Source of the DNA: Plantibacter sp. PA-3-X8
GTDB lineage: Bacteria > Actinomycetota > Actinomycetes > Actinomycetales > Microbacteriaceae
Assembly: GCF_003856975.1 (NCBI RefSeq)
Contig: NZ_CP033107.1
Location: forward strand, 248,001 to 312,000
DNA: 64,000 nucleotides
Direction of reading: 5' to 3'
This document shows positions 1 to 64,000 of the stretch, one piece after another (the first letter of the stretch is position 1; every line of letters begins with the position of its first letter). A program made the position numbers and the translations under genes. Below the pieces are notes generated by a model. It had not been told where the DNA came from. It saw nothing but the letters and a program-made list of their open reading frames with translations, and did no database searches.

Positions 1-1082
1 GGTGCCTGCTCGTCGACGACGCCGGTGATCACGGCGTCGCGGGTGTCGGTCCAGTCGATGAGCACCTTGCCCGCCGCTCCCCCGCGTGCGGTGTCGAACG
101 CGTCCTGCCAGGAGGCGAGCGGGAAGCGGGCGGTCACGAGCGATTCGAGGGCGTTACGGAGCTCGGGGCTGTGGTCGACCATCGCGCTCGCGTGGTGCCA
201 GGTGTCGAACATCTCGCGGCCGTAGATGCCCTTGATGGTGATCATGCGGGTGATGACCTTGGTCCAGTCGATCTCGATGTTGGTCGAGGGCAGACCGAGG
301 AGCGCAACCTTGCCGCCGGTGTTGAGGTTCTCGATGAGCTCGCTGGCGGCGGCAGCCTGTCCCGACATCTCGAGGCCGATGTCGAAGCCCTCGAGCATGC
401 CGAGCTCGGCCTGGGCGTCGGCGACCCGTTCCTTCGAGACGTCGACGACGCGGTCCGCGCCGACGGCGAGGGCCTTCTCGAGGCGGTCGGCGACGACGTC
501 GGTCGCGACGATGTTGCGCGCACCGGCCACCCGGCAGACGGCGATGGCCATGAGGCCGATGGGGCCGCAGCCGGTGATGAGGACGTCTTCGCCGAGGATC
601 GGGAAGCTGAGGGCCGTGTGGACGGCGTTGCCGAGGGGGTCGAAGAGGGCGCCGAGGTCGGGGGTGACCTGGTCGCCGTGGACCCAGACGTTGGAGGCCG
701 GCAGGACGACGTACTCGGCGAAGGCGCCGTCGAGGTTGACGCCCAGGCCGCGGGTGTGGCGGCAGAGGTGGCGGCGGCCGGAGCGGCAGTTGCGGCACGT
801 GCCGCAAACGAGGTGCCCCTCACCGGAGACCGCTGCGCCGACGGGTATCCCCTCGACGCGGCTGCCGACCTCGACGACCTCACCGGAGAACTCATGGCCG
901 GGCACGAGCGGGGCGTCGACCGCGCCGGCCGCCCACGGGTCCCACGACTCGATGTGGAGGTCGGTGCCGCAGATGCCGGTGCGATGGACGCGGATGAGGA
1001 CGTCGTCGGAACCCATGGCCGGCATCGCGCGCTCGACGAGTTCGAAACCGGCGGTGTCGGGTCGTTTCCAGAGGGCGAGCAA
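1..1082 (-). CDS. tdh: L-threonine 3-dehydrogenase (partial, C-terminus beyond window)
   Basis: Zinc-dependent medium-chain dehydrogenase that oxidises L-threonine to 2-amino-3-ketobutyrate with NAD+. The translated minus strand reads LLALWKRPD near the start, then GICGTDLHI (catalytic zinc Cys), a GHEFSGEV motif, four closely spaced Cys (VCGTCRNCRSGRRHLC) for the structural zinc, and a Rossmann stretch ending GCGPIGLMA. These are typical of Tdh. The reading frame is open to the window edge, so about 360 residues are visible and the end is missing; the last residues already extend past the usual Tdh end. I chose the TTG at 1082 because AGGAAGGA lies just upstream and the protein then begins like known Tdh; an in-frame ATG at 1187 would add 35 unrelated residues. 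Divergent from the LysR-type gene, which may regulate it. Confidence 0.85.
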   Translation of the reverse strand, partial: MLALWKRPDTAGFELVERAMPAMGSDDVLIRVHRTGICGTDLHIESWDPWAAGAVDAPLVPGHEFSGEVVEVGSRVEGIPVGAAVSGEGHLVCGTCRNCRSGRRHLCRHTRGLGVNLDGAFAEYVVLPASNVWVHGDQVTPDLGALFDPLGNAVHTALSFPILGEDVLITGCGPIGLMAIAVCRVAGARNIVATDVVADRLEKALAVGADRVVDVSKERVADAQAELGMLEGFDIGLEMSGQAAAASELIENLNTGGKVALLGLPSTNIEIDWTKVITRMITIKGIYGREMFDTWHHASAMVDHSPELRNALESLVTARFPLASWQDAFDTARGGAAGKVLIDWTDTRDAVITGVVDEQA

Positions 1083-1227
1083 CGGCGTTCCTTCCTGCGG
1101 GAGCGGCGGCGGCCGGTGGTGCCGGCTGTCGCGGACGGGCGTCGTTGCGCTGTCCTGGTGACCAACGTAGTCAGATCGATCCGTCATGAATATTGAGGGT
1201 TTCCACGTGACCAGTTAGCTTGAGCTG

Positions 1228-2562
1228 ATGAATCTCTCTCAGATGCGGATCATGCGCGAACTGGCCGAGCGCGGCACGATCGCAGCGGTCGCGCGACACC
1301 TGCATGTCACGGCGCCGGCGATCTCGCAGCAGCTGGCCGCCCTGCATCGCGAGCTCGGTGTCGCGCTGACGTATCGGGTGGGGCGCGAGATCCGCCTGAC
1401 CGAGGCGGGCATGGCGCTGGCCGAGATGGCGGGGACGGTGCACACGCTGATCGACCGCGCGGCCGAGACGGTGCGCGAGTACGGCGGCGACACGGGTGCG
1501 CGGGTGCGGGTGGCGGCGTTCCAGAGTGCCGGGCAGGCGTTGCTGCCGGGGTTGCTGGAGGACGCTGAGGGTGGACCGTCGCTGGTGTTCGGCGAGCATG
1601 ATGTCGCGCAACCGGAGTTCGCCGGGCTCGTCGATCAGTACGACCTCGTCATCGCGCACCGGATGGACCACGACGAGCCCTGGCCGTCGGAGCAGCTGTC
1701 GGTGATGACGCTGTTGAGCGAGCCGTTCGATGTGGCGATGTCGGTGGACCATCCGCTCGCGGGCCGGTCGTCGGTGTCGGCGGTCGAACTCGCGGACGAG
1801 TCGTGGATCGCCGCCCACGCGGGCTTCGCGCCGGATGTCGCGCTCGGGGTGGTCGAGGCGACGGCTGGGGTGCGGTTCCATCGGGCGCATCGGGTGAACG
1901 ACTACCACCTGGCGGCGTCGCTCATCGTGGGCGGGGAACTGCTGGCGTTGTTTCCCCGGTACACGGCGCCGCGGGCCGACCCGCGATTGGTGCTCGTGCC
2001 GCTCGAGGACGTGCGGATCGCGCGCAACATCGACGTGCTCGCGCGGCCGCACGCGCTGGCTCGGGTCGCGGTGGCGGGGACGCTGGAGCGGCTGCAGGAC
2101 GGAGCTGATGCGCTGCAGCGGGAGCGTCCGTCGGCGCCGGCCGGGCCCGGGCTGCATCACGTCGAGGTGTGGCTCGCAGATGTGGAGGCGGAGCGTGCGG
2201 GCTGGGCCTGGCTGCTGTCGCGTATCGGGTTCTCCATGGAGAGCGAATGGCCGGGCGGCGAGTCCTGGGAGGCCGGCGGCACTTACGTCTCGCTGACGGC
2301 GTCGCCGAACCTCAGTGCGGAGTCGCACGATCGGCGACGGCCGGGCGTGAACCATCTCGCGTTCCGCGGAGGCACGCGGGAGGCTGTCGACGCGATCATG
2401 GCGGCGGGCCCCGAGCGCGGCTGGCGGCCGCTGTACCAGGACCGCTATCCGCACGCCGGTGGCGAGCAGCACTACGCGGGCTGGCTTGAGAACGAGGCGG
2501 GGTTCAAGGTCGAGGTGGTCGCGGATCCCGGTCTCAACGGTTCGCGGGCTGACGACGTCTGA
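1228..2562 (+). CDS. LysR-type regulator fused to a VOC (glyoxalase-fold) domain
   Basis: 444-residue protein. Residues about 1-60 form a LysR winged HTH (AAVARHLHVTAPAISQQLAALHRELG), about 85-290 look like a LysR effector-binding domain, and about 300-435 form a vicinal-oxygen-chelate domain (LHHVEVWLADVE, HLAFRGG, GFKVEVVADP). LysR proteins normally end near residue 300, so the VOC part is an extra domain in the same uninterrupted frame. The His of LHHVEV and the Glu of KVEVV are in the places of VOC metal ligands, but activity is unproven. It could sense or process a small ligand. Start ATG at 1228 keeps the HTH intact; the ribosome site is weak. The 40-145 bp between this gene and tdh must hold both promoters. 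The 3' end overlaps the convergent membrane-protein gene by 29 bp. Confidence 0.82.
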   Translation: MNLSQMRIMRELAERGTIAAVARHLHVTAPAISQQLAALHRELGVALTYRVGREIRLTEAGMALAEMAGTVHTLIDRAAETVREYGGDTGARVRVAAFQSAGQALLPGLLEDAEGGPSLVFGEHDVAQPEFAGLVDQYDLVIAHRMDHDEPWPSEQLSVMTLLSEPFDVAMSVDHPLAGRSSVSAVELADESWIAAHAGFAPDVALGVVEATAGVRFHRAHRVNDYHLAASLIVGGELLALFPRYTAPRADPRLVLVPLEDVRIARNIDVLARPHALARVAVAGTLERLQDGADALQRERPSAPAGPGLHHVEVWLADVEAERAGWAWLLSRIGFSMESEWPGGESWEAGGTYVSLTASPNLSAESHDRRRPGVNHLAFRGGTREAVDAIMAAGPERGWRPLYQDRYPHAGGEQHYAGWLENEAGFKVEVVADPGLNGSRADDV

Positions 2563-2938
2563 GCAGCGCCACCCGTGTCTCGACGCTGACGATCGCGATG
2601 ATGACCAGGCCGACGCAGCCGAGCCCGGCGATGGTGTTGCCGCTGAGCAGGAAGATTCCGCCGAGCCCGAGGCAGACGAGTAGGAGATCGTTGAAGCTCC
2701 CGGCCCGGGCTGTGACGGATAGATCCCGCTCAAGACCAGCCGACTCGTCGACCCGACCCTTCGCGAGGAGATGTTCCCGGAGCATCTTGGAACCCAGGCC
2801 GGCCGAGAGGACAATCACCGCATAGACCGCACTGACGATCGGCGGCGGGACCTCCTGCCAGAGAACCGTCCGGACGAGCCACACGAGCACGATGGCGCCT
2901 GCCACGGCGGCCGTGAAGATGTACCAGGGCTTCCCCAT
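2534..2938 (-). CDS. small integral membrane protein
   Basis: 134-residue hypothetical protein. From the chosen ATG (2938) it has two N-terminal hydrophobic segments (YIFTAAVAGAIVLVWLV and PIVSAVYAVIVLSAGLG), a charged cytosolic-type loop with KGRVDESAGLERD, then two more hydrophobic segments (LLLVCLGLGGIFLL, IAGLGCVGLVIIAIVS) and a basic tail. The frame is open to 3034, but the ATG at 2938 has a strong GGGAGGAG site 6 nt upstream and directly precedes the first membrane segment. I recognise no family. Its 3' end overlaps the LysR-VOC gene on the other strand. Confidence 0.7.
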   Translation of the reverse strand: MGKPWYIFTAAVAGAIVLVWLVRTVLWQEVPPPIVSAVYAVIVLSAGLGSKMLREHLLAKGRVDESAGLERDLSVTARAGSFNDLLLVCLGLGGIFLLSGNTIAGLGCVGLVIIAIVSVETRVALLRRRQPANR

Positions 2939-3161
2939 CAGGCTCCTCCCTCGCTGCGGTCGGCCGATGCCGAGCATCTCATCGACGCTAGGCGCAGGGT
3001 GAAGTGACGTCAATGCACTGGTGACATAAGCCACACGCGTGGTCCGTGAGACCAGCTACTCCACCGCTGATCGCGCGCCTCATGACGGTGCGGCGCAGGG
3101 TCAGCTCGCGAGGACGCCAACGCCAGCGGGTTCGTTCGGAGTCGGTGGCCAGTAGCCCTCG

Positions 3162-3692
3162 TCATCGCTTGCCGAGATAGATCTCACTGGCACAGAGCGC
3201 AGCGACCTCTGGAAAGGTGAGGCCCGATTTGGAGGAAGCGAGCTCTGGCACGCACAACATGACCTCCATCGGCTCGATACCGAGCTTGTCGGTGACAGCG
3301 AGGGCCGAACTCCAGGCTCTGGAGAAGTTGTCGGTCGTGACCGGCGTGCCGGTTGCGACCAGCGCCGCGGCAGTCGCCTGCTGCACTCGTTCGTAGGAGT
3401 ACGAGCCGCCAACCACCTCGCGTGCTTGTTCTATCGGATCATCTGCAGCCTGCATCGAAGGGCCGTCAGCTGGCGGCGAGTGCATCGACGACTGGCTGTC
3501 CGACTGGACGGCTGGAGGACGCGATCCGCCGACGACAACGCTGACGACGACGATCGCACCGATCGCCGCGATGATCGAGCACGCGATCAGCAACTGTCCC
3601 GCCGTCGTTCGCGTGAACTTCATCGGCGCGGGTGGGTCTCCCCCGGAATCCGTTTCGGATAGCGGTTCAGACATGCGGAGGTCACTCTCCAT
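3162..3692 (-). CDS. hypothetical membrane-anchored protein
   Basis: 176 residues if started at 3692; a second ATG at 3674 (MSEPLSETD) has a GGAG 12 nt upstream and may be the true start. One membrane segment (LLIACSIIAAIGAIVVVSVVVGG, about residues 34-56) follows a short polar cytosolic part. A Ser/Pro-rich linker and a compact C-terminal domain with two Cys (MLCVPEL, ALCASEIYLGK) lie outside. The topology fits an exported, anchored domain of unknown role. No recognisable family. Downstream is only a short gap before the convergent or tandem neighbours. Confidence 0.6.
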   Translation of the reverse strand: MESDLRMSEPLSETDSGGDPPAPMKFTRTTAGQLLIACSIIAAIGAIVVVSVVVGGSRPPAVQSDSQSSMHSPPADGPSMQAADDPIEQAREVVGGSYSYERVQQATAAALVATGTPVTTDNFSRAWSSALAVTDKLGIEPMEVMLCVPELASSKSGLTFPEVAALCASEIYLGKR

Positions 3693-3913
3693 CGGTTCAA
3701 GTCGGAGTGGTCAATGCTGGCCGGGAGATGCCGGGCTCGTCGATCCACCTTGCGCTACCCTCCCACAACTCGGGCGCGTGACCCATTCTGGGACTGATGA
3801 CCCCCGCCCCTCCCCCGCCAGACTGTGCTTGGCCCGGTCCGCGGGTCCGTCACCTGCCGTCGATGATCCAATGCCGCTGCGGGTCGCGTTGACCCGATGC
3901 AAGGACCGTTCCC

Positions 3914-4711
3914 ATGAGCTCGACCACCCCGCCCTCTGCCACGCCCGCCGGCTGGTACACCGATTACTCGGACCCGACACAGCAGCGCTACTGGGACGGT
4001 GCCGCATGGACCACCCACACCGCGCCCGCCGCAGTCACGCCTCCGCAGCAGGCGGCGACCGCTCCGCTCGTCAACCAGCCGCTCCAGCTGCAGAAGTCCG
4101 CGCCGCCCGCGTTCGCCGCCGCGCCGGTTCCGACCCCGTACGCCGCACAGCCAGGCACCGCGTCCGGCATGAGCGGCAAAGCGAAGGGTTGGATCGTCGC
4201 CGGCGCTGTCGTCGGTTCGCTCCTACTCGTCGGTGGCGTCTCGAATGCGATCAACGGCGGACGAACCGAGCCGGTTGCCATCGCTCAGACCGCAACCCAG
4301 ACGCCTTCGGCAACGCCGACACCAGTTCCGACCGCGACGGTCGAGCCCATTGCCGAACCCGCTGCGCCCGCCGTGGTCGATGTCGCCGCGTTCCAGGCGG
4401 GCGCGAGCAAGCACACCGCCGACATCGACAAGGACCTCGACGACATGGTCACCACGCTGGCCGAAGGTGGCACCTGGCGGTTGATCTCGAACACGGCTGA
4501 GATCAGCTTCAACCTCGGTCAGCTGGAATCGCTGGACGCGCCGGCGTCGATCGCCGCCGAGTGGGCGCCCGCCCTCGTCGGACTGCAGACCAACCTCGAC
4601 ACGCTGACGACCGCGGTATCGGGCGGCGACCCAGCCACTATCCAGGGCGCGATGGACGGCGTCCGCGCGTCGGCCGCCGTGCTACGCGATATCGGTACTC
4701 GGGCGGCCTGA
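3914..4711 (+). CDS. DUF2510 domain protein with one transmembrane helix
   Basis: 265 residues. The N-terminus has the DUF2510 signature GWYTDYSDPTQQRYWDG followed by WT, a short cytosolic motif common in actinobacterial membrane proteins. A Pro/Ala linker leads to one membrane helix (GWIVAGAVVGSLLLVGGVS, about residues 94-112). A Thr/Pro-rich spacer and a helical extracellular domain of about 120 residues follow. ATG at 3914 begins exactly at the DUF2510 motif. Function unknown; DUF2510 proteins are often linked to envelope processes. The window has a second DUF2510 protein at 27957, fused to a TM2 domain. Confidence 0.78.
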   Translation: MSSTTPPSATPAGWYTDYSDPTQQRYWDGAAWTTHTAPAAVTPPQQAATAPLVNQPLQLQKSAPPAFAAAPVPTPYAAQPGTASGMSGKAKGWIVAGAVVGSLLLVGGVSNAINGGRTEPVAIAQTATQTPSATPTPVPTATVEPIAEPAAPAVVDVAAFQAGASKHTADIDKDLDDMVTTLAEGGTWRLISNTAEISFNLGQLESLDAPASIAAEWAPALVGLQTNLDTLTTAVSGGDPATIQGAMDGVRASAAVLRDIGTRAA

Positions 4712-4820
4712 TCATGTGCCTCGCCTTACGAGGACGATTGCACGGCGAAGCAACGGTCGACAGGACCGACTCCCGGTGTCCAGCGAACGGCTGCCCTGTA
4801 CATCCAGAAAGAGGACGAAT

Positions 4821-5312
4821 ATGAACATCGATAACGAAGACGCGCTCAAGAAGAAGATGGGGATCGACTCCTGGAGGAACCTGTCGAAGGACAAGTTCAT
4901 GATGTTCGTCTCGGAGCTTCCAAACATGAGCGAAGAAGTCGCCCTCAAGGTCGTCGAGCAGTTTCCCGACTTCAAATCGCTCGTGATGGAGTCCCTGACG
5001 GAGGTGCAGAGCCAAGCAACCAGCGGGCTCAAGGCCAATTGGAAGAGCCAGAAGAAGGTCCACAAGGCCTTTGCCGACTACCGGAAGACCCTCAATCGCG
5101 AACTCGATCGCGAGGGACTGACATCAGACGATCGGTTGGCCATCCTCGCCCTGCTCACGGAAGCGATTGATCGCGAAGCGGCGAAGGATTCGGAGCACAA
5201 GATGTTCGTGTTCAAGCTCGTTGGCGCTGTCGGTACGGTCGCGATGTTCAGCCTGGCAGCGGCCGTCGCGGTACTCGGTGTGAAAACGGAGATCGGCGGC
5301 GACAACGCCTAG
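4821..5312 (+). CDS. hypothetical protein with C-terminal membrane helix
   Basis: 163 residues starting MNIDNEDALKKKMGIDSW. The ATG at 4821 has AGAGGA 6 nt upstream, so the longer upstream frame is rejected. The body is highly charged and helical (DREGLTSDDRLAILALLTEAIDREAAKD), and the end carries one hydrophobic segment (LVGAVGTVAMFSLAAAVAVLGV), as in a tail-anchored protein. The codon use is less GC-biased than its neighbours. I do not recognise it. It is convergent with the giant helicase gene, with a strong hairpin between them. Confidence 0.6.
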   Translation: MNIDNEDALKKKMGIDSWRNLSKDKFMMFVSELPNMSEEVALKVVEQFPDFKSLVMESLTEVQSQATSGLKANWKSQKKVHKAFADYRKTLNRELDREGLTSDDRLAILALLTEAIDREAAKDSEHKMFVFKLVGAVGTVAMFSLAAAVAVLGVKTEIGGDNA

Positions 5313-5379
5313 TGCTGGCCAGTTCGATCTGCGCGTTCGGGCTCAAGGTCGAGCCTGAGCGGCGCAGCTCACCGATACG

Positions 5380-5416
5380 TCCGCAGCATCGTTCAGGGTC
5401 TGAACGACGCTGCGGA
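5380..5416. terminator. bidirectional terminator hairpin
   Basis: A 16-bp stem (5380-5395 with 5401-5416, one G:T position) around a 5-nt loop lies between the convergent tail-anchored protein gene (ends 5312) and the giant helicase gene (ends 5425). No T-tract is seen, which is common for actinobacterial terminators. Confidence 0.6.
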
Positions 5417-5424
5417 GACACATC

Positions 5425-8400
5425 TCAAACGGTCTGAGCCACGATGGTGTCTTCCCCATTCCGCGCCAGGCGCTCCGAGCCCAGCCCGAACTCGAGGGCC
5501 TCGTCGAGGCGGGCTCCGATCGCAGCGGTGACTCGCTTGCCACCGAAGATCGCGAGGGTCTCGCGGCGGAGTTCGTCGGGCGAGAGGCCGGCGGACTCCT
5601 CCGCGGCGATCGCCATCGCGTTCGCGATCTCCACCAGGGAGATGTGCTCGATCGCTCGGGCGGCTTCCGCCGAGGACTGACGAGCACCGCGCCACGTGAG
5701 CGGGTCGATCGAGGTCGGCCAGGCGAACGGCTCGTCGGAGCGACCCAGCAACTCGGCCGGGACCTTGTCGAGGATCGACTTCGCCCGCGAACCCACCACC
5801 CGGTCCAGACCGAACGCACCCGCGACCAGCTTCGCCAGGCGCGTCACATGGATCGGTCCCTCGGCCTCCACCGCAGCACGGATCGCGCCCTGCACCGCGA
5901 CGACCGACTGCCGCCCGGGCAAGCGGTCGAGCACTTCGATCCCACCCAGCATGGGTGCGTCCCAGGGCTGGTACTCCGACAGTTCTGGGTGCCGATCGGA
6001 CGCGACCGCCCCCGGGGCTGTCTCGACCGCAGCCACCGAACCGACCTTGCGGTCACGGAACTCCGACAGGGTCTCCAGCGACGCCAGCCGCTCCGACCAC
6101 TCGCGCACGCGGGCGCTGCGAACGGGTGAGGGCGCATCCGAGGCATCGCGAGCGGCGTCCGCATCGTCGGCAACCGACGCATCAGCGGCATCCGACTCCG
6201 CAACACCCGACACCTCCGGCACCGCACTCCCCGCAGCTACCCGCTCAGCCGCAGCCTCAACCGCCGCGACCAACCGGTCCAGCACCTCCTCGCGGTGGTG
6301 CAACCACTCCGGCAACCACACGCGCTCGACGCCCGGCCACCGCATCAGGCCGCTCAGCACCTCGACCGGCAGTCCGTCACGGTCCGCGACCGTCCGACGC
6401 TCACGCCACGACGCCCCATCGAGCAACACCGCCACCAGCGGTCGGTCCGGCTCCGCCTCGGTCGCGATGCTGATGTCCACGCGGAAGTCCGACAAACCAA
6501 CGTCCGTCCGCACCGCGTGCCCGGCGTAGCGGAGCTCGTCGGCGATCTCGTCGCGGTGGCGGTCGACGATCGCCTGACGACGACCGTCCTCGCCGGCCGC
6601 CTCACTCCCCCGCTGCGCCAGCTCCAGGTACGCCTTCAGGTGCTTGATGCCGATCGACGACGTCTGTTCTGCCCGCAGCTCCGACGGGTCGAAGCTCGCG
6701 AACAACACCACCTGCCGCCGCGCCCGCGTCACCGCGACGTTCAACCGCCGCTCACCGCCAGCCCGTGTGAGCGGACCGAAGTTCAACGGGATCACGCCCT
6801 TCTCGTTCGCACTGAACGCGATCGAGAACAGGATCGTGTCGCGCTCGTCGCCCTGCACGTTCTCCAGGTTCTTGACGAAGAGCCCGTCCTGCTCGTCGAG
6901 CGCCAGCGCGATCCGCGGGTCGGCGCTGTCGCGCAGCAGATCCTCGATCAGTGTCCGCTGCTGCGCGTTGAAGGTGATGACCCCGAGCGACGGCGTCTCG
7001 TCCGGCGAGGCCTCGAAGCGGCGTGAGATCTCCTCGACGATCGCCTGCGCCTCCACCGGGTTCGTCCGCAACGACTTGCCACGACCGCCCCGCTCGAATT
7101 GCCCGTCGAGCCGCACGAACGCCAGCCCGTGACCCGCGACCCCACCGTCGCCCGCGCCCGCGAACGGCGCCGGGAACGATGACAACTGGCTGTCGTAGTA
7201 GTGGTGGTTCGAGAACGCGATGAGCGACTCGTCCTGGCTGCGGTAGTGCCACGACAGCCACTTGCTCGGCACCCGCGCCTGCACGCACTCGGAGAGGATC
7301 GACTCCTCGTCCTGCAACACCTCGCTCGTGAAGTCGGCGTCGTCGTCGATCGTCGCGCCGGCCTCGGCGAAGGTCGTCGGCGGCATCTGCTTGCTGTCGC
7401 CCACGACCACGACCGAGCGCGAGCGTCCCATCGCCCCGATCGCGTCGGCGACGCGGATCTGCGACGCCTCGTCGAACACGACGATGTCGAACAGCTCGGC
7501 CGCGGCCGGGAAGAACCGCGCGACCGACTCCGGGCTCGCGAGTGTGCACGGCATGATCTGCGTGATGAGCTCGCCGAAGTTCTCGAGCAGGGCACGGACG
7601 CTCATGCCGCCGCGCTGACGGTCGATCTGCCGACGCAGCCCGCCGACCTGACCGCTCTCCGACTGCGAACTGAACGTCCGCAGCCCGAGCACCGACGCCG
7701 GGATCGCCCGCGGCAGCTCCTCGCGCACGGCCTTCACGCTCGTGGTGAAGCGGGTGACGCTGCGGTTGTGGGCGGTGGCGTCGAAGGCGTCGAGCGTGGT
7801 GGTGCGCTCGCGCTCGTCGATCGACGCCTGCGCGAGGCCCTTCTCGAAGGCGAGCGTCGCGTCCTCGGTCTCGATGCGACCGGCGAGGATCGCAGCGCGG
7901 ACGTCGTCGAGCCCGTGGGTGCGCAGCGGTTCGATGACCCGCACGAGGTCGAGCCAGCGTTCGAGGACGACGGGCTCGGCGGCGTCGAGACGGCGGGAGT
8001 CGCGCGTCGACCACCAGGCCTGCAGGAAGCCCTCGCCACCCGACCACGCCGAGAGACGCTCGGTGCTGACGGACGCGATGCGCAGGAAGTCGCTCCAGGT
8101 GCTCGCGAGCGTCGTCAGTGCCTGGGCCGCCTGCTGCGACGGCTGGGTCGTGGCGTACTGGTCGCGGACGGCGGTGATGAACGCGTCGTCGGGGGTGCCC
8201 GGCAGGCGGAAGCCCTCCGACAGCCAGCGGTACCAGCCGAGCAGTTCGCGCACGGGCTGGGTCGGCTCGACGAGCGGGTTCCAGCGGTCGCCGACGAGCG
8301 GGAGCGCGGTGGATCGGAGCGTGCCGCGCAGCTGGACGAGACGGTCCTGCGCCGCCTTCGCCTCGGTGAGCTGCGGAACGAGCTGCTTCACCTTGAACGA

Positions 8401-11400
8401 GGTCGCGTCGACGGCCAGCACGTCACTCAGCTGGGCGAGCGCGGCCCGCAGCCGCTTCTTGCGACCGAAGAAGCTCGACGCCGCGGCCTGCTCGGCCGCG
8501 TGGCGGGGGCCGGCGATGTCGCGGTCGAGGATGGCGGGCGTGAACGTCGAGCGCCACTCGGCCTGGGCGTCGCGAAGCTGTTCGGCTGCCGCGAGGGCGT
8601 CGTCGAGCCGGACGAAGTCCTCGGGCCGCGTTCCCGCCATGAGCGCGCCGGTCGGCAGGCGCGGTGCGGCGACCGCGGTCGACCAGAGGCCGAGGAGGTC
8701 GGGGCGCGACGCGAGGCGCAACGCGTCCATCGGGAGGCCTGCGTCGAGGGTCGAGGTTAGGGCCGTATCCAGCGCGCGGCCGGCCTGCTGCACGGTCGCG
8801 GCGTCGAGCCCGGGAGCCGACGGGCCGTCGAGGAACGCCCACGGGTGCGTCGTGCTCGGACGCGCGAGGTCGGAACGCTCGGGGAGGTCGCGGAACACCT
8901 GCCGCAGCTGCTCGAACGCCTCGGGCGTGCCGGCGGCGACGAGTTGCTCGGGGATCGCCATCGGGACGAGGTCGTGGTCCATCGCGAGCAGGCGACTCCG
9001 CGCGGAGTAGAGGGAGAAGCCGGCGGCGTTGACCTCGTGGAGGCGGTCGGCATAGCGGGTGAGCGTGCGGAGGCCGGATTCCGACAGCTCGCGGTTGGTG
9101 CTCAGCGCGTCGATGTCGGCCTTGGTGCGGAGGTCGAGGCCGGTCTTGATCTGCGCGCGGACGACGTTGGGCCTGGCGCCCTTGTCGTGGAGGTCGAGCG
9201 AGAACGCGCCGAGTCCGACGTCTTCGAGCCGCTGCTTCACCACGTTGAGCGCCGCACGCTTCTCGGCGACGAACAGGACCTTCTTGCCCTCGGCGAGCGA
9301 CCGGGCGAGGAGGTTGGTGATGGTTTGCGACTTGCCGGTGCCGGGAGGGCCCTCGAGCACGAAGGTGCGGCCGGCTACCGCTTCGGCGACGGCGTCGAGC
9401 TGCGAGGAGTCGGCGGCGACCGGGCAGTCGAGGCCGAGGCGGTCGAGGTCGGTGTCGGTCTGCGCCGGCGTGGGGTCGGCATAGGCCTCGAGCGGCGAGT
9501 TGATGAGGTGGTCGACGAGGCTGTTGGAGGCGAGCGTCTCCCAGTTCTCGTCGAGGTCCTTCCACAGCCGGTACTTCGCGAACTGGAGGATCGACAGCGA
9601 CGCCGTCTCCTCCACGCGGAACGGCAGGCCGGCGTCGAGGATCGCCTGGCGCACGGCGGTGAACGCGGCCGGGAGGTCGATGCCGGAGCCGTCCTCGACG
9701 GGGTTGGCGAGTCCGGGGATCTCGAGGCCGAAACTCAGGCGCAGCTTCTCGAGCAGGCAGTAATTGGGTGTGGAGGAGCCCGACTCGTCGAGGGTGAGGC
9801 GGTAGGAGGAGCCGCGGCTCGTGGTCGTGAGCGTGACGGGCACGAGCACGAGGGGTGAGCGGAGGTCGCGGTCGCCGAAGCGCCAGCTCAGCATGCCGAA
9901 CGCGAGGTAGAGGTTGTTGGCGCCGGTCTCCTCGACGATCGTCTTGGCCTTGTAGGCGAGGGCGCGGAGCTTCGTCGGGTAGGCGGCCTCGGTGACGTCG
10001 ATGAAGGCGCTCTTCTTGTCCTCGAGGAAGTTGATGCGGTCGCTCTCGTCGAGGTCGCGGCCGAAGCGGATGCCGCGCTGCTGGTCGATCGTGGCGACGC
10101 TGTCGGAGGCGACGAGGGTGAGCGGGGTGCCGTGGTTGATGCTGTCCTCGAGGCGGCCGAGCGCGGGGCCGGGGACGGCGAGCTCGAAGCCGGAACGGTC
10201 GGTGTAGTTGATGAGCTTGTTGCGGAGGCTGAGGTCGAGGAGGGCGTTCTTCCAGGTGGAGACGCGCTTCGGGACGTCGGGGCCGTGGCCGGCGGCGGTC
10301 GACTCGGCGGTGGCCGGGGCGTCCTGCGTGAGGGCGCGGGCTTCGGGTGCCTGGTAGAGGGTGACGACGGGTTCGCCCTCGGCGTTGATCCGGCGGCTCG
10401 GCAGCGGGTAGATCTTGCGGAGGCGGGCCTGGACGACGTCGGTGATGCCGATGAAGTCGTCGAGCGAGCCCGCGAGGTGGTCGGTGTGGGGCCGGCGAGA
10501 GGCGTCGGCGAAGGTGGCGGAGCTGCCGGTGAGCATGGTGGTCTCGACGACGCCGATGCGGCCGAGTTCGAGGGAGTTGACGGCTTCGGAGACGTCGGTG
10601 CTGGCGACGACGTCGAGGGTGGTCTGGACGCGCCAGTAGCCGAGGAAGATGTGGTCTTTGAGGAGCCAGAGGAGGGGGTGGATGCCGATGGCTTCGAGGA
10701 CGGACGCGAGCAGGACGGTGGTGTCGAGGCAGGTACCGAGGTGGCTGGTGAGGACTTCCTCGGGGGTGCGGACCTTCTGGCCGCTCTGGCCCCAGCTGGC
10801 CGGCGGTTCGGCGTAGCGGATGTCGCGGGCGCGGGCGGCGTCCCAGACGGCGGCGACGATGGCATCGATGCGGGCGGGGTCGTCGAGTTGATAGGTGGCG
10901 AGGGAGCTGTTGCCGGTCTGCTTGTCGAGGAGGTCGGAGACCTCGAGCATGAGTTCGCTGACGACGAGCGCGTTGGGCTGCACGTGGGCGGCGAGGAGTT
11001 CGAGGCCGAGCTGCACGGGTGCGGCGATCCACTGGTTGGACGCGAGCACGGTGACGGGGCTATCGACGGTGCCGAGCTGGGTACCTGCGGCGTCGCGCAC
11101 GGTGACGCGGATGACGCCGGGACGCTGTTCTTCGACGAGGAGCATGCGGCGTGGGTCGAGGAGGACCTCGGGGCTGCGGAGGAGGGTGGTGCGGTCTTCG
11201 CCGAGGTCGGCGAGGAGCACCTTGGTGTCGGTGAGAGGGCCGTCGGCGGTGACGACGTCGATCTCGACGGACGCCGCCCGGCGTTCCCCGCCGTGGTTCT
11301 CGAGGACGATCTCGTCGATCACCGCGATGCTGCAGTGCGCCATCGCGTAGCTGAGCGTCGGCGTCGCGCTGACGCGGATGGAGACGGAGGTGGGGCCTGC

Positions 11401-11667
11401 GGGAGAGGAGCCTGCTGCAGACAAGGAGCCTGCGGCGCTCTGCTCGTCGTCCGCTCCGCGATCGCTGGCGTCTCCTGTCAACGCAACCCTCTCGGTCCCT
11501 GAGTCTGTCGAAGGGCCCATCTCGTCTTCGCTCGCCGTCTTCGTCAACACACCCGTCTCGGTCTCTGACCCCACTCCTTCGGTCCCTGAGCCTGTCGAAG
11601 GTCGCAACACCCGCCCCTTCAACTCCCCCACAGCCGCAGCCTGCTCCGCAGCCCCAACGCTCTCCAA
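5425..11667 (-). CDS. Hhe-like defence protein: DUF4011, SF1 helicase, Vsr-like nuclease domain, DUF3320
   Basis: About 2080 residues. In order: an N-terminal DUF4011-type region (WKNALLDLSLRNKLINYT near residue 470), Walker A GPPGTGKSQT near 772, helicase motif II DEASQ near 1395 with GDSKQMPPTTF, late SF1 motifs (VQGDERDTILFSIAFS, LNVAVTRARRQV), a PD-(D/E)XK-type nuclease region near 1710 (MTES_1575/Vsr-like: DVGLSDFRVDIS ... VAVLLDGASW), and a DUF3320-like end near 1920. This is the architecture described as the Hhe antiphage family; the assignment is by recognition, not by search. The TTG at 11667 immediately follows the stop of the HEPN gene, so the two are probably translationally coupled. 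The first 90 or so residues are low-complexity and contain two translated copies of the genome's dispersed repeat, so the true start could be internal. Confidence 0.82.
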   Translation of the reverse strand: MESVGAAEQAAAVGELKGRVLRPSTGSGTEGVGSETETGVLTKTASEDEMGPSTDSGTERVALTGDASDRGADDEQSAAGSLSAAGSSPAGPTSVSIRVSATPTLSYAMAHCSIAVIDEIVLENHGGERRAASVEIDVVTADGPLTDTKVLLADLGEDRTTLLRSPEVLLDPRRMLLVEEQRPGVIRVTVRDAAGTQLGTVDSPVTVLASNQWIAAPVQLGLELLAAHVQPNALVVSELMLEVSDLLDKQTGNSSLATYQLDDPARIDAIVAAVWDAARARDIRYAEPPASWGQSGQKVRTPEEVLTSHLGTCLDTTVLLASVLEAIGIHPLLWLLKDHIFLGYWRVQTTLDVVASTDVSEAVNSLELGRIGVVETTMLTGSSATFADASRRPHTDHLAGSLDDFIGITDVVQARLRKIYPLPSRRINAEGEPVVTLYQAPEARALTQDAPATAESTAAGHGPDVPKRVSTWKNALLDLSLRNKLINYTDRSGFELAVPGPALGRLEDSINHGTPLTLVASDSVATIDQQRGIRFGRDLDESDRINFLEDKKSAFIDVTEAAYPTKLRALAYKAKTIVEETGANNLYLAFGMLSWRFGDRDLRSPLVLVPVTLTTTSRGSSYRLTLDESGSSTPNYCLLEKLRLSFGLEIPGLANPVEDGSGIDLPAAFTAVRQAILDAGLPFRVEETASLSILQFAKYRLWKDLDENWETLASNSLVDHLINSPLEAYADPTPAQTDTDLDRLGLDCPVAADSSQLDAVAEAVAGRTFVLEGPPGTGKSQTITNLLARSLAEGKKVLFVAEKRAALNVVKQRLEDVGLGAFSLDLHDKGARPNVVRAQIKTGLDLRTKADIDALSTNRELSESGLRTLTRYADRLHEVNAAGFSLYSARSRLLAMDHDLVPMAIPEQLVAAGTPEAFEQLRQVFRDLPERSDLARPSTTHPWAFLDGPSAPGLDAATVQQAGRALDTALTSTLDAGLPMDALRLASRPDLLGLWSTAVAAPRLPTGALMAGTRPEDFVRLDDALAAAEQLRDAQAEWRSTFTPAILDRDIAGPRHAAEQAAASSFFGRKKRLRAALAQLSDVLAVDATSFKVKQLVPQLTEAKAAQDRLVQLRGTLRSTALPLVGDRWNPLVEPTQPVRELLGWYRWLSEGFRLPGTPDDAFITAVRDQYATTQPSQQAAQALTTLASTWSDFLRIASVSTERLSAWSGGEGFLQAWWSTRDSRRLDAAEPVVLERWLDLVRVIEPLRTHGLDDVRAAILAGRIETEDATLAFEKGLAQASIDERERTTTLDAFDATAHNRSVTRFTTSVKAVREELPRAIPASVLGLRTFSSQSESGQVGGLRRQIDRQRGGMSVRALLENFGELITQIMPCTLASPESVARFFPAAAELFDIVVFDEASQIRVADAIGAMGRSRSVVVVGDSKQMPPTTFAEAGATIDDDADFTSEVLQDEESILSECVQARVPSKWLSWHYRSQDESLIAFSNHHYYDSQLSSFPAPFAGAGDGGVAGHGLAFVRLDGQFERGGRGKSLRTNPVEAQAIVEEISRRFEASPDETPSLGVITFNAQQRTLIEDLLRDSADPRIALALDEQDGLFVKNLENVQGDERDTILFSIAFSANEKGVIPLNFGPLTRAGGERRLNVAVTRARRQVVLFASFDPSELRAEQTSSIGIKHLKAYLELAQRGSEAAGEDGRRQAIVDRHRDEIADELRYAGHAVRTDVGLSDFRVDISIATEAEPDRPLVAVLLDGASWRERRTVADRDGLPVEVLSGLMRWPGVERVWLPEWLHHREEVLDRLVAAVEAAAERVAAGSAVPEVSGVAESDAADASVADDADAARDASDAPSPVRSARVREWSERLASLETLSEFRDRKVGSVAAVETAPGAVASDRHPELSEYQPWDAPMLGGIEVLDRLPGRQSVVAVQGAIRAAVEAEGPIHVTRLAKLVAGAFGLDRVVGSRAKSILDKVPAELLGRSDEPFAWPTSIDPLTWRGARQSSAEAARAIEHISLVEIANAMAIAAEESAGLSPDELRRETLAIFGGKRVTAAIGARLDEALEFGLGSERLARNGEDTIVAQTV
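11493..11602. repeat. two dispersed-repeat copies inside the helicase reading frame
   Basis: Two copies of the GGTCCCTGAGYCTGTCGAAGG repeat (about 11493-11514 and 11580-11601) lie in the 5' part of the giant helicase ORF. On the coding strand both read in the same frame and give the peptide PSTxSGTE. They do not interrupt the frame. Confidence 0.85.
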
Positions 11668-12048
11668 CTACAACTGCATCGAATCCAACGCCCGATAGGC
11701 CGACTGCTCCGTGAACCCTGCGTTGTGGGCCCAGGCGTTCCGAACCTCCCGAAGCTCACTCGCATACCCGCGAGCGCTCCGCGACAGCACGCGGTCGAAC
11801 GGGTACCCCAGCTCCCCGATCCGCTCGGTCATCGCCCGAAGCATGAGCGGCACGTCGGTAACCGAGTACCGCCCGTGGCCACCCCCGGCTGCACGGTCCT
11901 TCTCCTCAAGGATCCGCGTCCACTCGACCCCGGGCACGACCTCAGCGAAGGCGCCTTCCACAAGCGGGCGAAGGCCCGACCCAAGCAGCTCGAGCCCCTG
12001 GCCGACGGCGGAGTTGAGTTCAGAAGCGTCCACGTGCGGGCCTTTCAT
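11668..12048 (-). CDS. Swt1-family HEPN domain protein
   Basis: 126 residues from ATG 12048 (MKGPHVDASELNSAVGQGLELLG). A GTG at 12033 with AAAGG 7 nt upstream is the better-supported alternative by ribosome site. The frame is open further upstream to 12150. The body matches Swt1-type HEPN domains: a helical N-terminal half with PLVEGAF, a middle SVTDVPLMLRAM, and a C-terminal REVRNAWAHN. This last contains the HEPN R-x4-H motif (R and H of RNAWAH), associated with metal-independent RNase activity. The stop TAG directly abuts the TTG start of the Hhe-like helicase, so the two form an operon. Likely an effector or partner of that defence protein (inference). Confidence 0.75.
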   Translation of the reverse strand: MKGPHVDASELNSAVGQGLELLGSGLRPLVEGAFAEVVPGVEWTRILEEKDRAAGGGHGRYSVTDVPLMLRAMTERIGELGYPFDRVLSRSARGYASELREVRNAWAHNAGFTEQSAYRALDSMQL

Positions 12049-12321
12049 CGGGGTGGTGCGGGCTGAGCGGTGCGACGGACGTACCTCTGACCACAACTGC
12101 GAGATTGCAAGGCCGCGGCCGTAACTCGCATTGAATCTCGCGCCCGACACCAGGCTGGCCGGCTGTCGTCAACTAGGCACCCCTAGCGCGGCCTCAAAAC
12201 TACACGAGCCGACGGCGAGCACCATGACTACAAATGACCGCCACCTTCTTTCGAAATTACAAACGGCAGCACGAGGATGCCGCAGCTTCGACTCTGGGCG
12301 TCCTACGCCAACTAGATGCGT

Positions 12322-13764
12322 TCATAGCTGAGCGGAGACAGCCATCCCGAGCGATGTGGAGATGGGCGTTCGGTTCAACACGATGCCAGCGTCTACGGGG
12401 TCGACCATCGGGGTCGCCAACAGCGGCGCGGTGGCATGGCGGACCCTGTTACGCTTCGCCGGAATATCGTCGTCTCCAGCTTCAAAGTAGAGCTTCGCTT
12501 CCGAAGAAGTCATGACCAATAGACGCTCATCCCGTTCTGCATTCATCTCGGTGCAAGTTCGTAAAACGAACTGCTCCCCCAGGGATGACCTGACGGACTC
12601 CGCAACCGCTTTAGCCAGGAGTGGCGGTACAGCGTTACCGATCTGTCGATGGGCATGCCAGTTTGTGCCATGAAAGCGGAACCAGTCCGGAAATGAGTGC
12701 AGTCGGGCGGCCTCGCGAACCGTGATGACACGTGGCTCCGAAGGGTGCAGCGGGCGCGCGGCGCTGAATGAGCCACGTTCACTTCCTGTTCCCGCACGTA
12801 ACGTTCGGGACGGTCGATGTTCGTCGAGCCTCCACAACCGCGAGACCTGATCCGTACCTCCCTGCGGCACCAGCGCGAAGCGTCTGGCCGACTCAGCCGA
12901 GTGCGCAGTCACTAGATAGCCGCTTAGTACACCATCGGTTTCGCCTAGACGAGCAGGCGCCATGTCCGTGAGAGTTTGGAGATAAGGCGTCGTCAGACTC
13001 TCTGAATACCGAGCCGACTGCTCTCTATTCATCTCTAGCAACTCGCCATCAGATCGCGTCCGTCCACTTAGCGATGGAAGCCCAATGAGAGCGTCGGCGA
13101 CCGTAACCACTTCGGACCCAGTCTTCGCAATTGGAACCAGTTCATAACCAGGAGCAACACCGACTATGAATACGCGCTTCCGTCGCTGAGGAACACCATA
13201 TTCAGTAGCATCCAAGGGCTGCGAGTGGTCCCGAAGAGTATATCCAGCGGCGACAAAACGACGAATGGCGTCATCAACGAGCGACGCGAACTGCGGTGCC
13301 AGGATTCCCGGCACGTTCTCCATCACGAAGGCGCGAGGCGATAGGCCCTCAACGAGACGCACGAACTCACTAACAAGCTCGTTCCGATCATCGTCGACAT
13401 CCTGCTTTCCCATCGACGAGAACCCTTGACACGATGGGCCACCCACAACCACATCGATGACCCCGTCCCACTCTCCTTCAGGATTGTGCGCCTTCCACCC
13501 CTCCTGCGCTGCTGCAAGGAGATCGAGCGCCTCCACCCGCCTGACATCCCGGCAGATCACGGGTGCGTTGGGGAAGTTGTAAGCGTGGGTTGCCGCATGG
13601 ACTGGGTCATACTCAACAGCGGCAACGACGTCGAAGCCCGCCATCTCGAAGCCAAGGCTGAGCCCGCCAGCCCCAGCGAAGAGGTCTACGACCACGGGGC
13701 GACGGGTACGTTCGATCGGGGCATTCACCAGGTAACGATCGCACATCATCGGGGCTGCCCACAA
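12322..13764 (-). CDS. DNA (cytosine-5)-methyltransferase
   Basis: 480 residues from GTG 13764; ATGs at 13749 and 13746 are close alternatives. Conserved C5-methyltransferase motifs are present in order: I FAGAGGLSLGF (near 29), IV VGGPSCQGFS with catalytic Cys112, VI FVMENVPGIL (Glu149), VIII QRRKRVFIVG, IX RTLRAGTGSERG and X IGNAVPPLLA. The residue before the catalytic Cys is Ser rather than the common Pro. The target recognition region between VIII and IX is about 100 residues and gives no hint of the target site. A roughly 90-residue C-terminal tail after motif X is extra. It is divergent from the GHKL ATPase operon, as in restriction-modification loci with MutL/MORC-like ATPases. Lower GC than flanking genes. 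Confidence 0.9.
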   Translation of the reverse strand: MWAAPMMCDRYLVNAPIERTRRPVVVDLFAGAGGLSLGFEMAGFDVVAAVEYDPVHAATHAYNFPNAPVICRDVRRVEALDLLAAAQEGWKAHNPEGEWDGVIDVVVGGPSCQGFSSMGKQDVDDDRNELVSEFVRLVEGLSPRAFVMENVPGILAPQFASLVDDAIRRFVAAGYTLRDHSQPLDATEYGVPQRRKRVFIVGVAPGYELVPIAKTGSEVVTVADALIGLPSLSGRTRSDGELLEMNREQSARYSESLTTPYLQTLTDMAPARLGETDGVLSGYLVTAHSAESARRFALVPQGGTDQVSRLWRLDEHRPSRTLRAGTGSERGSFSAARPLHPSEPRVITVREAARLHSFPDWFRFHGTNWHAHRQIGNAVPPLLAKAVAESVRSSLGEQFVLRTCTEMNAERDERLLVMTSSEAKLYFEAGDDDIPAKRNRVRHATAPLLATPMVDPVDAGIVLNRTPISTSLGMAVSAQL

Positions 13765-13815
13765 CTAGACTCGCATGGAGCTCGAAGACGAGCACGAAAT
13801 TGGGGGGAACCGAAG

Positions 13816-15216
13816 ATGACAGATGTACTCGAGTTGATAGACGGCAGTCCAACCAAGAGGTTCTTCATTGAAATTCTAACGCGTGATATCTCAATCACGG
13901 CAGCGATCATGGACCTCGTCGACAATTCGATAGACAGCGCCAACGAAATGCGCCCCGATGGAAGGCTCGACGGCCTGAGCGTCGCGGTTGTGGCGTCAGC
14001 TAGCGAATTCTCGATAGAGGACAATTGCGCCGGTATCGGTGCGGCGAATGCTCGGGAATATGTCTTTCGAATCGGGCGCCCCGACGGCATCGATCCATCT
14101 CCCGAGTCGATCGGTCAGTTCGGCGTTGGCATGAAGCGTGCGTTATTCAAGATGGGCTCGGCCTTCGTTGTCGAATCTACAACGATGGAAGATTGCTTTA
14201 CCGTGGACGTGAACACCAATACTTGGATGAGCGACGAGCACACCTGGACCTTGCCAATGACCATTCATGGAACGTTCGACCAGCAACCGGGGACGACCAT
14301 CATTGTCGATGGCCTCTACCCGCAGGTCAGGGATGCCTTCTCGTCACAGACCTTTCTCGACGAACTGGCTGAAGAACTCCGCTCGAGGCATCGTCTCGCC
14401 ATGGGCAACGGTCTTCGAATCACCCTCAACGGGAGTCCCCTCACTGCTGCAGACTCCATGGTCGCAACGAGTGATCTCTTGCGCCCCGCGAAGAGCTCAT
14501 TTGTAGTCGCGACACCCGGAGCGGGAGAGCTTTCGGTCCGAATCGTAGTAGGCGTAGCCCCTTCGGGATCCAACGGCGTTGACGAAGACGCGGAACCGGA
14601 GGAACAGTCCCGTCCAGCCGCGGACGCCGGTTGGCTTGTATTCGGTAACGGACGTCTGTTGCTCGCCAACGATAAGACTCGACTCACCGGCTGGGGCTCT
14701 GGGCGCACCAAAATCCCTCAGTACCACAACCAGTACGCACGCTTCCGCGGATTCGTTTACATGACCGCCAGCAACGCAGCCGCCATTCCGTGGAACACGA
14801 TGAAGACGACCGTAGATCCCGACAGCCCGATCTGGCACCAGGTATTGGAACGGATGATTTCGTCGGCTCGTGGGGTGATCGATCTACTGAATCAGGCAAA
14901 GGGTGAACGCCGGCTTGCCACAGATGACATGGTCACGCCTACATTGGACGCCATTCGTTCTGCAATACCCGTGAACGCAAGCTCTCTGCTAGAAGTCGAA
15001 TTCTCTATGTCCATCGAGGATCTGCGGAGCGGCACTTCTGTCGGCGCAGTTTATCCTGCAGCGAATCCCGAACTGGCCGAGGCTTGGAAGAAGATCCAGT
15101 ACACCGTTTTGGTCCGAAACTTCGATGAACTCGCCTCTGCTCTGGGAATGAACAACGCCGCCGAAATCGGACGCCAGTCCTTCGATGCATATCATGCGGC
15201 GAACGTGGAGTTGTAG
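13816..15216 (+). CDS. GHKL-type (MutL/MORC-like) ATPase
   Basis: 466 residues from ATG 13816 with a G-rich ribosome site. Bergerat-fold ATP-binding motifs are clear: N-box IMDLVDNSID (31-40), G1 IEDNCAGIG (67-75), G2 IGQFGVGMKRALFKMG (99-114). The middle part (VFGNGRLLLANDKTRLTGWG) resembles the transducer-like domain of MORC/MutL-related proteins. The last about 120 residues are of unknown type. GHKL ATPases of this kind are known in restriction-modification and defence neighbourhoods with C5 methyltransferases, Vsr and PD-(D/E)XK nucleases. Here it heads an operon: the stop is 2 nt before the M78 peptidase start. I infer it is a DNA-sensing switch in a defence system. Confidence 0.82.
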   Translation: MTDVLELIDGSPTKRFFIEILTRDISITAAIMDLVDNSIDSANEMRPDGRLDGLSVAVVASASEFSIEDNCAGIGAANAREYVFRIGRPDGIDPSPESIGQFGVGMKRALFKMGSAFVVESTTMEDCFTVDVNTNTWMSDEHTWTLPMTIHGTFDQQPGTTIIVDGLYPQVRDAFSSQTFLDELAEELRSRHRLAMGNGLRITLNGSPLTAADSMVATSDLLRPAKSSFVVATPGAGELSVRIVVGVAPSGSNGVDEDAEPEEQSRPAADAGWLVFGNGRLLLANDKTRLTGWGSGRTKIPQYHNQYARFRGFVYMTASNAAAIPWNTMKTTVDPDSPIWHQVLERMISSARGVIDLLNQAKGERRLATDDMVTPTLDAIRSAIPVNASSLLEVEFSMSIEDLRSGTSVGAVYPAANPELAEAWKKIQYTVLVRNFDELASALGMNNAAEIGRQSFDAYHAANVEL

Positions 15217-15218
15217 CG

Positions 15219-15779
15219 ATGTCCGCTAAAACTAATGAGCACCAGAAGCGAAAGCAATCGCTGGACAGGAGTGATCGGAACTTGACTCCTCGCCAGGCCG
15301 CGCTCGACGTCCTCAGCGATTTTTGGGCAAACGGCAGCGGCACAGTCGACTTCCCGGTGGACCCGGTTTTGATCGCCCAGAGGATGGGTGCAAGAGTGCT
15401 CCGAGCGACTTTGGAGGACGATGTTTCCGGCCTATTAGTCAAGGAACCGCAGGACGAGGCAGCGACCATCTACCTCAATGCCGGTGATGCCGAAAAACGC
15501 CAGCGGTTCACCTGTGCACATGAGCTCGGGCACCTTCGCAGGCGTGGCATCACCAAGGGTGAGCGTATTGGGTATGTGGACAGCCGCGATCTGGAGGCTC
15601 GGACGGGGCGAAACCCGGAGGAGGTTTGGGCGAATCAGTTTGCAGCCGAACTGCTCATGCCTGCCGCTGCGGTGCGAGCCCTCTGGGCACAGGCGGAGAG
15701 CCCGTCGCGGTTGGCTCGTGTTTTCGGTGTCTCCCCAGCTGCGGTTGACGTTCGCCTGACAAGCCTTGGGCTCGCATGA
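15219..15779 (+). CDS. ImmA/IrrE-family (M78) metallopeptidase
   Basis: 186 residues. The zinc protease motif HELGH sits in FTCAHELGHLRRRG, followed downstream by VWANQFAAELLMP, where the Glu is a typical third ligand. Together they define the M78 (ImmA/IrrE) family, whose members cleave repressors or anti-sigma factors in mobile elements and toxin-antitoxin-like loci. A short basic N-terminus (KQSLDRSDRN) precedes a helical region; no separate HTH domain is seen, so any DNA-binding partner must be elsewhere. Start ATG 15219 follows the GHKL stop by 2 nt, and the stop overlaps the next start as ATGA. It is therefore co-translated with the GHKL ATPase and the membrane protein. Confidence 0.85.
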   Translation: MSAKTNEHQKRKQSLDRSDRNLTPRQAALDVLSDFWANGSGTVDFPVDPVLIAQRMGARVLRATLEDDVSGLLVKEPQDEAATIYLNAGDAEKRQRFTCAHELGHLRRRGITKGERIGYVDSRDLEARTGRNPEEVWANQFAAELLMPAAAVRALWAQAESPSRLARVFGVSPAAVDVRLTSLGLA

Positions 15780-16288
15780 GCGAGCCAGAGGCTTCGATAG
15801 ATGTCGACATCTTGCGCGAACCGGAGGACCAGGAAGAAGGGCCTGAGGACGCAACCCAGGTCGACGAGGGAGCCTTCGCGCAGGCCGCTGGGATTCAGGA
15901 TGCCCAGCCGATTACAGATCTGAGGCCTCGATGGCGTCGACGACCACGAGCAACTGTGGAATTGCAGCCAGCCGAACGAGAAGCAAGGAAGGCTACGCTC
16001 AAGCTTCGCGCACGCGAGCAGGACGTTGGCTTGAAACGGCTAATGGCCTGGGTGGCTATCTCGGCGGTTATTTTGCAGCTATTGGTGGCCGATGCTTTCC
16101 TGGCTCATTACGTTCTCCTAGCTACACCCAATCCGTCAGACACTGTGCTGATTGCCTGGCTCTCAGCTTCCGTCGTGGAGGTAATTGGTATTGTCGCTAT
16201 AGTTGCGCGCAATTTGTTCCCAGATCGTACGAAAAGAAAATCGGATCAGGCACGCCCGAAGCAGAAGAAGAGAAGAAGGAGTGGCTAG
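15776..16288 (+). CDS. two-TM membrane protein, third gene of the GHKL operon
   Basis: 170 residues. A very acidic N-terminus (EPEDQEEGPEDATQVDE) is followed by a basic stretch (RPRWRRRPRA). Two membrane segments follow (LMAWVAISAVILQLLVADAFLA, about 99-120; IAWLSASVVEVIGIVAIVARNLF, about 132-154), then a Lys/Arg-rich tail. The start ATG overlaps the M78 stop by 4 nt. No family recognised. The size, two helices and position suggest a membrane effector or sensor for the upstream ATPase and peptidase, but this is inference only. Confidence 0.65.
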   Translation: MSEPEASIDVDILREPEDQEEGPEDATQVDEGAFAQAAGIQDAQPITDLRPRWRRRPRATVELQPAEREARKATLKLRAREQDVGLKRLMAWVAISAVILQLLVADAFLAHYVLLATPNPSDTVLIAWLSASVVEVIGIVAIVARNLFPDRTKRKSDQARPKQKKRRRSG

Positions 16289-16629
16289 CGGGAGTTATTC
16301 CTGAAGCTCCCGATCCGCTCGGCAGCACGAATCTGCGTCCTCCGCCGACGGCCTGTCGGAGGACGACAATCGGCCTTCCAAAACTCATGCGGTACCGACT
16401 GAAGTTCTGACAGCCGTCACCGTACGGTGGGCGAAACGTTGTCCGAGACCCTGATCAGAACAGACGGGGCGACCGTCCCTGCACCGACAGGACGGCGTTC
16501 GCCGGCAAAGTAGTTGCCGGCCCGTTGACCTCAAATGGCCTCCATTCTGGACGGCGCGAGTGGGAGCTGCCCGATGCCCGGTTCGCGGCCGCCCCCGCTT
16601 GTTGCAGCCATTTCGGCCTTGCGGATTAG
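16289..16629. other. gene-poor stretch within the defence island
   Basis: No open frame here has coding character. It lies between the two-TM protein gene and a methyltransferase remnant and probably contains decayed sequence from the lost 5' part of that gene. No convincing promoter or terminator was found. Confidence 0.4.
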
Positions 16630-16926
16630 TTGCTCGCCGTCTGCGTGAAGAAGCACAAGTCGGGCTCAGGTGACGTGATGGGGCGACTGCGAGTCGACCG
16701 TCCTTCGATGACAATCCGCACGGAGTTCTTCAAGCCGGAAAAGGGTCGCTACCTGCACCCGTCTGCCGACCGTGAGATCACCCACTACGAGGCCGCCGTG
16801 CTCCAGGGGTTCGCTGACGACCACAAGTTCGTGGGATCGAAGACCGCCATCGCTCGGCAGATCGGAAACGCCGTGCCCATTCCTCTCGGCCAAGCAGTCG
16901 CGTCTGTGCTTGCGGATCACCTCTGA
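16630..16926 (+). pseudogene. 3' remnant of a second DNA (cytosine-5)-methyltransferase
   Basis: About 90 residues that correspond only to the C-terminal part of a C5 methyltransferase: motif IX-like RPSMTIRTEFFKPEKGRYLHP region (16702-16764), HYEAAVLQGF, and motif X RQIGNAVPIPLGQAVA. The catalytic PCQ and the AdoMet-binding motifs are absent, and nothing upstream continues the gene in any frame. The sequence differs from the end of the intact methyltransferase at 12322-13764, so it is not a duplicate. It is convergent with vsr, the usual partner of a dcm-type gene. Confidence 0.7.
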
Positions 16927-16941
16927 TCCGCCCGAGTCACT

Positions 16942-17403
16942 TCACCGCCCTTTGGTAGCTCGTCGAGTACTGCCGGAATGTTCAGCCCGCCTGTTCCGGA
17001 CAGTGGCCACGATTTCATCTGCCACCAGCTGGGCCGATTCGTGTTCCCAGAAGCGGAGCACCGTCCAATCACGTGACTTCAGTACTGCTGTGGTTTCACC
17101 GTCCCGCTCCCGATTGCGTGCCACCTTCTCGGCCCAGAAGCGACCATTCGCAACGGGCGCGGTGTAATGGACCGGACATCCGTGCCAGTAGCAGCCGTCT
17201 ATGAAAACAGCGACGCGAGCACGGGTGAACAATAGGTCAGCTGTTCGTCGGAGATCCGGTTCCGGCCGCGCGCTGACTCGGTATCGCAGGCCTTGGGCGT
17301 GGACCATCCGTCGCACCGCGATCTCGGGCTTCGTGTCACGCCCCCGATTGCTCCGCATGCTCCGGCGTGTGCCCGCGGTGGTTGCCCAACTCTCCGCCTC
17401 CAT
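16942..17403 (-). CDS. vsr: Vsr-type very short patch repair endonuclease
   Basis: 153 residues, the usual Vsr length. Motifs include RSNRGRDTKPEIAVRR, the catalytic region DLLFTRARVAVFIDGCYWHGCP with the zinc-binding Cys/His, the FWAEKVARNRERD segment and the LRFWEHE end. Vsr nicks 5' of the T in T:G mismatches arising from deamination of 5-methylcytosine, protecting genomes with C5 methyltransferases. The adjacent methyltransferase is a remnant, so it presumably now serves the intact enzyme at 12322-13764, if anything. It shares direction with the upstream GIY-YIG/DUF2075 gene (81 nt gap) and may be transcribed with it. Confidence 0.88.
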   Translation of the reverse strand: MEAESWATTAGTRRSMRSNRGRDTKPEIAVRRMVHAQGLRYRVSARPEPDLRRTADLLFTRARVAVFIDGCYWHGCPVHYTAPVANGRFWAEKVARNRERDGETTAVLKSRDWTVLRFWEHESAQLVADEIVATVRNRRAEHSGSTRRATKGR

Positions 17404-17484
17404 ACTCAGAAGGTAGCTGAAAGGGCATACATCGTCATTTGTCTACTCACAGGCCGGGCACTGGCCACACTGTCACCGCGATGT

Positions 17485-19284
17485 TCACGGTGGCACCAGA
17501 TAGCCGGAGATGACGCGCGCCAGATGGGCCCTTAGCGGAGGATCGCTCACGTAGACGTACGTACCGCGTATACCGCGCGTCAGCAGCACCGTGTAGATGT
17601 TCGTGACGTAGCGCAGCAGATCGTTGTCCGAGTAGGTCAGGCCGAGAGCCGGGTTGTTCTCCTTGCCCTTCTTGTCGAAGTAGGACTCTCGGTGGAAGAC
17701 GATACGGTTCGTCTCAGCGTCGTACCGCAGGTCTGGTCCGATGATCACTCCTGCGTAGTTCAGGTCGTATCCCTGAACGGTGTGGATCGAGCCGACTTCC
17801 TCGAGGGCCTTCGATGACGCGATCCAGTCGGTCTGCGTTCCGTTCCAGCGCATGGAGACGTCACCGATCACGATGTCGAACGCCTCCTTGTCGTTCTTCG
17901 TCTTCCACTCCCAGGCGTAGCCCGCGACCATTCGCGCGAGTCCGAACTCCGCGTCCCGCTTGCGGATCTCCTCTCGCATCTCAGCGAGATCGTCGAACAA
18001 CCTGAGGTCGTACTCGCCGAAGTCCGGCGCCAACTCGATCTCCACCTGGTTTCCGAGGATGTTCCTGACGTAGTCCACGTAACCCGACCCCGCGCGCACA
18101 CGCATCTGCGAGGCGAGGCCCGCGTATCGATCAGCAGACTGCGCTCTGGCGACCAGCTGGTGCAGGTGCTCAGCGGGAACGTCCGCGGGACGGACACTCT
18201 GTCCGGCGTCGAGCAGGAAGATCTGGTGCGCGCTCTTCTCGATGATCCAGTCGAGTTGCGTCTTCGACTTGTCGTCCGCACCGAACAACTTGGTAGTGAT
18301 TTCGCGGAACTGTTTGTTCTGTGCCGCGGATGGTTGGTTCGCACGCCGATTGAGCCGGTGCGCCTCATCGACGACAAGGAGGTCGAATTCCTCGTCGGAT
18401 GCCCCGACATCGAAAGCGGTCATCACCATGTCCGGGTGCAGGCCAGGCGTCTTGCGGAACACCTCCTTGATCGAAGCGCGCAATGACTGTTGCGGGACGA
18501 CGATCCCGACCTTGAAACCCTGCAGCAGCTCGCGGTGACGCTCGGTGAAGAACGACGAGAAGAGCGTGTCATCGTCAGGTTCGTCGAGGGCCGCTGATCC
18601 TCGGATGTCAGCGATCAGTTTCAGCAAGTAGATCGCGACGACCGTCTTGCCGGTGCCGGGATCGCCTTGAACGACGGTCGTACTTCGTTGCGACCGGGAG
18701 AGGTCTTCGAAGAGCCCCTCGAGCACGCCTTCGACAGCGATGGTCTGATCAGGTGTGAGCGCTTTGAACGGCGACAGCTTGAAGAGGTCACTGTTCTCGA
18801 TCTCGGGAAGGGATCGAGTGAAGACACCATCCGCCCTGAGTCGATCGAAGACGTCCTCGAAGGACTCGCGGTAGCGGTCGCGATCGAAATAGTTGGCGTC
18901 GACGATGCCGTCATTGCGATTGAGCACCTGGTAGGCACCGTCCCCGGCGAGCATGCGGATCAGGAAGGATTCGAGATCAAGACAAACCGACTTGTTGAAT
19001 GTCTCATCCACGATCACCCTAAGGCCGGTGAGATGTTCCTTCGCCGTGGACTCGAAGTGCTGGCGCATACGCGCGGCGACGTTGAGCGACTCACCGACAT
19101 AGACATCACGCTCGGCGGCGGCTCCGACCCGCCTCCGTCGCGAGGCCGAAGGAACCTTGGACGATCCGACCGGCCCATCCAACAGATACACGACAGGCCA
19201 GTCGCTGAACCGCCGATCACCCGCCGCCCAGAGCTTTACCTCGGTCGACGTGAAGTCGAGACTCGTGATCTCAAAGTTTGTCAT
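17485..19284 (-). CDS. GIY-YIG nuclease domain fused to DUF2075 helicase-like ATPase
   Basis: 599 residues from ATG 19284 (MTNFEITSLDF). The first about 110 residues form a GIY-YIG-type nuclease (VVYLLDG ... RDVYVGESLNVAARMRQHF). The remainder is a DUF2075 P-loop ATPase: Walker A GDPGTGKTVV near 207, motif II LLVVDEAHRLNRR, DAGQSVRP, and a late GSIHTVQGYDL / LLTRGIRGTYVYV pair as in SF1-type helicases. The start overlaps the end of the pyrophosphohydrolase gene by 14 bp, so they are co-translated. DUF2075 proteins with GIY-YIG domains recur in defence islands, and nucleic acid restriction is the likely role (inference). The in-frame extension up to 19368 lacks conservation and was dropped. 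Confidence 0.82.
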   Translation of the reverse strand: MTNFEITSLDFTSTEVKLWAAGDRRFSDWPVVYLLDGPVGSSKVPSASRRRRVGAAAERDVYVGESLNVAARMRQHFESTAKEHLTGLRVIVDETFNKSVCLDLESFLIRMLAGDGAYQVLNRNDGIVDANYFDRDRYRESFEDVFDRLRADGVFTRSLPEIENSDLFKLSPFKALTPDQTIAVEGVLEGLFEDLSRSQRSTTVVQGDPGTGKTVVAIYLLKLIADIRGSAALDEPDDDTLFSSFFTERHRELLQGFKVGIVVPQQSLRASIKEVFRKTPGLHPDMVMTAFDVGASDEEFDLLVVDEAHRLNRRANQPSAAQNKQFREITTKLFGADDKSKTQLDWIIEKSAHQIFLLDAGQSVRPADVPAEHLHQLVARAQSADRYAGLASQMRVRAGSGYVDYVRNILGNQVEIELAPDFGEYDLRLFDDLAEMREEIRKRDAEFGLARMVAGYAWEWKTKNDKEAFDIVIGDVSMRWNGTQTDWIASSKALEEVGSIHTVQGYDLNYAGVIIGPDLRYDAETNRIVFHRESYFDKKGKENNPALGLTYSDNDLLRYVTNIYTVLLTRGIRGTYVYVSDPPLRAHLARVISGYLVPP

Positions 19285-19591
19285 ACTTCGCAGACCGCCC
19301 CCGCGCCTTCTCCACCGGGTATTTCTCCCGCGTACGTGCGAGCTTGTCGCGGACGATGGTCTCCGCATCGAGACCGAGCCGATCCGTCAACAACAAGCAG
19401 TAGGTGAGGACATCGGCCAATTCGTCGCGCACGCGATCGTCGTCGGCATCGGGTTCCCACTGGAAGCACTCGAGGAGCTCGGCTGCCTCGATGGAGATGC
19501 TCTTCGCAAGGTTCTCCGGCGTATGGAACTGCGCCCAGTCACGCTCGGCCACGAAAACGGCGAGCTCGTCGCGCAGTGAGGGGTCCGCCAT
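19271..19591 (-). CDS. MazG-like nucleotide pyrophosphohydrolase
   Basis: 106 residues, the length of single-domain MazG-like (RS21-C6/dCTPase-type) enzymes that hydrolyse (d)NTPs to monophosphates. The metal-binding pattern is complete: SIEAAELLECFQW (ExxE region) and ELADVLTYCLLL (ExxD), followed by KYPVEKARG. It is the first gene of a minus-strand unit with the GIY-YIG/DUF2075 gene, overlapping it by 14 bp. Start ATG at 19591. In this context it might adjust nucleotide pools or remove modified phage nucleotides, which is speculative. Confidence 0.85.
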   Translation of the reverse strand: MADPSLRDELAVFVAERDWAQFHTPENLAKSISIEAAELLECFQWEPDADDDRVRDELADVLTYCLLLTDRLGLDAETIVRDKLARTREKYPVEKARGRSAKYDKL

Positions 19592-19870
19592 GGCATGAAT
19601 CTACCAGTGACAATCAGCCAACCACCGGCCCCTGCTCCAGCGACAGTATCCCACAGGCTGCTGAAGCAGCCGAGCCTGAACAGCTACCTAGCAATTTCGC
19701 GAGCCTCCATGCATAGGTGGAACCATGACCACCAGCCACTCGACATCTTTTCACGTCGCCCAGAGCCGCGAGGCTGTCGCCTCATGCAGCGGATCAACGC
19801 CATAATCCATCAGGTGTGGTTCACTATCTCCGAAGACCAATTACGACCTGAAGGGCTTGGAGCACACGAC

Positions 19871-21634
19871 ATGACTGCTGGAGCGTACGACGCCGATCCT
19901 GTTTTCCAAGCGACTCCGCAGCATGTTGACTACCTACTCCAACGGATTCATGCTGGATCGCTCGCGATACCCGACTTTCAGCGGGACTTCACGTGGGAAC
20001 CAAGACGAACCGCAACACTACTACGCTCCATGATGTCCCGCTTTCCGGCTGGAACATTCTTGTTCTGGGCTAGAGGCTCCGACAACGAGATGTTCGGCTG
20101 GCGTGAAGTCGAAGGCGCTCCCGAGAAGACCACCCCACCGCAAGAGCTGGTTCTGGACGGGCAACAACGCCTTACATCACTTTACAGGGCACTCAATGGC
20201 ATTGGTGACGAGAGATTCTACCTGTCCATCCCCGATTTTCTTACGTTCCCCTCGCCTACACACCCCCAGGGCGCACTGAAGGATCCACAGGACGTCGACT
20301 TTGAGAAAGCGATTTTCTGGCATACATCGGACAGCAAAGACGAGAAGGCTCTTACTGAACGATCAGATCGTATCTCAAAACACATCTTGGCAGTCTCTGA
20401 ACACAAGCAGTTCGATGAGTGGCTCGATGACTATGCCGATCATCACGCAAGCACGATGGACAGAAAGACGACGAAGTCGCTACTGCGGGCATTCCGCGAT
20501 GCCTACTTGTCTCCCCTTCGGTCATATGGCTTCCCGGTCGTGACCCTTCCAAGCAACACGCGCATCGAAGCTGTTGCGACAGTATTCGAAACCCTGAACA
20601 GCACCGGAAAGCCACTTGGCCCTTTCGAGCTTCTAACTGCGCGCTATTATCCAGAGAGTGTTCACCTACGCGACTTGTGGGATGCAGCAATTGCGGATTA
20701 CGAGATCCTGCGCGAGTTCTCCATCGACGCCTATAGCATCCTTCAGGCCATTACGTTGAGAGCGCACAATTCCGCACAGCGCAGTGATGTCCTTCGGAAA
20801 CTCACAGCGTCGGACGTGAAGGCTCACTGGGAGCCCGTGGTTCGAGGGTTCGCCAGAGTGCTCGAACTCGTGCAGGACGAGTGCGGCGTTGTCTCACCGA
20901 AACTACTTCCGTACTCCATGGTCCTGGTCCCTCTGGCTGCAGTTTGGGATGAAGTATCGAAGATCAAGGGGCCAGATCAAATCAACGTCCTGGGCCGCCT
21001 GAAGCAGTTCTTTTGGTGCACCGTATTTTCAACCAATTACGACCAAGGCGCAAACAGCCAGGCAGGCGCAGACTATGCCAAGTTGAAGCACTGGGTATTC
21101 GACTCAACTCAAGATGCGCCCGAAGCCGTAACTGACTTTGAGCTATCGAGTGGCGCTATCAGGTCTGCCACCACCCGAAGGAAAGCGCTTTACGCAGGCA
21201 TTCTGGCTCTCACGGTCGTTTCAGGCGCGCGTGATTTTCATTCAGGCAAGAAGCTGACCGCCGCTAAGGTTCGCGCCGATAAGGTCGATTCTCATCATAT
21301 CTTCCCTAAGGCCTTCCTGAACGGCAAGTTGGACGAAGAGGGGTTGCCCTTCAACTCCGAACTTGCTCTCAACCGCGCTCTGATTGACCCGATTACCAAT
21401 AAGGCGATCGGCTCTAAGGCTCCGAGTGCGTATATCGGATCTCTTCGCGATGCCGCGGGAGAACAAGAGATTGCAGAGATCCTCGGTTCCCATTTGATCG
21501 ACGCGGATGAAGATCACGATCCGTTCCTGACCGACGACTACTCGGCTTTCATCGACCGCAGACTGGATGACGTGGTTGCCGCCATCGAGTTGGTAACGAA
21601 GTCAGAAGTTGCTGGATCTGTAGCAGGCGCGTAG
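19871..21634 (+). CDS. GmrSD-like DUF262/DUF1524 restriction protein
   Basis: 587 residues from ATG 19871 (GGAG 8 nt upstream); the frame is open to 19595 but that stretch has no coding character. DUF262 N-terminal part: IPDFQRDFTWEP and the hallmark DGQQRLTSL near residue 95, a ParB/sulfiredoxin-like nucleotide-hydrolysing fold. C-terminal part: DUF1524 HNH-type nuclease with DSHHIFPKAFL near 473 and a trailing Asn region. Fused GmrS+GmrD proteins act as NTP-dependent type IV restriction enzymes against modified phage DNA. Here both halves are in one chain. Clearly lower GC than the flanks. No partner gene nearby is needed. Confidence 0.85.
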   Translation: MTAGAYDADPVFQATPQHVDYLLQRIHAGSLAIPDFQRDFTWEPRRTATLLRSMMSRFPAGTFLFWARGSDNEMFGWREVEGAPEKTTPPQELVLDGQQRLTSLYRALNGIGDERFYLSIPDFLTFPSPTHPQGALKDPQDVDFEKAIFWHTSDSKDEKALTERSDRISKHILAVSEHKQFDEWLDDYADHHASTMDRKTTKSLLRAFRDAYLSPLRSYGFPVVTLPSNTRIEAVATVFETLNSTGKPLGPFELLTARYYPESVHLRDLWDAAIADYEILREFSIDAYSILQAITLRAHNSAQRSDVLRKLTASDVKAHWEPVVRGFARVLELVQDECGVVSPKLLPYSMVLVPLAAVWDEVSKIKGPDQINVLGRLKQFFWCTVFSTNYDQGANSQAGADYAKLKHWVFDSTQDAPEAVTDFELSSGAIRSATTRRKALYAGILALTVVSGARDFHSGKKLTAAKVRADKVDSHHIFPKAFLNGKLDEEGLPFNSELALNRALIDPITNKAIGSKAPSAYIGSLRDAAGEQEIAEILGSHLIDADEDHDPFLTDDYSAFIDRRLDDVVAAIELVTKSEVAGSVAGA

Positions 21635-21873
21635 CTGGAGACGATCCGGCGGGCAGCCGTTGGGCTCGGGCTACAGCGCCCCGAACAATTGGCGATGACG
21701 CAGGCCTCCATCGCAGCCCTACTAGCGGGGCATAATCTGCAGGGATCCTTCGGAGATTCGCGTGAGCGCGCGCAGCAGAGCTTGGTGGCGCATAGGAGTC
21801 CAGTTCCGCATCCGTCTATCGAGGTCACCGAATTAGGGATCGGACATGCCGTGGATCCCGGCGAGCGCACGGA

Positions 21874-22434
21874 TCAGAATCTAGCCCTCCGCTCCACATC
21901 CAACAACGCATCCACTGACCCCACCTCGGCGACGAGCGCATCCCACCCACGCTCCCCTGCGACGGCGGCCTCGCCGTCCGTGAGCAACCGCAGCGTTCGT
22001 ACGTGCCCGACCACCTGGCCGGCTTCGTTCCGGATCTCGTCGAACGATGCTCCCCAGCGCGACGGCGTCACCAGGAGCGCGGAGATCTCCGTCCCGTTGA
22101 GGAATGGCGTTCCGTTGCGCCACGGAGCGAGCACCGGTGGTACCCGTCGGTTGGTCGCGATCTCGTTGATCACGATGCGCAGCGCGACCATCGCCGCACC
22201 CTGCTGACCGTCGACGACCTCCACCGCGAACTCGATCCGCTCACCGGAGTCGGTCGCGAGCCGTGACACCCCGGAGGTGAGGATCGTCACCGGCCCATTC
22301 TCGGGCCGCTTCTCGATCACCATCACCGACCCACCGATGCGTTCCTTGAACACCACCGGATCCAAGCCGAGGGCGTCGAAGATGTGGAGCGGGAAGGCGT
22401 CTTCGCCCGGGACGAGAGGGACGTCGCTAGTCAT
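21874..22434 (-). CDS. hypothetical protein, possibly suppressor-of-fused-like
   Basis: 186 residues, soluble, no membrane segment. The pattern GPVTILTSGVSRL early and APWRNGTPFLNGTEISALLVTPSRWG in the middle is reminiscent of the SUFU-domain family, many members of which are immunity proteins of polymorphic toxins. This is a weak resemblance from memory. High GC and high third-position GC suggest it belongs to the core chromosome and marks the right edge of the defence island. Confidence 0.5.
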   Translation of the reverse strand: MTSDVPLVPGEDAFPLHIFDALGLDPVVFKERIGGSVMVIEKRPENGPVTILTSGVSRLATDSGERIEFAVEVVDGQQGAAMVALRIVINEIATNRRVPPVLAPWRNGTPFLNGTEISALLVTPSRWGASFDEIRNEAGQVVGHVRTLRLLTDGEAAVAGERGWDALVAEVGSVDALLDVERRARF

Positions 22435-22516
22435 GCGGCGAGCCTAGCCAAGCAAGTGCTCGGCGAGCCAGAGGGCAGCCACTGAAACCGGCGGATCACA
22501 GACGAGCAGACGCGCC

Positions 22517-23011
22517 CTACGGCATCACCGGCAGCGCCCCCGAGGCATGCTTGCTCAGCGTCTTCACCGACTCCTCGAAAGCCGCGCGGTTCTCGGCCGG
22601 CAGGACGGAAAGCAACAGACGCTCGATGTTCCGAGCATGCAGACCAGCGGCCTCGACGACCGCCCGCTCGCCCTTCGCCGTCAGCTCGATGAGCTGCACC
22701 CGGCCATCCTCGGCAGAGGCCCGGCGGCTCACCAGCCCCTGCTCGACGGCGCGATGCACGAGCCGCGTCGCCCCACCGGAGGTGACGACCTTCGCCTGCG
22801 CGATGTCCCGCACCGACAGCCCACCAGCTCCGGCCCGACCGACGATCAGCAACAGCTCGAACAGCGAATGGCTGAGACCGGTCTGCTCCTCGAGCTCCTT
22901 ACCCAGCAGGTACTCGAGGCCGTTCGCCGCGCCCAACAGACGACCGAACACCAGAATGCGGGCATCACTCGCCGCCTCTTTCGCCGAAGCGAACTCGTTC
23001 TCAGTCGTCAC
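22517..23011 (-). CDS. MarR-family transcriptional regulator
   Basis: 164 residues from GTG 23011. Winged helix of MarR type: LSHSLFELLLIVGRAGAGGLSVRDIAQAKVVTSGGATRLVHRAVEQGLVSR, then the wing RASAEDGRVQLIELTAKGE and dimerisation helices. It is divergent from the MBL-fold hydrolase/SnoaL pair, and a perfect 16-bp palindrome at 23080-23095 in the shared intergenic region is a good candidate operator. It probably represses that pair and itself. Confidence 0.85.
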   Translation of the reverse strand: MTTENEFASAKEAASDARILVFGRLLGAANGLEYLLGKELEEQTGLSHSLFELLLIVGRAGAGGLSVRDIAQAKVVTSGGATRLVHRAVEQGLVSRRASAEDGRVQLIELTAKGERAVVEAAGLHARNIERLLLSVLPAENRAAFEESVKTLSKHASGALPVMP

Positions 23012-23079
23012 GTCTCCACAGTAGACGCCGGGGACAGGCCGCCGATCGGTCGGGAGATCTTCGCCTAGGGATCGGGAAT

Positions 23080-23095
23080 AGCTGACGAGTCAGCT
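23080..23095. promoter_or_regulatory. candidate MarR operator (perfect palindrome)
   Basis: AGCTGAC-GA-GTCAGCT, a perfect 7+7 bp inverted repeat with 2-bp centre, lies between the divergent marR and metallo-hydrolase genes, about 80 bp from the hydrolase start. The size and symmetry suit a MarR dimer. Confidence 0.5.
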
Positions 23096-23175
23096 TTTGT
23101 TGCACCCTCAAGTAGGCCGCACCGCGGCATCGACTCGGGCGCACCGAGCCTCGTCCAACCGAAGGATCCACCACC

Positions 23176-23982
23176 ATGACGCTCAACTTCGACGTCTTCG
23201 ACCTCGACTTCCCCGCGGGTTCGAAGAACAAGTCCGCCGTCCTCGTGACCGGCGAAACCGAGGCACTCCTCGTCGACGCCGGCTTCACGCGCGCCGACGG
23301 CCACCGCCTCGTCGCGGCCATCCTCGACTCCGGCAAGACACTCACCACGGTGTTCGTCAGCCACGCCGACCCCGACTTTTACTTCGGCCTCGAGGTCGTC
23401 GCGGACGCCTTCCCCGACGCGGCGCTCGTCGCCGCCCCCATCGTCATCGAGCACATCAACGCGTCGTTCGAAGGCAAACTGACGGCCTGGGCGTCCCTCG
23501 GCGCCAACCTGCCCACCCGCCTCGTCCCCCACACCCCGCTCAGCGGAGACGCGCTCGTCGTCGACGGCCAGCGCCTCGAGCTCAAGGGCGCGTCAACCGC
23601 CCTCCCGGACCGCCAGTACCTCTGGAACGCGGAGCACCGCGCCATCCTCGGTGGCGTCCTCCTCTTCCAGCAGGAGCACGTGTGGACGGCAGACACGGCG
23701 ACGCCGGAACTCCGCGCAGCGTGGATCGAACTCCTCGACGAGATGCAGGCCCTCGACCCGCAGCTCGTGATCGCCGGCCACCGCCTCCCCGACACGGCGA
23801 ACGACGCGACCGCCATCGACTACACGCGCTCGTACCTGCAGGCGTTCGAGGCGATCGTCGCGGCGTCCGCCGATGGTGCTGCCGCGACGCAGGCGCTCGT
23901 CGAGCAGTACCCGTCCTCGGGCATGCTCATCGCCGCGCAGATCGGCCCGAAGGTCGCGATGGGTGAGATGACATGGGGCTGA
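23176..23982 (+). CDS. MBL-fold metallo-hydrolase
   Basis: 268 residues. Metallo-beta-lactamase fold: LLVDAGFTRAD, the metal-binding SHADPDFYFG (H-x-D-x-D in place of the common HxHxDH), and a later IAGHRLP His. The variant first motif (His-Ala-Asp) may bind a single metal or have altered activity. Start ATG 23176 with AAGGAT upstream. The 3' end overlaps the SnoaL-like gene by 10 bp, indicating coupled translation. Substrate unknown; MarR control suggests detoxification. Confidence 0.8.
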   Translation: MTLNFDVFDLDFPAGSKNKSAVLVTGETEALLVDAGFTRADGHRLVAAILDSGKTLTTVFVSHADPDFYFGLEVVADAFPDAALVAAPIVIEHINASFEGKLTAWASLGANLPTRLVPHTPLSGDALVVDGQRLELKGASTALPDRQYLWNAEHRAILGGVLLFQQEHVWTADTATPELRAAWIELLDEMQALDPQLVIAGHRLPDTANDATAIDYTRSYLQAFEAIVAASADGAAATQALVEQYPSSGMLIAAQIGPKVAMGEMTWG

Positions 23983-24395
23983 ACGACACCACCACGACCG
24001 AGCCGTCCTCGGCACCACGCGACGTCGTGCGGAGGCAGTACCTCGCCTCCGCCGCCGGCGACCTCGACGCACTGCGCGCGACCCTCGCCCCCGATGTCGA
24101 GTGGACCGAGATGGCCGGCTTCCCGCTCGCCGGAACGTACCGGACGCCGGAGGGCGTCACGAGCAACGTGATGGAACGACTCGGTGAGGACTGGGCCGAC
24201 TGGACCGCGCACGACGACACCTACGTGGTCGACGGCGAGAACGTCGTGGTGCTCGCGCGGTACACGGCGACGCACCGCGGCACGGGTAAAGAGCTGAATG
24301 CCCGGGTGGCCCACCACTTCGTCGTCCGCGGCGGGCTCATCGTGCGCTTCGAGCAGTTCGTCGACACGGCACTCGTCCGCGACGCGAGCCGGTAG
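23973..24395 (+). CDS. SnoaL-like (NTF2-fold) protein
   Basis: 140 residues of the nuclear transport factor 2 / SnoaL-like fold: VVRRQYLASAAGDLDALRATLAPDVEWTEM at the start and the ending strand pattern HFVVRGGLIVRFEQFVDT. Such proteins are isomerases, cyclases or ligand-binding proteins. The ATG at 23973 lies inside the end of the metallo-hydrolase gene, so the two are an operon ended by the hairpin at 24417. Confidence 0.8.
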   Translation: MGLNDTTTTEPSSAPRDVVRRQYLASAAGDLDALRATLAPDVEWTEMAGFPLAGTYRTPEGVTSNVMERLGEDWADWTAHDDTYVVDGENVVVLARYTATHRGTGKELNARVAHHFVVRGGLIVRFEQFVDTALVRDASR

Positions 24396-24416
24396 CGACT
24401 GGTGCCAGCAAGCGAA

Positions 24417-24442
24417 GGGGCGGGGCCGACATGCCCCGCCCC
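24417..24442 (+). terminator. terminator of the hydrolase-SnoaL operon
   Basis: Perfect 10-bp G/C stem GGGGCGGGGC / GCCCCGCCCC with a 6-nt loop, 21 bp after the SnoaL-like stop. Confidence 0.65.
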
Positions 24443-24538
24443 TGCGCTATCGGCTTGGGCCACGAACCGAAGACGGCAGTGATCCAGAGCGTCGACCTCG
24501 GTACGGTGGAACCAACGCAGCAGAGAGGCACCACGCGC

Positions 24539-25246
24539 ATGTCGTATTCGAATCAGCCGCCCGCCCAGAACCAGCCCTACCCGCTGCCGGTGCCCGGCCC
24601 GGCTCCGGTGAAGACCGGCAAGCGCGGCAACGGACTCGGCATCGCCGCACTCATCGTCGGTGGGTTCGCGCTCATCGGGGCGTTCATCCCGATCCTCAAC
24701 TACGTCGCCGGGTTCGTCGGTCTGGTCGGCCTCGTCCTTGGCATCATCGCGCTGTGTCTGAAGAACCGGAAGAAGGGCTTCGCTGTCGCCGGCACGATCG
24801 TCTCGGCCATCGCGATCGTCCTGAGCATCATCCTCGCGATCACGTACACGGCCGGGTTCGCCGGGCTCATCGGCGACGCCGTGAAGACCGCCAAAGCGAA
24901 TTCCTCCGAGGCCGCCAACAAGGAGATCTCCGTCGTCTACGAGGTCAACGGCACCGCGACCGATGCCTCCATCACCTACTCCACGTACTCGGCCGGCAGC
25001 AGCAGCACCGAGCAGTCCTCCGGTCAGGCGCTCCCCTTCATCAAAGAGCTGACCGTCAAGGCCGGCCATCAGTACGACTTCGCCTCCTACTCCCTCCAGG
25101 CGCAGAACGGCGCGGAGGACACCGGGTCCGTGAGCTGCAAGATCACCGTCGACGGCGACGTGGTCGCCGAGCAGACGTCGACGGGCGCGTACGCGACGGT
25201 GTCGTGCTCCGCGTCGGGTGCCGACGGGGTGACGGAGAACAATTGA
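24539..25246 (+). CDS. MmpS-like / DUF4190 membrane protein
   Basis: 235 residues starting MSYSNQPPAQNQPYP; AGAGAGG lies 10 nt upstream. A Pro/Gln-rich cytosolic head leads to two or three hydrophobic segments (GLGIAALIVGGFALIGAFI, GFVGLVGLVLGIIALCL, FAVAGTIVSAIAIVLSIILAITYTAGF), then an exported beta-rich domain with VVYEVNGTATDASITY and SCKITVDGDVVAEQTSTGAYATVSC, the MmpS-type pattern with a Cys pair. MmpS proteins assist MmpL lipid exporters, but no mmpL gene is present here. A close paralogue lies at 28577-29335. An upstream in-frame extension to 24431 was rejected. Confidence 0.78.
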   Translation: MSYSNQPPAQNQPYPLPVPGPAPVKTGKRGNGLGIAALIVGGFALIGAFIPILNYVAGFVGLVGLVLGIIALCLKNRKKGFAVAGTIVSAIAIVLSIILAITYTAGFAGLIGDAVKTAKANSSEAANKEISVVYEVNGTATDASITYSTYSAGSSSTEQSSGQALPFIKELTVKAGHQYDFASYSLQAQNGAEDTGSVSCKITVDGDVVAEQTSTGAYATVSCSASGADGVTENN

Positions 25247-25431
25247 CCCCCGTTGCGGGAGGTTCAATAGAGTCAGACGTGAGCGGCCATAGCGGCTTAG
25301 TCACGAGTATCGAGCTGGTCCAATTTTCGCAGGATCGCCGGTCCTACCCTTACACCGGGCGGGTCTGCTTCGCCTGATTCGGATTGTTACGGATACCCGC
25401 GCCCAATACCGCCCAGGCACGTGTCGACCAA

Positions 25432-26196
25432 TTAGGCATCTTCACCTGGGAACCTGCGTCGAATACTTGGCAGGTGCGTGTCCAACCTCCAAAGAAGTCC
25501 CTGCTCAGTCGCCAACGCCATGCCGGTCTCGTCGCCCTCGATACGAGCAAGTACCCATGCCGCCAGACAGCAGCTGGTTGCAAGCGTATGAAACACATCC
25601 AAATCATGAGTTTCTGCTGGTGCGGAGGCCACCGCAACGCCATCATCTCCATCAACGAAGTAATCGGTCACGGCCTGATCTGTCACGTGACCAGCGCGTG
25701 ACAGAACGACATACGCTCGCGTTAGGTAGCCGGTAGCGTCAAGCTCGGCGATCACTCCTCCTTTTCCGGTCAGCTTAGGCATGCCTGTGACCGGCTTGCC
25801 GTCGGCCGTGCGCGGGATTTGGGCGCGAATACCGTCGATCAAGCCTTCCCATTCAGGGTCTTCGGGATCTCGAAGACCTGTCGCGTAGTCAGCTCGCGCG
25901 TTCAGGAGTCTGGTCTGGAGCCGCGACACTCCATCGTGAGTCAGATACGCCCACTGCGCGGTTACTGCGTGCTCGAGCGCACTCCGAACTAGAGCACGCC
26001 CTTCAGTTCTGTATCCGCGCTTCTCGAGAAGGAGATATGCGAGCGCTGCCCTACGGACGCGCTCAATCAGTCCGCCGAGCACCCGAAAGTCCCACGCATA
26101 CTCGTCCAAGACCTGAATACCCGCCGCGTGTTGTTGATCCTGGACGAATCGAAGCATCCAGGGAAGGAGTTGTTCTCGCGAGGGCATCCGTGACAT
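25432..26196 (-). CDS. hypothetical helical protein (DUF5677-like)
   Basis: 254 residues from ATG 26196 (MSRMPSREQLLPWMLRFVQDQQ). All-helical with an early conserved-looking stretch (AALAYLLLEKRGYRTEGRALVRSALEHAVTAQWAYLT) resembling DUF5677-type, HEPN-related proteins often found in islands. No R-x4-6-H motif is obvious. The resemblance is weak. AT-richer than flanks and next to the ApeA-like gene on the same strand, about 115 bp downstream of it, so the two may have been acquired together. Confidence 0.5.
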   Translation of the reverse strand: MSRMPSREQLLPWMLRFVQDQQHAAGIQVLDEYAWDFRVLGGLIERVRRAALAYLLLEKRGYRTEGRALVRSALEHAVTAQWAYLTHDGVSRLQTRLLNARADYATGLRDPEDPEWEGLIDGIRAQIPRTADGKPVTGMPKLTGKGGVIAELDATGYLTRAYVVLSRAGHVTDQAVTDYFVDGDDGVAVASAPAETHDLDVFHTLATSCCLAAWVLARIEGDETGMALATEQGLLWRLDTHLPSIRRRFPGEDA

Positions 26197-26312
26197 GAGC
26201 TCAGAGTAGTGCGGGGCGTTACACGAGCTCACAGTGCTGCGGGGAAGGAGAAGCAGTATTCAGCCAGCGTTGCTGTGGTCCACAGCCAGAGAGCCTTCAG
26301 ACTCCACGAGCG

Positions 26313-27641
26313 TCAATTCCGGACCGAAAATCCGCGCGGCTGCCGGTCGTCCACGAGACGCTTCGTGACCTCAGCTTTCGGGATTCCAAGCTCCAGAGCG
26401 ACCCAAGTGCGCACCACCATGACGCTGTCAGCCCAGGTGTTCAGCAGGTCTACCTCATCTGGCTGCGCGCGATTGGCGTGCTTGAGTCCGTTGTACCTAC
26501 TTACAGCGTCTTCAACCCAAGTCGAACCGTCGAATGGGAGGCAATCGCCCACCTCCGACAAGATCCGCTCGAAGCGTGCTCTCAAAGGCATCCTCGAAGC
26601 CTTTTGCTCGGTAGCACCATCCCGTAGGACCAGGAGGTATCCGAGAGCCTCAAGGCCTGGCCCGGTATGCGCGAGGCGTGTGTGAGGCGTAGCATTTCGC
26701 AAATCCATGCTGGAAATGACCGGATCCAGGGCGCGGGCGAAATGGTCCCTCAGATTGATCCAATGATTGATCCCAGCTACTCCAAGATCCTCAAATCGCA
26801 GCAGATGAGGGTGCCAACCCGACGGCGGCGGCACACGCTCGTCGCCGGGGACGATGACTTCCCTCCACTGTTCCCCGTGGGTCGCACCATCCAGGGTGAC
26901 CAGGGGGTCATCCTGCCGAAACGCATGGACAACGACGCACGACTCGTTTCTCCACCTCGACAAAACAAGAAGGTCACGTAGAGCTTTATGCAGCTGCAGA
27001 TGCTCGTCCCATGCCATGGGCTCCGAGCTTCGAGTCGTGCACCAAAGCAGGTCGAGGAGCTCCCGTCGATCGCCTCCCTCATCCGGAACGACCTGCCAAC
27101 CCGAGGTGAGTTCCAAGACAAGACCCGAATGATCTCCCAACTCAATTCGGGCGGGTGGGACCGACGTCAGACGCGCAACACCGACACCATCGACCAGCTC
27201 GTGCTCTATCGACCAGGAAGTCACGCCAAGCCACTCACGTAGTCCGGATATTTCGCTCGACAGCCCATGCGGTCGGTCATACTGCAGATCCGCTTCGACA
27301 CCCAGGATCGCTGCGCGTGCCCAGAGAGTACCGCTTCCAGGACCAAAGGCATCGGCGTGGAATCCACGAGCCCAGCACCGGATCAGCAAGACTGACCCAT
27401 GGGAATCATGGAAGACCACGCGTTGCGGCACCGGCTTCGGCTCCTTCGGTTCGGTACCCGGCAAGAAGCCGCCCCGACTCATGAACCAGGCAGCGTATGG
27501 CACTTCAGGGCTCGACCACGCGACGGTGACGCTCAGTCCCTGTTCGGATCTCTCCAGAGTCACCTTCACATCAGGCGTGTCCTCGTAAGAGTCGTACAGA
27601 TCCCCGGTTCGCCGCGTTCCCATCGGCAGCTTGTTCGGCAT
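26313..27641 (-). CDS. ApeA-like HEPN defence protein
   Basis: 442 residues from ATG 27641, which has GGAGGGAG upstream; the longer frame to 27689 is less likely. The N-terminal about 300 residues look like the beta-rich ApeA N-terminal domain. The C-terminal part is helical with WVEDAVSRYNGLKHANR, which contains R-x5-H (R and H of RYNGLKH) as in HEPN RNases, followed by LLNTWADSVMVVRTWVALELG. ApeA family proteins cause abortive infection by RNA cleavage on phage infection. The match is by pattern recognition; the N-terminal assignment is tentative. Sits in a small AT-richer patch between core genes. Confidence 0.62.
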   Translation of the reverse strand: MPNKLPMGTRRTGDLYDSYEDTPDVKVTLERSEQGLSVTVAWSSPEVPYAAWFMSRGGFLPGTEPKEPKPVPQRVVFHDSHGSVLLIRCWARGFHADAFGPGSGTLWARAAILGVEADLQYDRPHGLSSEISGLREWLGVTSWSIEHELVDGVGVARLTSVPPARIELGDHSGLVLELTSGWQVVPDEGGDRRELLDLLWCTTRSSEPMAWDEHLQLHKALRDLLVLSRWRNESCVVVHAFRQDDPLVTLDGATHGEQWREVIVPGDERVPPPSGWHPHLLRFEDLGVAGINHWINLRDHFARALDPVISSMDLRNATPHTRLAHTGPGLEALGYLLVLRDGATEQKASRMPLRARFERILSEVGDCLPFDGSTWVEDAVSRYNGLKHANRAQPDEVDLLNTWADSVMVVRTWVALELGIPKAEVTKRLVDDRQPRGFSVRN

Positions 27642-27956
27642 TCGCTTCTCCCTCCGAAGAGGTTCCCCTCTCGGTGATAAGGATCCCATCGTTGAGGTGA
27701 CCCCGCTTAGATCGGCTTCACCGTGAATGGTAGGCCCTTGATCCAGAGCGCGGCGCGGGAACGGGACGCCCCAATCCGCTTCCAGACCAGGGGATAACCC
27801 CCTCTTCGAAGTTGGTCGCGTGCCCTACATTGTGACTGATGTCCCCCACAGTGCGGACATCAGACTGAACACACAGGGGGCCTCACGGCGTGAACCTGAC
27901 CTCGCCGCCTGCCCGCTGAACCTCCGCCGGTGCATGCCCTCTCCGAAAGCACCTCG
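27642..27956. other. intergenic region with inverted repeat
   Basis: No gene is seen. It contains the upstream region of the DUF2510-TM2 gene, and marks the switch back to high-GC core sequence. Confidence 0.4.
27836..27863. promoter_or_regulatory. inverted repeat upstream of DUF2510-TM2 gene
   Basis: CTGATGTCC and GGACATCAG form a perfect 9-bp inverted repeat with a 10-bp spacer, about 95 bp before the start at 27957. It may be an operator or a hairpin in the leader. Confidence 0.35.
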
Positions 27957-28457
27957 ATGACGCTCGTCCCGCAGCAGCCCGGACACATCCCGGCCGGTTG
28001 GTACCCGAACCCGCAGCGCCCCGGTCAGCAGCAGTACTGGGACGGCACCGCCTGGACCTCGGCCGTCGCACCGCTCGCTCCGACCGGGCCGATGCCGATG
28101 CTTCCCGCACCACCGCAGTACGGAGCACCCGCTGCTCCATCCGCGTATGCGCCCATGCCCTACAACCATCAGCCCTACCCGGCACCGGTCCCGTATGCCC
28201 GTCCATTCAAGGAGAGCGGCACCGGCTACCTGCTGGCGATCCTCCTCGGCGGCTTCGGTGCACACCAGTTCTATCTGGGCAACGTCGGCGCCGGCATCGG
28301 CTTCATCGCCCTCTGGTGGGGCGGCTGGGCGCTGAGCGTCTTCGGCATCGGCTTCGTCGCGATCCTCGCCGCCTTCGTGTGGTGGATCATCGATCTCTGC
28401 ACCATGCAGTCCCAGGTCGACACCGCCAACCGGCGCCTCATCGCGTACCCCTACTGA
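27957..28457 (+). CDS. DUF2510 and TM2 domain membrane protein
   Basis: 166 residues from ATG 27957. N-terminal DUF2510 (GWYPNPQRPGQQQYWDGTAWT), Pro/Tyr-rich linker, then a TM2 domain: GYLLAILLGGFGAHQFYLGNVGAG, FIALWWGGWALSVFG, VAILAAFVWWIIDLCTM, with the DxF-like HQFYLG motif between helices. Two TM helices expected. Cellular role unknown. The following gene is the second MmpS-like protein, 119 bp on, in the same direction. Confidence 0.85.
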   Translation: MTLVPQQPGHIPAGWYPNPQRPGQQQYWDGTAWTSAVAPLAPTGPMPMLPAPPQYGAPAAPSAYAPMPYNHQPYPAPVPYARPFKESGTGYLLAILLGGFGAHQFYLGNVGAGIGFIALWWGGWALSVFGIGFVAILAAFVWWIIDLCTMQSQVDTANRRLIAYPY

Positions 28458-28576
28458 CCCGCCGGGCACCCAGGTCGCGCGCGCAGCACTGACCAGGCGC
28501 TCTCCCCCTCGCTTCCCCGCATCACCGACCGACGCCAGCACGCCGGCCGACCACACCGCAGAAAGGCACCACCACC

Positions 28577-29335
28577 ATGTCCTACCCCGAGCAGCCTCCG
28601 TCACCGCAGGAGCCCTACGGTCAGCAGCCGTACGGCCAGGCACCCCAGGGCCAGCAGCCCTACGGCCAGGCACCCTACGGCCAGCCCGGTTTCGGCCAGC
28701 CGACGCCGCCGCCCGCGAAGACCGGCAACGGCCTCGGACTCGCCGCCCTCATCATCGGTGTCGTCGCACTCGTCGGCGCGTTCATCCCGTTCGTGAACTT
28801 CGTCTCCGGCTTCCTCGCCTTCGTCGGCCTGGTGCTCGGCATCATCGCCCTCTTCCTGAAGAACAAGTCGAAGGGGCTTGCCATCGCGGGCACGGTCCTG
28901 TCGCTCATCGCGATGATCCTCAGCATCATCCTCGCGATCACCTACACCGCCGGGTTCGCCGGTGCCGTGAGCGAAGGCATCAAGACCGCGCAGGCGGAGT
29001 CGTCCGCTGAAGCCGACCGCGACGTCACCGTGGTCTACGAGGTGACCGGCACGTCCGCCGCATCGTCGATCACGTACATGACGTTCACCGACGGCAACAG
29101 CGGCACCGAGCAGGCCAACGACCAGGCGCTCCCCTTCACCAAGGAGTTCACCATCAAGGCCGGTGGCACCTTCGACTACAGCTCGTTCTACGTCATGGCG
29201 ATGAACGGTGCCGACGACGCGGGTGACATCTCCTGCAAGATCACCGTCGACGGCAAGGTGCTCGCAGAGAACACCTCGACCGGCGCGTACGCCTCGGCGT
29301 CGTGCTCCGCCTCGAGCATGGACCTCAACGAGTAG
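28577..29335 (+). CDS. MmpS-like / DUF4190 membrane protein (paralogue)
   Basis: 252 residues with AAAGG upstream of ATG 28577. The cytosolic head is a Tyr-Gly-Gln repeat (QQPYGQAPQGQQPYGQAPYGQ) followed by the same hydrophobic block and exported beta domain as 24539-25246 (VVYEVTGTSAASSITY, SCKITVDGKVLAENTSTGAYASASC). The two differ mainly in the head, pointing to gene duplication. Ends just before a strong terminator. Confidence 0.8.
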   Translation: MSYPEQPPSPQEPYGQQPYGQAPQGQQPYGQAPYGQPGFGQPTPPPAKTGNGLGLAALIIGVVALVGAFIPFVNFVSGFLAFVGLVLGIIALFLKNKSKGLAIAGTVLSLIAMILSIILAITYTAGFAGAVSEGIKTAQAESSAEADRDVTVVYEVTGTSAASSITYMTFTDGNSGTEQANDQALPFTKEFTIKAGGTFDYSSFYVMAMNGADDAGDISCKITVDGKVLAENTSTGAYASASCSASSMDLNE

Positions 29336-29358
29336 TCACTTCGCCCGTCGTCGTTCAG

Positions 29359-29394
29359 GACCCCACCAACCCGCCTCGGCCGGTTCGTGGGGTC
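29359..29394 (+). terminator. terminator after MmpS-like gene
   Basis: GACCCCAC...GTGGGGTC, 8-bp stem with an additional inner AACC/GGTT pairing, followed by TTGT, 24 bp after the stop of the paralogue. Confidence 0.6.
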
Positions 29395-29432
29395 TTGTCG
29401 TCGCGCGGACGAGATGAGCCGCTCTGCCCCGA

Positions 29433-29990
29433 TCATCCCTTCGAAACGGTGATCTCCACCGGTGTCGGGTTCTGGAACAGGTCGAGCACTGGGCAGTGCG
29501 CGTCGACCGCGGCGCGCAGCTCCTGGTAGCGGTCCTCGGTCTCGGGGCCGGTGATGCTGATGTTCAGCCGGATCGTCGAGAACCCCGCGCGCACCTCATC
29601 GGTGATGCCGAAGAGGTTGCGCACGTCGAGGTCGCCCTCGGCATCGACGCTGATGTCGTCGACCTGGATACCCAGCGCGCTCGCGTACAGCCGGTAGACG
29701 ACGATCTGGCAGGAGATGAGCGCTCCGAGCGCGAACTCGACCGGGCTCGCCGCGACATCGTCACCGGCCAGCGCGGCCGGCTCGTCGACGAGGAAGCGGT
29801 GCTTGCCCGCGGTGATCGCACTCGCGACCGAGCCCTCGCCGGAGCCGGAGACGCGGTAGGTGAGCGCCGCACTCGATGGCGCGGAAGCGATCCGCTCAGA
29901 CCAGGAGGCGCCCGCGGCGGCGAGGCGGTCCGCGCGCTCGGTTGCGGAGACGGAGGGGACGGGGGCCAGGTTGTTCGTGAGGAGAGTCAT
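29433..29990 (-). CDS. OsmC-family peroxiredoxin-like protein
   Basis: 185 residues from ATG 29990 (MTLLTNNLAPVPSVS); no clear ribosome site, so it may be leaderless. The two OsmC cysteines are present, LISCQIVVYRLY and AHCPVLDLF, with the conserved SPVEFALGAL before the first. OsmC/Ohr proteins reduce organic hydroperoxides. The convergent MmpS terminator lies 40 bp past its end. Confidence 0.85.
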   Translation of the reverse strand: MTLLTNNLAPVPSVSATERADRLAAAGASWSERIASAPSSAALTYRVSGSGEGSVASAITAGKHRFLVDEPAALAGDDVAASPVEFALGALISCQIVVYRLYASALGIQVDDISVDAEGDLDVRNLFGITDEVRAGFSTIRLNISITGPETEDRYQELRAAVDAHCPVLDLFQNPTPVEITVSKG

Positions 29991-30138
29991 GCGGACAGTG
30001 TCAGCGGTGTGGACGGCTCCTGGCCAGCGTCCGATGACACAACTCGTCACGAAGGCGACGGCACCGGCCTCGGGGGGGGCGGGAACGTCGCAACTGACGG
30101 GGCGACTCGCAGTCGGTACCGCCACTCCGACGCGGCAC

Positions 30139-30666
30139 TCACATCGAGAGGCGGCGCACGAGCTCCTCGACGGTCGAGAACTTGATCGACTCGACGCCCT
30201 CTTCGTCGTCGTCGTCGGGCTCGACCTCGACGGCCTCGAACGCGAGGTCGGCGTCGAGCTGCACGAGCACCGAGCTGTCGGGGAACTGCTTCGGCGCATC
30301 GAACGAGAGCAGCACGGCGTCGATGAAGACGATCACCGAGCGCAGCACGAGGTCGTCACGGAGGTCGGCGGTCTCGATGACCTCGTCCGACTCGACGGCC
30401 TCCTCGATCTCCGACGCCACCCGGTCGAGCAGCACCTTCCATTCAGCTGTCGGCGTCGAGAGGACCCGCTGCGCCAAGTCGGCGAGCGCCGCCGGCTCCG
30501 GCTCGCCCTCCTGCTCCTCGGGCTCGGGGTCGACGTTGAGCATGACCTCGGCGTCGATCGCGTCGAAGCGGGCGAGCCCGTAGACGAAGGTGTCCTCCAC
30601 CTCGGGCGAGGCGACGAGGCCCCGACGCGTGAGTTCTTCGGCCAGGGCAGTCAGCGATGCAGTCAT
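30139..30666 (-). CDS. acidic hypothetical protein
   Basis: 175 residues, strongly acidic (PEPEEQEGEPEPAALADLA; EVEPDDDDEEGVES), no membrane segment. The third codon position is G/C rich throughout, which supports a real gene. ATG 30666 starts MTASLTALAEELTRRGL. The ends align with the flanking OsmC and terminator. No family recognised. Confidence 0.65.
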   Translation of the reverse strand: MTASLTALAEELTRRGLVASPEVEDTFVYGLARFDAIDAEVMLNVDPEPEEQEGEPEPAALADLAQRVLSTPTAEWKVLLDRVASEIEEAVESDEVIETADLRDDLVLRSVIVFIDAVLLSFDAPKQFPDSSVLVQLDADLAFEAVEVEPDDDDEEGVESIKFSTVEELVRRLSM

Positions 30667-30763
30667 GCGCGCCAGGCTATCGCGACCGGGTGAACGGAGG
30701 CGGAACGTGCCGTCGCGCTGAGGTGCCCGGATGTGTCGGAAAGCGGGCGAGATTGGAACAGTT

Positions 30764-30813
30764 CCGGGCGACTCAACACAGGTGGCGACGCCCGCGCACG
30801 TTGAGTCGCCTGG
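30764..30813 (-). terminator. hairpin after tetR
   Basis: A 14-bp stem (30764-30777 with 30800-30813, one mismatch) lies 35 bp beyond the tetR stop, between it and the next minus-strand gene. Confidence 0.5.
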
Positions 30814-30847
30814 AAAGGTGAAGTTCGCCCCCTCTGCGATGCGGCGA

Positions 30848-31396
30848 TCAGTGTTCTCGGAGTCCGGCGAGCAGGAGTTCGACGGCTGCGCGCGCCTCTG
30901 ACGCCCAGAGGGGACGATCGATCGTAGACGAGATGCCGTGGAGCACGATCATGACCGCCCCGACAGGCGTGCCGGGGCGGATGGCGCCATCGGCGGCCGC
31001 TCGCTCCAGGAGGTCGGCGACGGCACGTTCGACTGCGATGCCGCCGTCGGCCAGTACTGCAGGGTCTGTCGTCGCTGCCAGGGCGCGGGCGAGACCGGTG
31101 TGGGCGAGCACGTACTCGACGAATCCGCGGAGGAACATGTCGAGGTTCACCCCCGGAGACCGCGCCGGGTCGTTGGCCTGGTCGCAGAGTGCGGCGACCT
31201 CGCCCTCGTACACTGCGGCGGCCAGCGCGTCACGGGTAGGGAAGTGTCTGTAGAGGGTTCCAACCCCCACGCCGGCGCGCGCCGCGAAGTCATCGAAGCG
31301 CAATTGCTCGTCGCGGTCGAAGACATCACGCGCAGCGGCCACGATCGCGTCCCGATTGCGGCGGGCGTCCGCTCTCAGTGCTCGGATCTCGGCCAT
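30848..31396 (-). CDS. TetR-family transcriptional regulator
   Basis: 182 residues from ATG 31396 (AGAGG upstream). HTH: AAARDVFDRDEQLRFDDFAARAGVGVGTLYRHFPTRDALAAAVY, with the GTLYRHFPTRDAL recognition helix; C-terminal ligand domain helical. Divergent from a ketopantoate-reductase-like gene with two operator-like palindromes between them, one within the neighbour's promoter; it very likely represses that gene and itself. Confidence 0.88.
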   Translation of the reverse strand: MAEIRALRADARRNRDAIVAAARDVFDRDEQLRFDDFAARAGVGVGTLYRHFPTRDALAAAVYEGEVAALCDQANDPARSPGVNLDMFLRGFVEYVLAHTGLARALAATTDPAVLADGGIAVERAVADLLERAAADGAIRPGTPVGAVMIVLHGISSTIDRPLWASEARAAVELLLAGLREH

Positions 31397-31410
31397 GGCG
31401 ACACCTCTCA

Positions 31411-31464
31411 TTGACAATTGGAGATCGTCTCCATATATACTCACAAAATGGAGACAAGCTCCAT
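31411..31464 (+). promoter_or_regulatory. promoter with two TetR-type operators
   Basis: A consensus promoter on the plus strand: TTGACA (31411-31416), 17-bp spacer, TATATA (31434-31439). The spacer holds a perfect palindrome, TGGAGA-TCG-TCTCCA (31419-31433). A second, ATGGAG-ACAAG-CTCCAT (31448-31464), lies over and just after the expected transcription start. Their centres are 30 bp apart, three helical turns, and their arms share GGAG, so the TetR dimer next door is the obvious ligand. Confidence 0.75.
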
Positions 31465-31483
31465 TTTACGGAAGAGGCACCAA

Positions 31484-32407
31484 TTGCGCATCTTGATGTT
31501 CGGCCGAGGGGTGATCGCGACGCTGTACGGTCGGGTGTTTCAGGCGGCCGGCCACGACGTCGAGTTCTACGTGCGTCCGGGGCGCGCCGCGGAGTACGGC
31601 GACGAGGTGCAGCTGGACTGGATCGATGCTCGCCGGAAACCGTTCGGTCGACGGGTTCGTGAATCGTTCCGGACGCCGTTTCGGGAAGCCCTCGACCCGG
31701 CAGATGGATTCGACCTGATCGTGCTGAGCGTCGGACACCATCGTCTCGCGGAGGCGACCGCGTTCTTGGCTCCCCGCATCGGAGACGCGACCGTGTTGGT
31801 GTTCGGCAACGTCTGGGAGGAGCCACTGACCGCAGTCGCGCCGCTTCCGGCCGAGCAAGTCGTGTTCGGGTTCCCTGGTAGCGGCGGCGGCTTCGGGGAC
31901 GACGGGGTGCTGAGTGGCGCAATGCTGCCCTCGGTCATCATCGGTACGCCGGATGTCTCGCCCAACCGGAGGGAGGAGGAAGTCCTCCTAGCCTTCCGGC
32001 GAGCTGGCCTCGCCGTTCGGCGGGAAAAGGACATCCGAGGATGGCTGTGGTTGCACTTCATCGCCGACGCCGGCATGTTCGATCAGGCGATCCGGAGCGG
32101 GTCGCTGGCGAACATGACGGGCGACCGGCGAGCATTCCGCGACGCTTTCCTGACGACCCGTGAGCTGCTGCCCGTTCTTGAGGCCCGAGGCGTCGACCTC
32201 CGATTGCACCGCAACGCGACGCTGCCGTTTCGGCTGCCTGGCCTGATCGCTACGGCCTCCGCATGGGCGACGAGGCTGATCCCGATGGCCAGCCGGAGCC
32301 TCGCAGCACACACGGATCCGCACACACCGGAAGCCACAGCAGTCCTCGAAGACACGCTGCGCGAGACGCGTCGCCTGAACATCAGCACCCCTCGCCTCGA
32401 ACGCTAG
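31484..32407 (+). CDS. ketopantoate reductase-like (ApbA/PanE family) oxidoreductase
   Basis: 307 residues. N-terminal Rossmann domain LRILMFGRGVIATLYGRVFQAAGHDVEFYVRPGRA, with a degenerate Gly motif GRGVIA in place of GxGxxG; middle SVGHHRL and a helical C-terminal domain. TTG at 31484 is preferred because AGAGG is 6 nt upstream and the first residue starts the fold; ATG 31448 would lie on the operator and could only be leaderless. Not necessarily a pantothenate enzyme: the family has many members of other function, and TetR control suggests a conditional role. Confidence 0.72.
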   Translation: MRILMFGRGVIATLYGRVFQAAGHDVEFYVRPGRAAEYGDEVQLDWIDARRKPFGRRVRESFRTPFREALDPADGFDLIVLSVGHHRLAEATAFLAPRIGDATVLVFGNVWEEPLTAVAPLPAEQVVFGFPGSGGGFGDDGVLSGAMLPSVIIGTPDVSPNRREEEVLLAFRRAGLAVRREKDIRGWLWLHFIADAGMFDQAIRSGSLANMTGDRRAFRDAFLTTRELLPVLEARGVDLRLHRNATLPFRLPGLIATASAWATRLIPMASRSLAAHTDPHTPEATAVLEDTLRETRRLNISTPRLER

Positions 32408-32464
32408 CAACCTGAACTCTTCCCGACGGGCACAGCTGTCAGCCGCACACGCCATGATCGCCGT

Positions 32465-33574
32465 ATGCCCTTCGCAGACGAGCTCCTCGGCGCCGCCGTC
32501 GCCCGCACCCTCACCCGCTCGCTCCAGGAGGCGGATCCGGAGCGGCCGTTCGACACAGTCGCCGATGCCGCCGAGCGACTCGACGGCCTCGCCCTCCGCG
32601 AGCGCGCCGACCTCCTGCGCGACGCTCTCCTCGCGGACGTCCCCGGCGATTACGCGACGCTCGCCGGCATCATCCGCACCGCCCAGGCCTCGGACCCTGC
32701 GTTCACCGGCTGGCTCATCTGGCCAGTCACCAGTGCGGTCGCGGCTCGGGCGGTCAATGAGGGCGGCCCCGACGCTTTCGACGATGCCATGCGACTTCTC
32801 GCCGAACTCACCGACCGCCTCAGCGCCGAGTTCGCCATCCGCACCCTGCTCCGCCACGACCTCGACCGCGCGCTCGCCATCGTCCTCGACTGGACCGCAT
32901 CCGACAACGAACACGTCCGTCGGCTCGCGAGCGAGGGCACCCGCCCCTATCTGCCCTGGGCCGTCCGCGTGCGGGAGATCGTCGCGAACCCGGGCGTCAC
33001 CGTGCCGATTCTCGATGCTCTGTACCGCGACCCGAGCGAGTACGTCCGCCGATCGGTCGCCAACCACCTCAACGACCTCAGCCGCGACGACCCCGAGCTC
33101 GTGGTCGCGACCGCGAACCGCTGGCTCGCCGAGCCTGACGCGAACACACCGGCGCTCGTCCGGCACGCGCTGCGCACCCTCGTAAAGCGCGGCAACCCGG
33201 GCGCGCTGGCGGCCCTCGGCTTCGGAGCGGCGACCACCGAGGTCGAGGGGTTCGGGCTCGAGAGGGCACACGTTCCGTTCGGCGGCACGGTCCGATTCGT
33301 CGCGACCGTCCGCAACACCGGTACCGAGACGGCTCGCCTCGCGATCGACTACATCGTGCACCACCAGAAAGCGAACGGCTCGCAGACGACGAAGACGTTC
33401 AAGCTGACGACGACCGAGCTGGCGCCGGGCGAGCACATCCTGCTCTCCCGCGAGCACTCGTTCCGGGCGATCACCACCCGCCGCTACCACCCGGGTGCGC
33501 ACGGGATCGCGCTGCAGGTGAACGGGGTCGCGACCGAACCGCTGGCGTTCGAACTGCTGCCGCCGGTGGAGTGA
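32465..33574 (+). CDS. AlkC-like DNA alkylation repair protein with C-terminal Ig-like domain
   Basis: 369 residues. HEAT-like helical repeats across about 1-255 (EHVRRLASEGTRPYLPWAVRV, EYVRRSVANHLNDLSRDDPE, VRHALRTLVKRGNPGALAALGFG), the fold of AlkC/AlkD DNA glycosylases that excise N3- and N7-alkylated purines. Residues about 260-365 form an Ig-like beta domain (GGTVRFVATVRNTGTETARLAIDYIVHHQKANG) known from AlkC subtypes. The LPWA region is the expected site of the DNA-binding Trp/Asp residues. ATG 32465 has no obvious ribosome site. Confidence 0.8.
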   Translation: MPFADELLGAAVARTLTRSLQEADPERPFDTVADAAERLDGLALRERADLLRDALLADVPGDYATLAGIIRTAQASDPAFTGWLIWPVTSAVAARAVNEGGPDAFDDAMRLLAELTDRLSAEFAIRTLLRHDLDRALAIVLDWTASDNEHVRRLASEGTRPYLPWAVRVREIVANPGVTVPILDALYRDPSEYVRRSVANHLNDLSRDDPELVVATANRWLAEPDANTPALVRHALRTLVKRGNPGALAALGFGAATTEVEGFGLERAHVPFGGTVRFVATVRNTGTETARLAIDYIVHHQKANGSQTTKTFKLTTTELAPGEHILLSREHSFRAITTRRYHPGAHGIALQVNGVATEPLAFELLPPVE

Positions 33575-33600
33575 GGCGGGCGTCACCACGGCCGAGCCGC

Positions 33601-33622
33601 GGTGCCTGAGCCTGTCGAAGGC
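33601..33622. repeat. single copy of dispersed repeat
   Basis: One GGTGCCTGAGCCTGTCGAAGG copy, unpaired, in the gap between the AlkC-like gene and the F420-type reductase. Confidence 0.7.
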
Positions 33623-33769
33623 CGCACCCGGACGAGCTCGGCGAACCGGGATGGTGCACGACCGAGGGACGGCATTCGGAGGACCACGGCGAACGTTCGA
33701 ACCTGAACGGCGGCTCCGGATCCACGCCAGGCAGGAATGCAGGACCCTGCCGGAACCGTTCCCCTGAAC

Positions 33770-34417
33770 ATGACAACCATCGGAATCATCGGTTCAGGAA
33801 ACATCGGCTCTCAGCTCGCACGCCTCACGGTGGCGCAGGGTCACGACGTCATCGTGTCCAACTCGCGCGGACCGGAGACGCTCACCGACCTCGTCTCGGA
33901 GCTCGGCGAGCACGCCACCGCCGGCACCGCCCTCGACGCGGCCGAGCGTGGCGACATCGTCATCGTCACCATCCCGTTGCACGCGATCGACACCGTCCCC
34001 GTCGAACCGCTCGCGGGCAAGGTCGTCATCGACACGAACAACTACTACCCCGAGCGCGACGGCCACATCGCCGAGCTCGACGAGGAGACCACCACCACGG
34101 CCGAGATGCTGCAGGCGCACCTCCCGGAATCGAAGGTCGTGAAGGCGTTCAACCACATCTACGCCGCCGACCTCACCACCAAGGGCAAGCCGTCCGGCAC
34201 CCCGAACCGCCGGGCCCTCGTCATCGCCGGTGACGACGCCGACGCGAAGGCCGCGGTCGCCGCGCTCATCGACTCCTTCGGGTTCGAGCCCCTCGACATC
34301 GGCGCGCTCTCCGAAGGATGGCGCATCCAGCGCGACACCCCCGGCTACGGCCCGGACGTCGACGCCGACAAGCTGCGCGAACTCGTCGCCGAGGCCAAGC
34401 GTTACCGCGACATGTAA
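33770..34417 (+). CDS. F420-dependent NADP oxidoreductase-like protein
   Basis: 215 residues from ATG 33770. Rossmann start TTIGIIGSGNIGSQLARLTVAQGHDVIVSNSRGPE, typical of the NADP-dependent F420 reductase family; VIVTIPLHAI and AGKVVIDTNNYYPERDG follow, then VVKAFNHIYA. Family members use NADP(H) with F420 or other substrates. An upstream in-frame ATG at 33737 is disfavoured since it delays the GxGxxG start. Confidence 0.83.
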   Translation: MTTIGIIGSGNIGSQLARLTVAQGHDVIVSNSRGPETLTDLVSELGEHATAGTALDAAERGDIVIVTIPLHAIDTVPVEPLAGKVVIDTNNYYPERDGHIAELDEETTTTAEMLQAHLPESKVVKAFNHIYAADLTTKGKPSGTPNRRALVIAGDDADAKAAVAALIDSFGFEPLDIGALSEGWRIQRDTPGYGPDVDADKLRELVAEAKRYRDM

Positions 34418-34430
34418 GTCACGCCGCATC

Positions 34431-34489
34431 ACGAATCGCCCCGAGTGGTCGTCCAGGAGGTCCTGGAGCGACCACTCGGGGCGATTCGT
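34431..34489. terminator. long two-tier hairpin between convergent genes
   Basis: A perfect 21-bp outer stem (34431-34451 with 34469-34489) encloses a second 7-bp stem TCCAGGA-GG-TCCTGGA with one bulged G, so the whole 59-bp segment is palindromic. It sits exactly between the stops of the convergent reductase and GNAT genes. No T-tract. Confidence 0.7.
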
Positions 34490-34492
34490 CGT

Positions 34493-34969
34493 TCAGCGGC
34501 CCGGTGGGTCTGCCCGCCACTCGAGGAGCAGCGGCGCATCCTCGAACCCGGCGCGGCGGTAGACCGGCGCACCCGCGTCGTTCGAGCTGACGGAGACCCG
34601 GCCGATGTCGCGAGCGCGGGCGGCGTCGAGGAGTCCGTCGACGAGACGGCCGGCGATACCGCGACCGCGGAACTCCGGGCGGACGAAGACACTCTGGACG
34701 TCGCCCGTCAGTCGGCGGAGTGCCCCGATGTTGGGTGCGCGGGAGAACACGACGAGCCAAGCCATCCCGACGAGCTGATCGTCGACCTCGGCGACCAGGC
34801 ATACCCGGGAGTCGGGGTCGACTGCGATCCACGAGACGAGGTCGTGGGCGAACAGCGCCCGTTCCCAGTCGGCGAGCGGGGCGGCGGGCGGCGACATCAT
34901 GAGCTTCAGCTCAGCGAGCCCGGTGGCGTCGGCTGGCGTGGCGACGCGGATCACGACCTCGGGCTCCAT
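34493..34969 (-). CDS. GNAT family N-acetyltransferase
   Basis: 158 residues from ATG 34969 (MEPEVVIRVATPADATGLAELK). GNAT core: QSVFVRPEFRGRGIAGRLVDGLLDAARARD (acetyl-CoA loop R/Q-x-x-G-x-G/A is RGRGIA), then VSVSSNDAGAPVYRRAGF. Substrate unknown. The frame is open to 35242, but that extension would overlap the divergent lipoprotein gene. Confidence 0.85.
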   Translation of the reverse strand: MEPEVVIRVATPADATGLAELKLMMSPPAAPLADWERALFAHDLVSWIAVDPDSRVCLVAEVDDQLVGMAWLVVFSRAPNIGALRRLTGDVQSVFVRPEFRGRGIAGRLVDGLLDAARARDIGRVSVSSNDAGAPVYRRAGFEDAPLLLEWRADPPGR

Positions 34970-35015
34970 GGGTCGAGTGTCGCATGGGCTGACGGGTCCT
35001 GCGTAGGCTGCCCGC

Positions 35016-35564
35016 ATGTACCCGCGAAGCTCGCCCACCCCTGCGGTTCGACGCGCGCTGCGGGTCGCCATCGCTGTCGCGGCGATCGCGGCGCTCAGCT
35101 CGTGTGCGCAGACCAACGCCCCGGTCGACGTCGGTGGACAGGCCACCCGCGCCATCTGGAAGCACAAGGATCCGCTGATGAGAGCCCTGGCCGACGCGCG
35201 TGCGACCGATCGTGACCTGTTCCTCGCCGAGCTCCGCAGCACCGACGGCAGCTTCCCGAGCGTCTACTGGAATGGCGACGATGACCCGGCGTCGCTCGGG
35301 TTGGAGGACGGAGGAGCGGTCGTCTACAACCTGGTCGACGCCGGAGACGAGGCCAGTTTCCAGGGGATCATCGTCACCGGCACCGAAGTCGACCCGGCCG
35401 TGTACACCTGCTTCCAGGCGACAGTGCGGTTCGAGCGAGGAGTGGTCGTCGGCTGGAGTTCCGACCACGAGGCGGGGCAACCCGACGAACACTGCGCGAC
35501 GGAGATCGTCGATGTCCTCAGCGAGGATGCGCAGGTGGCGCCGTTCTCGGCATTTGACGGCTGA
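35016..35564 (+). CDS. putative lipoprotein
   Basis: 182 residues. Lipoprotein signal: basic start, hydrophobic AIAVAAIAAL, lipobox LSSC at about residue 30. The mature part is acidic, with two further Cys (YTCFQ, EHCATE) that could pair. Function unknown. Divergent from the GNAT gene (46 bp apart). Confidence 0.72.
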   Translation: MYPRSSPTPAVRRALRVAIAVAAIAALSSCAQTNAPVDVGGQATRAIWKHKDPLMRALADARATDRDLFLAELRSTDGSFPSVYWNGDDDPASLGLEDGGAVVYNLVDAGDEASFQGIIVTGTEVDPAVYTCFQATVRFERGVVVGWSSDHEAGQPDEHCATEIVDVLSEDAQVAPFSAFDG

Positions 35565-35568
35565 CTAT

Positions 35569-35590
35569 CGGCCGCACGATGGGGCGGCCG
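35569..35590. terminator. hairpin between convergent genes
   Basis: CGGCCGC / GCGGCCG 7-bp stem with an 8-nt loop, just after the lipoprotein stop and before the prolyl aminopeptidase end. Confidence 0.5.
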
Positions 35591-35612
35591 TTCGACAGGC
35601 TCAGGGACCCAG
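35588..35612. repeat. dispersed repeat copy supplying a stop codon
   Basis: A GTTCGACAGGCTCAGGGACC copy in which the TCA (35601-35603) is the stop codon of the prolyl aminopeptidase gene on the minus strand. Confidence 0.75.
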
Positions 35613-36557
35613 CGCCGCAAAGCGGTCCAGCGCCGCACGCAGCACGGCGCTCTCCTCGGCGCCGCCGTGGCCCTCGGTCTCGACGATCGTCAGCTCGCTC
35701 GCCGGCCACAGCTGATGGAGGCGCCAGGCTGTCGCGGCCGGTCCGCTGATGTCACGTCGGCCGTGGACCAGCGCTCCGGGGATGTGCGCGATGCGGTCCA
35801 TCCGCGACAGCACCGCCCGGTCGCCGGTGAGGAAGCCGTCGTGGCTCCAGTAGTGGGTGACGAGCGTCGCGAACGCCTCGCGCACGGTCGCGTCGGCGAA
35901 CAGCTGACCGACGCGCTCCGGGTGGTCGAGCGACACGTGCGCGCTCTCCCAGCGGTCCCACGCGGTCGCGGCGTGTGTGCGGTCCCTCGCGTCGCCCTCT
36001 CGGAGGCGGCGCGCATAGGCCTCGACGGCCCGCTCGCCGTCCCGCCGGTCGCTGTCGGCTTCAAACCGGGCCCACTCCTCGGGGAAGACTCGGCCGACGC
36101 CCTCGGTGATCCAGTCGACCTCGTCGCGGCTCGTGGTCGTCACCGCGACGAGCGCCAGCGCGATCACCCGATCGGGATGCTCCTGCGCGTAGGCGAGCGC
36201 GAGGGTCGTGCCCCACGAGACCCCGGCGACCACCCAGCGCTCGACACCCGAGGCGACTCGCACCGCCTCGATGTCGGCGATGAGGCGCTGGGTCGTGTGC
36301 TCGTCGAGCTGGTCGCGGGCGTCCACGATGTTCGGCAGGCTGCGACCGCTGCCGCGCTGGTCGATGCCGATGAGGCGGTACCGCGACAGGTCGAAGTGCG
36401 AGCGATACCAGCCGGAGCCGAGCGAACCGCCTGGGCCGCCGTGCAGCCAGAGCGCGGGAACACCGTCGGGGGTGCCGGACTCTTCGACGAAGATCGACGC
36501 ACCGCCCTCCACGTCGACGAAACCGGTGGTGTGCGGGTCGGCTTGCTCCTCGGTCAT
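35601..36557 (-). CDS. pip: prolyl aminopeptidase (alpha/beta hydrolase)
   Basis: 318 residues from ATG 36557. S33-family features: oxyanion motif LWLHGGPGGSLGSG, IGIDQRGSGRS, nucleophile elbow VSWGTTLAL (GVSWGTT), RRDISGP for the Asp and VETEGHGG for the His. It removes N-terminal proline from peptides. The final residues come from a dispersed repeat, which provides the stop codon. An ATG four residues earlier (36566) is possible. Confidence 0.88.
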   Translation of the reverse strand: MTEEQADPHTTGFVDVEGGASIFVEESGTPDGVPALWLHGGPGGSLGSGWYRSHFDLSRYRLIGIDQRGSGRSLPNIVDARDQLDEHTTQRLIADIEAVRVASGVERWVVAGVSWGTTLALAYAQEHPDRVIALALVAVTTTSRDEVDWITEGVGRVFPEEWARFEADSDRRDGERAVEAYARRLREGDARDRTHAATAWDRWESAHVSLDHPERVGQLFADATVREAFATLVTHYWSHDGFLTGDRAVLSRMDRIAHIPGALVHGRRDISGPAATAWRLHQLWPASELTIVETEGHGGAEESAVLRAALDRFAALGP

Positions 36558-36591
36558 CCGTGCCACGGTACACAGCTCGGGCCAGGCGTGC

Positions 36592-36776
36592 AGGCCCTTC
36601 GACAGGCTCAGGGACCGGGAGAGCGGCGGCGGCCTTCGACAAGCTCAGGGACCGGGAGAGGTGCGCCGCCCTTCGACAAGCTCAGGGACCGGGAGAGGTA
36701 CGCCGCCTTCGACGGGCTCAGGGACCAGGGAGGGAGCAGCCGCCCCTTCGACAGGCTCAGGGACCGAGAGGGGGCC
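36592..36776. repeat. five-copy array of the dispersed repeat
   Basis: Five near-identical units (CCTTCGACAAGCTCAGGGACCGGGAGAG type; core about 22 bp) at about 36596, 36632, 36670, 36706 and 36748, all in one orientation with 11-18 bp of variable linker. They lie between the divergent pip and membrane-protein genes. Not CRISPR: the spacers are far too short and related. Confidence 0.9.
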
Positions 36777-36796
36777 CGTCCGTAGACTGGGCGCCC

Positions 36797-37429
36797 ATGG
36801 GGGAAACGAACGCAGTCACGTCAGGGTCCAAGCAGGTGTGGATCGTCGCCGGAGCGCTCCTGGTCGGGTCGGTGCTCCTCGGCCCACTCGTCCAGATCGG
36901 GTCGTTCCTCGGGCCGACCGGTGGCATCCTCGCGACGTTCTTGTCCGTCTTCTCGATCGCCCTGTTCGCGATCGGCTCGGACCGTTCCAGCAGCGTGACC
37001 GCGAGGCGCCCGCTCGGCACAGGCGCCCTCATCGCGCTCGGCATCTGGATGACGATCAGCTCGTTCGTCCGCGGTTTGGCGACGATCCCGGCCGCCATCG
37101 AGACCTTCCTCAGCTTCGGCTACATCGACCTGCTCGTCCAGTTCGTGCTCGCGGCCATCGCGACGACGCAGATCGCGCGCGCCGGAACCGTGCCCCGCCC
37201 GTGGAACCTCGCGCCGCTGTGGGTCGTGGCGGTGACAGCAGCATCGTGGGTCGTCCAGCAGATCATCGTCGTGGCGGCGGGTTCGAACGTGTCCCTCTTC
37301 GTCCCGATCATCGTCATCCTCGACGGGTGGGTCCGTGTCGTCGGCCCCGTCTTCCTCGGGATCGTCGCCATCGCCCTCGCCAGCCGCGAGTCGGCCGTCG
37401 CTGCTTCCATCCGGGAGCAGGAGTCGTAG
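36797..37429 (+). CDS. polytopic membrane protein
   Basis: 210 residues from ATG 36797, with about six hydrophobic segments (VWIVAGALLVGSVLLGPLV, ILATFLSVFSIALFAIG, LLVQFVLAAIATTQIA, PLWVVAVTAASWVVQQIIV, SLFVPIIVILDGWVRVV, PVFLGIVAIALAS). No recognised family. The upstream in-frame region to 36560 is translated repeat and is excluded. The gene starts 20 bp after the repeat array. Confidence 0.65.
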   Translation: MGETNAVTSGSKQVWIVAGALLVGSVLLGPLVQIGSFLGPTGGILATFLSVFSIALFAIGSDRSSSVTARRPLGTGALIALGIWMTISSFVRGLATIPAAIETFLSFGYIDLLVQFVLAAIATTQIARAGTVPRPWNLAPLWVVAVTAASWVVQQIIVVAAGSNVSLFVPIIVILDGWVRVVGPVFLGIVAIALASRESAVAASIREQES

Positions 37430-37459
37430 GCTGTCGGGAATCGACATCGGGGACGTCAC

Positions 37460-37918
37460 ATGCATCGACGCATCGCAGCAGGACTCATCGCACTCACACT
37501 CGCCGCCGGGCTGAGCGCCTGCTCCGGCGGAGTGACGAGCTATGCCGACCTCGAGCGCGACCAGGCCGACAAGGATCGGCTCCCGGCGAGCACCATCGGA
37601 GCCGGCAGCGACGACCCGCTCACGATCGACGCCGACACGACCCGACTCGTCGCCGTCCAAGGCGACACGGAGATCTTCCTCGCGTCGGCGACGGAGCAGG
37701 GTCAGTCCCGGATCTGCATCATCGTCTTCGCGGAGACCGAACCGTTCCGGGCCTGCGGCAGCGGTGACCGCGTCAGTATGAGCGACAGCGTCAACGAATA
37801 CACGGTGCTCTCCGACGCCGTCGTCGACACCGCGCTCGACCCCGCCGAGGACTGGACGAAGATCAGCGAGAACGTCTTCACCCGCCCGGTCCAACCGACG
37901 ACGAGCGACACGCAGTAG
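37460..37918 (+). CDS. putative lipoprotein
   Basis: 152 residues: MHRRIAAGLIALTLAAGLSAC, a complete lipoprotein signal with lipobox LSAC, then an acidic mature domain with a Cys pair (SRICIIV, FRACGSG). GGGGAC lies upstream of ATG 37460. Function unknown; resembles other small actinobacterial surface proteins. Follows the membrane-protein gene by 30 bp and may share its transcript. Confidence 0.75.
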   Translation: MHRRIAAGLIALTLAAGLSACSGGVTSYADLERDQADKDRLPASTIGAGSDDPLTIDADTTRLVAVQGDTEIFLASATEQGQSRICIIVFAETEPFRACGSGDRVSMSDSVNEYTVLSDAVVDTALDPAEDWTKISENVFTRPVQPTTSDTQ

Positions 37919-37936
37919 CGGAACATCGGACGCGAG

Positions 37937-38512
37937 CTATCTGGGCAGAAGCTCGATCTCCGCGAGTACTCGAGAGAGACTCGGACTCACCGCGGCCGCC
38001 TCTGTGGGGCGCCAGACGGTCGAGGCATACTCATTCAACTGCGAAACATACAACGGGCCTGCAGCGCCTCCCGCTGCAGTCATGTCGCGCTTCACATTGC
38101 GCGAACGGGATTGGGCACACAGTGCGAGGAGAACGCGCTTGGCGTGCGGCGAGGACTCCGGATCCTGCGGAATGCGGTTGACCGGAACATGGAAGAACGT
38201 CGAGAAGGACTCGCGGTCAGCCATGAGCCACGCTTCTGTCATCGAGTGCGCAATCCGAAGGCTGAAACCTGGCTGCCAGTCCACGATTCCCGAGGTGAGC
38301 CGCGATCGAAGCAGGACCGGACACTCCGCATCGGAGTCGCGAAACACCACCCAAGGAAACTGAGCTGCTGCGCGGTTATAGTTTGGGATCTTCGGATCCA
38401 GCTTGCTCTTGCCTCCCGCGACGATGATCCTTCCGACCTGCTGGCCTGCCGCCAAGACCACGGCTCTCGCCGCTTCGCGATCCGATTCCCCCTCGACCAC
38501 GACATTGATCAT
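37937..38512 (-). CDS. Toprim-like (DUF4276-like) protein, partner of AAA ATPase
   Basis: 191 residues. Starts MINVVVEGESDREAARAV, where the Glu sits in a Toprim-like first strand, then FRDSDAECPVLL with an acidic pair and AHSMTEAWLMADRESF, as in DUF4276/Toprim-type proteins encoded beside AAA ATPases. ATG 38512 overlaps the ATPase stop (ATGA), so translation is coupled. Predicted metal-dependent nuclease or effector of the pair. The family match is by pattern. Confidence 0.65.
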   Translation of the reverse strand: MINVVVEGESDREAARAVVLAAGQQVGRIIVAGGKSKLDPKIPNYNRAAAQFPWVVFRDSDAECPVLLRSRLTSGIVDWQPGFSLRIAHSMTEAWLMADRESFSTFFHVPVNRIPQDPESSPHAKRVLLALCAQSRSRNVKRDMTAAGGAAGPLYVSQLNEYASTVWRPTEAAAVSPSLSRVLAEIELLPR

Positions 38513-39669
38513 CTGCGTTTTCGTCCGACCGCGATCAGCCCGGAGAGGTCCTGCGGGGCGATCAAGCCGTCGACGATCTCAGAAGCTGGTAGCTCCGCCG
38601 CGAGTTCGCCGGCGACCTCCTCGATGTCAGAAAGGATATGTGCCACCGTCCCATCGTCTGTCACACGGAGCACCAGCACCTCGGCGGGACGCACACCCTC
38701 ATCATTCAAGAGTTCAGGAGCATGCGTGGAGAGGATCACCTGGAGTGCGCGATCTCGCTGAGCTGTCGCGAGAACGGTCGGCAGCGTTCGAACGATTGCA
38801 GAGTTGAGAGAAAGCTCGGGCTCCTCCAAGAGTAGGACGCCGCCGTTCGCTGGTGCGCTCACAAGCGTCCAGAGCAGCCCGACAAGTCGAAGTGTGCCAT
38901 CCGAGAAATCGACCTCACTCTGGCGAGCGGGTGTCTCGCGCCAGTTCTGGTAGCCGGCAATCAGGTGCGGCATCCCAGACTTGTCCACCTCGAGTCGGAG
39001 GGATTGGAACTCAGGGACGGCCGAGCGGAGAGCTGTCTCCATTCGACGGAACCACGCCTGGCGGGTCTTCACCGGGACAGCGTTCATCTGAGCGATGAAG
39101 TTGGACCCGAATGGGTCGTTGGCACCGGCACCAATACGAGACGGGTCGCGAATGATCTGCGGGACGAGATGGAAGTACTGAACCTTGGCGAAGTAGTCCG
39201 CGAGAACACGGAACTTCTGGTTGGCGGCAATCTGCTCAAGGTGGGTCTGCGTCAGCCGGACCGCGTCGCCCTCATCCGACTCATCTGGTCGGTTGAGGAG
39301 GACGGTTCCATTGTGTTCCACCACTTCCTCGTCGACGATAGGCCGGTTGAAGCCGCCTTTCTCGCCGCGGATGGCGATTCGGTAGCGCCAGGTGTCGCTT
39401 CCATCGGCAAGCTGGAGGTCGATGATCAGGCGGCCCTTTTGGTGGTTGCGGGCGAACAGGCTCCTCACCTTGCTCAGTCCGCCGCGACTCTCGATCGCAG
39501 ATGCCAGGCCGCCGCCCGAGGAGGCGATATCGCCCAAGAAGCGGAAGAGATCGAGCAGATTCGACTTGCCTGACGCATTGGGTCCGACGACGAAAAGACG
39601 ATTCTCGAGCGGCACGTCGAGCGTCTTGAAGTTTCTCCAGTTGCTCGAGGTCAGATGCGTGATGTGCAT
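38509..39669 (-). CDS. AAA/ABC-type ATPase of OLD-like defence pair
   Basis: 386 residues from ATG 39669 (GGAGG 4 nt upstream): MHITHLTSSNWRNFKTLDVPL. Walker A VGPNASGKSNLLD, signature-like SDGTLRLVGLLW, Walker B GVLLLEEPELSLN and H-loop ILSTHAPELL, the order of SMC/OLD/RloA-type ATPases (AAA_15/21). Paired with the downstream Toprim-like gene by an ATGA overlap. Such two-gene ATPase-Toprim units resemble split OLD nucleases and PARIS-type systems that abort phage infection. No additional partner seen. The open frame to 39777 has no support. Confidence 0.8.
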   Translation of the reverse strand: MHITHLTSSNWRNFKTLDVPLENRLFVVGPNASGKSNLLDLFRFLGDIASSGGGLASAIESRGGLSKVRSLFARNHQKGRLIIDLQLADGSDTWRYRIAIRGEKGGFNRPIVDEEVVEHNGTVLLNRPDESDEGDAVRLTQTHLEQIAANQKFRVLADYFAKVQYFHLVPQIIRDPSRIGAGANDPFGSNFIAQMNAVPVKTRQAWFRRMETALRSAVPEFQSLRLEVDKSGMPHLIAGYQNWRETPARQSEVDFSDGTLRLVGLLWTLVSAPANGGVLLLEEPELSLNSAIVRTLPTVLATAQRDRALQVILSTHAPELLNDEGVRPAEVLVLRVTDDGTVAHILSDIEEVAGELAAELPASEIVDGLIAPQDLSGLIAVGRKRR

Positions 39670-39955
39670 GCCGCCTCCGTCCAATGGTCGCGCTCGGGCC
39701 TGAAGCCCCAATGATACGGACTGGGTTCTCGCCAGCGTGGCTGGGGTTCGCGCATCGAGGCCGGCTAACGCGCTCACAACCCATCCAATCGTTCATGCGG
39801 AATGCAACCGACGCGGCCACCTTCGTCCGACAGGTGCGGCCTGACTTCTCAGACGACACACATCGGTGAAATATATGCAGATCAGTGTAGCGCCCAACGT
39901 TCGCACCTGACCACCATGCAGAACGCATCCAAAGACAGCGTCGCTGTAGCGAGAC

Positions 39956-40252
39956 CTAGGAGACGAGTCGCTCGCGCAGGCGTTCGCCGGACGGGGCGGT
40001 GTCGCGCCGGGTCGGGCTGATCGTCGCCCAGACCTCGTCGAGGGAGAGGCCGAGCACCTCGGCGATGGCGGCGATCGTCGAGAACGCCGGCGTCGCCACC
40101 CGGCCCGACTCGATCTTCCGCAGCGTCTCCGGCGAGAGGCCGGCATCCAGGGCGATGTCGAGCATCGAACGCTCACCACGGGCCTCGCGCAGGAGCGCAC
40201 CGAGGCGCTGACCGCGTTCGACATCGGAGGGGGTGAGCGGGAGGCGGACCAT
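39956..40252 (-). CDS. XRE-family HTH regulator
   Basis: 98 residues from ATG 40252 (MVRLPLTPSDVERGQRLGALLREARG). HTH SMLDIALDAGLSPETLRKIESGRVATPAFSTIAAIAEVLGLSL, complete XRE type. A Ser/Thr-rich tail follows. A direct-repeat operator candidate lies 16 bp upstream. Divergent from the methionine aminopeptidase gene. Confidence 0.82.
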   Translation of the reverse strand: MVRLPLTPSDVERGQRLGALLREARGERSMLDIALDAGLSPETLRKIESGRVATPAFSTIAAIAEVLGLSLDEVWATISPTRRDTAPSGERLRERLVS

Positions 40253-40267
40253 GCGCCCAGTGTAGTA

Positions 40268-40291
40268 CGGGATAGTTTGACCGGTATAGTT
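40268..40291. promoter_or_regulatory. direct-repeat operator candidate of XRE regulator
   Basis: Two half-sites CGGGATAGTT and CGGTATAGTT, 14 bp apart in register, lie between the XRE gene and the divergent map gene. The spacing fits a repressor bound on one face of the helix or overlapping the promoters of both genes. Confidence 0.45.
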
Positions 40292-40363
40292 ATTGGACGA
40301 GCGCCGTTCGCGGCACGAACACCACCGCACCACGAACGCAGCACGCCGATGGAAGGGCCCCGC

Positions 40364-41140
40364 ATGATCGAGATCTTCACCCCCACCGAGGTCGCGAAGG
40401 CACGTCGCACCGGCGAGCTCGTCGCGAACATCCTCCACACGCTCAAGCACCGCGTGACGGTCGGCACCAACCTCCTCGAGATCGACCGCTGGGCCAAAGC
40501 GATGATCCTCGAGGCCGGCGCCGTCTCCTGCTACGTCGACTACGCACCCTCCTTCGGTCGCGGCCCCTTCGGCCACTACATCTGCACCGCCGTCAACGAC
40601 GCCGTCCTCCACGGCCTCCCCCGCGACTACACGCTGGCCGACGGCGACCTTCTCACCCTCGACCTCGCCGTCCTCCTCGACGGGATCGCCGCCGACTCGG
40701 CCATCAGCTTCGTCGTCGGCACGGCGACCCCCGAAGACCTCGCGCTCATCGAGACCACCCAGGAGGCCCTCGCCGCCGGGATCGCCGCCGCCAAGCCGGG
40801 TGCGAAGATCGGCGACATCTCCTTCGCGATCGGCACCGTGCTGCGTGGCGCCGGCTACCCGGTCAACATGGAGTTCGGTGGCCACGGCATCGGCACGACG
40901 ATGCACCAGGACCCGCACGTCTCGAACGACGGTCGCGCCGGCCGCGGCTACAAGCTGCGCCCAGGCCTGCTCCTCGCGATCGAGCCGTGGGTCATGGCCG
41001 ACACCGACAAGCTCGTCACCGACGCCGACGGCTGGACCCTCCGCAGCGTGACCGGCAGCCGCACCGCCCACAGCGAGCACACCATCGCGATCACCGAGGA
41101 CGGCGCCGAGATCATGACGCTGCCGACCGTCACGTTCTGA
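40364..41140 (+). CDS. map: type I methionine aminopeptidase
   Basis: 258 residues from ATG 40364 (AAGGG 6 nt upstream; an ATG at 40349 is less likely). Pita-bread fold: the His of GHYICTAVND, DLLTLDLAVLLDGIAADSAI (Asp ligands), GHGIGTTMHQDPHVSN (His), and the late EP and EHTIAITEDG Glu ligands. Removes initiator methionine. Divergent from the XRE gene, so possibly a secondary copy under its control. Confidence 0.9.
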   Translation: MIEIFTPTEVAKARRTGELVANILHTLKHRVTVGTNLLEIDRWAKAMILEAGAVSCYVDYAPSFGRGPFGHYICTAVNDAVLHGLPRDYTLADGDLLTLDLAVLLDGIAADSAISFVVGTATPEDLALIETTQEALAAGIAAAKPGAKIGDISFAIGTVLRGAGYPVNMEFGGHGIGTTMHQDPHVSNDGRAGRGYKLRPGLLLAIEPWVMADTDKLVTDADGWTLRSVTGSRTAHSEHTIAITEDGAEIMTLPTVTF

Positions 41141-41201
41141 GCACCCGAAGACCTGCGGAGCACATTCGACCGGCCCGGCACACCGTGTCTAGGCTGGTGA
41201 G

Positions 41202-41702
41202 ATGACCGACGATCGCCGCACGGTCCTCCGGGGCCGGTACCTGAGCCTCGGACTGGGCGAGCTGTTCGCCGCCGTCGTGTTCATCTGGGTCGCGTTCGTC
41301 TCGGCGCTGCCGTTGTTCGAACGGCCAACCGACGCGCTCGCGTTCTGGTCGGCCCTCGTACCGCTGCTGGTGATCCTCGTGCAGGCCGGCGTCTACTGGC
41401 TGCTCGCCCGGCGGTGGGTCAAGCAGAGCACCATGCCTCCTGGGCTGGCCGCCACCTACCGCGGGTTCCGCGTACTCGACGCAGTCCTGCTACTCGCCGG
41501 ATTCGTCGGCATCATCGTCTGGTTCCCCGCCCACCCCTTCGCGGCCATCGGCATCCCGTTCGTCTGGCTCCTGGGCGTCATCGAGTACGTGAACTACTTC
41601 GTCGTCCGGCTCGCCTACCCACCGTCCGTGTGGTTCAAGCGGATCGGCGAGTGGCGCACGCCTCGACTCATGCAGGACGTCCGGGCGGCTCAGCGGGGCT
41701 GA
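41202..41702 (+). CDS. small membrane protein
   Basis: 166 residues with about four hydrophobic segments (LFAAVVFIWVAFVSALPLF, ALVPLLVILVQAGVYWLL, LDAVLLLAGFVGIIVWF, IGIPFVWLLGVIEYVNYFVV) and a basic tail. ATG 41202. No family recognised. The stop lies 4 bp from the end of the convergent NAD(P)-binding protein gene. Confidence 0.72.
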   Translation: MTDDRRTVLRGRYLSLGLGELFAAVVFIWVAFVSALPLFERPTDALAFWSALVPLLVILVQAGVYWLLARRWVKQSTMPPGLAATYRGFRVLDAVLLLAGFVGIIVWFPAHPFAAIGIPFVWLLGVIEYVNYFVVRLAYPPSVWFKRIGEWRTPRLMQDVRAAQRG

Positions 41703-41705
41703 AGG

Positions 41706-42458
41706 TCAGCGAGCGGCGCTGAGCCCGTCGATCCACTGCGCGAACGTCTGCACGCCGCGCTGCGCACCCGGGCCGACCAGGGTCGTGCCGTCGCGCATCG
41801 CCTTGCCGAAGCCGCCGGGCAGCGGGATCTGCACGACCGGGCCACGGATGCCCGTGGCCGCTGTGTAGGCCTTGACCATCGCGGTCATCCGCAGTTCCTC
41901 GGGGCCAGCGAGATCGGCCGGGCGCCCCTGCGGCTCGCCCTCCGCCAGCTCCACCAGGCGCTCGGCGACTTCGCGCGCGGCGATCGGCTGCGAGGTCATC
42001 GTCGGCACCATCGTCACCGGCCCGAAGCGGAACCGCTCGACCATCTGCTGCGCGAACTCGTGGAACTGCGTCGCCCGGAGGATCGTCCACGGGATGCGCC
42101 CAGTGCTGACGAGTTCGTCCTGCAGCGCCTTGCCCGCGTAGTAGCCGAAGGGCGCCTTGTCGCTTCCGACGATCGACAGCGCGACGTGGTGGGGCACGCC
42201 TGCGGCGCCCTCGGCCTCGAGCAGGTTGCGGGTGACCGCCCCGAAGAACTGGCGCGACTGCTGGGCGGACTGCGTGGCCGTCGAGGTCACATCGATGACG
42301 ACGTCCGCGGCCTCCAGCTGCTGCGCGAGCCCGGCTCCGGTGGCGAGGTCGACGCCGGTGGCACGCGACAGCACGACCACCCGGTGTCCGCGCTCCTGGG
42401 CCACCGCGACGACGTGTCGCCCGACCATCCCGCTGCCTCCTGCGACGACGATCTTCAT
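41706..42458 (-). CDS. NAD(P)H-binding NmrA/SDR-type protein
   Basis: 250 residues from ATG 42458 with GAGGGGAG upstream. Rossmann start IVVAGGSGMVGRHVVAVAQERGHRVVVLSR (GxxGxxG), DVVIDVTSTA, and GYYAGKALQDELV, as in atypical SDR/NmrA-like proteins (the YxxxK is YYAGK). Possibly a quinone oxidoreductase-like or sensor protein. Confidence 0.8.
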   Translation of the reverse strand: MKIVVAGGSGMVGRHVVAVAQERGHRVVVLSRATGVDLATGAGLAQQLEAADVVIDVTSTATQSAQQSRQFFGAVTRNLLEAEGAAGVPHHVALSIVGSDKAPFGYYAGKALQDELVSTGRIPWTILRATQFHEFAQQMVERFRFGPVTMVPTMTSQPIAAREVAERLVELAEGEPQGRPADLAGPEELRMTAMVKAYTAATGIRGPVVQIPLPGGFGKAMRDGTTLVGPGAQRGVQTFAQWIDGLSAAR

Positions 42459-42485
42459 GCGACACTCCCCTCTGCTCGACGGATG

Positions 42486-43151
42486 TCACTCTATCGGCGG
42501 GAGGAAGCAGCCGTTCTCGACCGTGATCCGCAGCACGTCGGCATCGGGTCGGAGCTCCCGTTCGAAGATGATGGCGTCGTCGCGGAGCTGCTCCGACAGC
42601 TCCAGCTCGCCATAAGAGGGCACGATGAGCTTCGACCGGAACTCGTCCGAGTCGGTCGCGAGTTCGAGCGGCGGCGCGTACCCGTTGATGAGGTCGACGA
42701 GCACGGCGCGACTCGTTCCGACCGGCAGCTCGACCTCGACGACCATGCGCGCCAGCTTCGTGGCCCGACCGGACGGCGCCAGGCTGCTGCAGGGCGCCTC
42801 CGAGGCCTGGGGCGAGAACGCGAACGGCTGCCCACCCGTCGCCGTATTTACCATCTGCCCGAGGAGGTCTGCAGCCACGGCGAACACCTCGTCTCGGGTG
42901 GGAAGCTCGTCGTCACGCTGAGGAGCGCTCGGGTCGATCACCGGCGCCTCGGGCACCGTCGAAGCACGATCAACCCGCGGCTCCCCGACCTGACCCGTGC
43001 AGGCGACGATCACCAGCGCGAACACACTCAGCTGGGCGACCACTGCGACGACGATCGCCATGATCGAGCGCCGCCCGAGCGCCTTGGAACGGCGCCCTGG
43101 CGGCGGCTCCGCGCGCGCATCGGTGGTCATTGCGTCCGGGATCGTGTCCAC
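42486..43151 (-). CDS. hypothetical membrane or lipoprotein
   Basis: 221 residues from GTG 43151, with AGGAG 5 nt upstream. One hydrophobic segment (IMAIVVAVVAQLSVFALVIVAC) ends in IVAC, which could be a lipobox after a long cytosolic stretch or simply a membrane anchor. The exported part includes QPFAFSPQASEAPCSSL and ends VENGCFLPPIE, with possible disulfide. Function unknown. Confidence 0.65.
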   Translation of the reverse strand: MDTIPDAMTTDARAEPPPGRRSKALGRRSIMAIVVAVVAQLSVFALVIVACTGQVGEPRVDRASTVPEAPVIDPSAPQRDDELPTRDEVFAVAADLLGQMVNTATGGQPFAFSPQASEAPCSSLAPSGRATKLARMVVEVELPVGTSRAVLVDLINGYAPPLELATDSDEFRSKLIVPSYGELELSEQLRDDAIIFERELRPDADVLRITVENGCFLPPIE

Positions 43152-43439
43152 GCATACTCCTGTCTGGCCGTGAGTCGCGACGAAGGCCGTCGCGATGCTG
43201 CAGCGACGGTATCGATCGGGAGCCGGTCGACGGCTCGACAGTTGGTGGGCATGACGCGGCGAGCGCGGATCGGGCGTCTGTGGAGCGGCGTCAAGCGTGT
43301 GCGCCGCCGACGAGTTGCAGGCATGTTTACCACGGTGTATAACAAATCTGCACTTCGAGATACAGATCCGGATCCGACCGATCAGCCGTTCCCGAAGCGC
43401 GTCTCCCGACCGAACCCGACCAGGAACCACCCGACCCCG

Positions 43440-43685
43440 ATGACGACCCTGCAGCACCCAGCCACCACCGGCTCCATCCCCACCCCACGCCCGCAGCTCG
43501 CGGCACTTCCCCGCACCCTGCGTCGCAGCATCCCGGCCGAGCAACGCCAGCTGTTCCGCACCCTTGCCGCCACCATCGGAGGATTCACCCTCCTGGCAGG
43601 CCTCGTCGGTGCGCTCATCACCGGCTGGATGATGCTGCTCGCACTCCCGGCCGCGGCGATCCTCCTCGGCGCAACCGCTCCCTGA
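43440..43685 (+). CDS. small membrane protein
   Basis: 81 residues from ATG 43440 (MTTLQHPATTGSIPTPRPQLAALPRTLRRSIP) with one or two hydrophobic segments (LAATIGGFTLLAGLVGALITGWMMLLALPAAAILL). The ribosome site is weak. A TATAAC hexamer at about 43336 may belong to its promoter. Coding status is likely but not certain. Confidence 0.55.
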   Translation: MTTLQHPATTGSIPTPRPQLAALPRTLRRSIPAEQRQLFRTLAATIGGFTLLAGLVGALITGWMMLLALPAAAILLGATAP

Positions 43686-43722
43686 TCGATCGGCCGAGCT
43701 ACATCCCCTTGGCGGGTAACCC

Positions 43723-44988
43723 TCAGAAGTGCGTCCGCAGGAAGGGCGCCGGCTCCGTCGCGAAGGCGAGGTCGAGCGCTCGGACCGCTGCCGATGACCC
43801 GGTGATGAGCCCTGCTTCGGCGAGCGCCGACACGCGCGGGCCGCCGAGGAGGACGGCCGACAGCTCGTTGATGGTGAGGCGCACAGCGTCGTCGTCGGTC
43901 GATTCCGGCACGTCGCCGATGCGTTCCGCGACCGCGGCACCGTGCTCGTCGATGCGGAACGCGAACCGACCGCCGGCGAGTCCGAGGGCGTCCTCGACAT
44001 CGAGCAGGTGCTCGCAAGGATCGGACGCCGCAGGGACGGTGAACCGGCGCGCGCCGAGCACGGTCGGCACGTCGACGATCCGGAGCCAGAGCGAGTCGGC
44101 TCGCGCGACGGTCTTGACGGCGCGACGGTCGACGAGTCGCCACTGGATGGCTTCGACCGTCGGAGCCTGGTGGAAGGTGACCTTCGTGGTGAGGCTGATC
44201 CCGGTCAGGTGCCGCCAGAGCGCGTAGCGGGCCTCCGGGGCGGTGGCGACGAGGTCGTCGACGACGATCGTCCCCCACTCCTCGCCGACGCGGTAGAGCG
44301 CGTATCCCTGCGGTTCGCCGTCGGCGTCGTCGTAGCGGAGGGCGAGCGTGTCTCCCTCACCGTGGCTGAAGTGGCGGATGGTCACCTCACGGAGGGCCTG
44401 CTTCCACCAGGCGACCCCGCGGTCGATGTCGCCGGTGCCGCGGGAGCGCTCGAACAGCCCGGGCGCGACGGTGGCGAGCGAGCGCGGGTCGAGCGTGTGG
44501 ACGCGGCCGGCGGGCGGCGCACCCCGCCAAGCGACGCGCTTGGGGTCGACCTCGTGCGTGAACTCCCAGGTCGCCGGGGCGAAGCCGTAGCGACCGTAGA
44601 TGGTCGCCTCGCTCGCGGTGAGCGCGACGACTGCGGCACCGGTGGCCTTCGCGTGGTGGAGTCGGTTCTCCATCAGTGACCGGGCGATCCCTCGACGTTC
44701 GTGGGAGGTCGAGACGGTGACCTCGGTGATGGCCAGGGCGCGGACGGTGCCGCCGGGGATCGACAGTGCGGTCGGGAAGGAACCGAGCGTGCCGACGGGG
44801 ACGAGCGGTTCGGCCGCGGTGTCGTCGTAGACCCCGAGGATGGAGCTGCCGACGAGGAGCTGACGCCGCTCGGCACGCACCGCCACGTCGGTATCGGGCT
44901 TCGAAAGGAAGCCGCGGGACGCTGCACCCCACCAGAGGTCGAGGGCGGCGTGGTCCGTGTGGTCGAGCTCGACGGTGCGCAGGTTCAT
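43723..44988 (-). CDS. Eis-like N-acetyltransferase
   Basis: 421 residues, the length of the Eis (enhanced intracellular survival) family: two GNAT-like domains followed by an SCP-like domain. The first has TVSTSHERRGIARSLMENRLHHAKATG (acetyl-CoA loop) and EATIYGRYGFAPAT; the C-terminus ends in Phe (PFLRTHF), whose carboxylate is catalytic in Eis. Such enzymes acetylate lysines, polyamines or aminoglycosides. ATG 44988. Confidence 0.85.
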   Translation of the reverse strand: MNLRTVELDHTDHAALDLWWGAASRGFLSKPDTDVAVRAERRQLLVGSSILGVYDDTAAEPLVPVGTLGSFPTALSIPGGTVRALAITEVTVSTSHERRGIARSLMENRLHHAKATGAAVVALTASEATIYGRYGFAPATWEFTHEVDPKRVAWRGAPPAGRVHTLDPRSLATVAPGLFERSRGTGDIDRGVAWWKQALREVTIRHFSHGEGDTLALRYDDADGEPQGYALYRVGEEWGTIVVDDLVATAPEARYALWRHLTGISLTTKVTFHQAPTVEAIQWRLVDRRAVKTVARADSLWLRIVDVPTVLGARRFTVPAASDPCEHLLDVEDALGLAGGRFAFRIDEHGAAVAERIGDVPESTDDDAVRLTINELSAVLLGGPRVSALAEAGLITGSSAAVRALDLAFATEPAPFLRTHF

Positions 44989-45017
44989 GCGACAAGCCTA
45001 TTGGGGTGGTCGGAACA

Positions 45018-45093
45018 CAGGAGATCGGCGCGAGAGCAGGACGGGCGGGCGCGAAGCGTCCTGCTGTCGGGCGGATGTCCTGCTGCCGCGCCG
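45018..45093. repeat. imperfect hairpin repeat related to the 58-kb hairpin
   Basis: The left arm (CAGGAGATCGGCGCGAGAGC at 45018) and right arm (GTCCTGCTGCCGCGC at 45077) are decayed forms of the same long hairpin found at 57977-58055; an inner GCAGGACG/CGTCCTGC stem is also present. It lies between the divergently ending Eis-like start and cupin end, in the gap between two minus-strand genes. Confidence 0.6.
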
Positions 45094-45106
45094 CGAGGCG
45101 CGCGGC

Positions 45107-45457
45107 TCAGGCGACGTAGACCTTGCGGAGGGTCTCGCGGACGGTCCAGGTGGTGCGGGCGCCGGCGGCGAGTCGGCCGATGGAGCCGGCACGGAGCTCC
45201 AGCGACGGGGTGCCGTCGGCGAAGTCGACCGTCGCCTCACCAGAGAGGACCACGAACACCTCGTCGATCTCGGTGTCCTGCACGACGCCGACACCCAGCT
45301 CCCAGACGCCCACCTCGGTGTCACCGACGGCCGTGAGGGACACGATCCCGCTCCGCGGCGACCCCGAGACGACGTCCTCGGGCGCGAGCGGGTTGTCGGC
45401 GAGCGCCACGTCGGCACCCTGGAGCACCGCATTCGGAGCGAGCAGGTGGTCGGTCAT
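45107..45457 (-). CDS. cupin (DUF861-type) protein
   Basis: 116 residues with AGAGAGG 6 nt upstream of ATG 45457. Cupin_3 pattern: GVWELGVGVVQDTEIDEVFVVLSGEATVDFADG, then LRAGSIGRLAAGARTTWTVRETLRKVYV. Proteins of this type accompany amine and amino-acid catabolic genes. First gene of the amine cluster on the minus strand, just downstream of the Lrp-type gene. Confidence 0.8.
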   Translation of the reverse strand: MTDHLLAPNAVLQGADVALADNPLAPEDVVSGSPRSGIVSLTAVGDTEVGVWELGVGVVQDTEIDEVFVVLSGEATVDFADGTPSLELRAGSIGRLAAGARTTWTVRETLRKVYVA

Positions 45458-45511
45458 GAGGTACCTCTCTGAGCAAGACGGAGACGAGCGGGGTCGGCGC
45501 AGCCCGACGAC

Positions 45512-45964
45512 CTACCCGACGCCCCAGCCGTAGGCGAGCTTGTGGGCTTCGAGCACGAAGAAGGTCTCGGTCGACCGCACCCCTGGCGTCGGCTGCAGGG
45601 TGTCGAGGAGGAACGTCTTGTAGTGGTCCATGTCGCGGCACACGGCCTCGACCATCACGTCGAAACCACCGCTCGTGAGCACCACGTAACTCGTCTCCGC
45701 GTGCTTCGACAGCTCCTGGCACACCCCGCGCGCCATCCCCGGCTCGCAGCGGATGCCGATGAGCGCCAGGTGGTCGAAGCCGATCGACAGCGGGTTCGCG
45801 ATGCCGACGATCTGCAGGATCCCGGTGTCCTCGAGTCGCTGGATCCGGTAGCGGACGGACGAGGCCGGCAGCCCGGTCTCGGTGGCGATCTCGGAGAACG
45901 CCTTCCGTCCATCCTGCTGCAGGATCGCGATCAGCCGACGGTCGATGTCGTCAAGGTCGTTCAT
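45512..45964 (-). CDS. Lrp/AsnC-family regulator
   Basis: 150 residues. HTH DIDRRLIAILQQDGRKAFSEIATETGLPASSVRYRIQRLEDTGIL, then the RAM ligand domain with a DVMVEAVCRDMDHYKTFLLDTL strand-helix. Likely responds to an amino acid and controls the surrounding aldehyde dehydrogenase and permease genes. ATG 45964. Confidence 0.88.
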   Translation of the reverse strand: MNDLDDIDRRLIAILQQDGRKAFSEIATETGLPASSVRYRIQRLEDTGILQIVGIANPLSIGFDHLALIGIRCEPGMARGVCQELSKHAETSYVVLTSGGFDVMVEAVCRDMDHYKTFLLDTLQPTPGVRSTETFFVLEAHKLAYGWGVG

Positions 45965-46155
45965 GTGGCTCCTCCGGCAGCGGGCGGATGGTCATCTGGC
46001 AAGCGTAGCGAGGGAAGCCGTGCGGCCCGGGTGCGGTGTCCGCCCCACCCGAGCCACGAGCCCCGGCCGACCGACCGACCCGAACGCGGGCGGTCGGCCG
46101 AGGCGACGCCGATCGAGCGGACCGAGGGAGGTCGCTGATCGGCGGATCGGTCCGA

Positions 46156-47613
46156 CTAGCGGACGTGGATCGCGCCGGTGCGGAGGTCGGTCATGTCGTG
46201 CAGCGTGTACATGCCACCGATCCGACCCCAGCCGGTGCCCTTGCCACCCGCACCACCGAACGGCATGTTGATGTCCCACCAGCCGTTGGAGTCGTTGACG
46301 ATGACCTGACCGGTCTCGAGCTCCTCCATGAAGCGGTAGGCCTTCGACAGGCTCTCGGTGAACACCGCGGACTGCAGGCCGAGCGCGTCGGCGTTGGCGA
46401 TACGGAGGATGTCGTCGTCGTCCTGCGCCGTGAGGATGGGGAGGACCGGACCGAACGACTCCTCGCGCGACAGCAGGCTGTCCTCGGAGACGCCGTCGAC
46501 GATCGTGAAGTCGTAGTAGAGGTCCGTCGGGTGGCCGGTGGCACGACCGCCGCCGAGCAGGATGTCGAAGCCGAGCGAGCGGGCCTCGGCGAGGTGGCGG
46601 TCCATCTTCGCGGCGACACCCTCGTTGTTGAGCGGGCCGAGGTTGATCCCCTCGTCGAAGGGGTTGCCGAGTCGCACGGTGGCTTTCGCGTAGGCGAGGG
46701 CGGCCTCGACGAAGGCGTCGTGGACGTTGTGGTGGACGATGAGCCGCTCGGTCGCGCAGCAGACCTGCCCGCCGCTGTAGAACGCGGAGTCGACGGCGGC
46801 CTTCGCGGCTCGTTCGATGTTCGCGTCCTCGAGGACGACGATCGGGCCGTTGCCGGAGCACTCCATGAGCGAGCGCTTGAGGCCCGCGGTGCGGACGATC
46901 TTCGCGCCGGTGGCGGAGGAGCCGATGAAGCCGATCGCGTCGATGCCGTCGTGGGAGACGAGCTCGGAACCGAACGCGCCGTCGCCGGGGAGGACGCTGA
47001 CGAGCCCGGCCGGGACGCCGGCCTCGACGAGGCAGTCCATCGCCGCGAGGACCGCGAGGGGCGTGTTGCTCGGCGGTTTGACGATGCAGGCGTTGCCGGT
47101 CGCGAGGCCCGGGGCGACGAACTCGCTGAACATGAGGAGCGGGAAGTTCCAGGGCGTGATGATGCCCCAGACACCGACCGGCGCGCGCCAGGTGAACATG
47201 CGCTTGTCGATGTCGCTCGACGGCAGCGTCTCGCCGTAGAGACGGAGGGCGTCCTCGGCGTGGAGGTGGAAGAGCTGCGCGGCCTCGGCGATGTCGGCGA
47301 TCGACTCGGCGAGCGGCTTGCCCTGCTCCAGCGTCTGCAGGCGGGCGAGCTCCTCCACGCGGGCGTTGATGGCATCACCGACGCGGTGACAGATCTCCGC
47401 GCGCTTGAACACGCCGAGCTTCCGCCACTCCCGCTGCGCCTCGTGCGCACGTCGCACCGCCTCGTCGAGTTCGGCGGTGCCGGCCACGGGGATCGACGCG
47501 ATGACGTCACCGGTGACGGGGCTGATCACCTCCGAGCGCTCCGAGCTGGTTCCGTCGGTGAACTCGCCGGCGATGAAGAGCTGGGTGCGAGTGGGTGTCG
47601 GCAACGTGGTCAT
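46156..47613 (-). CDS. NAD(P)-dependent aldehyde dehydrogenase
   Basis: 485 residues. ALDH features: WNFPLLMFSEFVAPGLATGNACIVKPPSNTPLA, FIGSSATGAKIV, SGGQVCCATERLIV with the catalytic Cys, and EESFGPVLPI. The usual E-LGG motif is ECSGNGP here, with Glu retained. Member of the broad betaine/semialdehyde/vanillin dehydrogenase group; substrate not determinable. Divergent from the permease, with an AT-rich 243-bp region between them. Confidence 0.85.
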   Translation of the reverse strand: MTTLPTPTRTQLFIAGEFTDGTSSERSEVISPVTGDVIASIPVAGTAELDEAVRRAHEAQREWRKLGVFKRAEICHRVGDAINARVEELARLQTLEQGKPLAESIADIAEAAQLFHLHAEDALRLYGETLPSSDIDKRMFTWRAPVGVWGIITPWNFPLLMFSEFVAPGLATGNACIVKPPSNTPLAVLAAMDCLVEAGVPAGLVSVLPGDGAFGSELVSHDGIDAIGFIGSSATGAKIVRTAGLKRSLMECSGNGPIVVLEDANIERAAKAAVDSAFYSGGQVCCATERLIVHHNVHDAFVEAALAYAKATVRLGNPFDEGINLGPLNNEGVAAKMDRHLAEARSLGFDILLGGGRATGHPTDLYYDFTIVDGVSEDSLLSREESFGPVLPILTAQDDDDILRIANADALGLQSAVFTESLSKAYRFMEELETGQVIVNDSNGWWDINMPFGGAGGKGTGWGRIGGMYTLHDMTDLRTGAIHVR

Positions 47614-47856
47614 TCCGGACCTCCTGGTGTCGTGGCTGGGCCGACGACGCCGAACAGCGTCGTGCGGATGTCGTCGGGAGAATGTGGGATCAGCCTAGGA
47701 CCTTGCGATTCCTCGAACAAGCAGTATTGTTTCGTCAAAGTTACGATTACAACAACGAGACCGACACGATCTTGTCGTCACAACAATTCTTCGGCACATT
47801 GAGTGCACCAACAGCGAGACAGCGACGTCCCGTCCCCCACGAATCGAGAAGAGCCC
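47614..47856. promoter_or_regulatory. AT-rich divergent promoter region
   Basis: The 243 bp between the aldehyde dehydrogenase and permease genes are much AT-richer than the surroundings (about 47700-47810), with repeated ACAACAA and TTGTTTCGTC-like elements. It must carry both promoters and is a likely target of the Lrp- or PucR-type regulators. Confidence 0.45.
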
Positions 47857-49332
47857 ATGTCGAACGAACACGTCACCAGCACCGACGAGACCACGCACCT
47901 GCCGAAACGGATGCGCTGGTTCGACGGCTTCGCCATGGCGATGACCATGCCCGCCGCGCTCATCGCCACCCTCGGCGCCTCCATCACCGGCCTCGGCGGC
48001 TGGGGGGCCGCCGTCCTGTGGGCGATCTCCATGATCCTCGCCATGGGCGTCAACTGGATCTACACCGAGCTCGCCACCATGTTCCCGAACTCCTCCGGCG
48101 GGATCGCGCACTACGCGGCCGAAGCGTGGAAGTCGCGTGCACCCTGGGTCGCACCGATCACGGGCGTCGGCTACTGGCTCCCCTGGGGCACCAACCTCGC
48201 CACCTACGGTGCGGTCACCGGGGCACTCATCCAGGCGCAGTGGTTCCCGAACGAGGACTGGGTGATCCAGCTCGGCCCGATCTCCATCACCTTCCCGATC
48301 CTCATCGGGCTCGGCGTCATCGGCGTGATGTACCTCATCAACGTGATCGGCGTCCGCGTCACGATGGCGTTCGTCTACATCACGGCGGGCATCCTGCTCA
48401 TCCCGCTGTTCGTGTTCATCGTCTTCCCGCTGTTCAGCGCCGACTGGGCACCGCTCGACCTCACCTGGAAGCTCGAGGGCATCGAGGGCCTGCACACCGC
48501 GATCGTCTGGCTGTACATCATGGCGTGGACCACCTTCGGCATCGAGGTCTGCGCGACCTTCGCCCCGGAGTACCGCGACTCGGTGAAGGACACGACCAAG
48601 GCGATCAAGGCCTCCGTCCTCTTCTGCCTCGGCGTCTTCTTCGTCATCCCGCTGACCCTCGGCGGCTACGCGGGTGAAGCGGCGATCGCCGACAACCCGG
48701 CGACCTTCTTCGTCGCCAGCTTCGCCTCGCTCGTCGGTGGCGCCGCGGACGTCATGGTGCTCTGCCTCATCGCCTCGCTGCTGCTCATCATGACCACCTC
48801 GGTGGCCGACGCCTCACGCGTGCTGTTCAACATGGGCAAGGAGCGCGTCACCGTCCCGTCACTCGGCGTGCTCAACCGTCGCGGTGTGCCGTTCCGCTCG
48901 CTCAACGTGATGCTCGTCATGAACGTCGTGATCCTCGTCGTGCTGCAGAACCCGCTCGCGATCATCGTGACCGGCAACCTCGGCTACATCCTCACGCACT
49001 TCTTCGCCGTCTCCGGCTTCTTCCTGCTGCGCAAGGACCGCCCCGACGCCGTCCGCCCGATCCGCCTGCCGCGCTTCTTCGTGCCGCTGTCGGTCGTGCT
49101 GTCGGTGCTCCTCGCGATCATCCTCATCGTCGGTGCCACCGGATTCTCCACCACGGGCTACGGCGGGTTCCTCGAGCTCGGCATCGCGCTCGGGCTGCTC
49201 GCGCTGGGCGTCGTGATCTGGCTGTTCGTGCAGCGGAGCACCAAGCGCGACGCGGGGCTCGGGACCGACGGGGCGTCCGCCGGAACCCCACGTGCCGAGG
49301 CCGAACGCACCGACGCCGCCCGCACCGACTGA
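47857..49332 (+). CDS. APC-superfamily amino acid/amine permease
   Basis: 491 residues, about 12 membrane segments, from ATG 47857 (GAGAAGAG upstream). APC-family start GFAMAMTMPAALIATLGASITGLGGWGAAVLWAISMILAMGVNWIYTELATMFPNSSGGIAHY resembles glutamate:GABA or polyamine antiporters. Followed 48 bp later by the FAD amine oxidase gene; likely the uptake step for that pathway. Confidence 0.88.
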   Translation: MSNEHVTSTDETTHLPKRMRWFDGFAMAMTMPAALIATLGASITGLGGWGAAVLWAISMILAMGVNWIYTELATMFPNSSGGIAHYAAEAWKSRAPWVAPITGVGYWLPWGTNLATYGAVTGALIQAQWFPNEDWVIQLGPISITFPILIGLGVIGVMYLINVIGVRVTMAFVYITAGILLIPLFVFIVFPLFSADWAPLDLTWKLEGIEGLHTAIVWLYIMAWTTFGIEVCATFAPEYRDSVKDTTKAIKASVLFCLGVFFVIPLTLGGYAGEAAIADNPATFFVASFASLVGGAADVMVLCLIASLLLIMTTSVADASRVLFNMGKERVTVPSLGVLNRRGVPFRSLNVMLVMNVVILVVLQNPLAIIVTGNLGYILTHFFAVSGFFLLRKDRPDAVRPIRLPRFFVPLSVVLSVLLAIILIVGATGFSTTGYGGFLELGIALGLLALGVVIWLFVQRSTKRDAGLGTDGASAGTPRAEAERTDAARTD

Positions 49333-49380
49333 CCGCGCACCACGCGACCGCACCGAACCACGCACCACAGGGGACCCACC

Positions 49381-50814
49381 ATGAGAACCACCTACGAACT
49401 GGCCGAAGAACTCGCCGACACCGCACGCCTGCGGGACCAGCTGGACTCGGCCGAACCGGAGCCGTACTGGCTCGACGACCCGGCACGGCCCGCTCCACTC
49501 CCCCGCCTCGAGGCGGACGTCGAGACGGACCTGGCGATCGTCGGTGGTGGGTACTCGGGCCTGTGGACCGCCCTGCTCGCGAAGGAGCGCGACCCGGACC
49601 GCCGGGTCGTGCTCCTCGAGGGCCGGCGCATCGCGTGGGCCGCGTCCGGTCGCAACGGCGGGTTCTGCGAGCCGAGCCTCACCCACGGATCGTCGAACGG
49701 CAAGAGCCGCCTGCCGCACGAGTTCGACCGTCTGGAGGAGCTGGGGCGCGAGAACCTGCGCGAGATCGGCGAGACCATCGCCCGGTACGGAATGGACTGC
49801 GACTGGGAGGAGACGGGGCTGCTGCAGGCGGCGACGGCTCCGCACCACGTCGACTGGTTGCGCGAGAGTGCCGAGGAGCACGGCGCCCGGTTCCTCGACC
49901 GCGAGGCGATGCAGGCGGAGGTCCACTCGCCGATCTTCCAGGCCGGCCTGTTCGAGCCCACCGGAGCGGCGCTCGTCAACCCGGCCAAGCTGGCGTGGGA
50001 GCTGCGACGCGTCTGCCTCGACCTGGGTGTGGAGATCCACGAGTACACGCACGTCCGCTCGATCCGGTCGGACGCGACGTCGGTCACCCTGACGACGACG
50101 CACGGCTCGGTCGTCGCGAAGCACGTCGCCCTCGGCACCAACGTCTTCAAGGCACTCATCCCGAGTGCCCGGAAGTACACGGTGCCGGTCTACGACTACG
50201 CGCTGATGACGAATCCACTCTCCGCCGAGCAGCTCGAAAGCCTGGGATGGAAGGGCCGTCAGGGCATCTCCGACCTCGACAACCGCTTCCACTACTCGCG
50301 ACTCACGACCGACGCGAACGGGTCGACCCGCATCCTCTACGGCGGCTACGACGCGGTGTACAACTACGGCGGGCGCGTCGAGCCGCGGTTCGACCAGCGC
50401 GAGGAGTCCTTCCTCAAGCTCGCCGCCCACTTCGCCCACACCTACCCGCAACTCGCCGACCTCGGCTTCTCCCACAAGTGGGGCGGCGCGATCGACACCT
50501 GCGGGCGGTTCTTCTCCTTCTTCGAGACCGCGCACGGCGGCAAGGTCGCGCACGCGGCCGGGTTCACCGGCCTCGGTGTCGGGGCGACGCGGTACGGCGC
50601 GAACGTCATGCTCGACCTCCTCGCCGGCGCGCCGACCGAGCGCACGACGATGGACTTCGTCCAGAAGAAGCCGACGCCGTTCCCGCCCGACCCGCTCGCG
50701 TTCATCGGTGCGCGCATCTCGCTGTCGGAGATGGCCCGAGCAGACCGCAATGAGGGCAAGCGCGGGCTCTGGCTCCGCGCGATGGACGCCGTCGGTCTGG
50801 GCTTCGACTCCTGA
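49381..50814 (+). CDS. FAD-dependent amine/amino-acid oxidoreductase (PuuB-like)
   Basis: 477 residues. FAD-binding DLAIVGGGYSGLWTALLAKERDP (GxGxxG), VVLLEGRRIAWAASGRNGGFCEPS, and a C-terminal GGYDAVYNYGG and HAAGFTGLGVGATRYG. DAO family, most like gamma-glutamylputrescine oxidase. Would yield an aldehyde for the downstream dehydrogenase. The gene is 163 bp before the SSADH gene and in the same direction. Confidence 0.84.
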   Translation: MRTTYELAEELADTARLRDQLDSAEPEPYWLDDPARPAPLPRLEADVETDLAIVGGGYSGLWTALLAKERDPDRRVVLLEGRRIAWAASGRNGGFCEPSLTHGSSNGKSRLPHEFDRLEELGRENLREIGETIARYGMDCDWEETGLLQAATAPHHVDWLRESAEEHGARFLDREAMQAEVHSPIFQAGLFEPTGAALVNPAKLAWELRRVCLDLGVEIHEYTHVRSIRSDATSVTLTTTHGSVVAKHVALGTNVFKALIPSARKYTVPVYDYALMTNPLSAEQLESLGWKGRQGISDLDNRFHYSRLTTDANGSTRILYGGYDAVYNYGGRVEPRFDQREESFLKLAAHFAHTYPQLADLGFSHKWGGAIDTCGRFFSFFETAHGGKVAHAAGFTGLGVGATRYGANVMLDLLAGAPTERTTMDFVQKKPTPFPPDPLAFIGARISLSEMARADRNEGKRGLWLRAMDAVGLGFDS

Positions 50815-50977
50815 GCCGGGTTTCGATGCAGGAGCCGCAGTCCAACCCATGACAGGCGGAGCCTGGTTCGATACGGTGCAGGTGGTGGTCCCGCTCACGT
50901 CGAACCCGCACAGCTCGCATCGGCCGGCAACGGACACCGCACCGCACCAGCAGCACCTCAGACAAAGGAGCACACCA

Positions 50978-52357
50978 GTGAGCGACTACGCCGTCGTCAA
51001 CCCCGCGACCGGAGAGACTCTCCGCGACTACCCGACGATCACGGACGAGGAGCTGCAGCAGGCGATCACCGCCGCGTCCGCCGCCCACGAGGAGTGGTCG
51101 CGTCGCGCTCCCGTCGCCGACCGCGCTGCGCTCGTCGCCCGCGTCGCCGCCCTCCACACGGAGCGCCGTGAGCAGCTGGCCGAGATCGCCGTCCGCGAGA
51201 TGGGCAAGACGTACGAGCAGGCGCTCGGCGAGGTCGACTTCGCCGCAGCGATCTACCAGTACTACGCCGACAACGGCGAGGCCTTCTCCGCCGATGAACC
51301 GATCGAGTTGTCCGACGGCACCGGCTCCGCGTTCATCCGTCGTGCGTCGCTCGGCGTGCTGCTCGGCATCATGCCGTGGAACTTCCCGTACTACCAGGTG
51401 GCGCGGTTCGTCGGCCCGAACGTCGTGAACGGCAACACGATCCTCCTCAAGCACGCACCGCAGTGCCCCGAGTCGGCGCTGGCGATCGCGCAGATCTTCG
51501 ACGACGCCGAAGCCGAGCTGGGCGCCCACGACTCCGTGTACGTGAACATCTTCGCCACGAACGACCAGATCGCGACGGTCATCGCCGACCCGCGCGTGCA
51601 GGGCGTCTCGGTCACCGGTTCGGAGCGCGCGGGTTCCGCCGTCGCCGAGCTTGCCGGCAAGCACCTCAAGAAGGTCGTGCTCGAGCTCGGTGGGTCCGAC
51701 CCGTTCATCCTGCTGTCGACCGACGACCTCGACGCCGCCGTCCAGGACGCCGTCAACGCCCGCATCGACAACAACGGGCAGTCGTGCAACGCCGCCAAGC
51801 GGTTCATCATCATCGACGAGCTGTTCGACGACTTCGCCGCGAAGTTCACCGAGGTCTTCACCGCGAACGCTCCGGCCGATCCGATGGCGGAGAGCACGCA
51901 GCTCGGCCCGCTGTCGTCGGCCGCAGCGACCGAGCGACTCGGCGAGCAGCTCGGCCGCGCGAAGGCACAGGGCGCGACGATCCTGGCATCGGGCGAGCCG
52001 GATGGGAACTTCTTCCCGCCGGCCGTGCTCACCGACGTAACGCCTGAGATGGACGCGTTCCACGAGGAGTTCTTCGGACCCGCCGCGTCGCTGTACCGGG
52101 TCGCGTCGGAGGAGGAGGCGGTGCGCCTCGCGAACGACACCCCGTTCGGCCTCGGCTCCTACGTCTACACGACCGACCAGGAGCAGGCGCTGCGGGTCGC
52201 GGACGGGATCGACGCCGGCATGGTGTGGATCAACCTCGTCCTCGGCGACGCGGCGGAGTTGCCCTTCGGCGGCGTGAAGCGCTCCGGCACCGGCCGTGAG
52301 ATGGGCAAGCCCGCGATGGACGAGTTCGTCAACAAGAAGCTCATCCGCATCGCCTAG
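50978..52357 (+). CDS. gabD: NAD(P)-dependent succinate-semialdehyde dehydrogenase
   Basis: 459 residues from GTG 50978; AAAGGAG lies 7 nt upstream, and the first residues (MSDYAVVNPATGETL) fit the family, so the longer frame is wrong. Motifs: GIMPWNFPYYQVARFVGPN, VSVTGSERAGSAV, ELGGSDPFIL, NNGQSCNAAKRF with catalytic Cys, and EEFFGPAASLY. Converts succinate semialdehyde to succinate. Follows the amine oxidase in an apparent operon with the permease. Confidence 0.88.
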   Translation: MSDYAVVNPATGETLRDYPTITDEELQQAITAASAAHEEWSRRAPVADRAALVARVAALHTERREQLAEIAVREMGKTYEQALGEVDFAAAIYQYYADNGEAFSADEPIELSDGTGSAFIRRASLGVLLGIMPWNFPYYQVARFVGPNVVNGNTILLKHAPQCPESALAIAQIFDDAEAELGAHDSVYVNIFATNDQIATVIADPRVQGVSVTGSERAGSAVAELAGKHLKKVVLELGGSDPFILLSTDDLDAAVQDAVNARIDNNGQSCNAAKRFIIIDELFDDFAAKFTEVFTANAPADPMAESTQLGPLSSAAATERLGEQLGRAKAQGATILASGEPDGNFFPPAVLTDVTPEMDAFHEEFFGPAASLYRVASEEEAVRLANDTPFGLGSYVYTTDQEQALRVADGIDAGMVWINLVLGDAAELPFGGVKRSGTGREMGKPAMDEFVNKKLIRIA

Positions 52358-52933
52358 GTGCTGCGGCCCCGGTCGCCGAGCTCGCACCACGGTCACTGAC
52401 GCCCCATCCAGTCTCTGAGCTCGCACCACCGGTCACTGACGCCCCCATCCGGTCACTGAGCCTGTCGAAGTGCGGTCCCGCCCCGCGTTGACCGCCCTTC
52501 GACAAGCTCAGGGACCGGGATGGGGTGCGCGCGAGGACCGGGACACGGTGCACCCGCTCACCGCGCTCCTCACCCGCGGAACGCTTTCCGGTCACTGAGC
52601 TTGTCGAAGTGCGGTCCCGTCGTGCGGTCGCTGCCCTTCGACAAGCTCAGGGACCGAGAGGAGTGCGACTCAGGGACCGGACCGGGATGGTGCAGCTCAG
52701 GGACCGGCACGGCAGGGTGCGGCTTGGGCACCGGAACCCCTGCTGGGGTTCGGCGGCAAGCGGCGGTCACCCCGAACCGTGCACCCTCTCCGCTCCCTGA
52801 GCCTGTCGAAGGGCCCACGGAGGCACCTCGACAAGCTCAGGGAGCGGGGTGGGCTCGGTGACCGGGGTGGGCTCGGTGAGCGAGGTGGGCTCAGCGGCCG
52901 GGTTGCGCTCAGCGACCGGGACCCGAAGGACCT
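52358..52933. other. repeat-rich intergenic region
   Basis: No gene. Between convergent gabD and pucR genes the sequence is largely made of dispersed-repeat copies and G/C-rich linker such as GGTCACTGAGC and CAGGGACCGGG. Confidence 0.7.
52453..52850. repeat. three inverted pairs of the dispersed repeat
   Basis: Three BIME-like pairs: about 52453-52476 with 52493-52516; 52590-52612 with 52637-52659; 52793-52815 with 52826-52850. In each pair the units face each other and could form 20-24 bp stems. Some copies read GGTCACTGAG instead of GGTCCCTGAG. Confidence 0.85.
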
Positions 52934-54496
52934 TCAGCCGTCGGTGAGCTGGAGGGCGCTCCACAGCTCGGCGCGGTCGCCGAAGCGCGAGAGGTCGAGG
53001 TCGAGCAGCGACTCCAGCGTGGTGATGCGCGCCCGGAGGGTCTGCCGGTGGATCCTGAGGCGGCCAGCCGCCTGATCGGTGACGCAGTTCGCTTCCAGCC
53101 ACGCCCGGGCCGTCTCCACGTGGACCGCCCGAGCCTCGGCTCCGAGCCCACCCAGCGGCTCCAGCAACCGGTTCGCCAGCACCGACCCGCCCGACGCGCT
53201 CAGCAACCCGAGCAACCCCTGCTCGGCGAGTGCCTCATACCGCACGAGTCTCGGCGTCTCCCCGGCCGACGCGCGCGCCCGCTCGGCCTCGGCCAAGCCG
53301 TCCCGCAAGCCCTCCCAGCTCGTCCTCGCCGACACCCCACCCGACAGCCCGTGGCGGCCGACGACGGCGTCCCAGAGTCCGGTGTCCGCGTCGCTCGACA
53401 CGATGACGATCCGCTCGTCCTGCTCGGCGAAGAACAGCTTGCCGCCGTGCGCCGCGGCCTGCACGTCGAGCTCCGAGAGGAAGCCCAGCTCACCCACGGG
53501 GATGTCGACCACGGCGACGCGGATCGGGTCGGGCGGCAGCGGCCCCCAGAGCCGCTGGGCGGTGCGCTCGGCGACGGCGCGGTCCCCGGAGAGCAGCAGT
53601 TCGAGGAGCCCGGAGCGCAGCTGCCGGCGTGCGAGGTCGAGGGCGCTGTGCTGCTCGAGAGCGATGCTCGCGAGGCCGATGACGCTGGAGACGAGGTCGT
53701 GCTCGGCGTGGTCGAGCGGCACGCTGGACCCGACGGCGAGGATGCCCCGCAGCTCGCCCCGGCGACCAAGCGTCAGCAGCGTCGCACCCTCGGCTCCGTC
53801 CGCGAGGTGCAGGCCGGCCCGCGACCCGCGGCGCAGCACCTCGGCGACAGCCGTCTCCACACCCTCCGGCACCGGCTCGCGCGTCCTCGTGGTGACCCGG
53901 TTGCCGAGCGCGTCGTACAGCGCGACCCAGCAGCCGAGCTGCTGCCCCAGCTCCGCGAGGATCGCCGTCAGGCCGTCGGGTCGGAGCGCCGCCCTCGCGA
54001 CCGCACGCTGGGCGGCGAGCGACCATTCGAGCGACGCCACGCGCGCGGCTGCGACCGCGTCGGCGACGAACCGGATGATGCCGATGAACGGGGTCCGCTC
54101 GCCCACCTCGAGCAGGGTGAACCCGTGACGCTCGCATGCCTCGACGAGACGCTGCGGGATGTCGGCGTGGATGATCCCGGTGGCGAACCCGAGCGCGAGC
54201 ACGCCCCGGGCGGAGAGGCGGCGGACGTACTCGTCGGCGCGGCGGTCGGCGAGCTCGTCGCTCATCTCGCCGGTGAACTGCATGCCGTCGGTGAGGAGCA
54301 GCTGGCCGGGTTCCAGCCAGGGCGTCGGGTCGCCGAGGTCCGAGCTGTGCACCCAGGCGATGTCGCGATCGAGGACGTCGGCGTCACCCGCGACGACGAG
54401 GCCGAGCTTGAAGACCGGCTCGGCCATGAGCGTGCGCAGGGACACGTTCGAGGACGCACGGCCGATCTCGCCAGCGATCACTGAAGTGGTGGACAT
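52934..54496 (-). CDS. PucR-family transcriptional regulator
   Basis: 520 residues: N-terminal PucR domain (VVAGDADVLDRDIAWVHSSDLGDPTPWLEPGQLLLTDG), central GGDEF-like region, and C-terminal HTH_30 (DQAAGRLRIHRQTLRARITTLESLLDLDLS). PucR proteins control purine, pyrimidine and amine catabolism. Divergent from the class III aminotransferase, with only about 60 bp between the starts. Its stop is near a repeat-rich region. Confidence 0.86.
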   Translation of the reverse strand: MSTTSVIAGEIGRASSNVSLRTLMAEPVFKLGLVVAGDADVLDRDIAWVHSSDLGDPTPWLEPGQLLLTDGMQFTGEMSDELADRRADEYVRRLSARGVLALGFATGIIHADIPQRLVEACERHGFTLLEVGERTPFIGIIRFVADAVAAARVASLEWSLAAQRAVARAALRPDGLTAILAELGQQLGCWVALYDALGNRVTTRTREPVPEGVETAVAEVLRRGSRAGLHLADGAEGATLLTLGRRGELRGILAVGSSVPLDHAEHDLVSSVIGLASIALEQHSALDLARRQLRSGLLELLLSGDRAVAERTAQRLWGPLPPDPIRVAVVDIPVGELGFLSELDVQAAAHGGKLFFAEQDERIVIVSSDADTGLWDAVVGRHGLSGGVSARTSWEGLRDGLAEAERARASAGETPRLVRYEALAEQGLLGLLSASGGSVLANRLLEPLGGLGAEARAVHVETARAWLEANCVTDQAAGRLRIHRQTLRARITTLESLLDLDLSRFGDRAELWSALQLTDG

Positions 54497-54558
54497 GTGC
54501 CGAAGCTATCACCAATCCCGCCATGTACATCAGACGCGTCGATTGCCAGGCTGCAGGA

Positions 54559-55881
54559 GTGATCAATGACTTCCTCTCCGGCCTCGACAACGCCGGCGTC
54601 CGCGACGCCGACACCCAGCGCGTCCTGCACTCCTGGTCCGCCCAGAGCACGCTCAAGCCACTCCCCATCGCGGGCGGCCTCGGCAGCACCGTGTGGGACC
54701 ACGACGGACGCCACTACCTCGACTTCTCCAGCCAGCTCGTCAACGTGAACCTCGGGTACCAGCACCCGAAGGTGGTCGCGGCGATCCAGGAGCAGGCGGC
54801 CCAGCTCACCACGATCGCGCCCGCCGCGGCGAACGCGACCCGTGCCGAGGCGGCTCGTCTCATCCTCGACCGCGCCCCCGAAGGCTTCGAGAAGGTCTTC
54901 TTCACCAACGGCGGCGCCGACGCGAACGAGAACGCGATCCGCATGGCGCGCATCGCCACCGGCCGCGACAAGGTCATCTCGACCTACCGCTCGTACCACG
55001 GCAACACGGGCGCGGCCATCGTCGCGACGGGCGACTGGCGGCGCATCCCCAACGAGTACGCGCGCGGCCACGTGCACGTGTTCGGCCCCTACCTCTACCG
55101 CACCGAGTTCTGGGCGACGACGCCGGAGGAGGAGTCGGAGCGCGCCCTCCGCCACCTCGAGCGCACCGTCCAGGCCGAGGGTCCCACCTCGATCGCCGCC
55201 ATCCTCCTCGAGACCGTCCCAGGCACCGCCGGCATCCTGACCCCGCCGCCCGGCTACCTCGCGGGTGTCCGCGCGATCGCCGACCGCTACGGCATCATGC
55301 TCATCCTCGACGAGGTCATGGCCGGCTTCGCCCGCACCGGTGAGTGGTTCGCGTTCGACGCGTTCGACGTGCGCCCCGACCTGATCACCTTCGCGAAGGG
55401 CGTCAACTCCGGCTACGTGCCGCTCGGTGGCGTCATCGTCTCCGAGCACATCGCTCGCGTCTTCGACGAGCAGGTGTTCCCCGGTGGGCTCACGTACTCC
55501 GGCCACCCGCTCGCCGCCGCGAGTGTCGTCGCGACGCTCACCGCGATGGCCGAGGAGGGTGTCGTCGAACACGCGAAGGCGATCGGCGCCGACCACATCG
55601 GGCCCGCGCTCCGCTCCCTCGCCGAGCGTCACGAGCTCATCGGCGAGGTCCGCGGCAGCGGCGTGTTCTGGGCGGTCGAGCTCGTCGAGGACCGCGACAC
55701 CCGCGCACCGCTCGATGCGGCGGCGATGGGTCGGTTCAAGTCGTCCCTGCTCGAGGCCGGGCTCCTGCCGTTCATCAGCGAGAACCGCATCCACGTCGTC
55801 CCGCCCGCCGTCGTGACCGCCGACGAGGTCGCCTCGGGCATCGCGATCATCGACGCCGCCCTCGGCGAGCTGCGCGCATGA
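54559..55881 (+). CDS. class III aminotransferase (beta-alanine/GABA type)
   Basis: 440 residues from GTG 54559 (AGG 8 nt upstream); ATG 54523 is an alternative that would add 12 residues. PLP fold type I motifs: FTNGGADANENAIRMAR, TYRSYHGNTGAAI, MLILDEVMAGFARTG, PDLITFAKGVNSGYVPLGG with the PLP Lys. Omega-amino-acid transaminase; with the following CoA-acylating dehydrogenase, beta-alanine or beta-aminoisobutyrate are likely substrates (inference). Stop overlaps a micro-ORF by ATGA. Confidence 0.86.
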   Translation: MINDFLSGLDNAGVRDADTQRVLHSWSAQSTLKPLPIAGGLGSTVWDHDGRHYLDFSSQLVNVNLGYQHPKVVAAIQEQAAQLTTIAPAAANATRAEAARLILDRAPEGFEKVFFTNGGADANENAIRMARIATGRDKVISTYRSYHGNTGAAIVATGDWRRIPNEYARGHVHVFGPYLYRTEFWATTPEEESERALRHLERTVQAEGPTSIAAILLETVPGTAGILTPPPGYLAGVRAIADRYGIMLILDEVMAGFARTGEWFAFDAFDVRPDLITFAKGVNSGYVPLGGVIVSEHIARVFDEQVFPGGLTYSGHPLAAASVVATLTAMAEEGVVEHAKAIGADHIGPALRSLAERHELIGEVRGSGVFWAVELVEDRDTRAPLDAAAMGRFKSSLLEAGLLPFISENRIHVVPPAVVTADEVASGIAIIDAALGELRA

Positions 55882-55994
55882 GCGGCGACCCGGACCCGTT
55901 CTGGGACTCGGTTTCGGGACTCCCGGCACCAGTTCCGGCACGACCAGCACCCAGCACCCCTGCACCCCACGACGCCCAGGAGCCCCCCGCATGA
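55878..55994 (+). CDS. possible 38-residue micro-ORF coupling two catabolic genes
   Basis: ATG 55878 overlaps the aminotransferase stop (ATGA) and its own stop TGA 55992-55994 overlaps the ATG of the next gene (ATGA). The peptide begins MSGDPDPFWDSVSGLP and is Pro/Ala-rich after that. The ribosome site of the next gene (AGGAG) lies inside it. It may serve only to keep ribosomes moving from one gene to the next; a functional peptide is uncertain. Confidence 0.4.
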   Translation: MSGDPDPFWDSVSGLPAPVPARPAPSTPAPHDAQEPPA

Positions 55995-57526
55995 CCACCA
56001 CCGCCACGAGCACCACCCCCACCACCGACGCCGGTTCGCTGCCGGTCGTCCCGCACTGGATCGACGGAGCCGAGGCCCCGTCCACCTCGGGTCGGACCGC
56101 CCCGGTCTACGACCCCGCGCTCGGTGTCGCGACGAAGCACGTCGCGCTCGCGAACCAGTCGGAGATCGACCGCGCCGTCGCATCCGCCGCCGCGGCCTTC
56201 CCGGCTTGGCGCGACCTGCCGCTCGCGAAGCGTCAGCAGATCGTGTTCAAGTTCCGTGAGCTGCTCGAGGCGAAGAAGGGCGAGCTGGCGGAGATCATCA
56301 CCGCGGAGCACGGCAAGGTCGTCTCCGACGCGCTGGGCGAGATCACGCGCGGGCAGGAGGTCGTGGAGTTCGCGACCGGCCTCGCGCACCACCTGAAGGG
56401 TGAGTTCTCCGAGCAGGTCTCCACCGGTGTCGACGTGTACTCCACGAAGCAGCCGCTCGGGGTCGTGGGCATCATCTCGCCGTTCAACTTCCCCGCGATG
56501 GTGCCGATGTGGTTCTTCCCGATCGCGATCGCCGCCGGGAACACGGTCGTGCTGAAGCCGAGCGAGAAGGACCCGTCCGCGGCGATCTGGCTCGCGAAGC
56601 TGTGGCAGGAAGCCGGGCTCCCCGACGGCGTGTTCACGGTGCTGAACGGTGACAAGGAGGCCGTCGACGGGCTCCTCACCCACCCCGACGTCCGTGCGAT
56701 CTCCTTCGTGGGTTCCACTCCGATCGCGAAGTACGTGTACGAGACCGGCACCGCACACGGCAAGCGCGTCCAGGCGCTGGGCGGGGCGAAGAACCACATG
56801 CTCGTGCTGCCCGACGCCGACCTCGACCTCGTCGCCGACTCCGCGATCAACGCCGGTTTCGGTTCCGCCGGTGAGCGGTGCATGGCGATCTCGGTCGTCG
56901 TCGCCGTGGAGCCCGTCGCGGACGAACTCATCGCGAAGATCGCCGAACGCGCAGCGACCCTGCGGATCGGTGACGGACGCCGGAACTGCGACATGGGCCC
57001 GCTCGTGACGAAGGTGCACCGCGACAAGGTCGCGTCCTACCTCGACATCGCCGAACAGGACGGCGCCACGATCGTCGTCGACGGCCGCAACACCCCCATC
57101 GACGGCGACCCGAACGGGTTCTGGCTCGGCCCGACCCTCATCGACAACGTCCCGACGACGTCGAAGGTGTACACGGAGGAGATCTTCGGCCCCGTCCTCG
57201 CCGTCGTCCGCGTGCAGTCCTACGAAGCGGGTGTCGCGCTCATCAACGGTGGTGCGTTCGGCAACGGGACCGCGATCTTCACCAACGACGGCGGTGCCGC
57301 CCGACGGTTCCAGAACGAGATCCAGGTCGGCATGATCGGCATCAACGTGCCCATCCCCGTCCCGGTCGCGACGTTCTCCTTCGGCGGGTGGAAGGACTCC
57401 CTGTTCGGCGACACCAAGGCCCACGGCGCCGAGGGCGTCCGCTTCTTCACCCAGCAGAAGGCCATCACCTCCCGCTGGCTCGACCCCTCCCACGGCGGCA
57501 TCAACCTCGGCTTCCCCCAGAACTGA
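55991..57526 (+). CDS. mmsA: methylmalonate-semialdehyde dehydrogenase (CoA-acylating)
   Basis: 511 residues, the family length. Diagnostic motifs: SPFNFPAMVPMWFFPIAIAAGNTVVLKPSEKDP, FVGSTPIAKYVYE, LGGAKNHMLVLPDADLDLVADS and GSAGERCMAISVVVAV with the catalytic Cys. Converts malonate or methylmalonate semialdehyde to acetyl- or propionyl-CoA. Coupled to the aminotransferase through overlapping frames, supporting a joint role in beta-alanine/branched amino acid or pyrimidine degradation. Confidence 0.9.
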   Translation: MTTTATSTTPTTDAGSLPVVPHWIDGAEAPSTSGRTAPVYDPALGVATKHVALANQSEIDRAVASAAAAFPAWRDLPLAKRQQIVFKFRELLEAKKGELAEIITAEHGKVVSDALGEITRGQEVVEFATGLAHHLKGEFSEQVSTGVDVYSTKQPLGVVGIISPFNFPAMVPMWFFPIAIAAGNTVVLKPSEKDPSAAIWLAKLWQEAGLPDGVFTVLNGDKEAVDGLLTHPDVRAISFVGSTPIAKYVYETGTAHGKRVQALGGAKNHMLVLPDADLDLVADSAINAGFGSAGERCMAISVVVAVEPVADELIAKIAERAATLRIGDGRRNCDMGPLVTKVHRDKVASYLDIAEQDGATIVVDGRNTPIDGDPNGFWLGPTLIDNVPTTSKVYTEEIFGPVLAVVRVQSYEAGVALINGGAFGNGTAIFTNDGGAARRFQNEIQVGMIGINVPIPVPVATFSFGGWKDSLFGDTKAHGAEGVRFFTQQKAITSRWLDPSHGGINLGFPQN

Positions 57527-57547
57527 GGTTCGCGCGGCGGGGGGCTG

Positions 57548-57606
57548 GCCCTTCGACAAGCTCAGGGACCGGCGGGTGGTGTTGGTCCCTGAGCCTGTCG
57601 AAGGGC
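57548..57606. terminator. hairpin made of an inverted dispersed-repeat pair
   Basis: Two copies face each other (57548-57570 and 57584-57606), 23-bp stem with one mismatch and a 13-nt loop, 22 bp after the mmsA stop. Likely the operon terminator. Confidence 0.7.
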
Positions 57607-57689
57607 GGTCCCTGGTCCCGCCCTTGCCACGGGTCGGACTCAGCCGCGACAATGGCCCCGCCGACCACGACCGACGAGGGGCACCACCG

Positions 57690-57980
57690 ATGGCCATCGA
57701 ACCGACCGAGCTCGATCACTGCTTCACCGCGCCGATCGGCGTCGACGTGAAGGGCGACGTCTGGTCCTGCGTCGAGATGCCCGGCTCGGCCGAGTTCTTC
57801 GGCACCGGCAAATCCGTCCGCGTCGATGCGACCGTCGACGGTGTCGACCTCCCGAACGTCGGGCTCATGCCGACCGGCTCCGGTGGTCACATGCTGTCCA
57901 TCAGCGCGAAGCTGCGGAAGCGTCTCGGCAAGGACATCGGCGACACCGTCGACGTCCACCTCACCCGCCGCCTGAGCTGA
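57690..57980 (+). CDS. DUF1905 domain protein
   Basis: 96 residues from ATG 57690 (GAGGGG upstream). The beta-barrel pattern FFGTGKSVRVDATVDGVDLPNVGLMPTGSGGHMLSISAKLRKRLGKDIGDTVDVHLTRRLS fits DUF1905, a small soluble family, sometimes with an adjoining YdeI-type domain. The stop codon TGA lies within the left arm of the following long hairpin. Confidence 0.8.
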   Translation: MAIEPTELDHCFTAPIGVDVKGDVWSCVEMPGSAEFFGTGKSVRVDATVDGVDLPNVGLMPTGSGGHMLSISAKLRKRLGKDIGDTVDVHLTRRLS

Positions 57981-58055
57981 GCACAGGAGATCCGCGCGGC
58001 AGCAGGAGATCCTGAGGGAGAACCTCCTGCTGCCGCGCGGATCTCCTGTGCTCAG
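57977..58055. repeat. long perfect hairpin shared by two stop codons
   Basis: A perfect 32-bp inverted repeat (57977-58008 with 58024-58055) with a 15-nt loop. The left arm includes the TGA of the DUF1905 gene; the right arm includes the TCA that is the stop of the convergent membrane-protein gene. Probably a bidirectional terminator. Confidence 0.85.
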
Positions 58056-58465
58056 CCGCCCGTGACCCGGCGGATGAGGTCTTGGATGAACGGCACCACG
58101 TCCGACGCCTGGTCGACGCCCGCGAAGGCGACCGCCAGCAGTGGCCACAGCGACACGAGGAGCGCCGAGATCACCGCCGCGACGGCCAGCACCCAGGAGA
58201 GTGCGCCGTTGCGGCTGCGGACGCACCCGAGCAGGAACAGCAGCGCGAGGACGTACCCGATGAGGAGCGCGACCACGATGCCACCGACCGGGACGTTGAG
58301 CGCACCGACCGTCGCGCCGTCGGCCGCACCGATGAGCCCGAGGATCGGGATCAGCACCCCGACGACGATCAGGACGAGGAGGACGACCCCCGTGATCGCG
58401 GCCGCCCACACGGCACGCGGACGTGGGCGGGCGCCGTACGACGTGGTCCGGCTGAAGAGCGGCAT
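58052..58465 (-). CDS. membrane protein, last gene of Asp23 cluster
   Basis: 137 residues with three or four hydrophobic segments (AVWAAAITGVVLLVLIVVGVLIPIL, VPVGGIVVALLIGYVLALLFLLGC, LSWVLAVAAVISALLVSLWPLLAVAFA). ATG 58465, starting just 1 nt from the Asp23-like gene stop. Unknown role in the envelope-stress cluster. Confidence 0.72.
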   Translation of the reverse strand: MPLFSRTTSYGARPRPRAVWAAAITGVVLLVLIVVGVLIPILGLIGAADGATVGALNVPVGGIVVALLIGYVLALLFLLGCVRSRNGALSWVLAVAAVISALLVSLWPLLAVAFAGVDQASDVVPFIQDLIRRVTGG

Positions 58466-58466
58466 G

Positions 58467-59816
58467 TCACTGCTCCTTCGTCGGCGCCGCAGCTTGGACG
58501 GCCGTGGCCTCGGCGGGAGCGTCCGTCACCTCGTCGACGTCAGCGACCTTCGGTGCAGGCTGGTCGTGCGTGTCCTCGTCGGCGGACTCGAGGGCGCTCG
58601 GGGTTCCGTCGACGGTCTCTGCGGTGCCGCCGTCCTGCTCGGGATCCGAAACCAGGTCGGAAGTCGGGCCTGCGTCAGCCGCCCCGACGGGCTCAGCGCC
58701 GGCGAGGTTCGAGTCGCCGTGCGTCACCTCGTCAGCGACGGTCGCGAGCGAGTCGGCCGCGGTGGCCAGCTGGTGGGCGGCCTCGGCGAGTTCCTCGGAC
58801 ACGTCGTCGGAGGCATCCGACACCACCGCATCGATCGGTTCGCCGCCGGCGTCGCCGTCAGCCACGAGCTCGCCGTCTGCGCCGGCGGCCGCGCCTGGCT
58901 GCTCGTTCTCCAGTGACCGGCCGTCGTCGCCCTCGGACCGGCCGGTCCGCTGCTCCACCGCATCGCCAGCGGCGTCGGCCAGGTCGGCCGCTCCGGCTCG
59001 CGCCGAGTCCACCGCGTCCGATGCAGCAGCCTTCGCCGTGCCGAGGGCATCGCCGGCGGCCTCCGCCGTATCGCCGATCGCAGCACCCGCCGCGGACGTC
59101 GCGTCACCGATGGCGGCCTTCGCCCCGTCGATCGCCTCGCCCGGGTCGGGCTCGATCGGGTCGAACGGCCCGTGGATGTCGGTGACCGTGATGTCGATGT
59201 CGACCGGTCCGGGGTGGCGGGCCTCCAGCGCCGCCGCGACGTCGGCCCGGACGGTGTCCGCGACCTCGTCGATGCTGGCCGGGTACTCGGCCACCAGTGA
59301 GACCTCGACGTTCAGCACGTCGTCGTCGGCCAGGACGTTGACGCCGGGGACGGCGGTGCGACCGAGCAGGCGGGTGCGGGCACTGTCGATGGCGCGGGCC
59401 GTCGGGGAACCGAGGGCGTGCACGCCGGGGACCGTCTCGGCCGTCGAGGCGATGACCTGGGCGAGTTCGTCGGCCTCCTGCTCACGCCGGCGGCCGGCGT
59501 CGAGCTCGACCACCGGTGCGTCTGCCGGTTCCGGCGAAGCCACCGGCTCCGACACGGTCACCGTCACCGTCGGCGTCTCGGCGGAGACCGAGTCGGCCAC
59601 GGCCGGTTCAGCGGCCTCCGGACCAGCGACAGCCCCGTTCGCCGGCGCGACCACAGGAGCGGGCGCGGTCCCACCCGCGTGCTCGCCGTCGTGCGACTCG
59701 ATGCGACGGACCTCGTCATCGGGATGCGCGGGCACGAGCACCGTCGGGTGCTCAGCCCGGACCTCGGCCGGGGTGGGGATGTGGTGCTGGTCCGGGTGCT
59801 TCGTGTCGTCGCTCAT
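58467..59816 (-). CDS. Asp23/Gls24-family protein with long acidic Ala-rich tail
   Basis: 449 residues; typical Asp23 proteins are 120-190. The Asp23 core is at about 118-225 (EQEADELAQVIASTAETVPGVHALGSP ... VLNVEVSLVAEYPASIDEVADTVRADVAAAL ... ITVTDIHGPF). Before it lies an acidic Pro/Val-rich region; after it, a helical Ala/Asp-rich tract (AIGDATSAAGAAIGDTAEAAGDALGTAKAA) and an acidic Gln/Glu end. It may form a scaffold at the membrane. Part of a minus-strand cluster. Confidence 0.8.
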   Translation of the reverse strand: MSDDTKHPDQHHIPTPAEVRAEHPTVLVPAHPDDEVRRIESHDGEHAGGTAPAPVVAPANGAVAGPEAAEPAVADSVSAETPTVTVTVSEPVASPEPADAPVVELDAGRRREQEADELAQVIASTAETVPGVHALGSPTARAIDSARTRLLGRTAVPGVNVLADDDVLNVEVSLVAEYPASIDEVADTVRADVAAALEARHPGPVDIDITVTDIHGPFDPIEPDPGEAIDGAKAAIGDATSAAGAAIGDTAEAAGDALGTAKAAASDAVDSARAGAADLADAAGDAVEQRTGRSEGDDGRSLENEQPGAAAGADGELVADGDAGGEPIDAVVSDASDDVSEELAEAAHQLATAADSLATVADEVTHGDSNLAGAEPVGAADAGPTSDLVSDPEQDGGTAETVDGTPSALESADEDTHDQPAPKVADVDEVTDAPAEATAVQAAAPTKEQ

Positions 59817-59900
59817 GCGATCCTCCTCGCACCGCGTCGGCGGTGCATCGGTCCTACTGCTGTCGGTTCGGGTGCCGCAACGGCACCGCGGGGTGTCGGG

Positions 59901-60503
59901 TCAGACGACCCGGTTGGTGCTGGCGAGCCGCGTGCGCAGTCCGCTGACGATCTGGATGACCACCGGGGTGGACGTCCCGAGGACGCTGTCCCACTCGTGG
60001 ATGGCCGCCTCGATGTCGCGCCGCAGTTGGACGGGCGAGGCGCCGCGACGAGCGTGCGCGGTGAGGCGCAGCGTGGACTGCTTGCGGATCCGGAAGCCGG
60101 TGACGTCGACGGCGACCACGTCGGGGTTGCGCCCGATCGCCTCCTCGAGGACCTGCTCGGCGACCTTCACGTCGAGCAGGACGCGACCACCGGTCGGGGT
60201 GTCCTTCGTCCGCTGCTCGTCGACCTGCAGCAGCGTTCCGGTGTGCCCGCGGCCCTGCCGGAACACGAACCAGAGGATGACGAGGATGAGCAGCAGGGCG
60301 ACGACCGCCGCGACCCACAGGATCCACGGCTGGGCGTCGATGGTGTCGTTCGTCGGTCCGACGGCTCGCTCCGCGTTCTCGCTGATCGTCCGCTGCACGT
60401 CCGGCAGGAGCGCGCCCGCGGACAGGGCCGCACCGGCCGCGAGGACGACGAGTCCCACGACGAAGATGAAGAACCGGTTGAGGAATCGATTCGTGGAGTT
60501 CAT
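59901..60503 (-). CDS. AmaP-like alkaline shock membrane anchor protein
   Basis: 200 residues: two membrane segments (FFIFVVGLVVLAAGAALSAGALL, PWILWVAAVVALLLILVILWFVF) and a C-terminal domain with VDVTGFRIRKQSTLRLTAHARRGASPVQLRRDIEAAIHEW, as in AmaP proteins that anchor Asp23. Start ATG 60503 overlaps the previous stop as TGATG. Confidence 0.8.
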   Translation of the reverse strand: MNSTNRFLNRFFIFVVGLVVLAAGAALSAGALLPDVQRTISENAERAVGPTNDTIDAQPWILWVAAVVALLLILVILWFVFRQGRGHTGTLLQVDEQRTKDTPTGGRVLLDVKVAEQVLEEAIGRNPDVVAVDVTGFRIRKQSTLRLTAHARRGASPVQLRRDIEAAIHEWDSVLGTSTPVVIQIVSGLRTRLASTNRVV

Positions 60504-61078
60504 CAGGCAACCGTTCCCTTGCTGCTCACGCGGACCTTGGCGCGGAGCGCCGGCCGGTAGTCGTAGGACGCGACCTCCGCGTCCACGGCCTGCTGGATCT
60601 CGCGCTGGTCGACGCGTCGGCCGCTCGTCGGCGTGACGTCGACGCGGGCGCTCCTGGCGCCGACGCTGACGCTCACCTGCGAGGGGTCGATGTCACCGGC
60701 GTACGAGGCGACGCGGGCGAGCGACTGCGCGATCACGCGGTCGTCCACGACGGCCGCGGTGCGGTCGGCGATCGACCCGCGACGCCCTTGGCGGGCGGGG
60801 GCCAGCGACAGGACGATCAGCACGAGGCCGATGATCGCCGCGACCGCGCCGATGGCGACGAGCAGCGGGGCCGGTGCGGTCGCGGCAGTGAGCACCGCGG
60901 TGACGATGTCCTTCGGTGCGACGAGGAGCGCCGGCTGCCCGATCGCGGCCAGGACCGATTCGGTGCCGAGCCAGGCGAGCACAAGCGCGAGGATGATCGC
61001 GATCGTGATCGCGAGCGTCGACCGCGGCGAGTGGGTCTCGCGACGCACCGCGCGGCGGTACAGGGCTGGGGTGCTCAC
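60503..61078 (-). CDS. DUF6286-type envelope protein
   Basis: 191 residues from GTG 61078, with AAGGAGG 5 nt upstream and a GTGA overlap with the previous stop. Two membrane segments (TLAITIAIILALVLAWLG, PLLVAIGAVAAIIGLVLIVLSL) and a C-terminal domain with GARSARVDVTPTSGRRVDQREIQQAVDAEVASYDYRPALRAKVRV. Matches the DUF6286 family of Asp23 operons. The frame above 61078 is rejected. Confidence 0.8.
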   Translation of the reverse strand: MSTPALYRRAVRRETHSPRSTLAITIAIILALVLAWLGTESVLAAIGQPALLVAPKDIVTAVLTAATAPAPLLVAIGAVAAIIGLVLIVLSLAPARQGRRGSIADRTAAVVDDRVIAQSLARVASYAGDIDPSQVSVSVGARSARVDVTPTSGRRVDQREIQQAVDAEVASYDYRPALRAKVRVSSKGTVA

Positions 61079-61428
61079 AACACCCTCCTTCGTTCTTCGA
61101 GCTTCGCGCCCGTGATGTGGAGGTCGACGCGTCCGATCGTCGACCCGGTCAGGTCCAGGCACCGCTCACGGATGCTGGTCTGTGCGCGTGCCAGGCGTTC
61201 GAGGACGGTTCCCGAGGTCCGGGATCCGGCGCCGAGCGGCGACACGTGGATGGGCGTGCTCGCGGTGACCGTGAGGGCCCCCTGGGCGTCGGAGAGCTCG
61301 ACCGAGACCTCCGACGCCCGCACACCGAGTTCCTCCGCGGTGACGGCAGACACGACGCGACGCACGGCGCGGGAGCTGATCGTGTTGCGACCATGCACGG
61401 CCTGTTCGGCCGTCACCGCCGCGGTCAC
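61075..61428 (-). CDS. Asp23/Gls24-related protein
   Basis: 117 residues without a membrane segment: NTISSRAVRRVVSAVTAEELGVRASEVSVELSDAQGALTVTASTPIHV ... SIRERCLDLTGSTIGRVDLHITGAKL, a divergent Asp23 fold. Overlaps the DUF6286 gene by 4 nt and the DUF2273 gene at 61425-61428. Confidence 0.75.
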   Translation of the reverse strand: MTAAVTAEQAVHGRNTISSRAVRRVVSAVTAEELGVRASEVSVELSDAQGALTVTASTPIHVSPLGAGSRTSGTVLERLARAQTSIRERCLDLTGSTIGRVDLHITGAKLEERRRVL

Positions 61429-61613
61429 GACGACCGCCGCCCGCGGAGCGCGTCGGCGACACCGCGCAGGTCGAGCTTGCCCTCGAGCACGCGTCCGACG
61501 CCGAATCCGATCAGCATGAACAGCGCGACGAGGATCATGCTCCAGAACCCGAATGCGACGGCAGCCAGTGCCAGGACGGCACCGACGAGGATGCCGCGAT
61601 CGGTCGTGGTCAC
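61425..61613 (-). CDS. DUF2273 small membrane protein
   Basis: 62 residues from GTG 61613: GILVGAVLALAAVAFGFWSMILVALFMLIGFGVGRVLEGKLDLRGVADALRGRR. Two membrane helices and a basic end, characteristic of DUF2273 proteins in Asp23 operons. GTGA overlap with the previous gene. Confidence 0.85.
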   Translation of the reverse strand: MTTTDRGILVGAVLALAAVAFGFWSMILVALFMLIGFGVGRVLEGKLDLRGVADALRGRRSS

Positions 61614-62029
61614 TGGACGCGGCTCTCGTCAGCGTCGTTGTCGTCGTCCGACGGGATGTGGACGTCGGAGACGGTGACGTTGACCTCGGTGACGTCCATA
61701 CCCACGACGTTCGAGATCGCGTCGGTGACGCTGCGACGGACGTCGTCCGCGACGCGCTGGAGGTCGACGGGGTACTCGGCGACGATCACGATGTCAGCGG
61801 CGACCTGCTTCTCGCCGACCTCGACCGAGACGCCCTGACCGCGGTCCTGGGCGTTGATGGCGTTGCGGATGGCGCCGATGGCGCGAGCTGCTCCGCCGCC
61901 GAGGTCGTGCACGCCGGGGACCTCGCGGGCTGCGATGCCGGCGACCTTCTGGACGACGCCGTCGGCGATGACGTTCTTGCCCGTGGAGGCGGTGGCTGCG
62001 TGGTTGGCGGTGTCGGTGGTGTTCGACAT
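61610..62029 (-). CDS. Asp23/Gls24 envelope stress response protein
   Basis: 139 residues from ATG 62029 (AAGGAG 7 nt upstream). Core: VIADGVVQKVAGIAAREVPGVHDLGGG ... VSVEVGEKQVAADIVIVAEYPVDLQRVADDVRRSVTDAISNVVGMDVTEVNVTVSDVHIP, the typical Asp23 sequence. First gene of the operon; the promoter should lie in 62030-62190. Confidence 0.9.
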   Translation of the reverse strand: MSNTTDTANHAATASTGKNVIADGVVQKVAGIAAREVPGVHDLGGGAARAIGAIRNAINAQDRGQGVSVEVGEKQVAADIVIVAEYPVDLQRVADDVRRSVTDAISNVVGMDVTEVNVTVSDVHIPSDDDNDADESRVQ

Positions 62030-62197
62030 GGTGTTGCTCCTTCGGTGGCTGGTACTGCGGTTTCGCGGTCCGGGTGTCCGGTCGCGGTGCCCGTGTTCCG
62101 GGCGACATCTATGAGACTGCGCGTCACGCCCGATCCTCACGGTCGATCTCGTTTTCGTCGCGAAGCACTCAGTTTCTGGATATTCGCGACTCGTCGA

Positions 62198-63232
62198 TCA
62201 GGCGCGGAGGGTCTGGCTCGGGCCCTCGCCGAAGCGGTTCCGGTAGGCGGAGGCGAAGCGGCCGAGGTGGACGAACCCCCACCGCTTCGCGACCTCGCCG
62301 ACCGTGGTCTCCTGCGGCGAGCTGTCGGCGAGCTCGCGCCGGGTGCGGTCGAGGCGGATGTCGCGCAGGTAAGCGGTGGGCGACATGCCGAGCTCGCGAC
62401 GGCAGTGGAGCTGCAGCGTTCTCGTGTGCAGCCCGGCCGCCTTCGCCGCGTCGGCGGGCGTGATGGGCTCCGCCGCGTGGTGGTGCAGGTATTCGACCGC
62501 GAGGCGGGTGCGCGCCATCGAGGGCTCGCGGAGCGGCTCCGGCAGGTCGACCACCGCCCACGGTGCGAGCTGCAGCAGCGCGAGGGCGAGCGGTCGCTGG
62601 GCGTTCATGCGGAGCAGCGGAGGGGCCATCTCGTCGGTGAGCACCGGGGTGGAGGCGTTCAGCGCCACGCGCCAGCGCTCGATCGCCTCGGGTGTCGGCG
62701 TCGCCTCGAGGTCGAAGGACACCGCTTGACTCGGGCCGGCGTGGATCTCGGTCGCGATGTCCTCGAGGTACGGTGCGGAGAACAGCACGGAGTTCTGCCG
62801 ATGCGGGGTGAGGTGCACCGTGTACGGCCGGTGGAACGGGAGGACGAACGGGTGTCGCGGGATCTCCATCCGTTGGCCGTCGCGACGCACGATCCAGCCG
62901 CCGCCGGTCGTGACCCACGAGACCACATAGTCGGTGAGGCCCGGGGTCTCGCCGGTGACGTGCCCGGTCATCGTCGCGGTGCGGAGCGAGACGCGGTCGT
63001 CGCCGATCGACACCCACTGGAACGAGAACGGCTCGGAACCGCGGGTGACGGTGAAGCGGCTGCCGTCGTAGGCGCGCTCGTAGTTCTGCCGGGCGACCGC
63101 CGGGTCGTCGCCGCTGACCGTGACCTTGCGGATCGGAACCGTCGACACCGAGCTACTCGTGCTGCCGAGCAGCGGGCCGGTGTCGGAGTCACTCTCCGGA
63201 TCTGATTCGGATGCGAGGAAGGAGTGTTGCAT
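62198..63232 (-). CDS. AraC-family transcriptional regulator
   Basis: 344 residues. N-terminal cupin-like ligand domain; C-terminal double HTH: ITPADAAKAAGLHTRTLQLHCRRELGMSPTAYLRDIRLDRTRRELADSSPQETTVGEVAKRWGFVHLGRFASAYRNRFGEGPSQTLR, with the WGFVHLGRFASAYR(N)RFGE second recognition region. Ligand unknown; ATG 63232. About 160 bp upstream of the envelope operon on the same strand. Confidence 0.88.
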   Translation of the reverse strand: MQHSFLASESDPESDSDTGPLLGSTSSSVSTVPIRKVTVSGDDPAVARQNYERAYDGSRFTVTRGSEPFSFQWVSIGDDRVSLRTATMTGHVTGETPGLTDYVVSWVTTGGGWIVRRDGQRMEIPRHPFVLPFHRPYTVHLTPHRQNSVLFSAPYLEDIATEIHAGPSQAVSFDLEATPTPEAIERWRVALNASTPVLTDEMAPPLLRMNAQRPLALALLQLAPWAVVDLPEPLREPSMARTRLAVEYLHHHAAEPITPADAAKAAGLHTRTLQLHCRRELGMSPTAYLRDIRLDRTRRELADSSPQETTVGEVAKRWGFVHLGRFASAYRNRFGEGPSQTLRA

Positions 63233-63554
63233 GGTCGTCCTTGTGCGAGTGGGGGTCTCTTCGTCGCGGGACGGGCCCCATGGCCCCGTCGGTTTCCCGC
63301 GTCATTGGAGAGACGGACCGAGAGGAGGGAATCTCACGGTTCACTCAGCAGTTCGTCAGACAACGCCGTACCGGATGCCTCGCCGCACGCGTTTGGGTGA
63401 AAACTCAGTAGTCGGGACCTCCTGGTGAGGAGATGAATCCGTCCCCGTCGCCCCGTCCCTGAGCCTGTCGGCGGGCAGCCGAAAGCGCCCGTTCCGTCGT
63501 CCTGAAGCTCTCCAGACGACGCAACGGACGCTCTCGGTGATGTCGCAGTGCCGC
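63233..63554. other. intergenic region with one dispersed repeat
   Basis: No gene is evident. It holds the AraC upstream region and, at about 63457-63475, a shortened copy of the dispersed repeat (TCCCTGAGCCTGTCGGCGGG) that diverges at its 3' end. Confidence 0.5.
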
Positions 63555-64000
63555 CTACGCTGCGTCCAGATACCCGTTCGGGTTGAGGACGAACTTCTGC
63601 GCAGCCCCCGCATCGAACTCGGCGTACCCGCGCGGGGCGTCCTCGAGGGTGATCGCGGTGGCGTTGACGTTCTTCGCGATGTGGACCTTGTCGTGCAGGA
63701 TCGCCATCATCAGGCCGTGGTTGTACTTCATGACCGGGCACTGACCGGTGGTGAACGACAGCGACTTCGCCCAACCGGTGCCGAGACTCAGCGACAGCGC
63801 GCCCTTCTTCGCGGCCTCGTCGATGCCGCCCGGGTCACCCGTCACATAGAGCCCGGGGATGCCGAGCGCTCCGCCGGCCGCGGTGATGTCCATGAGCGAG
63901 TTGAGTACGGTCGCCGGGGCTTCGTGACCCGCGTCGCCGCCGTGACCACGAGCCTCGAACCCGACGGCGTCGACCGCGCAGTCGACCTCCGGGACACCGA
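63555..64000 (-). CDS. fdhA: glutathione-independent formaldehyde dehydrogenase (partial, N-terminus beyond window)
   Basis: About 148 C-terminal residues of a zinc-dependent dehydrogenase, open to the window edge. EVDCAVDAVGFEARGHG, EAPATVLNSLMDITAAGGALGIPGLYVTGDPGG, GWAKSLSFTTGQCPVMKYNHGLMMAI and the end APRGYAEFDAGAAQKFVLNPNGYL match glutathione-independent formaldehyde dehydrogenase, which disproportionates or oxidises formaldehyde. The zinc ligands and nucleotide fold lie outside the window. Confidence 0.82.
   Translation of the reverse strand, partial: GVPEVDCAVDAVGFEARGHGGDAGHEAPATVLNSLMDITAAGGALGIPGLYVTGDPGGIDEAAKKGALSLSLGTGWAKSLSFTTGQCPVMKYNHGLMMAILHDKVHIAKNVNATAITLEDAPRGYAEFDAGAAQKFVLNPNGYLDAA

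Follow-up and report, generated by a model that had tools for sequence, protein, structure and literature searches.

A C5 methylase and GHKL ATPase cassette of Plantibacter in which a RosmerTA-like protease and membrane protein pair apparently takes the place of the usual Methyltransf_35 partner

To our knowledge, what is known of GHKL ATPases encoded beside DNA methylases comes mostly from their gene neighbourhoods. ATPases of the MutL, MORC and Hsp90 kinds close as clamps on ATP. MORC and paraMORC ATPases have been described in restriction-modification systems, where the partners named in the available text are helicases, nucleases, methylases, Vsr and TIR, the TIR domain being fused to, or a neighbour of, paraMORC4 ATPases (Iyer et al., 2008; PMC2292703). 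VcSduA, a GHKL-nuclease fusion once annotated as paraMORC3, gives phage protection according to the accessible part of its description (PMC12137116). A second described system is the RosmerTA toxin-antitoxin pair of Gordonia phage Kita (RmrA D25 and RmrT D5; Ernits et al., 2023; PMC10440598). As far as the available text of that paper goes, the M78 protease is the antitoxin and neutralises the toxin in part only, and the toxin shuts down translation, transcription and replication, besides depolarising and permeabilising the membrane. The pair guards E. coli against Bas54 and Bas59 and not against other BASEL phages; the same text presents it as a stand-alone defence, gives no reliable predicted complex of its two members and names no trigger.

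We then examined a locus of Plantibacter sp. PA-3-X8 in which relatives of both systems are encoded together. The window, by which we mean the whole 64,000-nt stretch that was analysed (positions 248,001–312,000 of contig NZ_CP033107.1), sits in a single-contig genome of 4,082,089 bases, and its relevant features are collected in Table 1. Open reading frames and domain matches agree with the initial annotation, which had named four genes here: a C5 methylase, a GHKL ATPase adjoining it (recognised by PF00145 and HATPase_c_3, respectively), an M78 protease and a small protein with two transmembrane segments (2TM). The tight operon coupling that had been proposed was likewise confirmed, with a gap of 2 nt between the ATPase and M78 genes and an ATGA overlap between the M78 and 2TM genes. 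The methylase has a TTG start, with an ATG possible a few codons further in; the ATPase reading frame is open upstream to 13426, and the ATG at 13816 is its likely start. A promoter scan found none (1.3 expected), and of the seven terminator-like sites (3.7 expected) none lies at a convincing place. The 2TM protein matched no Pfam family, and its C-terminal half contains two hydrophobic segments (approximately residues 86–117 and 122–149; Kyte-Doolittle). A SLATT identity, suggested by a sub-threshold NCBIfam match (16 of 35 bits), was superseded by the homology to a Kita protein described below.

Table 1. Features of the locus and its right-hand surroundings (window positions)
Feature	Position	Strand	Basis
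C5 cytosine DNA methyltransferase	12322..13764	-	PF00145 3.5e-59; 480 aa; divergent from ATPase
GHKL ATPase, MORC/paraMORC-like type	13816..15216	+	HATPase_c_3 4.8e-13; 466 aa
RmrA-like M78 (ImmA/IrrE) zinc protease, putative antitoxin	15219..15779	+	PF06114 6.5e-20; HELGH
RmrT-like small protein, putative membrane-depolarising toxin	15776..16288	+	Homology to Kita gp33; hydropathy; family alignment
Inserted cassette with all four genes	12062..16415		blastn gap against six same-genus genomes (G001–G006)
C-terminal remnant of second C5 methylase	16630..16926	+	PF00145 2.4e-12, positions 258–321 of 324 only; 98 aa
Vsr mismatch endonuclease, outside cassette	16942..17403	-	TIGR00632 3e-33; also in G001
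GmrSD_N protein, same island	19595–21634		Domain match

The four genes arrived as one block, since they are absent together from all six same-genus genomes compared. Across the cassette interval blastn returned zero alignments (E 1e-10, >150 bases) in 6/6 of these genomes, the stretches compared from G004 and G005 ending 4–5 kb past the insertion site, and the ATPase and 2TM proteins had no match anywhere in the six. The left flank (~5438–12060), which holds a large gene with HEPN_Swt1 and a DUF4011 helicase, is kept in all six at ~92–94.5% identity, except for one 484-base piece at 89%. On the right, the alignment to G001 restarts at window position 16415, within a 372-aa reading frame that register and sequence identify as a C5 methylase adjoining Vsr; this reading frame is the counterpart of the methylase remnant just right of the cassette. 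Most simply, the cassette replaced part of an older methylase–Vsr locus. The GC content per kb is 57–61% at 12–17 kb (55–61% at 12–22 kb), compared with 65–74% at 0–12 kb and mostly 66–75% past 22 kb, and two further low-GC patches lie at 25–28 kb and 38–40 kb. Thus the AT-richness and the transfer as a unit that had been claimed for the locus both hold. The cassette edges carry short imperfect repeats only. Different reading frames occupy the insertion site among the same-genus genomes, so that it looks like a hotspot.

A relative of the 2TM protein (L099) matched 17 Gordonia phage records. In Kita, the 2TM relative is gp33; its gene lies directly behind that of the metalloprotease gp32, the two overlapping by 4 nt, and the pair is flanked by tail and integrase genes. 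Because the whole Kita record has a single M78 match, inside gp32, followed by gp33, the published RosmerTA pair should be gp32/gp33. Both window proteins are homologous to the corresponding member of this validated pair: the M78 protein matches gp32 at 41% over 165 aligned positions, and the 2TM protein matches gp33 at 38% over 76 aligned positions (pairwise E 1e-12). The arrangement is also the same, an M78 gene overlapping by 4 nt the gene of the toxin homologue, whose role as a toxin is assigned by homology. What differs is the setting, as the Kita pair lies in a phage and has no ATPase/methylase operon around it. The HELGH motif is present in the window M78 protein, and HExxH was found in 27/27 of the best among the 120 M78 matches listed. 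The N-terminal HTH that is frequent in RosmerTA antitoxins, though not required, was not found in the window M78 protein, in which PF06114 (residues 53–181) was the only domain above the cut-off; the Kita M78 protein is likewise short (178 aa). The initial annotation was therefore right to see a protease paired with a membrane effector but not in taking the effector as new, the pair being a relative of Kita RosmerTA. Its further suggestion, release or cleavage of the effector by the protease, may not hold: M78 is the antitoxin in RosmerTA, and its effect could run the other way. By analogy, the M78 protein may act as a neutraliser, as in RosmerTA, or as an activator, like CapP.

We then turned to the ATPase, in which the motifs DLVDNS, DNCAG and GQFGVGMK are present. 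Comparison of its single-chain AlphaFold2 model (pLDDT 82) with the PDB gave Hsp90 and TRAP1 as lead matches and also matched the SMCHD1 ATPase module (TMq 0.41–0.48); Foldseek alignments to Hsp90 span most of the model, with a high rmsd. The intact GHKL nucleotide motifs, together with a second, transducer-like domain in the predicted structure, fit a protein of MORC/paraMORC-like type. An Asp stands at the usual catalytic Glu position (the same in 119/132 relatives), and because the catalytic residue of MutL and Hsp90 is Glu, hydrolysis of ATP is uncertain as judged from the sequence. As in restriction-modification systems with MORC or paraMORC ATPases, a GHKL-type ATPase here adjoins a C5 methylase and Vsr, whereas M78/2TM and Methyltransf_35, the partner described next, are not among the partners named in the available text on those systems (PMC2292703). 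The MZA system was considered for the ATPase's weak similarity to MzaB beside a methylase, and was rejected, the score being 38 bits against a curated cut-off of 850 bits, and a scan of ten proteins having shown nothing else that resembles Mza.

Throughout the wider ATPase family, the usual neighbour is a different protein. We surveyed 89 ATPase loci (L007–L095), drawn from 80 of 127 genome relatives (species-representative genomes) and 9/9 viral-contig relatives, with genes called by a simple longest-ORF script. A Methyltransf_35 (PF20553) protein of ~295–365 aa lies directly 3' of the ATPase in 83/89 loci; membership was judged with a profile made from seven partners, and 5/5 partners scanned against Pfam were PF20553. 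Among the other six, two have the partner close by and an ATPase reading frame that is truncated or split, one has the partner without a called ATPase, and three lack it; in two of these three the DNA examined ends less than 1 kb away. In the DNA examined, up to 10 kb on each side, a C5 methylase was found in 68/88 loci and Vsr in 30/88. These Methyltransf_35-type relatives are bacterial and archaeal and share ~32–45% identity with the window ATPase. The AlphaFold2 model of the partner (pLDDT 88) shows a weak likeness to Rossmann methyltransferases, with Trm1 as the best PDB match (TMq 0.44).

Whole-genome searches gave the same picture. Three further loci, including one from the same family, hold the ATPase, Methyltransf_35 and methylase together, and Methyltransf_35 adjoins the ATPase in the relatives G080, G348, G392, G502, G617 and G812 (G348 and G392 being survey loci L036 and L035; the weaker ATPase matches G068, G077, G154 and G167 were left out). 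Searches of 398, 397, 396 and 186 genomes, samples that overlap and of which the second repeats many genomes of the first, yielded no further M78-type ATPase locus. Plasmids gave three matches to the ATPase and none to the 2TM protein. The window M78 protein had no match in the 89 ATPase loci (one-sequence phmmer, E 1e-3), and PF20553 had no match in the window's own genome. Thus the locus shares with methylase–GHKL–Methyltransf_35 loci its ATPase family, a related C5 methylase and a partner gene directly after the ATPase, and differs in having M78–2TM as that partner. The window methylase itself is closest (48%) to methylases of actinobacterial GHKL–Methyltransf_35 loci among the loci fetched, all of which had been chosen for their ATPase.

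In a tree of 132 ATPases, built by a quick method with a midpoint root and showing several long branches, all 22 ATPases that share a contig with M78 and/or 2TM fall into one 26-row clade (SH-aLRT 98). In this Microbacteriaceae clade the partner is known for 22/26 ATPases, and Methyltransf_35 is known for 0/26. In the sister clade of 11 ATPases, that of Agromyces luteolus (L007, the same as P0029), which is found with Methyltransf_35, is the sole one with a known partner. Within this clade, a methylase beside the ATPase was seen in the window locus alone, the other members having been compared as proteins. Homologous loci consistently without the M78 or 2TM gene had been named beforehand as evidence against a joint system; lack of M78 is true of the wide ATPase family but not of the closest clade.

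Same-contig status was judged by equal length of the source contigs, a matching that took in 43 of 120 listed ATPases, 31 of 120 listed M78 proteins and all 28 2TM proteins. By this measure all three proteins share at least 10 contigs, ATPase and M78 at least 19, and ATPase and 2TM at least 13; four shared contigs are chromosome-sized, where the same contig does not mean adjacency. Eighteen of the 28 2TM proteins are linked to an ATPase or M78 protein, and nine of the ten unlinked ones lie on contigs shorter than 7.5 kb. In Curtobacterium oceanosedimentum the ATPase, M78 and 2TM genes bear consecutive tags (NS263_04065, NS263_04070 and NS263_04075). The proteins also co-diverge (GHKL–M78, r 0.85, n = 19; GHKL–2TM, r 0.93, n = 13; M78–2TM, r 0.89, n = 15), with 0/5000 permutations for each of the three pairs; this comparison spans 48–84% ATPase identity, leaves shared ancestry in and is alone no proof of interaction. 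Given the consecutive tags and the co-divergence, the linkage of the three genes is more than chance. Since Methyltransf_35 runs across the wide family and M78/2TM appears in the closest clade, we conclude that this is a partner exchange and not a chance adjacency: the methylase–ATPase module apparently swapped its Methyltransf_35 partner for a membrane-toxin TA pair, once.

On these sequence comparisons, the locus would most likely be an abortive defence system in which the ATPase/methylase side controls release of the toxin. That a partner-swapped methylase/GHKL module does so on meeting foreign DNA, with RosmerTA as the pair released, is a reading we hold with roughly even confidence. The C5 methylase would mark host DNA, and the ATPase dimer would act as a DNA-gripping clamp that reads DNA relative to that mark. 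Foreign or wrongly marked DNA, or interference with the methylase, would be answered by the ATPase relieving RmrA (M78) control of RmrT (2TM), and the freed RmrT would depolarise the membrane and so stop the infected cell. The specific form of this scheme, a methylation-gated TA in which the methylase and GHKL clamp would unlock a pore-forming RosmerTA toxin through a protease antitoxin rather than a nuclease, we regard as tentative and somewhat less probable. If it is true, a restriction-type sensor has been wired to a membrane-killing arm. Finding RosmerTA and a methylase–ATPase module in one cassette provides a concrete hypothesis for the control of each, and the natural exchange makes it testable, with one ATPase and either Methyltransf_35 or M78–2TM. 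As the same ATPase occurs with either partner, its signal must therefore be readable by both. The initial annotation had offered the locus as a candidate new defence system. A defence role is plausible, but the locus is not categorically new: each half is known, and it is the combination and the partner exchange for which we found no precedent in the literature. Our search, of titles and abstract openings and including few subscription papers, returned no description of GHKL with M78/2TM and no mention of PF20553.

The main rival is that an autonomous RosmerTA hitched itself to the methylase–ATPase operon and receives no direct signal from it, serving instead to stabilise the cassette or firing upon loss or silencing of the upstream genes. 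TA genes often ride on mobile cassettes, and the M78–2TM pair occurs, within the DNA examined, without the ATPase in four other Microbacteriaceae loci (~3.2 kb of DNA each), in Gordonia phages and in IMG/VR contigs, so that the pair can probably work alone. However, such carriage would leave the ATPase partnerless, as the genome gave no match to Methyltransf_35, which is known in no member of the clade, and the co-divergence over a wide range of identity, together with the tight gene coupling, suggests more than a passenger. We consider this explanation rather unlikely.

A detached nuclease is an improbable alternative to control of the toxin by the ATPase. Here the methylase and ATPase would use Vsr or the GmrSD-like protein for restriction, with M78–2TM as a side module, and both the recurrence of Vsr in the relatives' loci and the nearby GmrSD_N domain speak for it. 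The four genes (12322–16288) contain no nuclease domain, which led us to reject a type II restriction-modification system. That no nuclease follows, as had been noted initially, is correct for the operon but not for the island, which holds Vsr and GmrSD_N. Yet Vsr lies in the part common to G001, outside the cassette, and the GmrSD-like stretch (~19615–21889) is by blastn a separate insertion relative to G001, so neither came with the four genes.

Equally improbable is a regulatory module in which M78 would be a protease of the antirepressor type, like ImmA or CapP, the 2TM protein would anchor or sequester it and the output would be transcription: capP is the best PADLOC profile of the window M78 (1e-25; RmrA, 1.3e-11), but the Kita M78 protein also scores best with capP (6.7e-26), so this profile cannot separate the roles, no HTH repressor is among the four cassette genes, and the 2TM protein has a homologue whose action as a membrane toxin has been demonstrated. 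The locus also resembles CBASS with CapH-CapP in its single-domain M78 protease; this identity was rejected, as a scan of ten proteins (11.67–21.63 kb) showed neither a CapH-type HTH protein nor a CD-NTase. Elsewhere, an M78 gene is followed by one for a small apparent membrane protein, judged by eye, in Burkholderia Carl1, two P2-like phages and a Helicobacter prophage. In Escherichia phage vB_EcoM-705R4 the M78 match sits at the end of the record.

The combination methylase-GHKL-Methyltransf_35 is widespread across bacteria and archaea in the loci of ATPase relatives (L007-L095), with a Methyltransf_35 partner immediately 3' of the GHKL ATPase in most of them (83 of 89 loci). PADLOC returned no match for this partner (0 of 5 partners scanned), and we regard the arrangement as a candidate for an uncharacterised defence system. 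Glutamate is known as the N-box general base from MutL and Hsp90. Among the window ATPase (13816-15216) and its relatives, this position holds Asp in place of Glu in 119 of 132 proteins and Glu in 9, while 4 were not matched by the motif pattern.

The ORFs to the right of the DUF4011 helicase gene differ among the six same-genus genomes (G001-G006). G001 and G003 share the Schlafen-group helicase stretch with the window. A GmrSD-like stretch (about 19615-21889) is an insertion of its own relative to G001. Together with the equivalent site in the six genomes, 12.06-21.9 kb of the window is probably a defence hotspot. To its left, the HEPN_Swt1-DUF4011 region forms a single ORF of about 2200 aa in all six genomes; in the window, an in-frame TAG (11668-11670) splits the HEPN_Swt1 frame from the DUF4011/DUF3320 helicase frame. 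The ApeA_NTD1 gene sits within another AT-richer patch (25-28 kb).

Genes flanking the cassette and in the second AT-richer patch
Feature	Window position	Strand	Matches
HEPN_Swt1 and DUF4011/DUF3320 helicase reading frames	5425-12150	-	helicase part: PADLOC PDC-S37, 1e-279
Schlafen-group helicase gene, overlapping MazG-like gene	17485-19591	-	GIY-YIG weak, sub-threshold
ApeA_NTD1 protein	26316-27689	-	ApeA_NTD1 1.7e-11; HEPN_Apea slightly under cut-off

At four further loci (L123-L126), from two P2-like phages, a Helicobacter prophage and Burkholderia phage Carl1, an M78 protease is followed by a small protein with TM segments apparent by eye. These pairs possibly belong to a broader family resembling RosmerTA, the M78 antitoxin and membrane toxin of Gordonia phage Kita.
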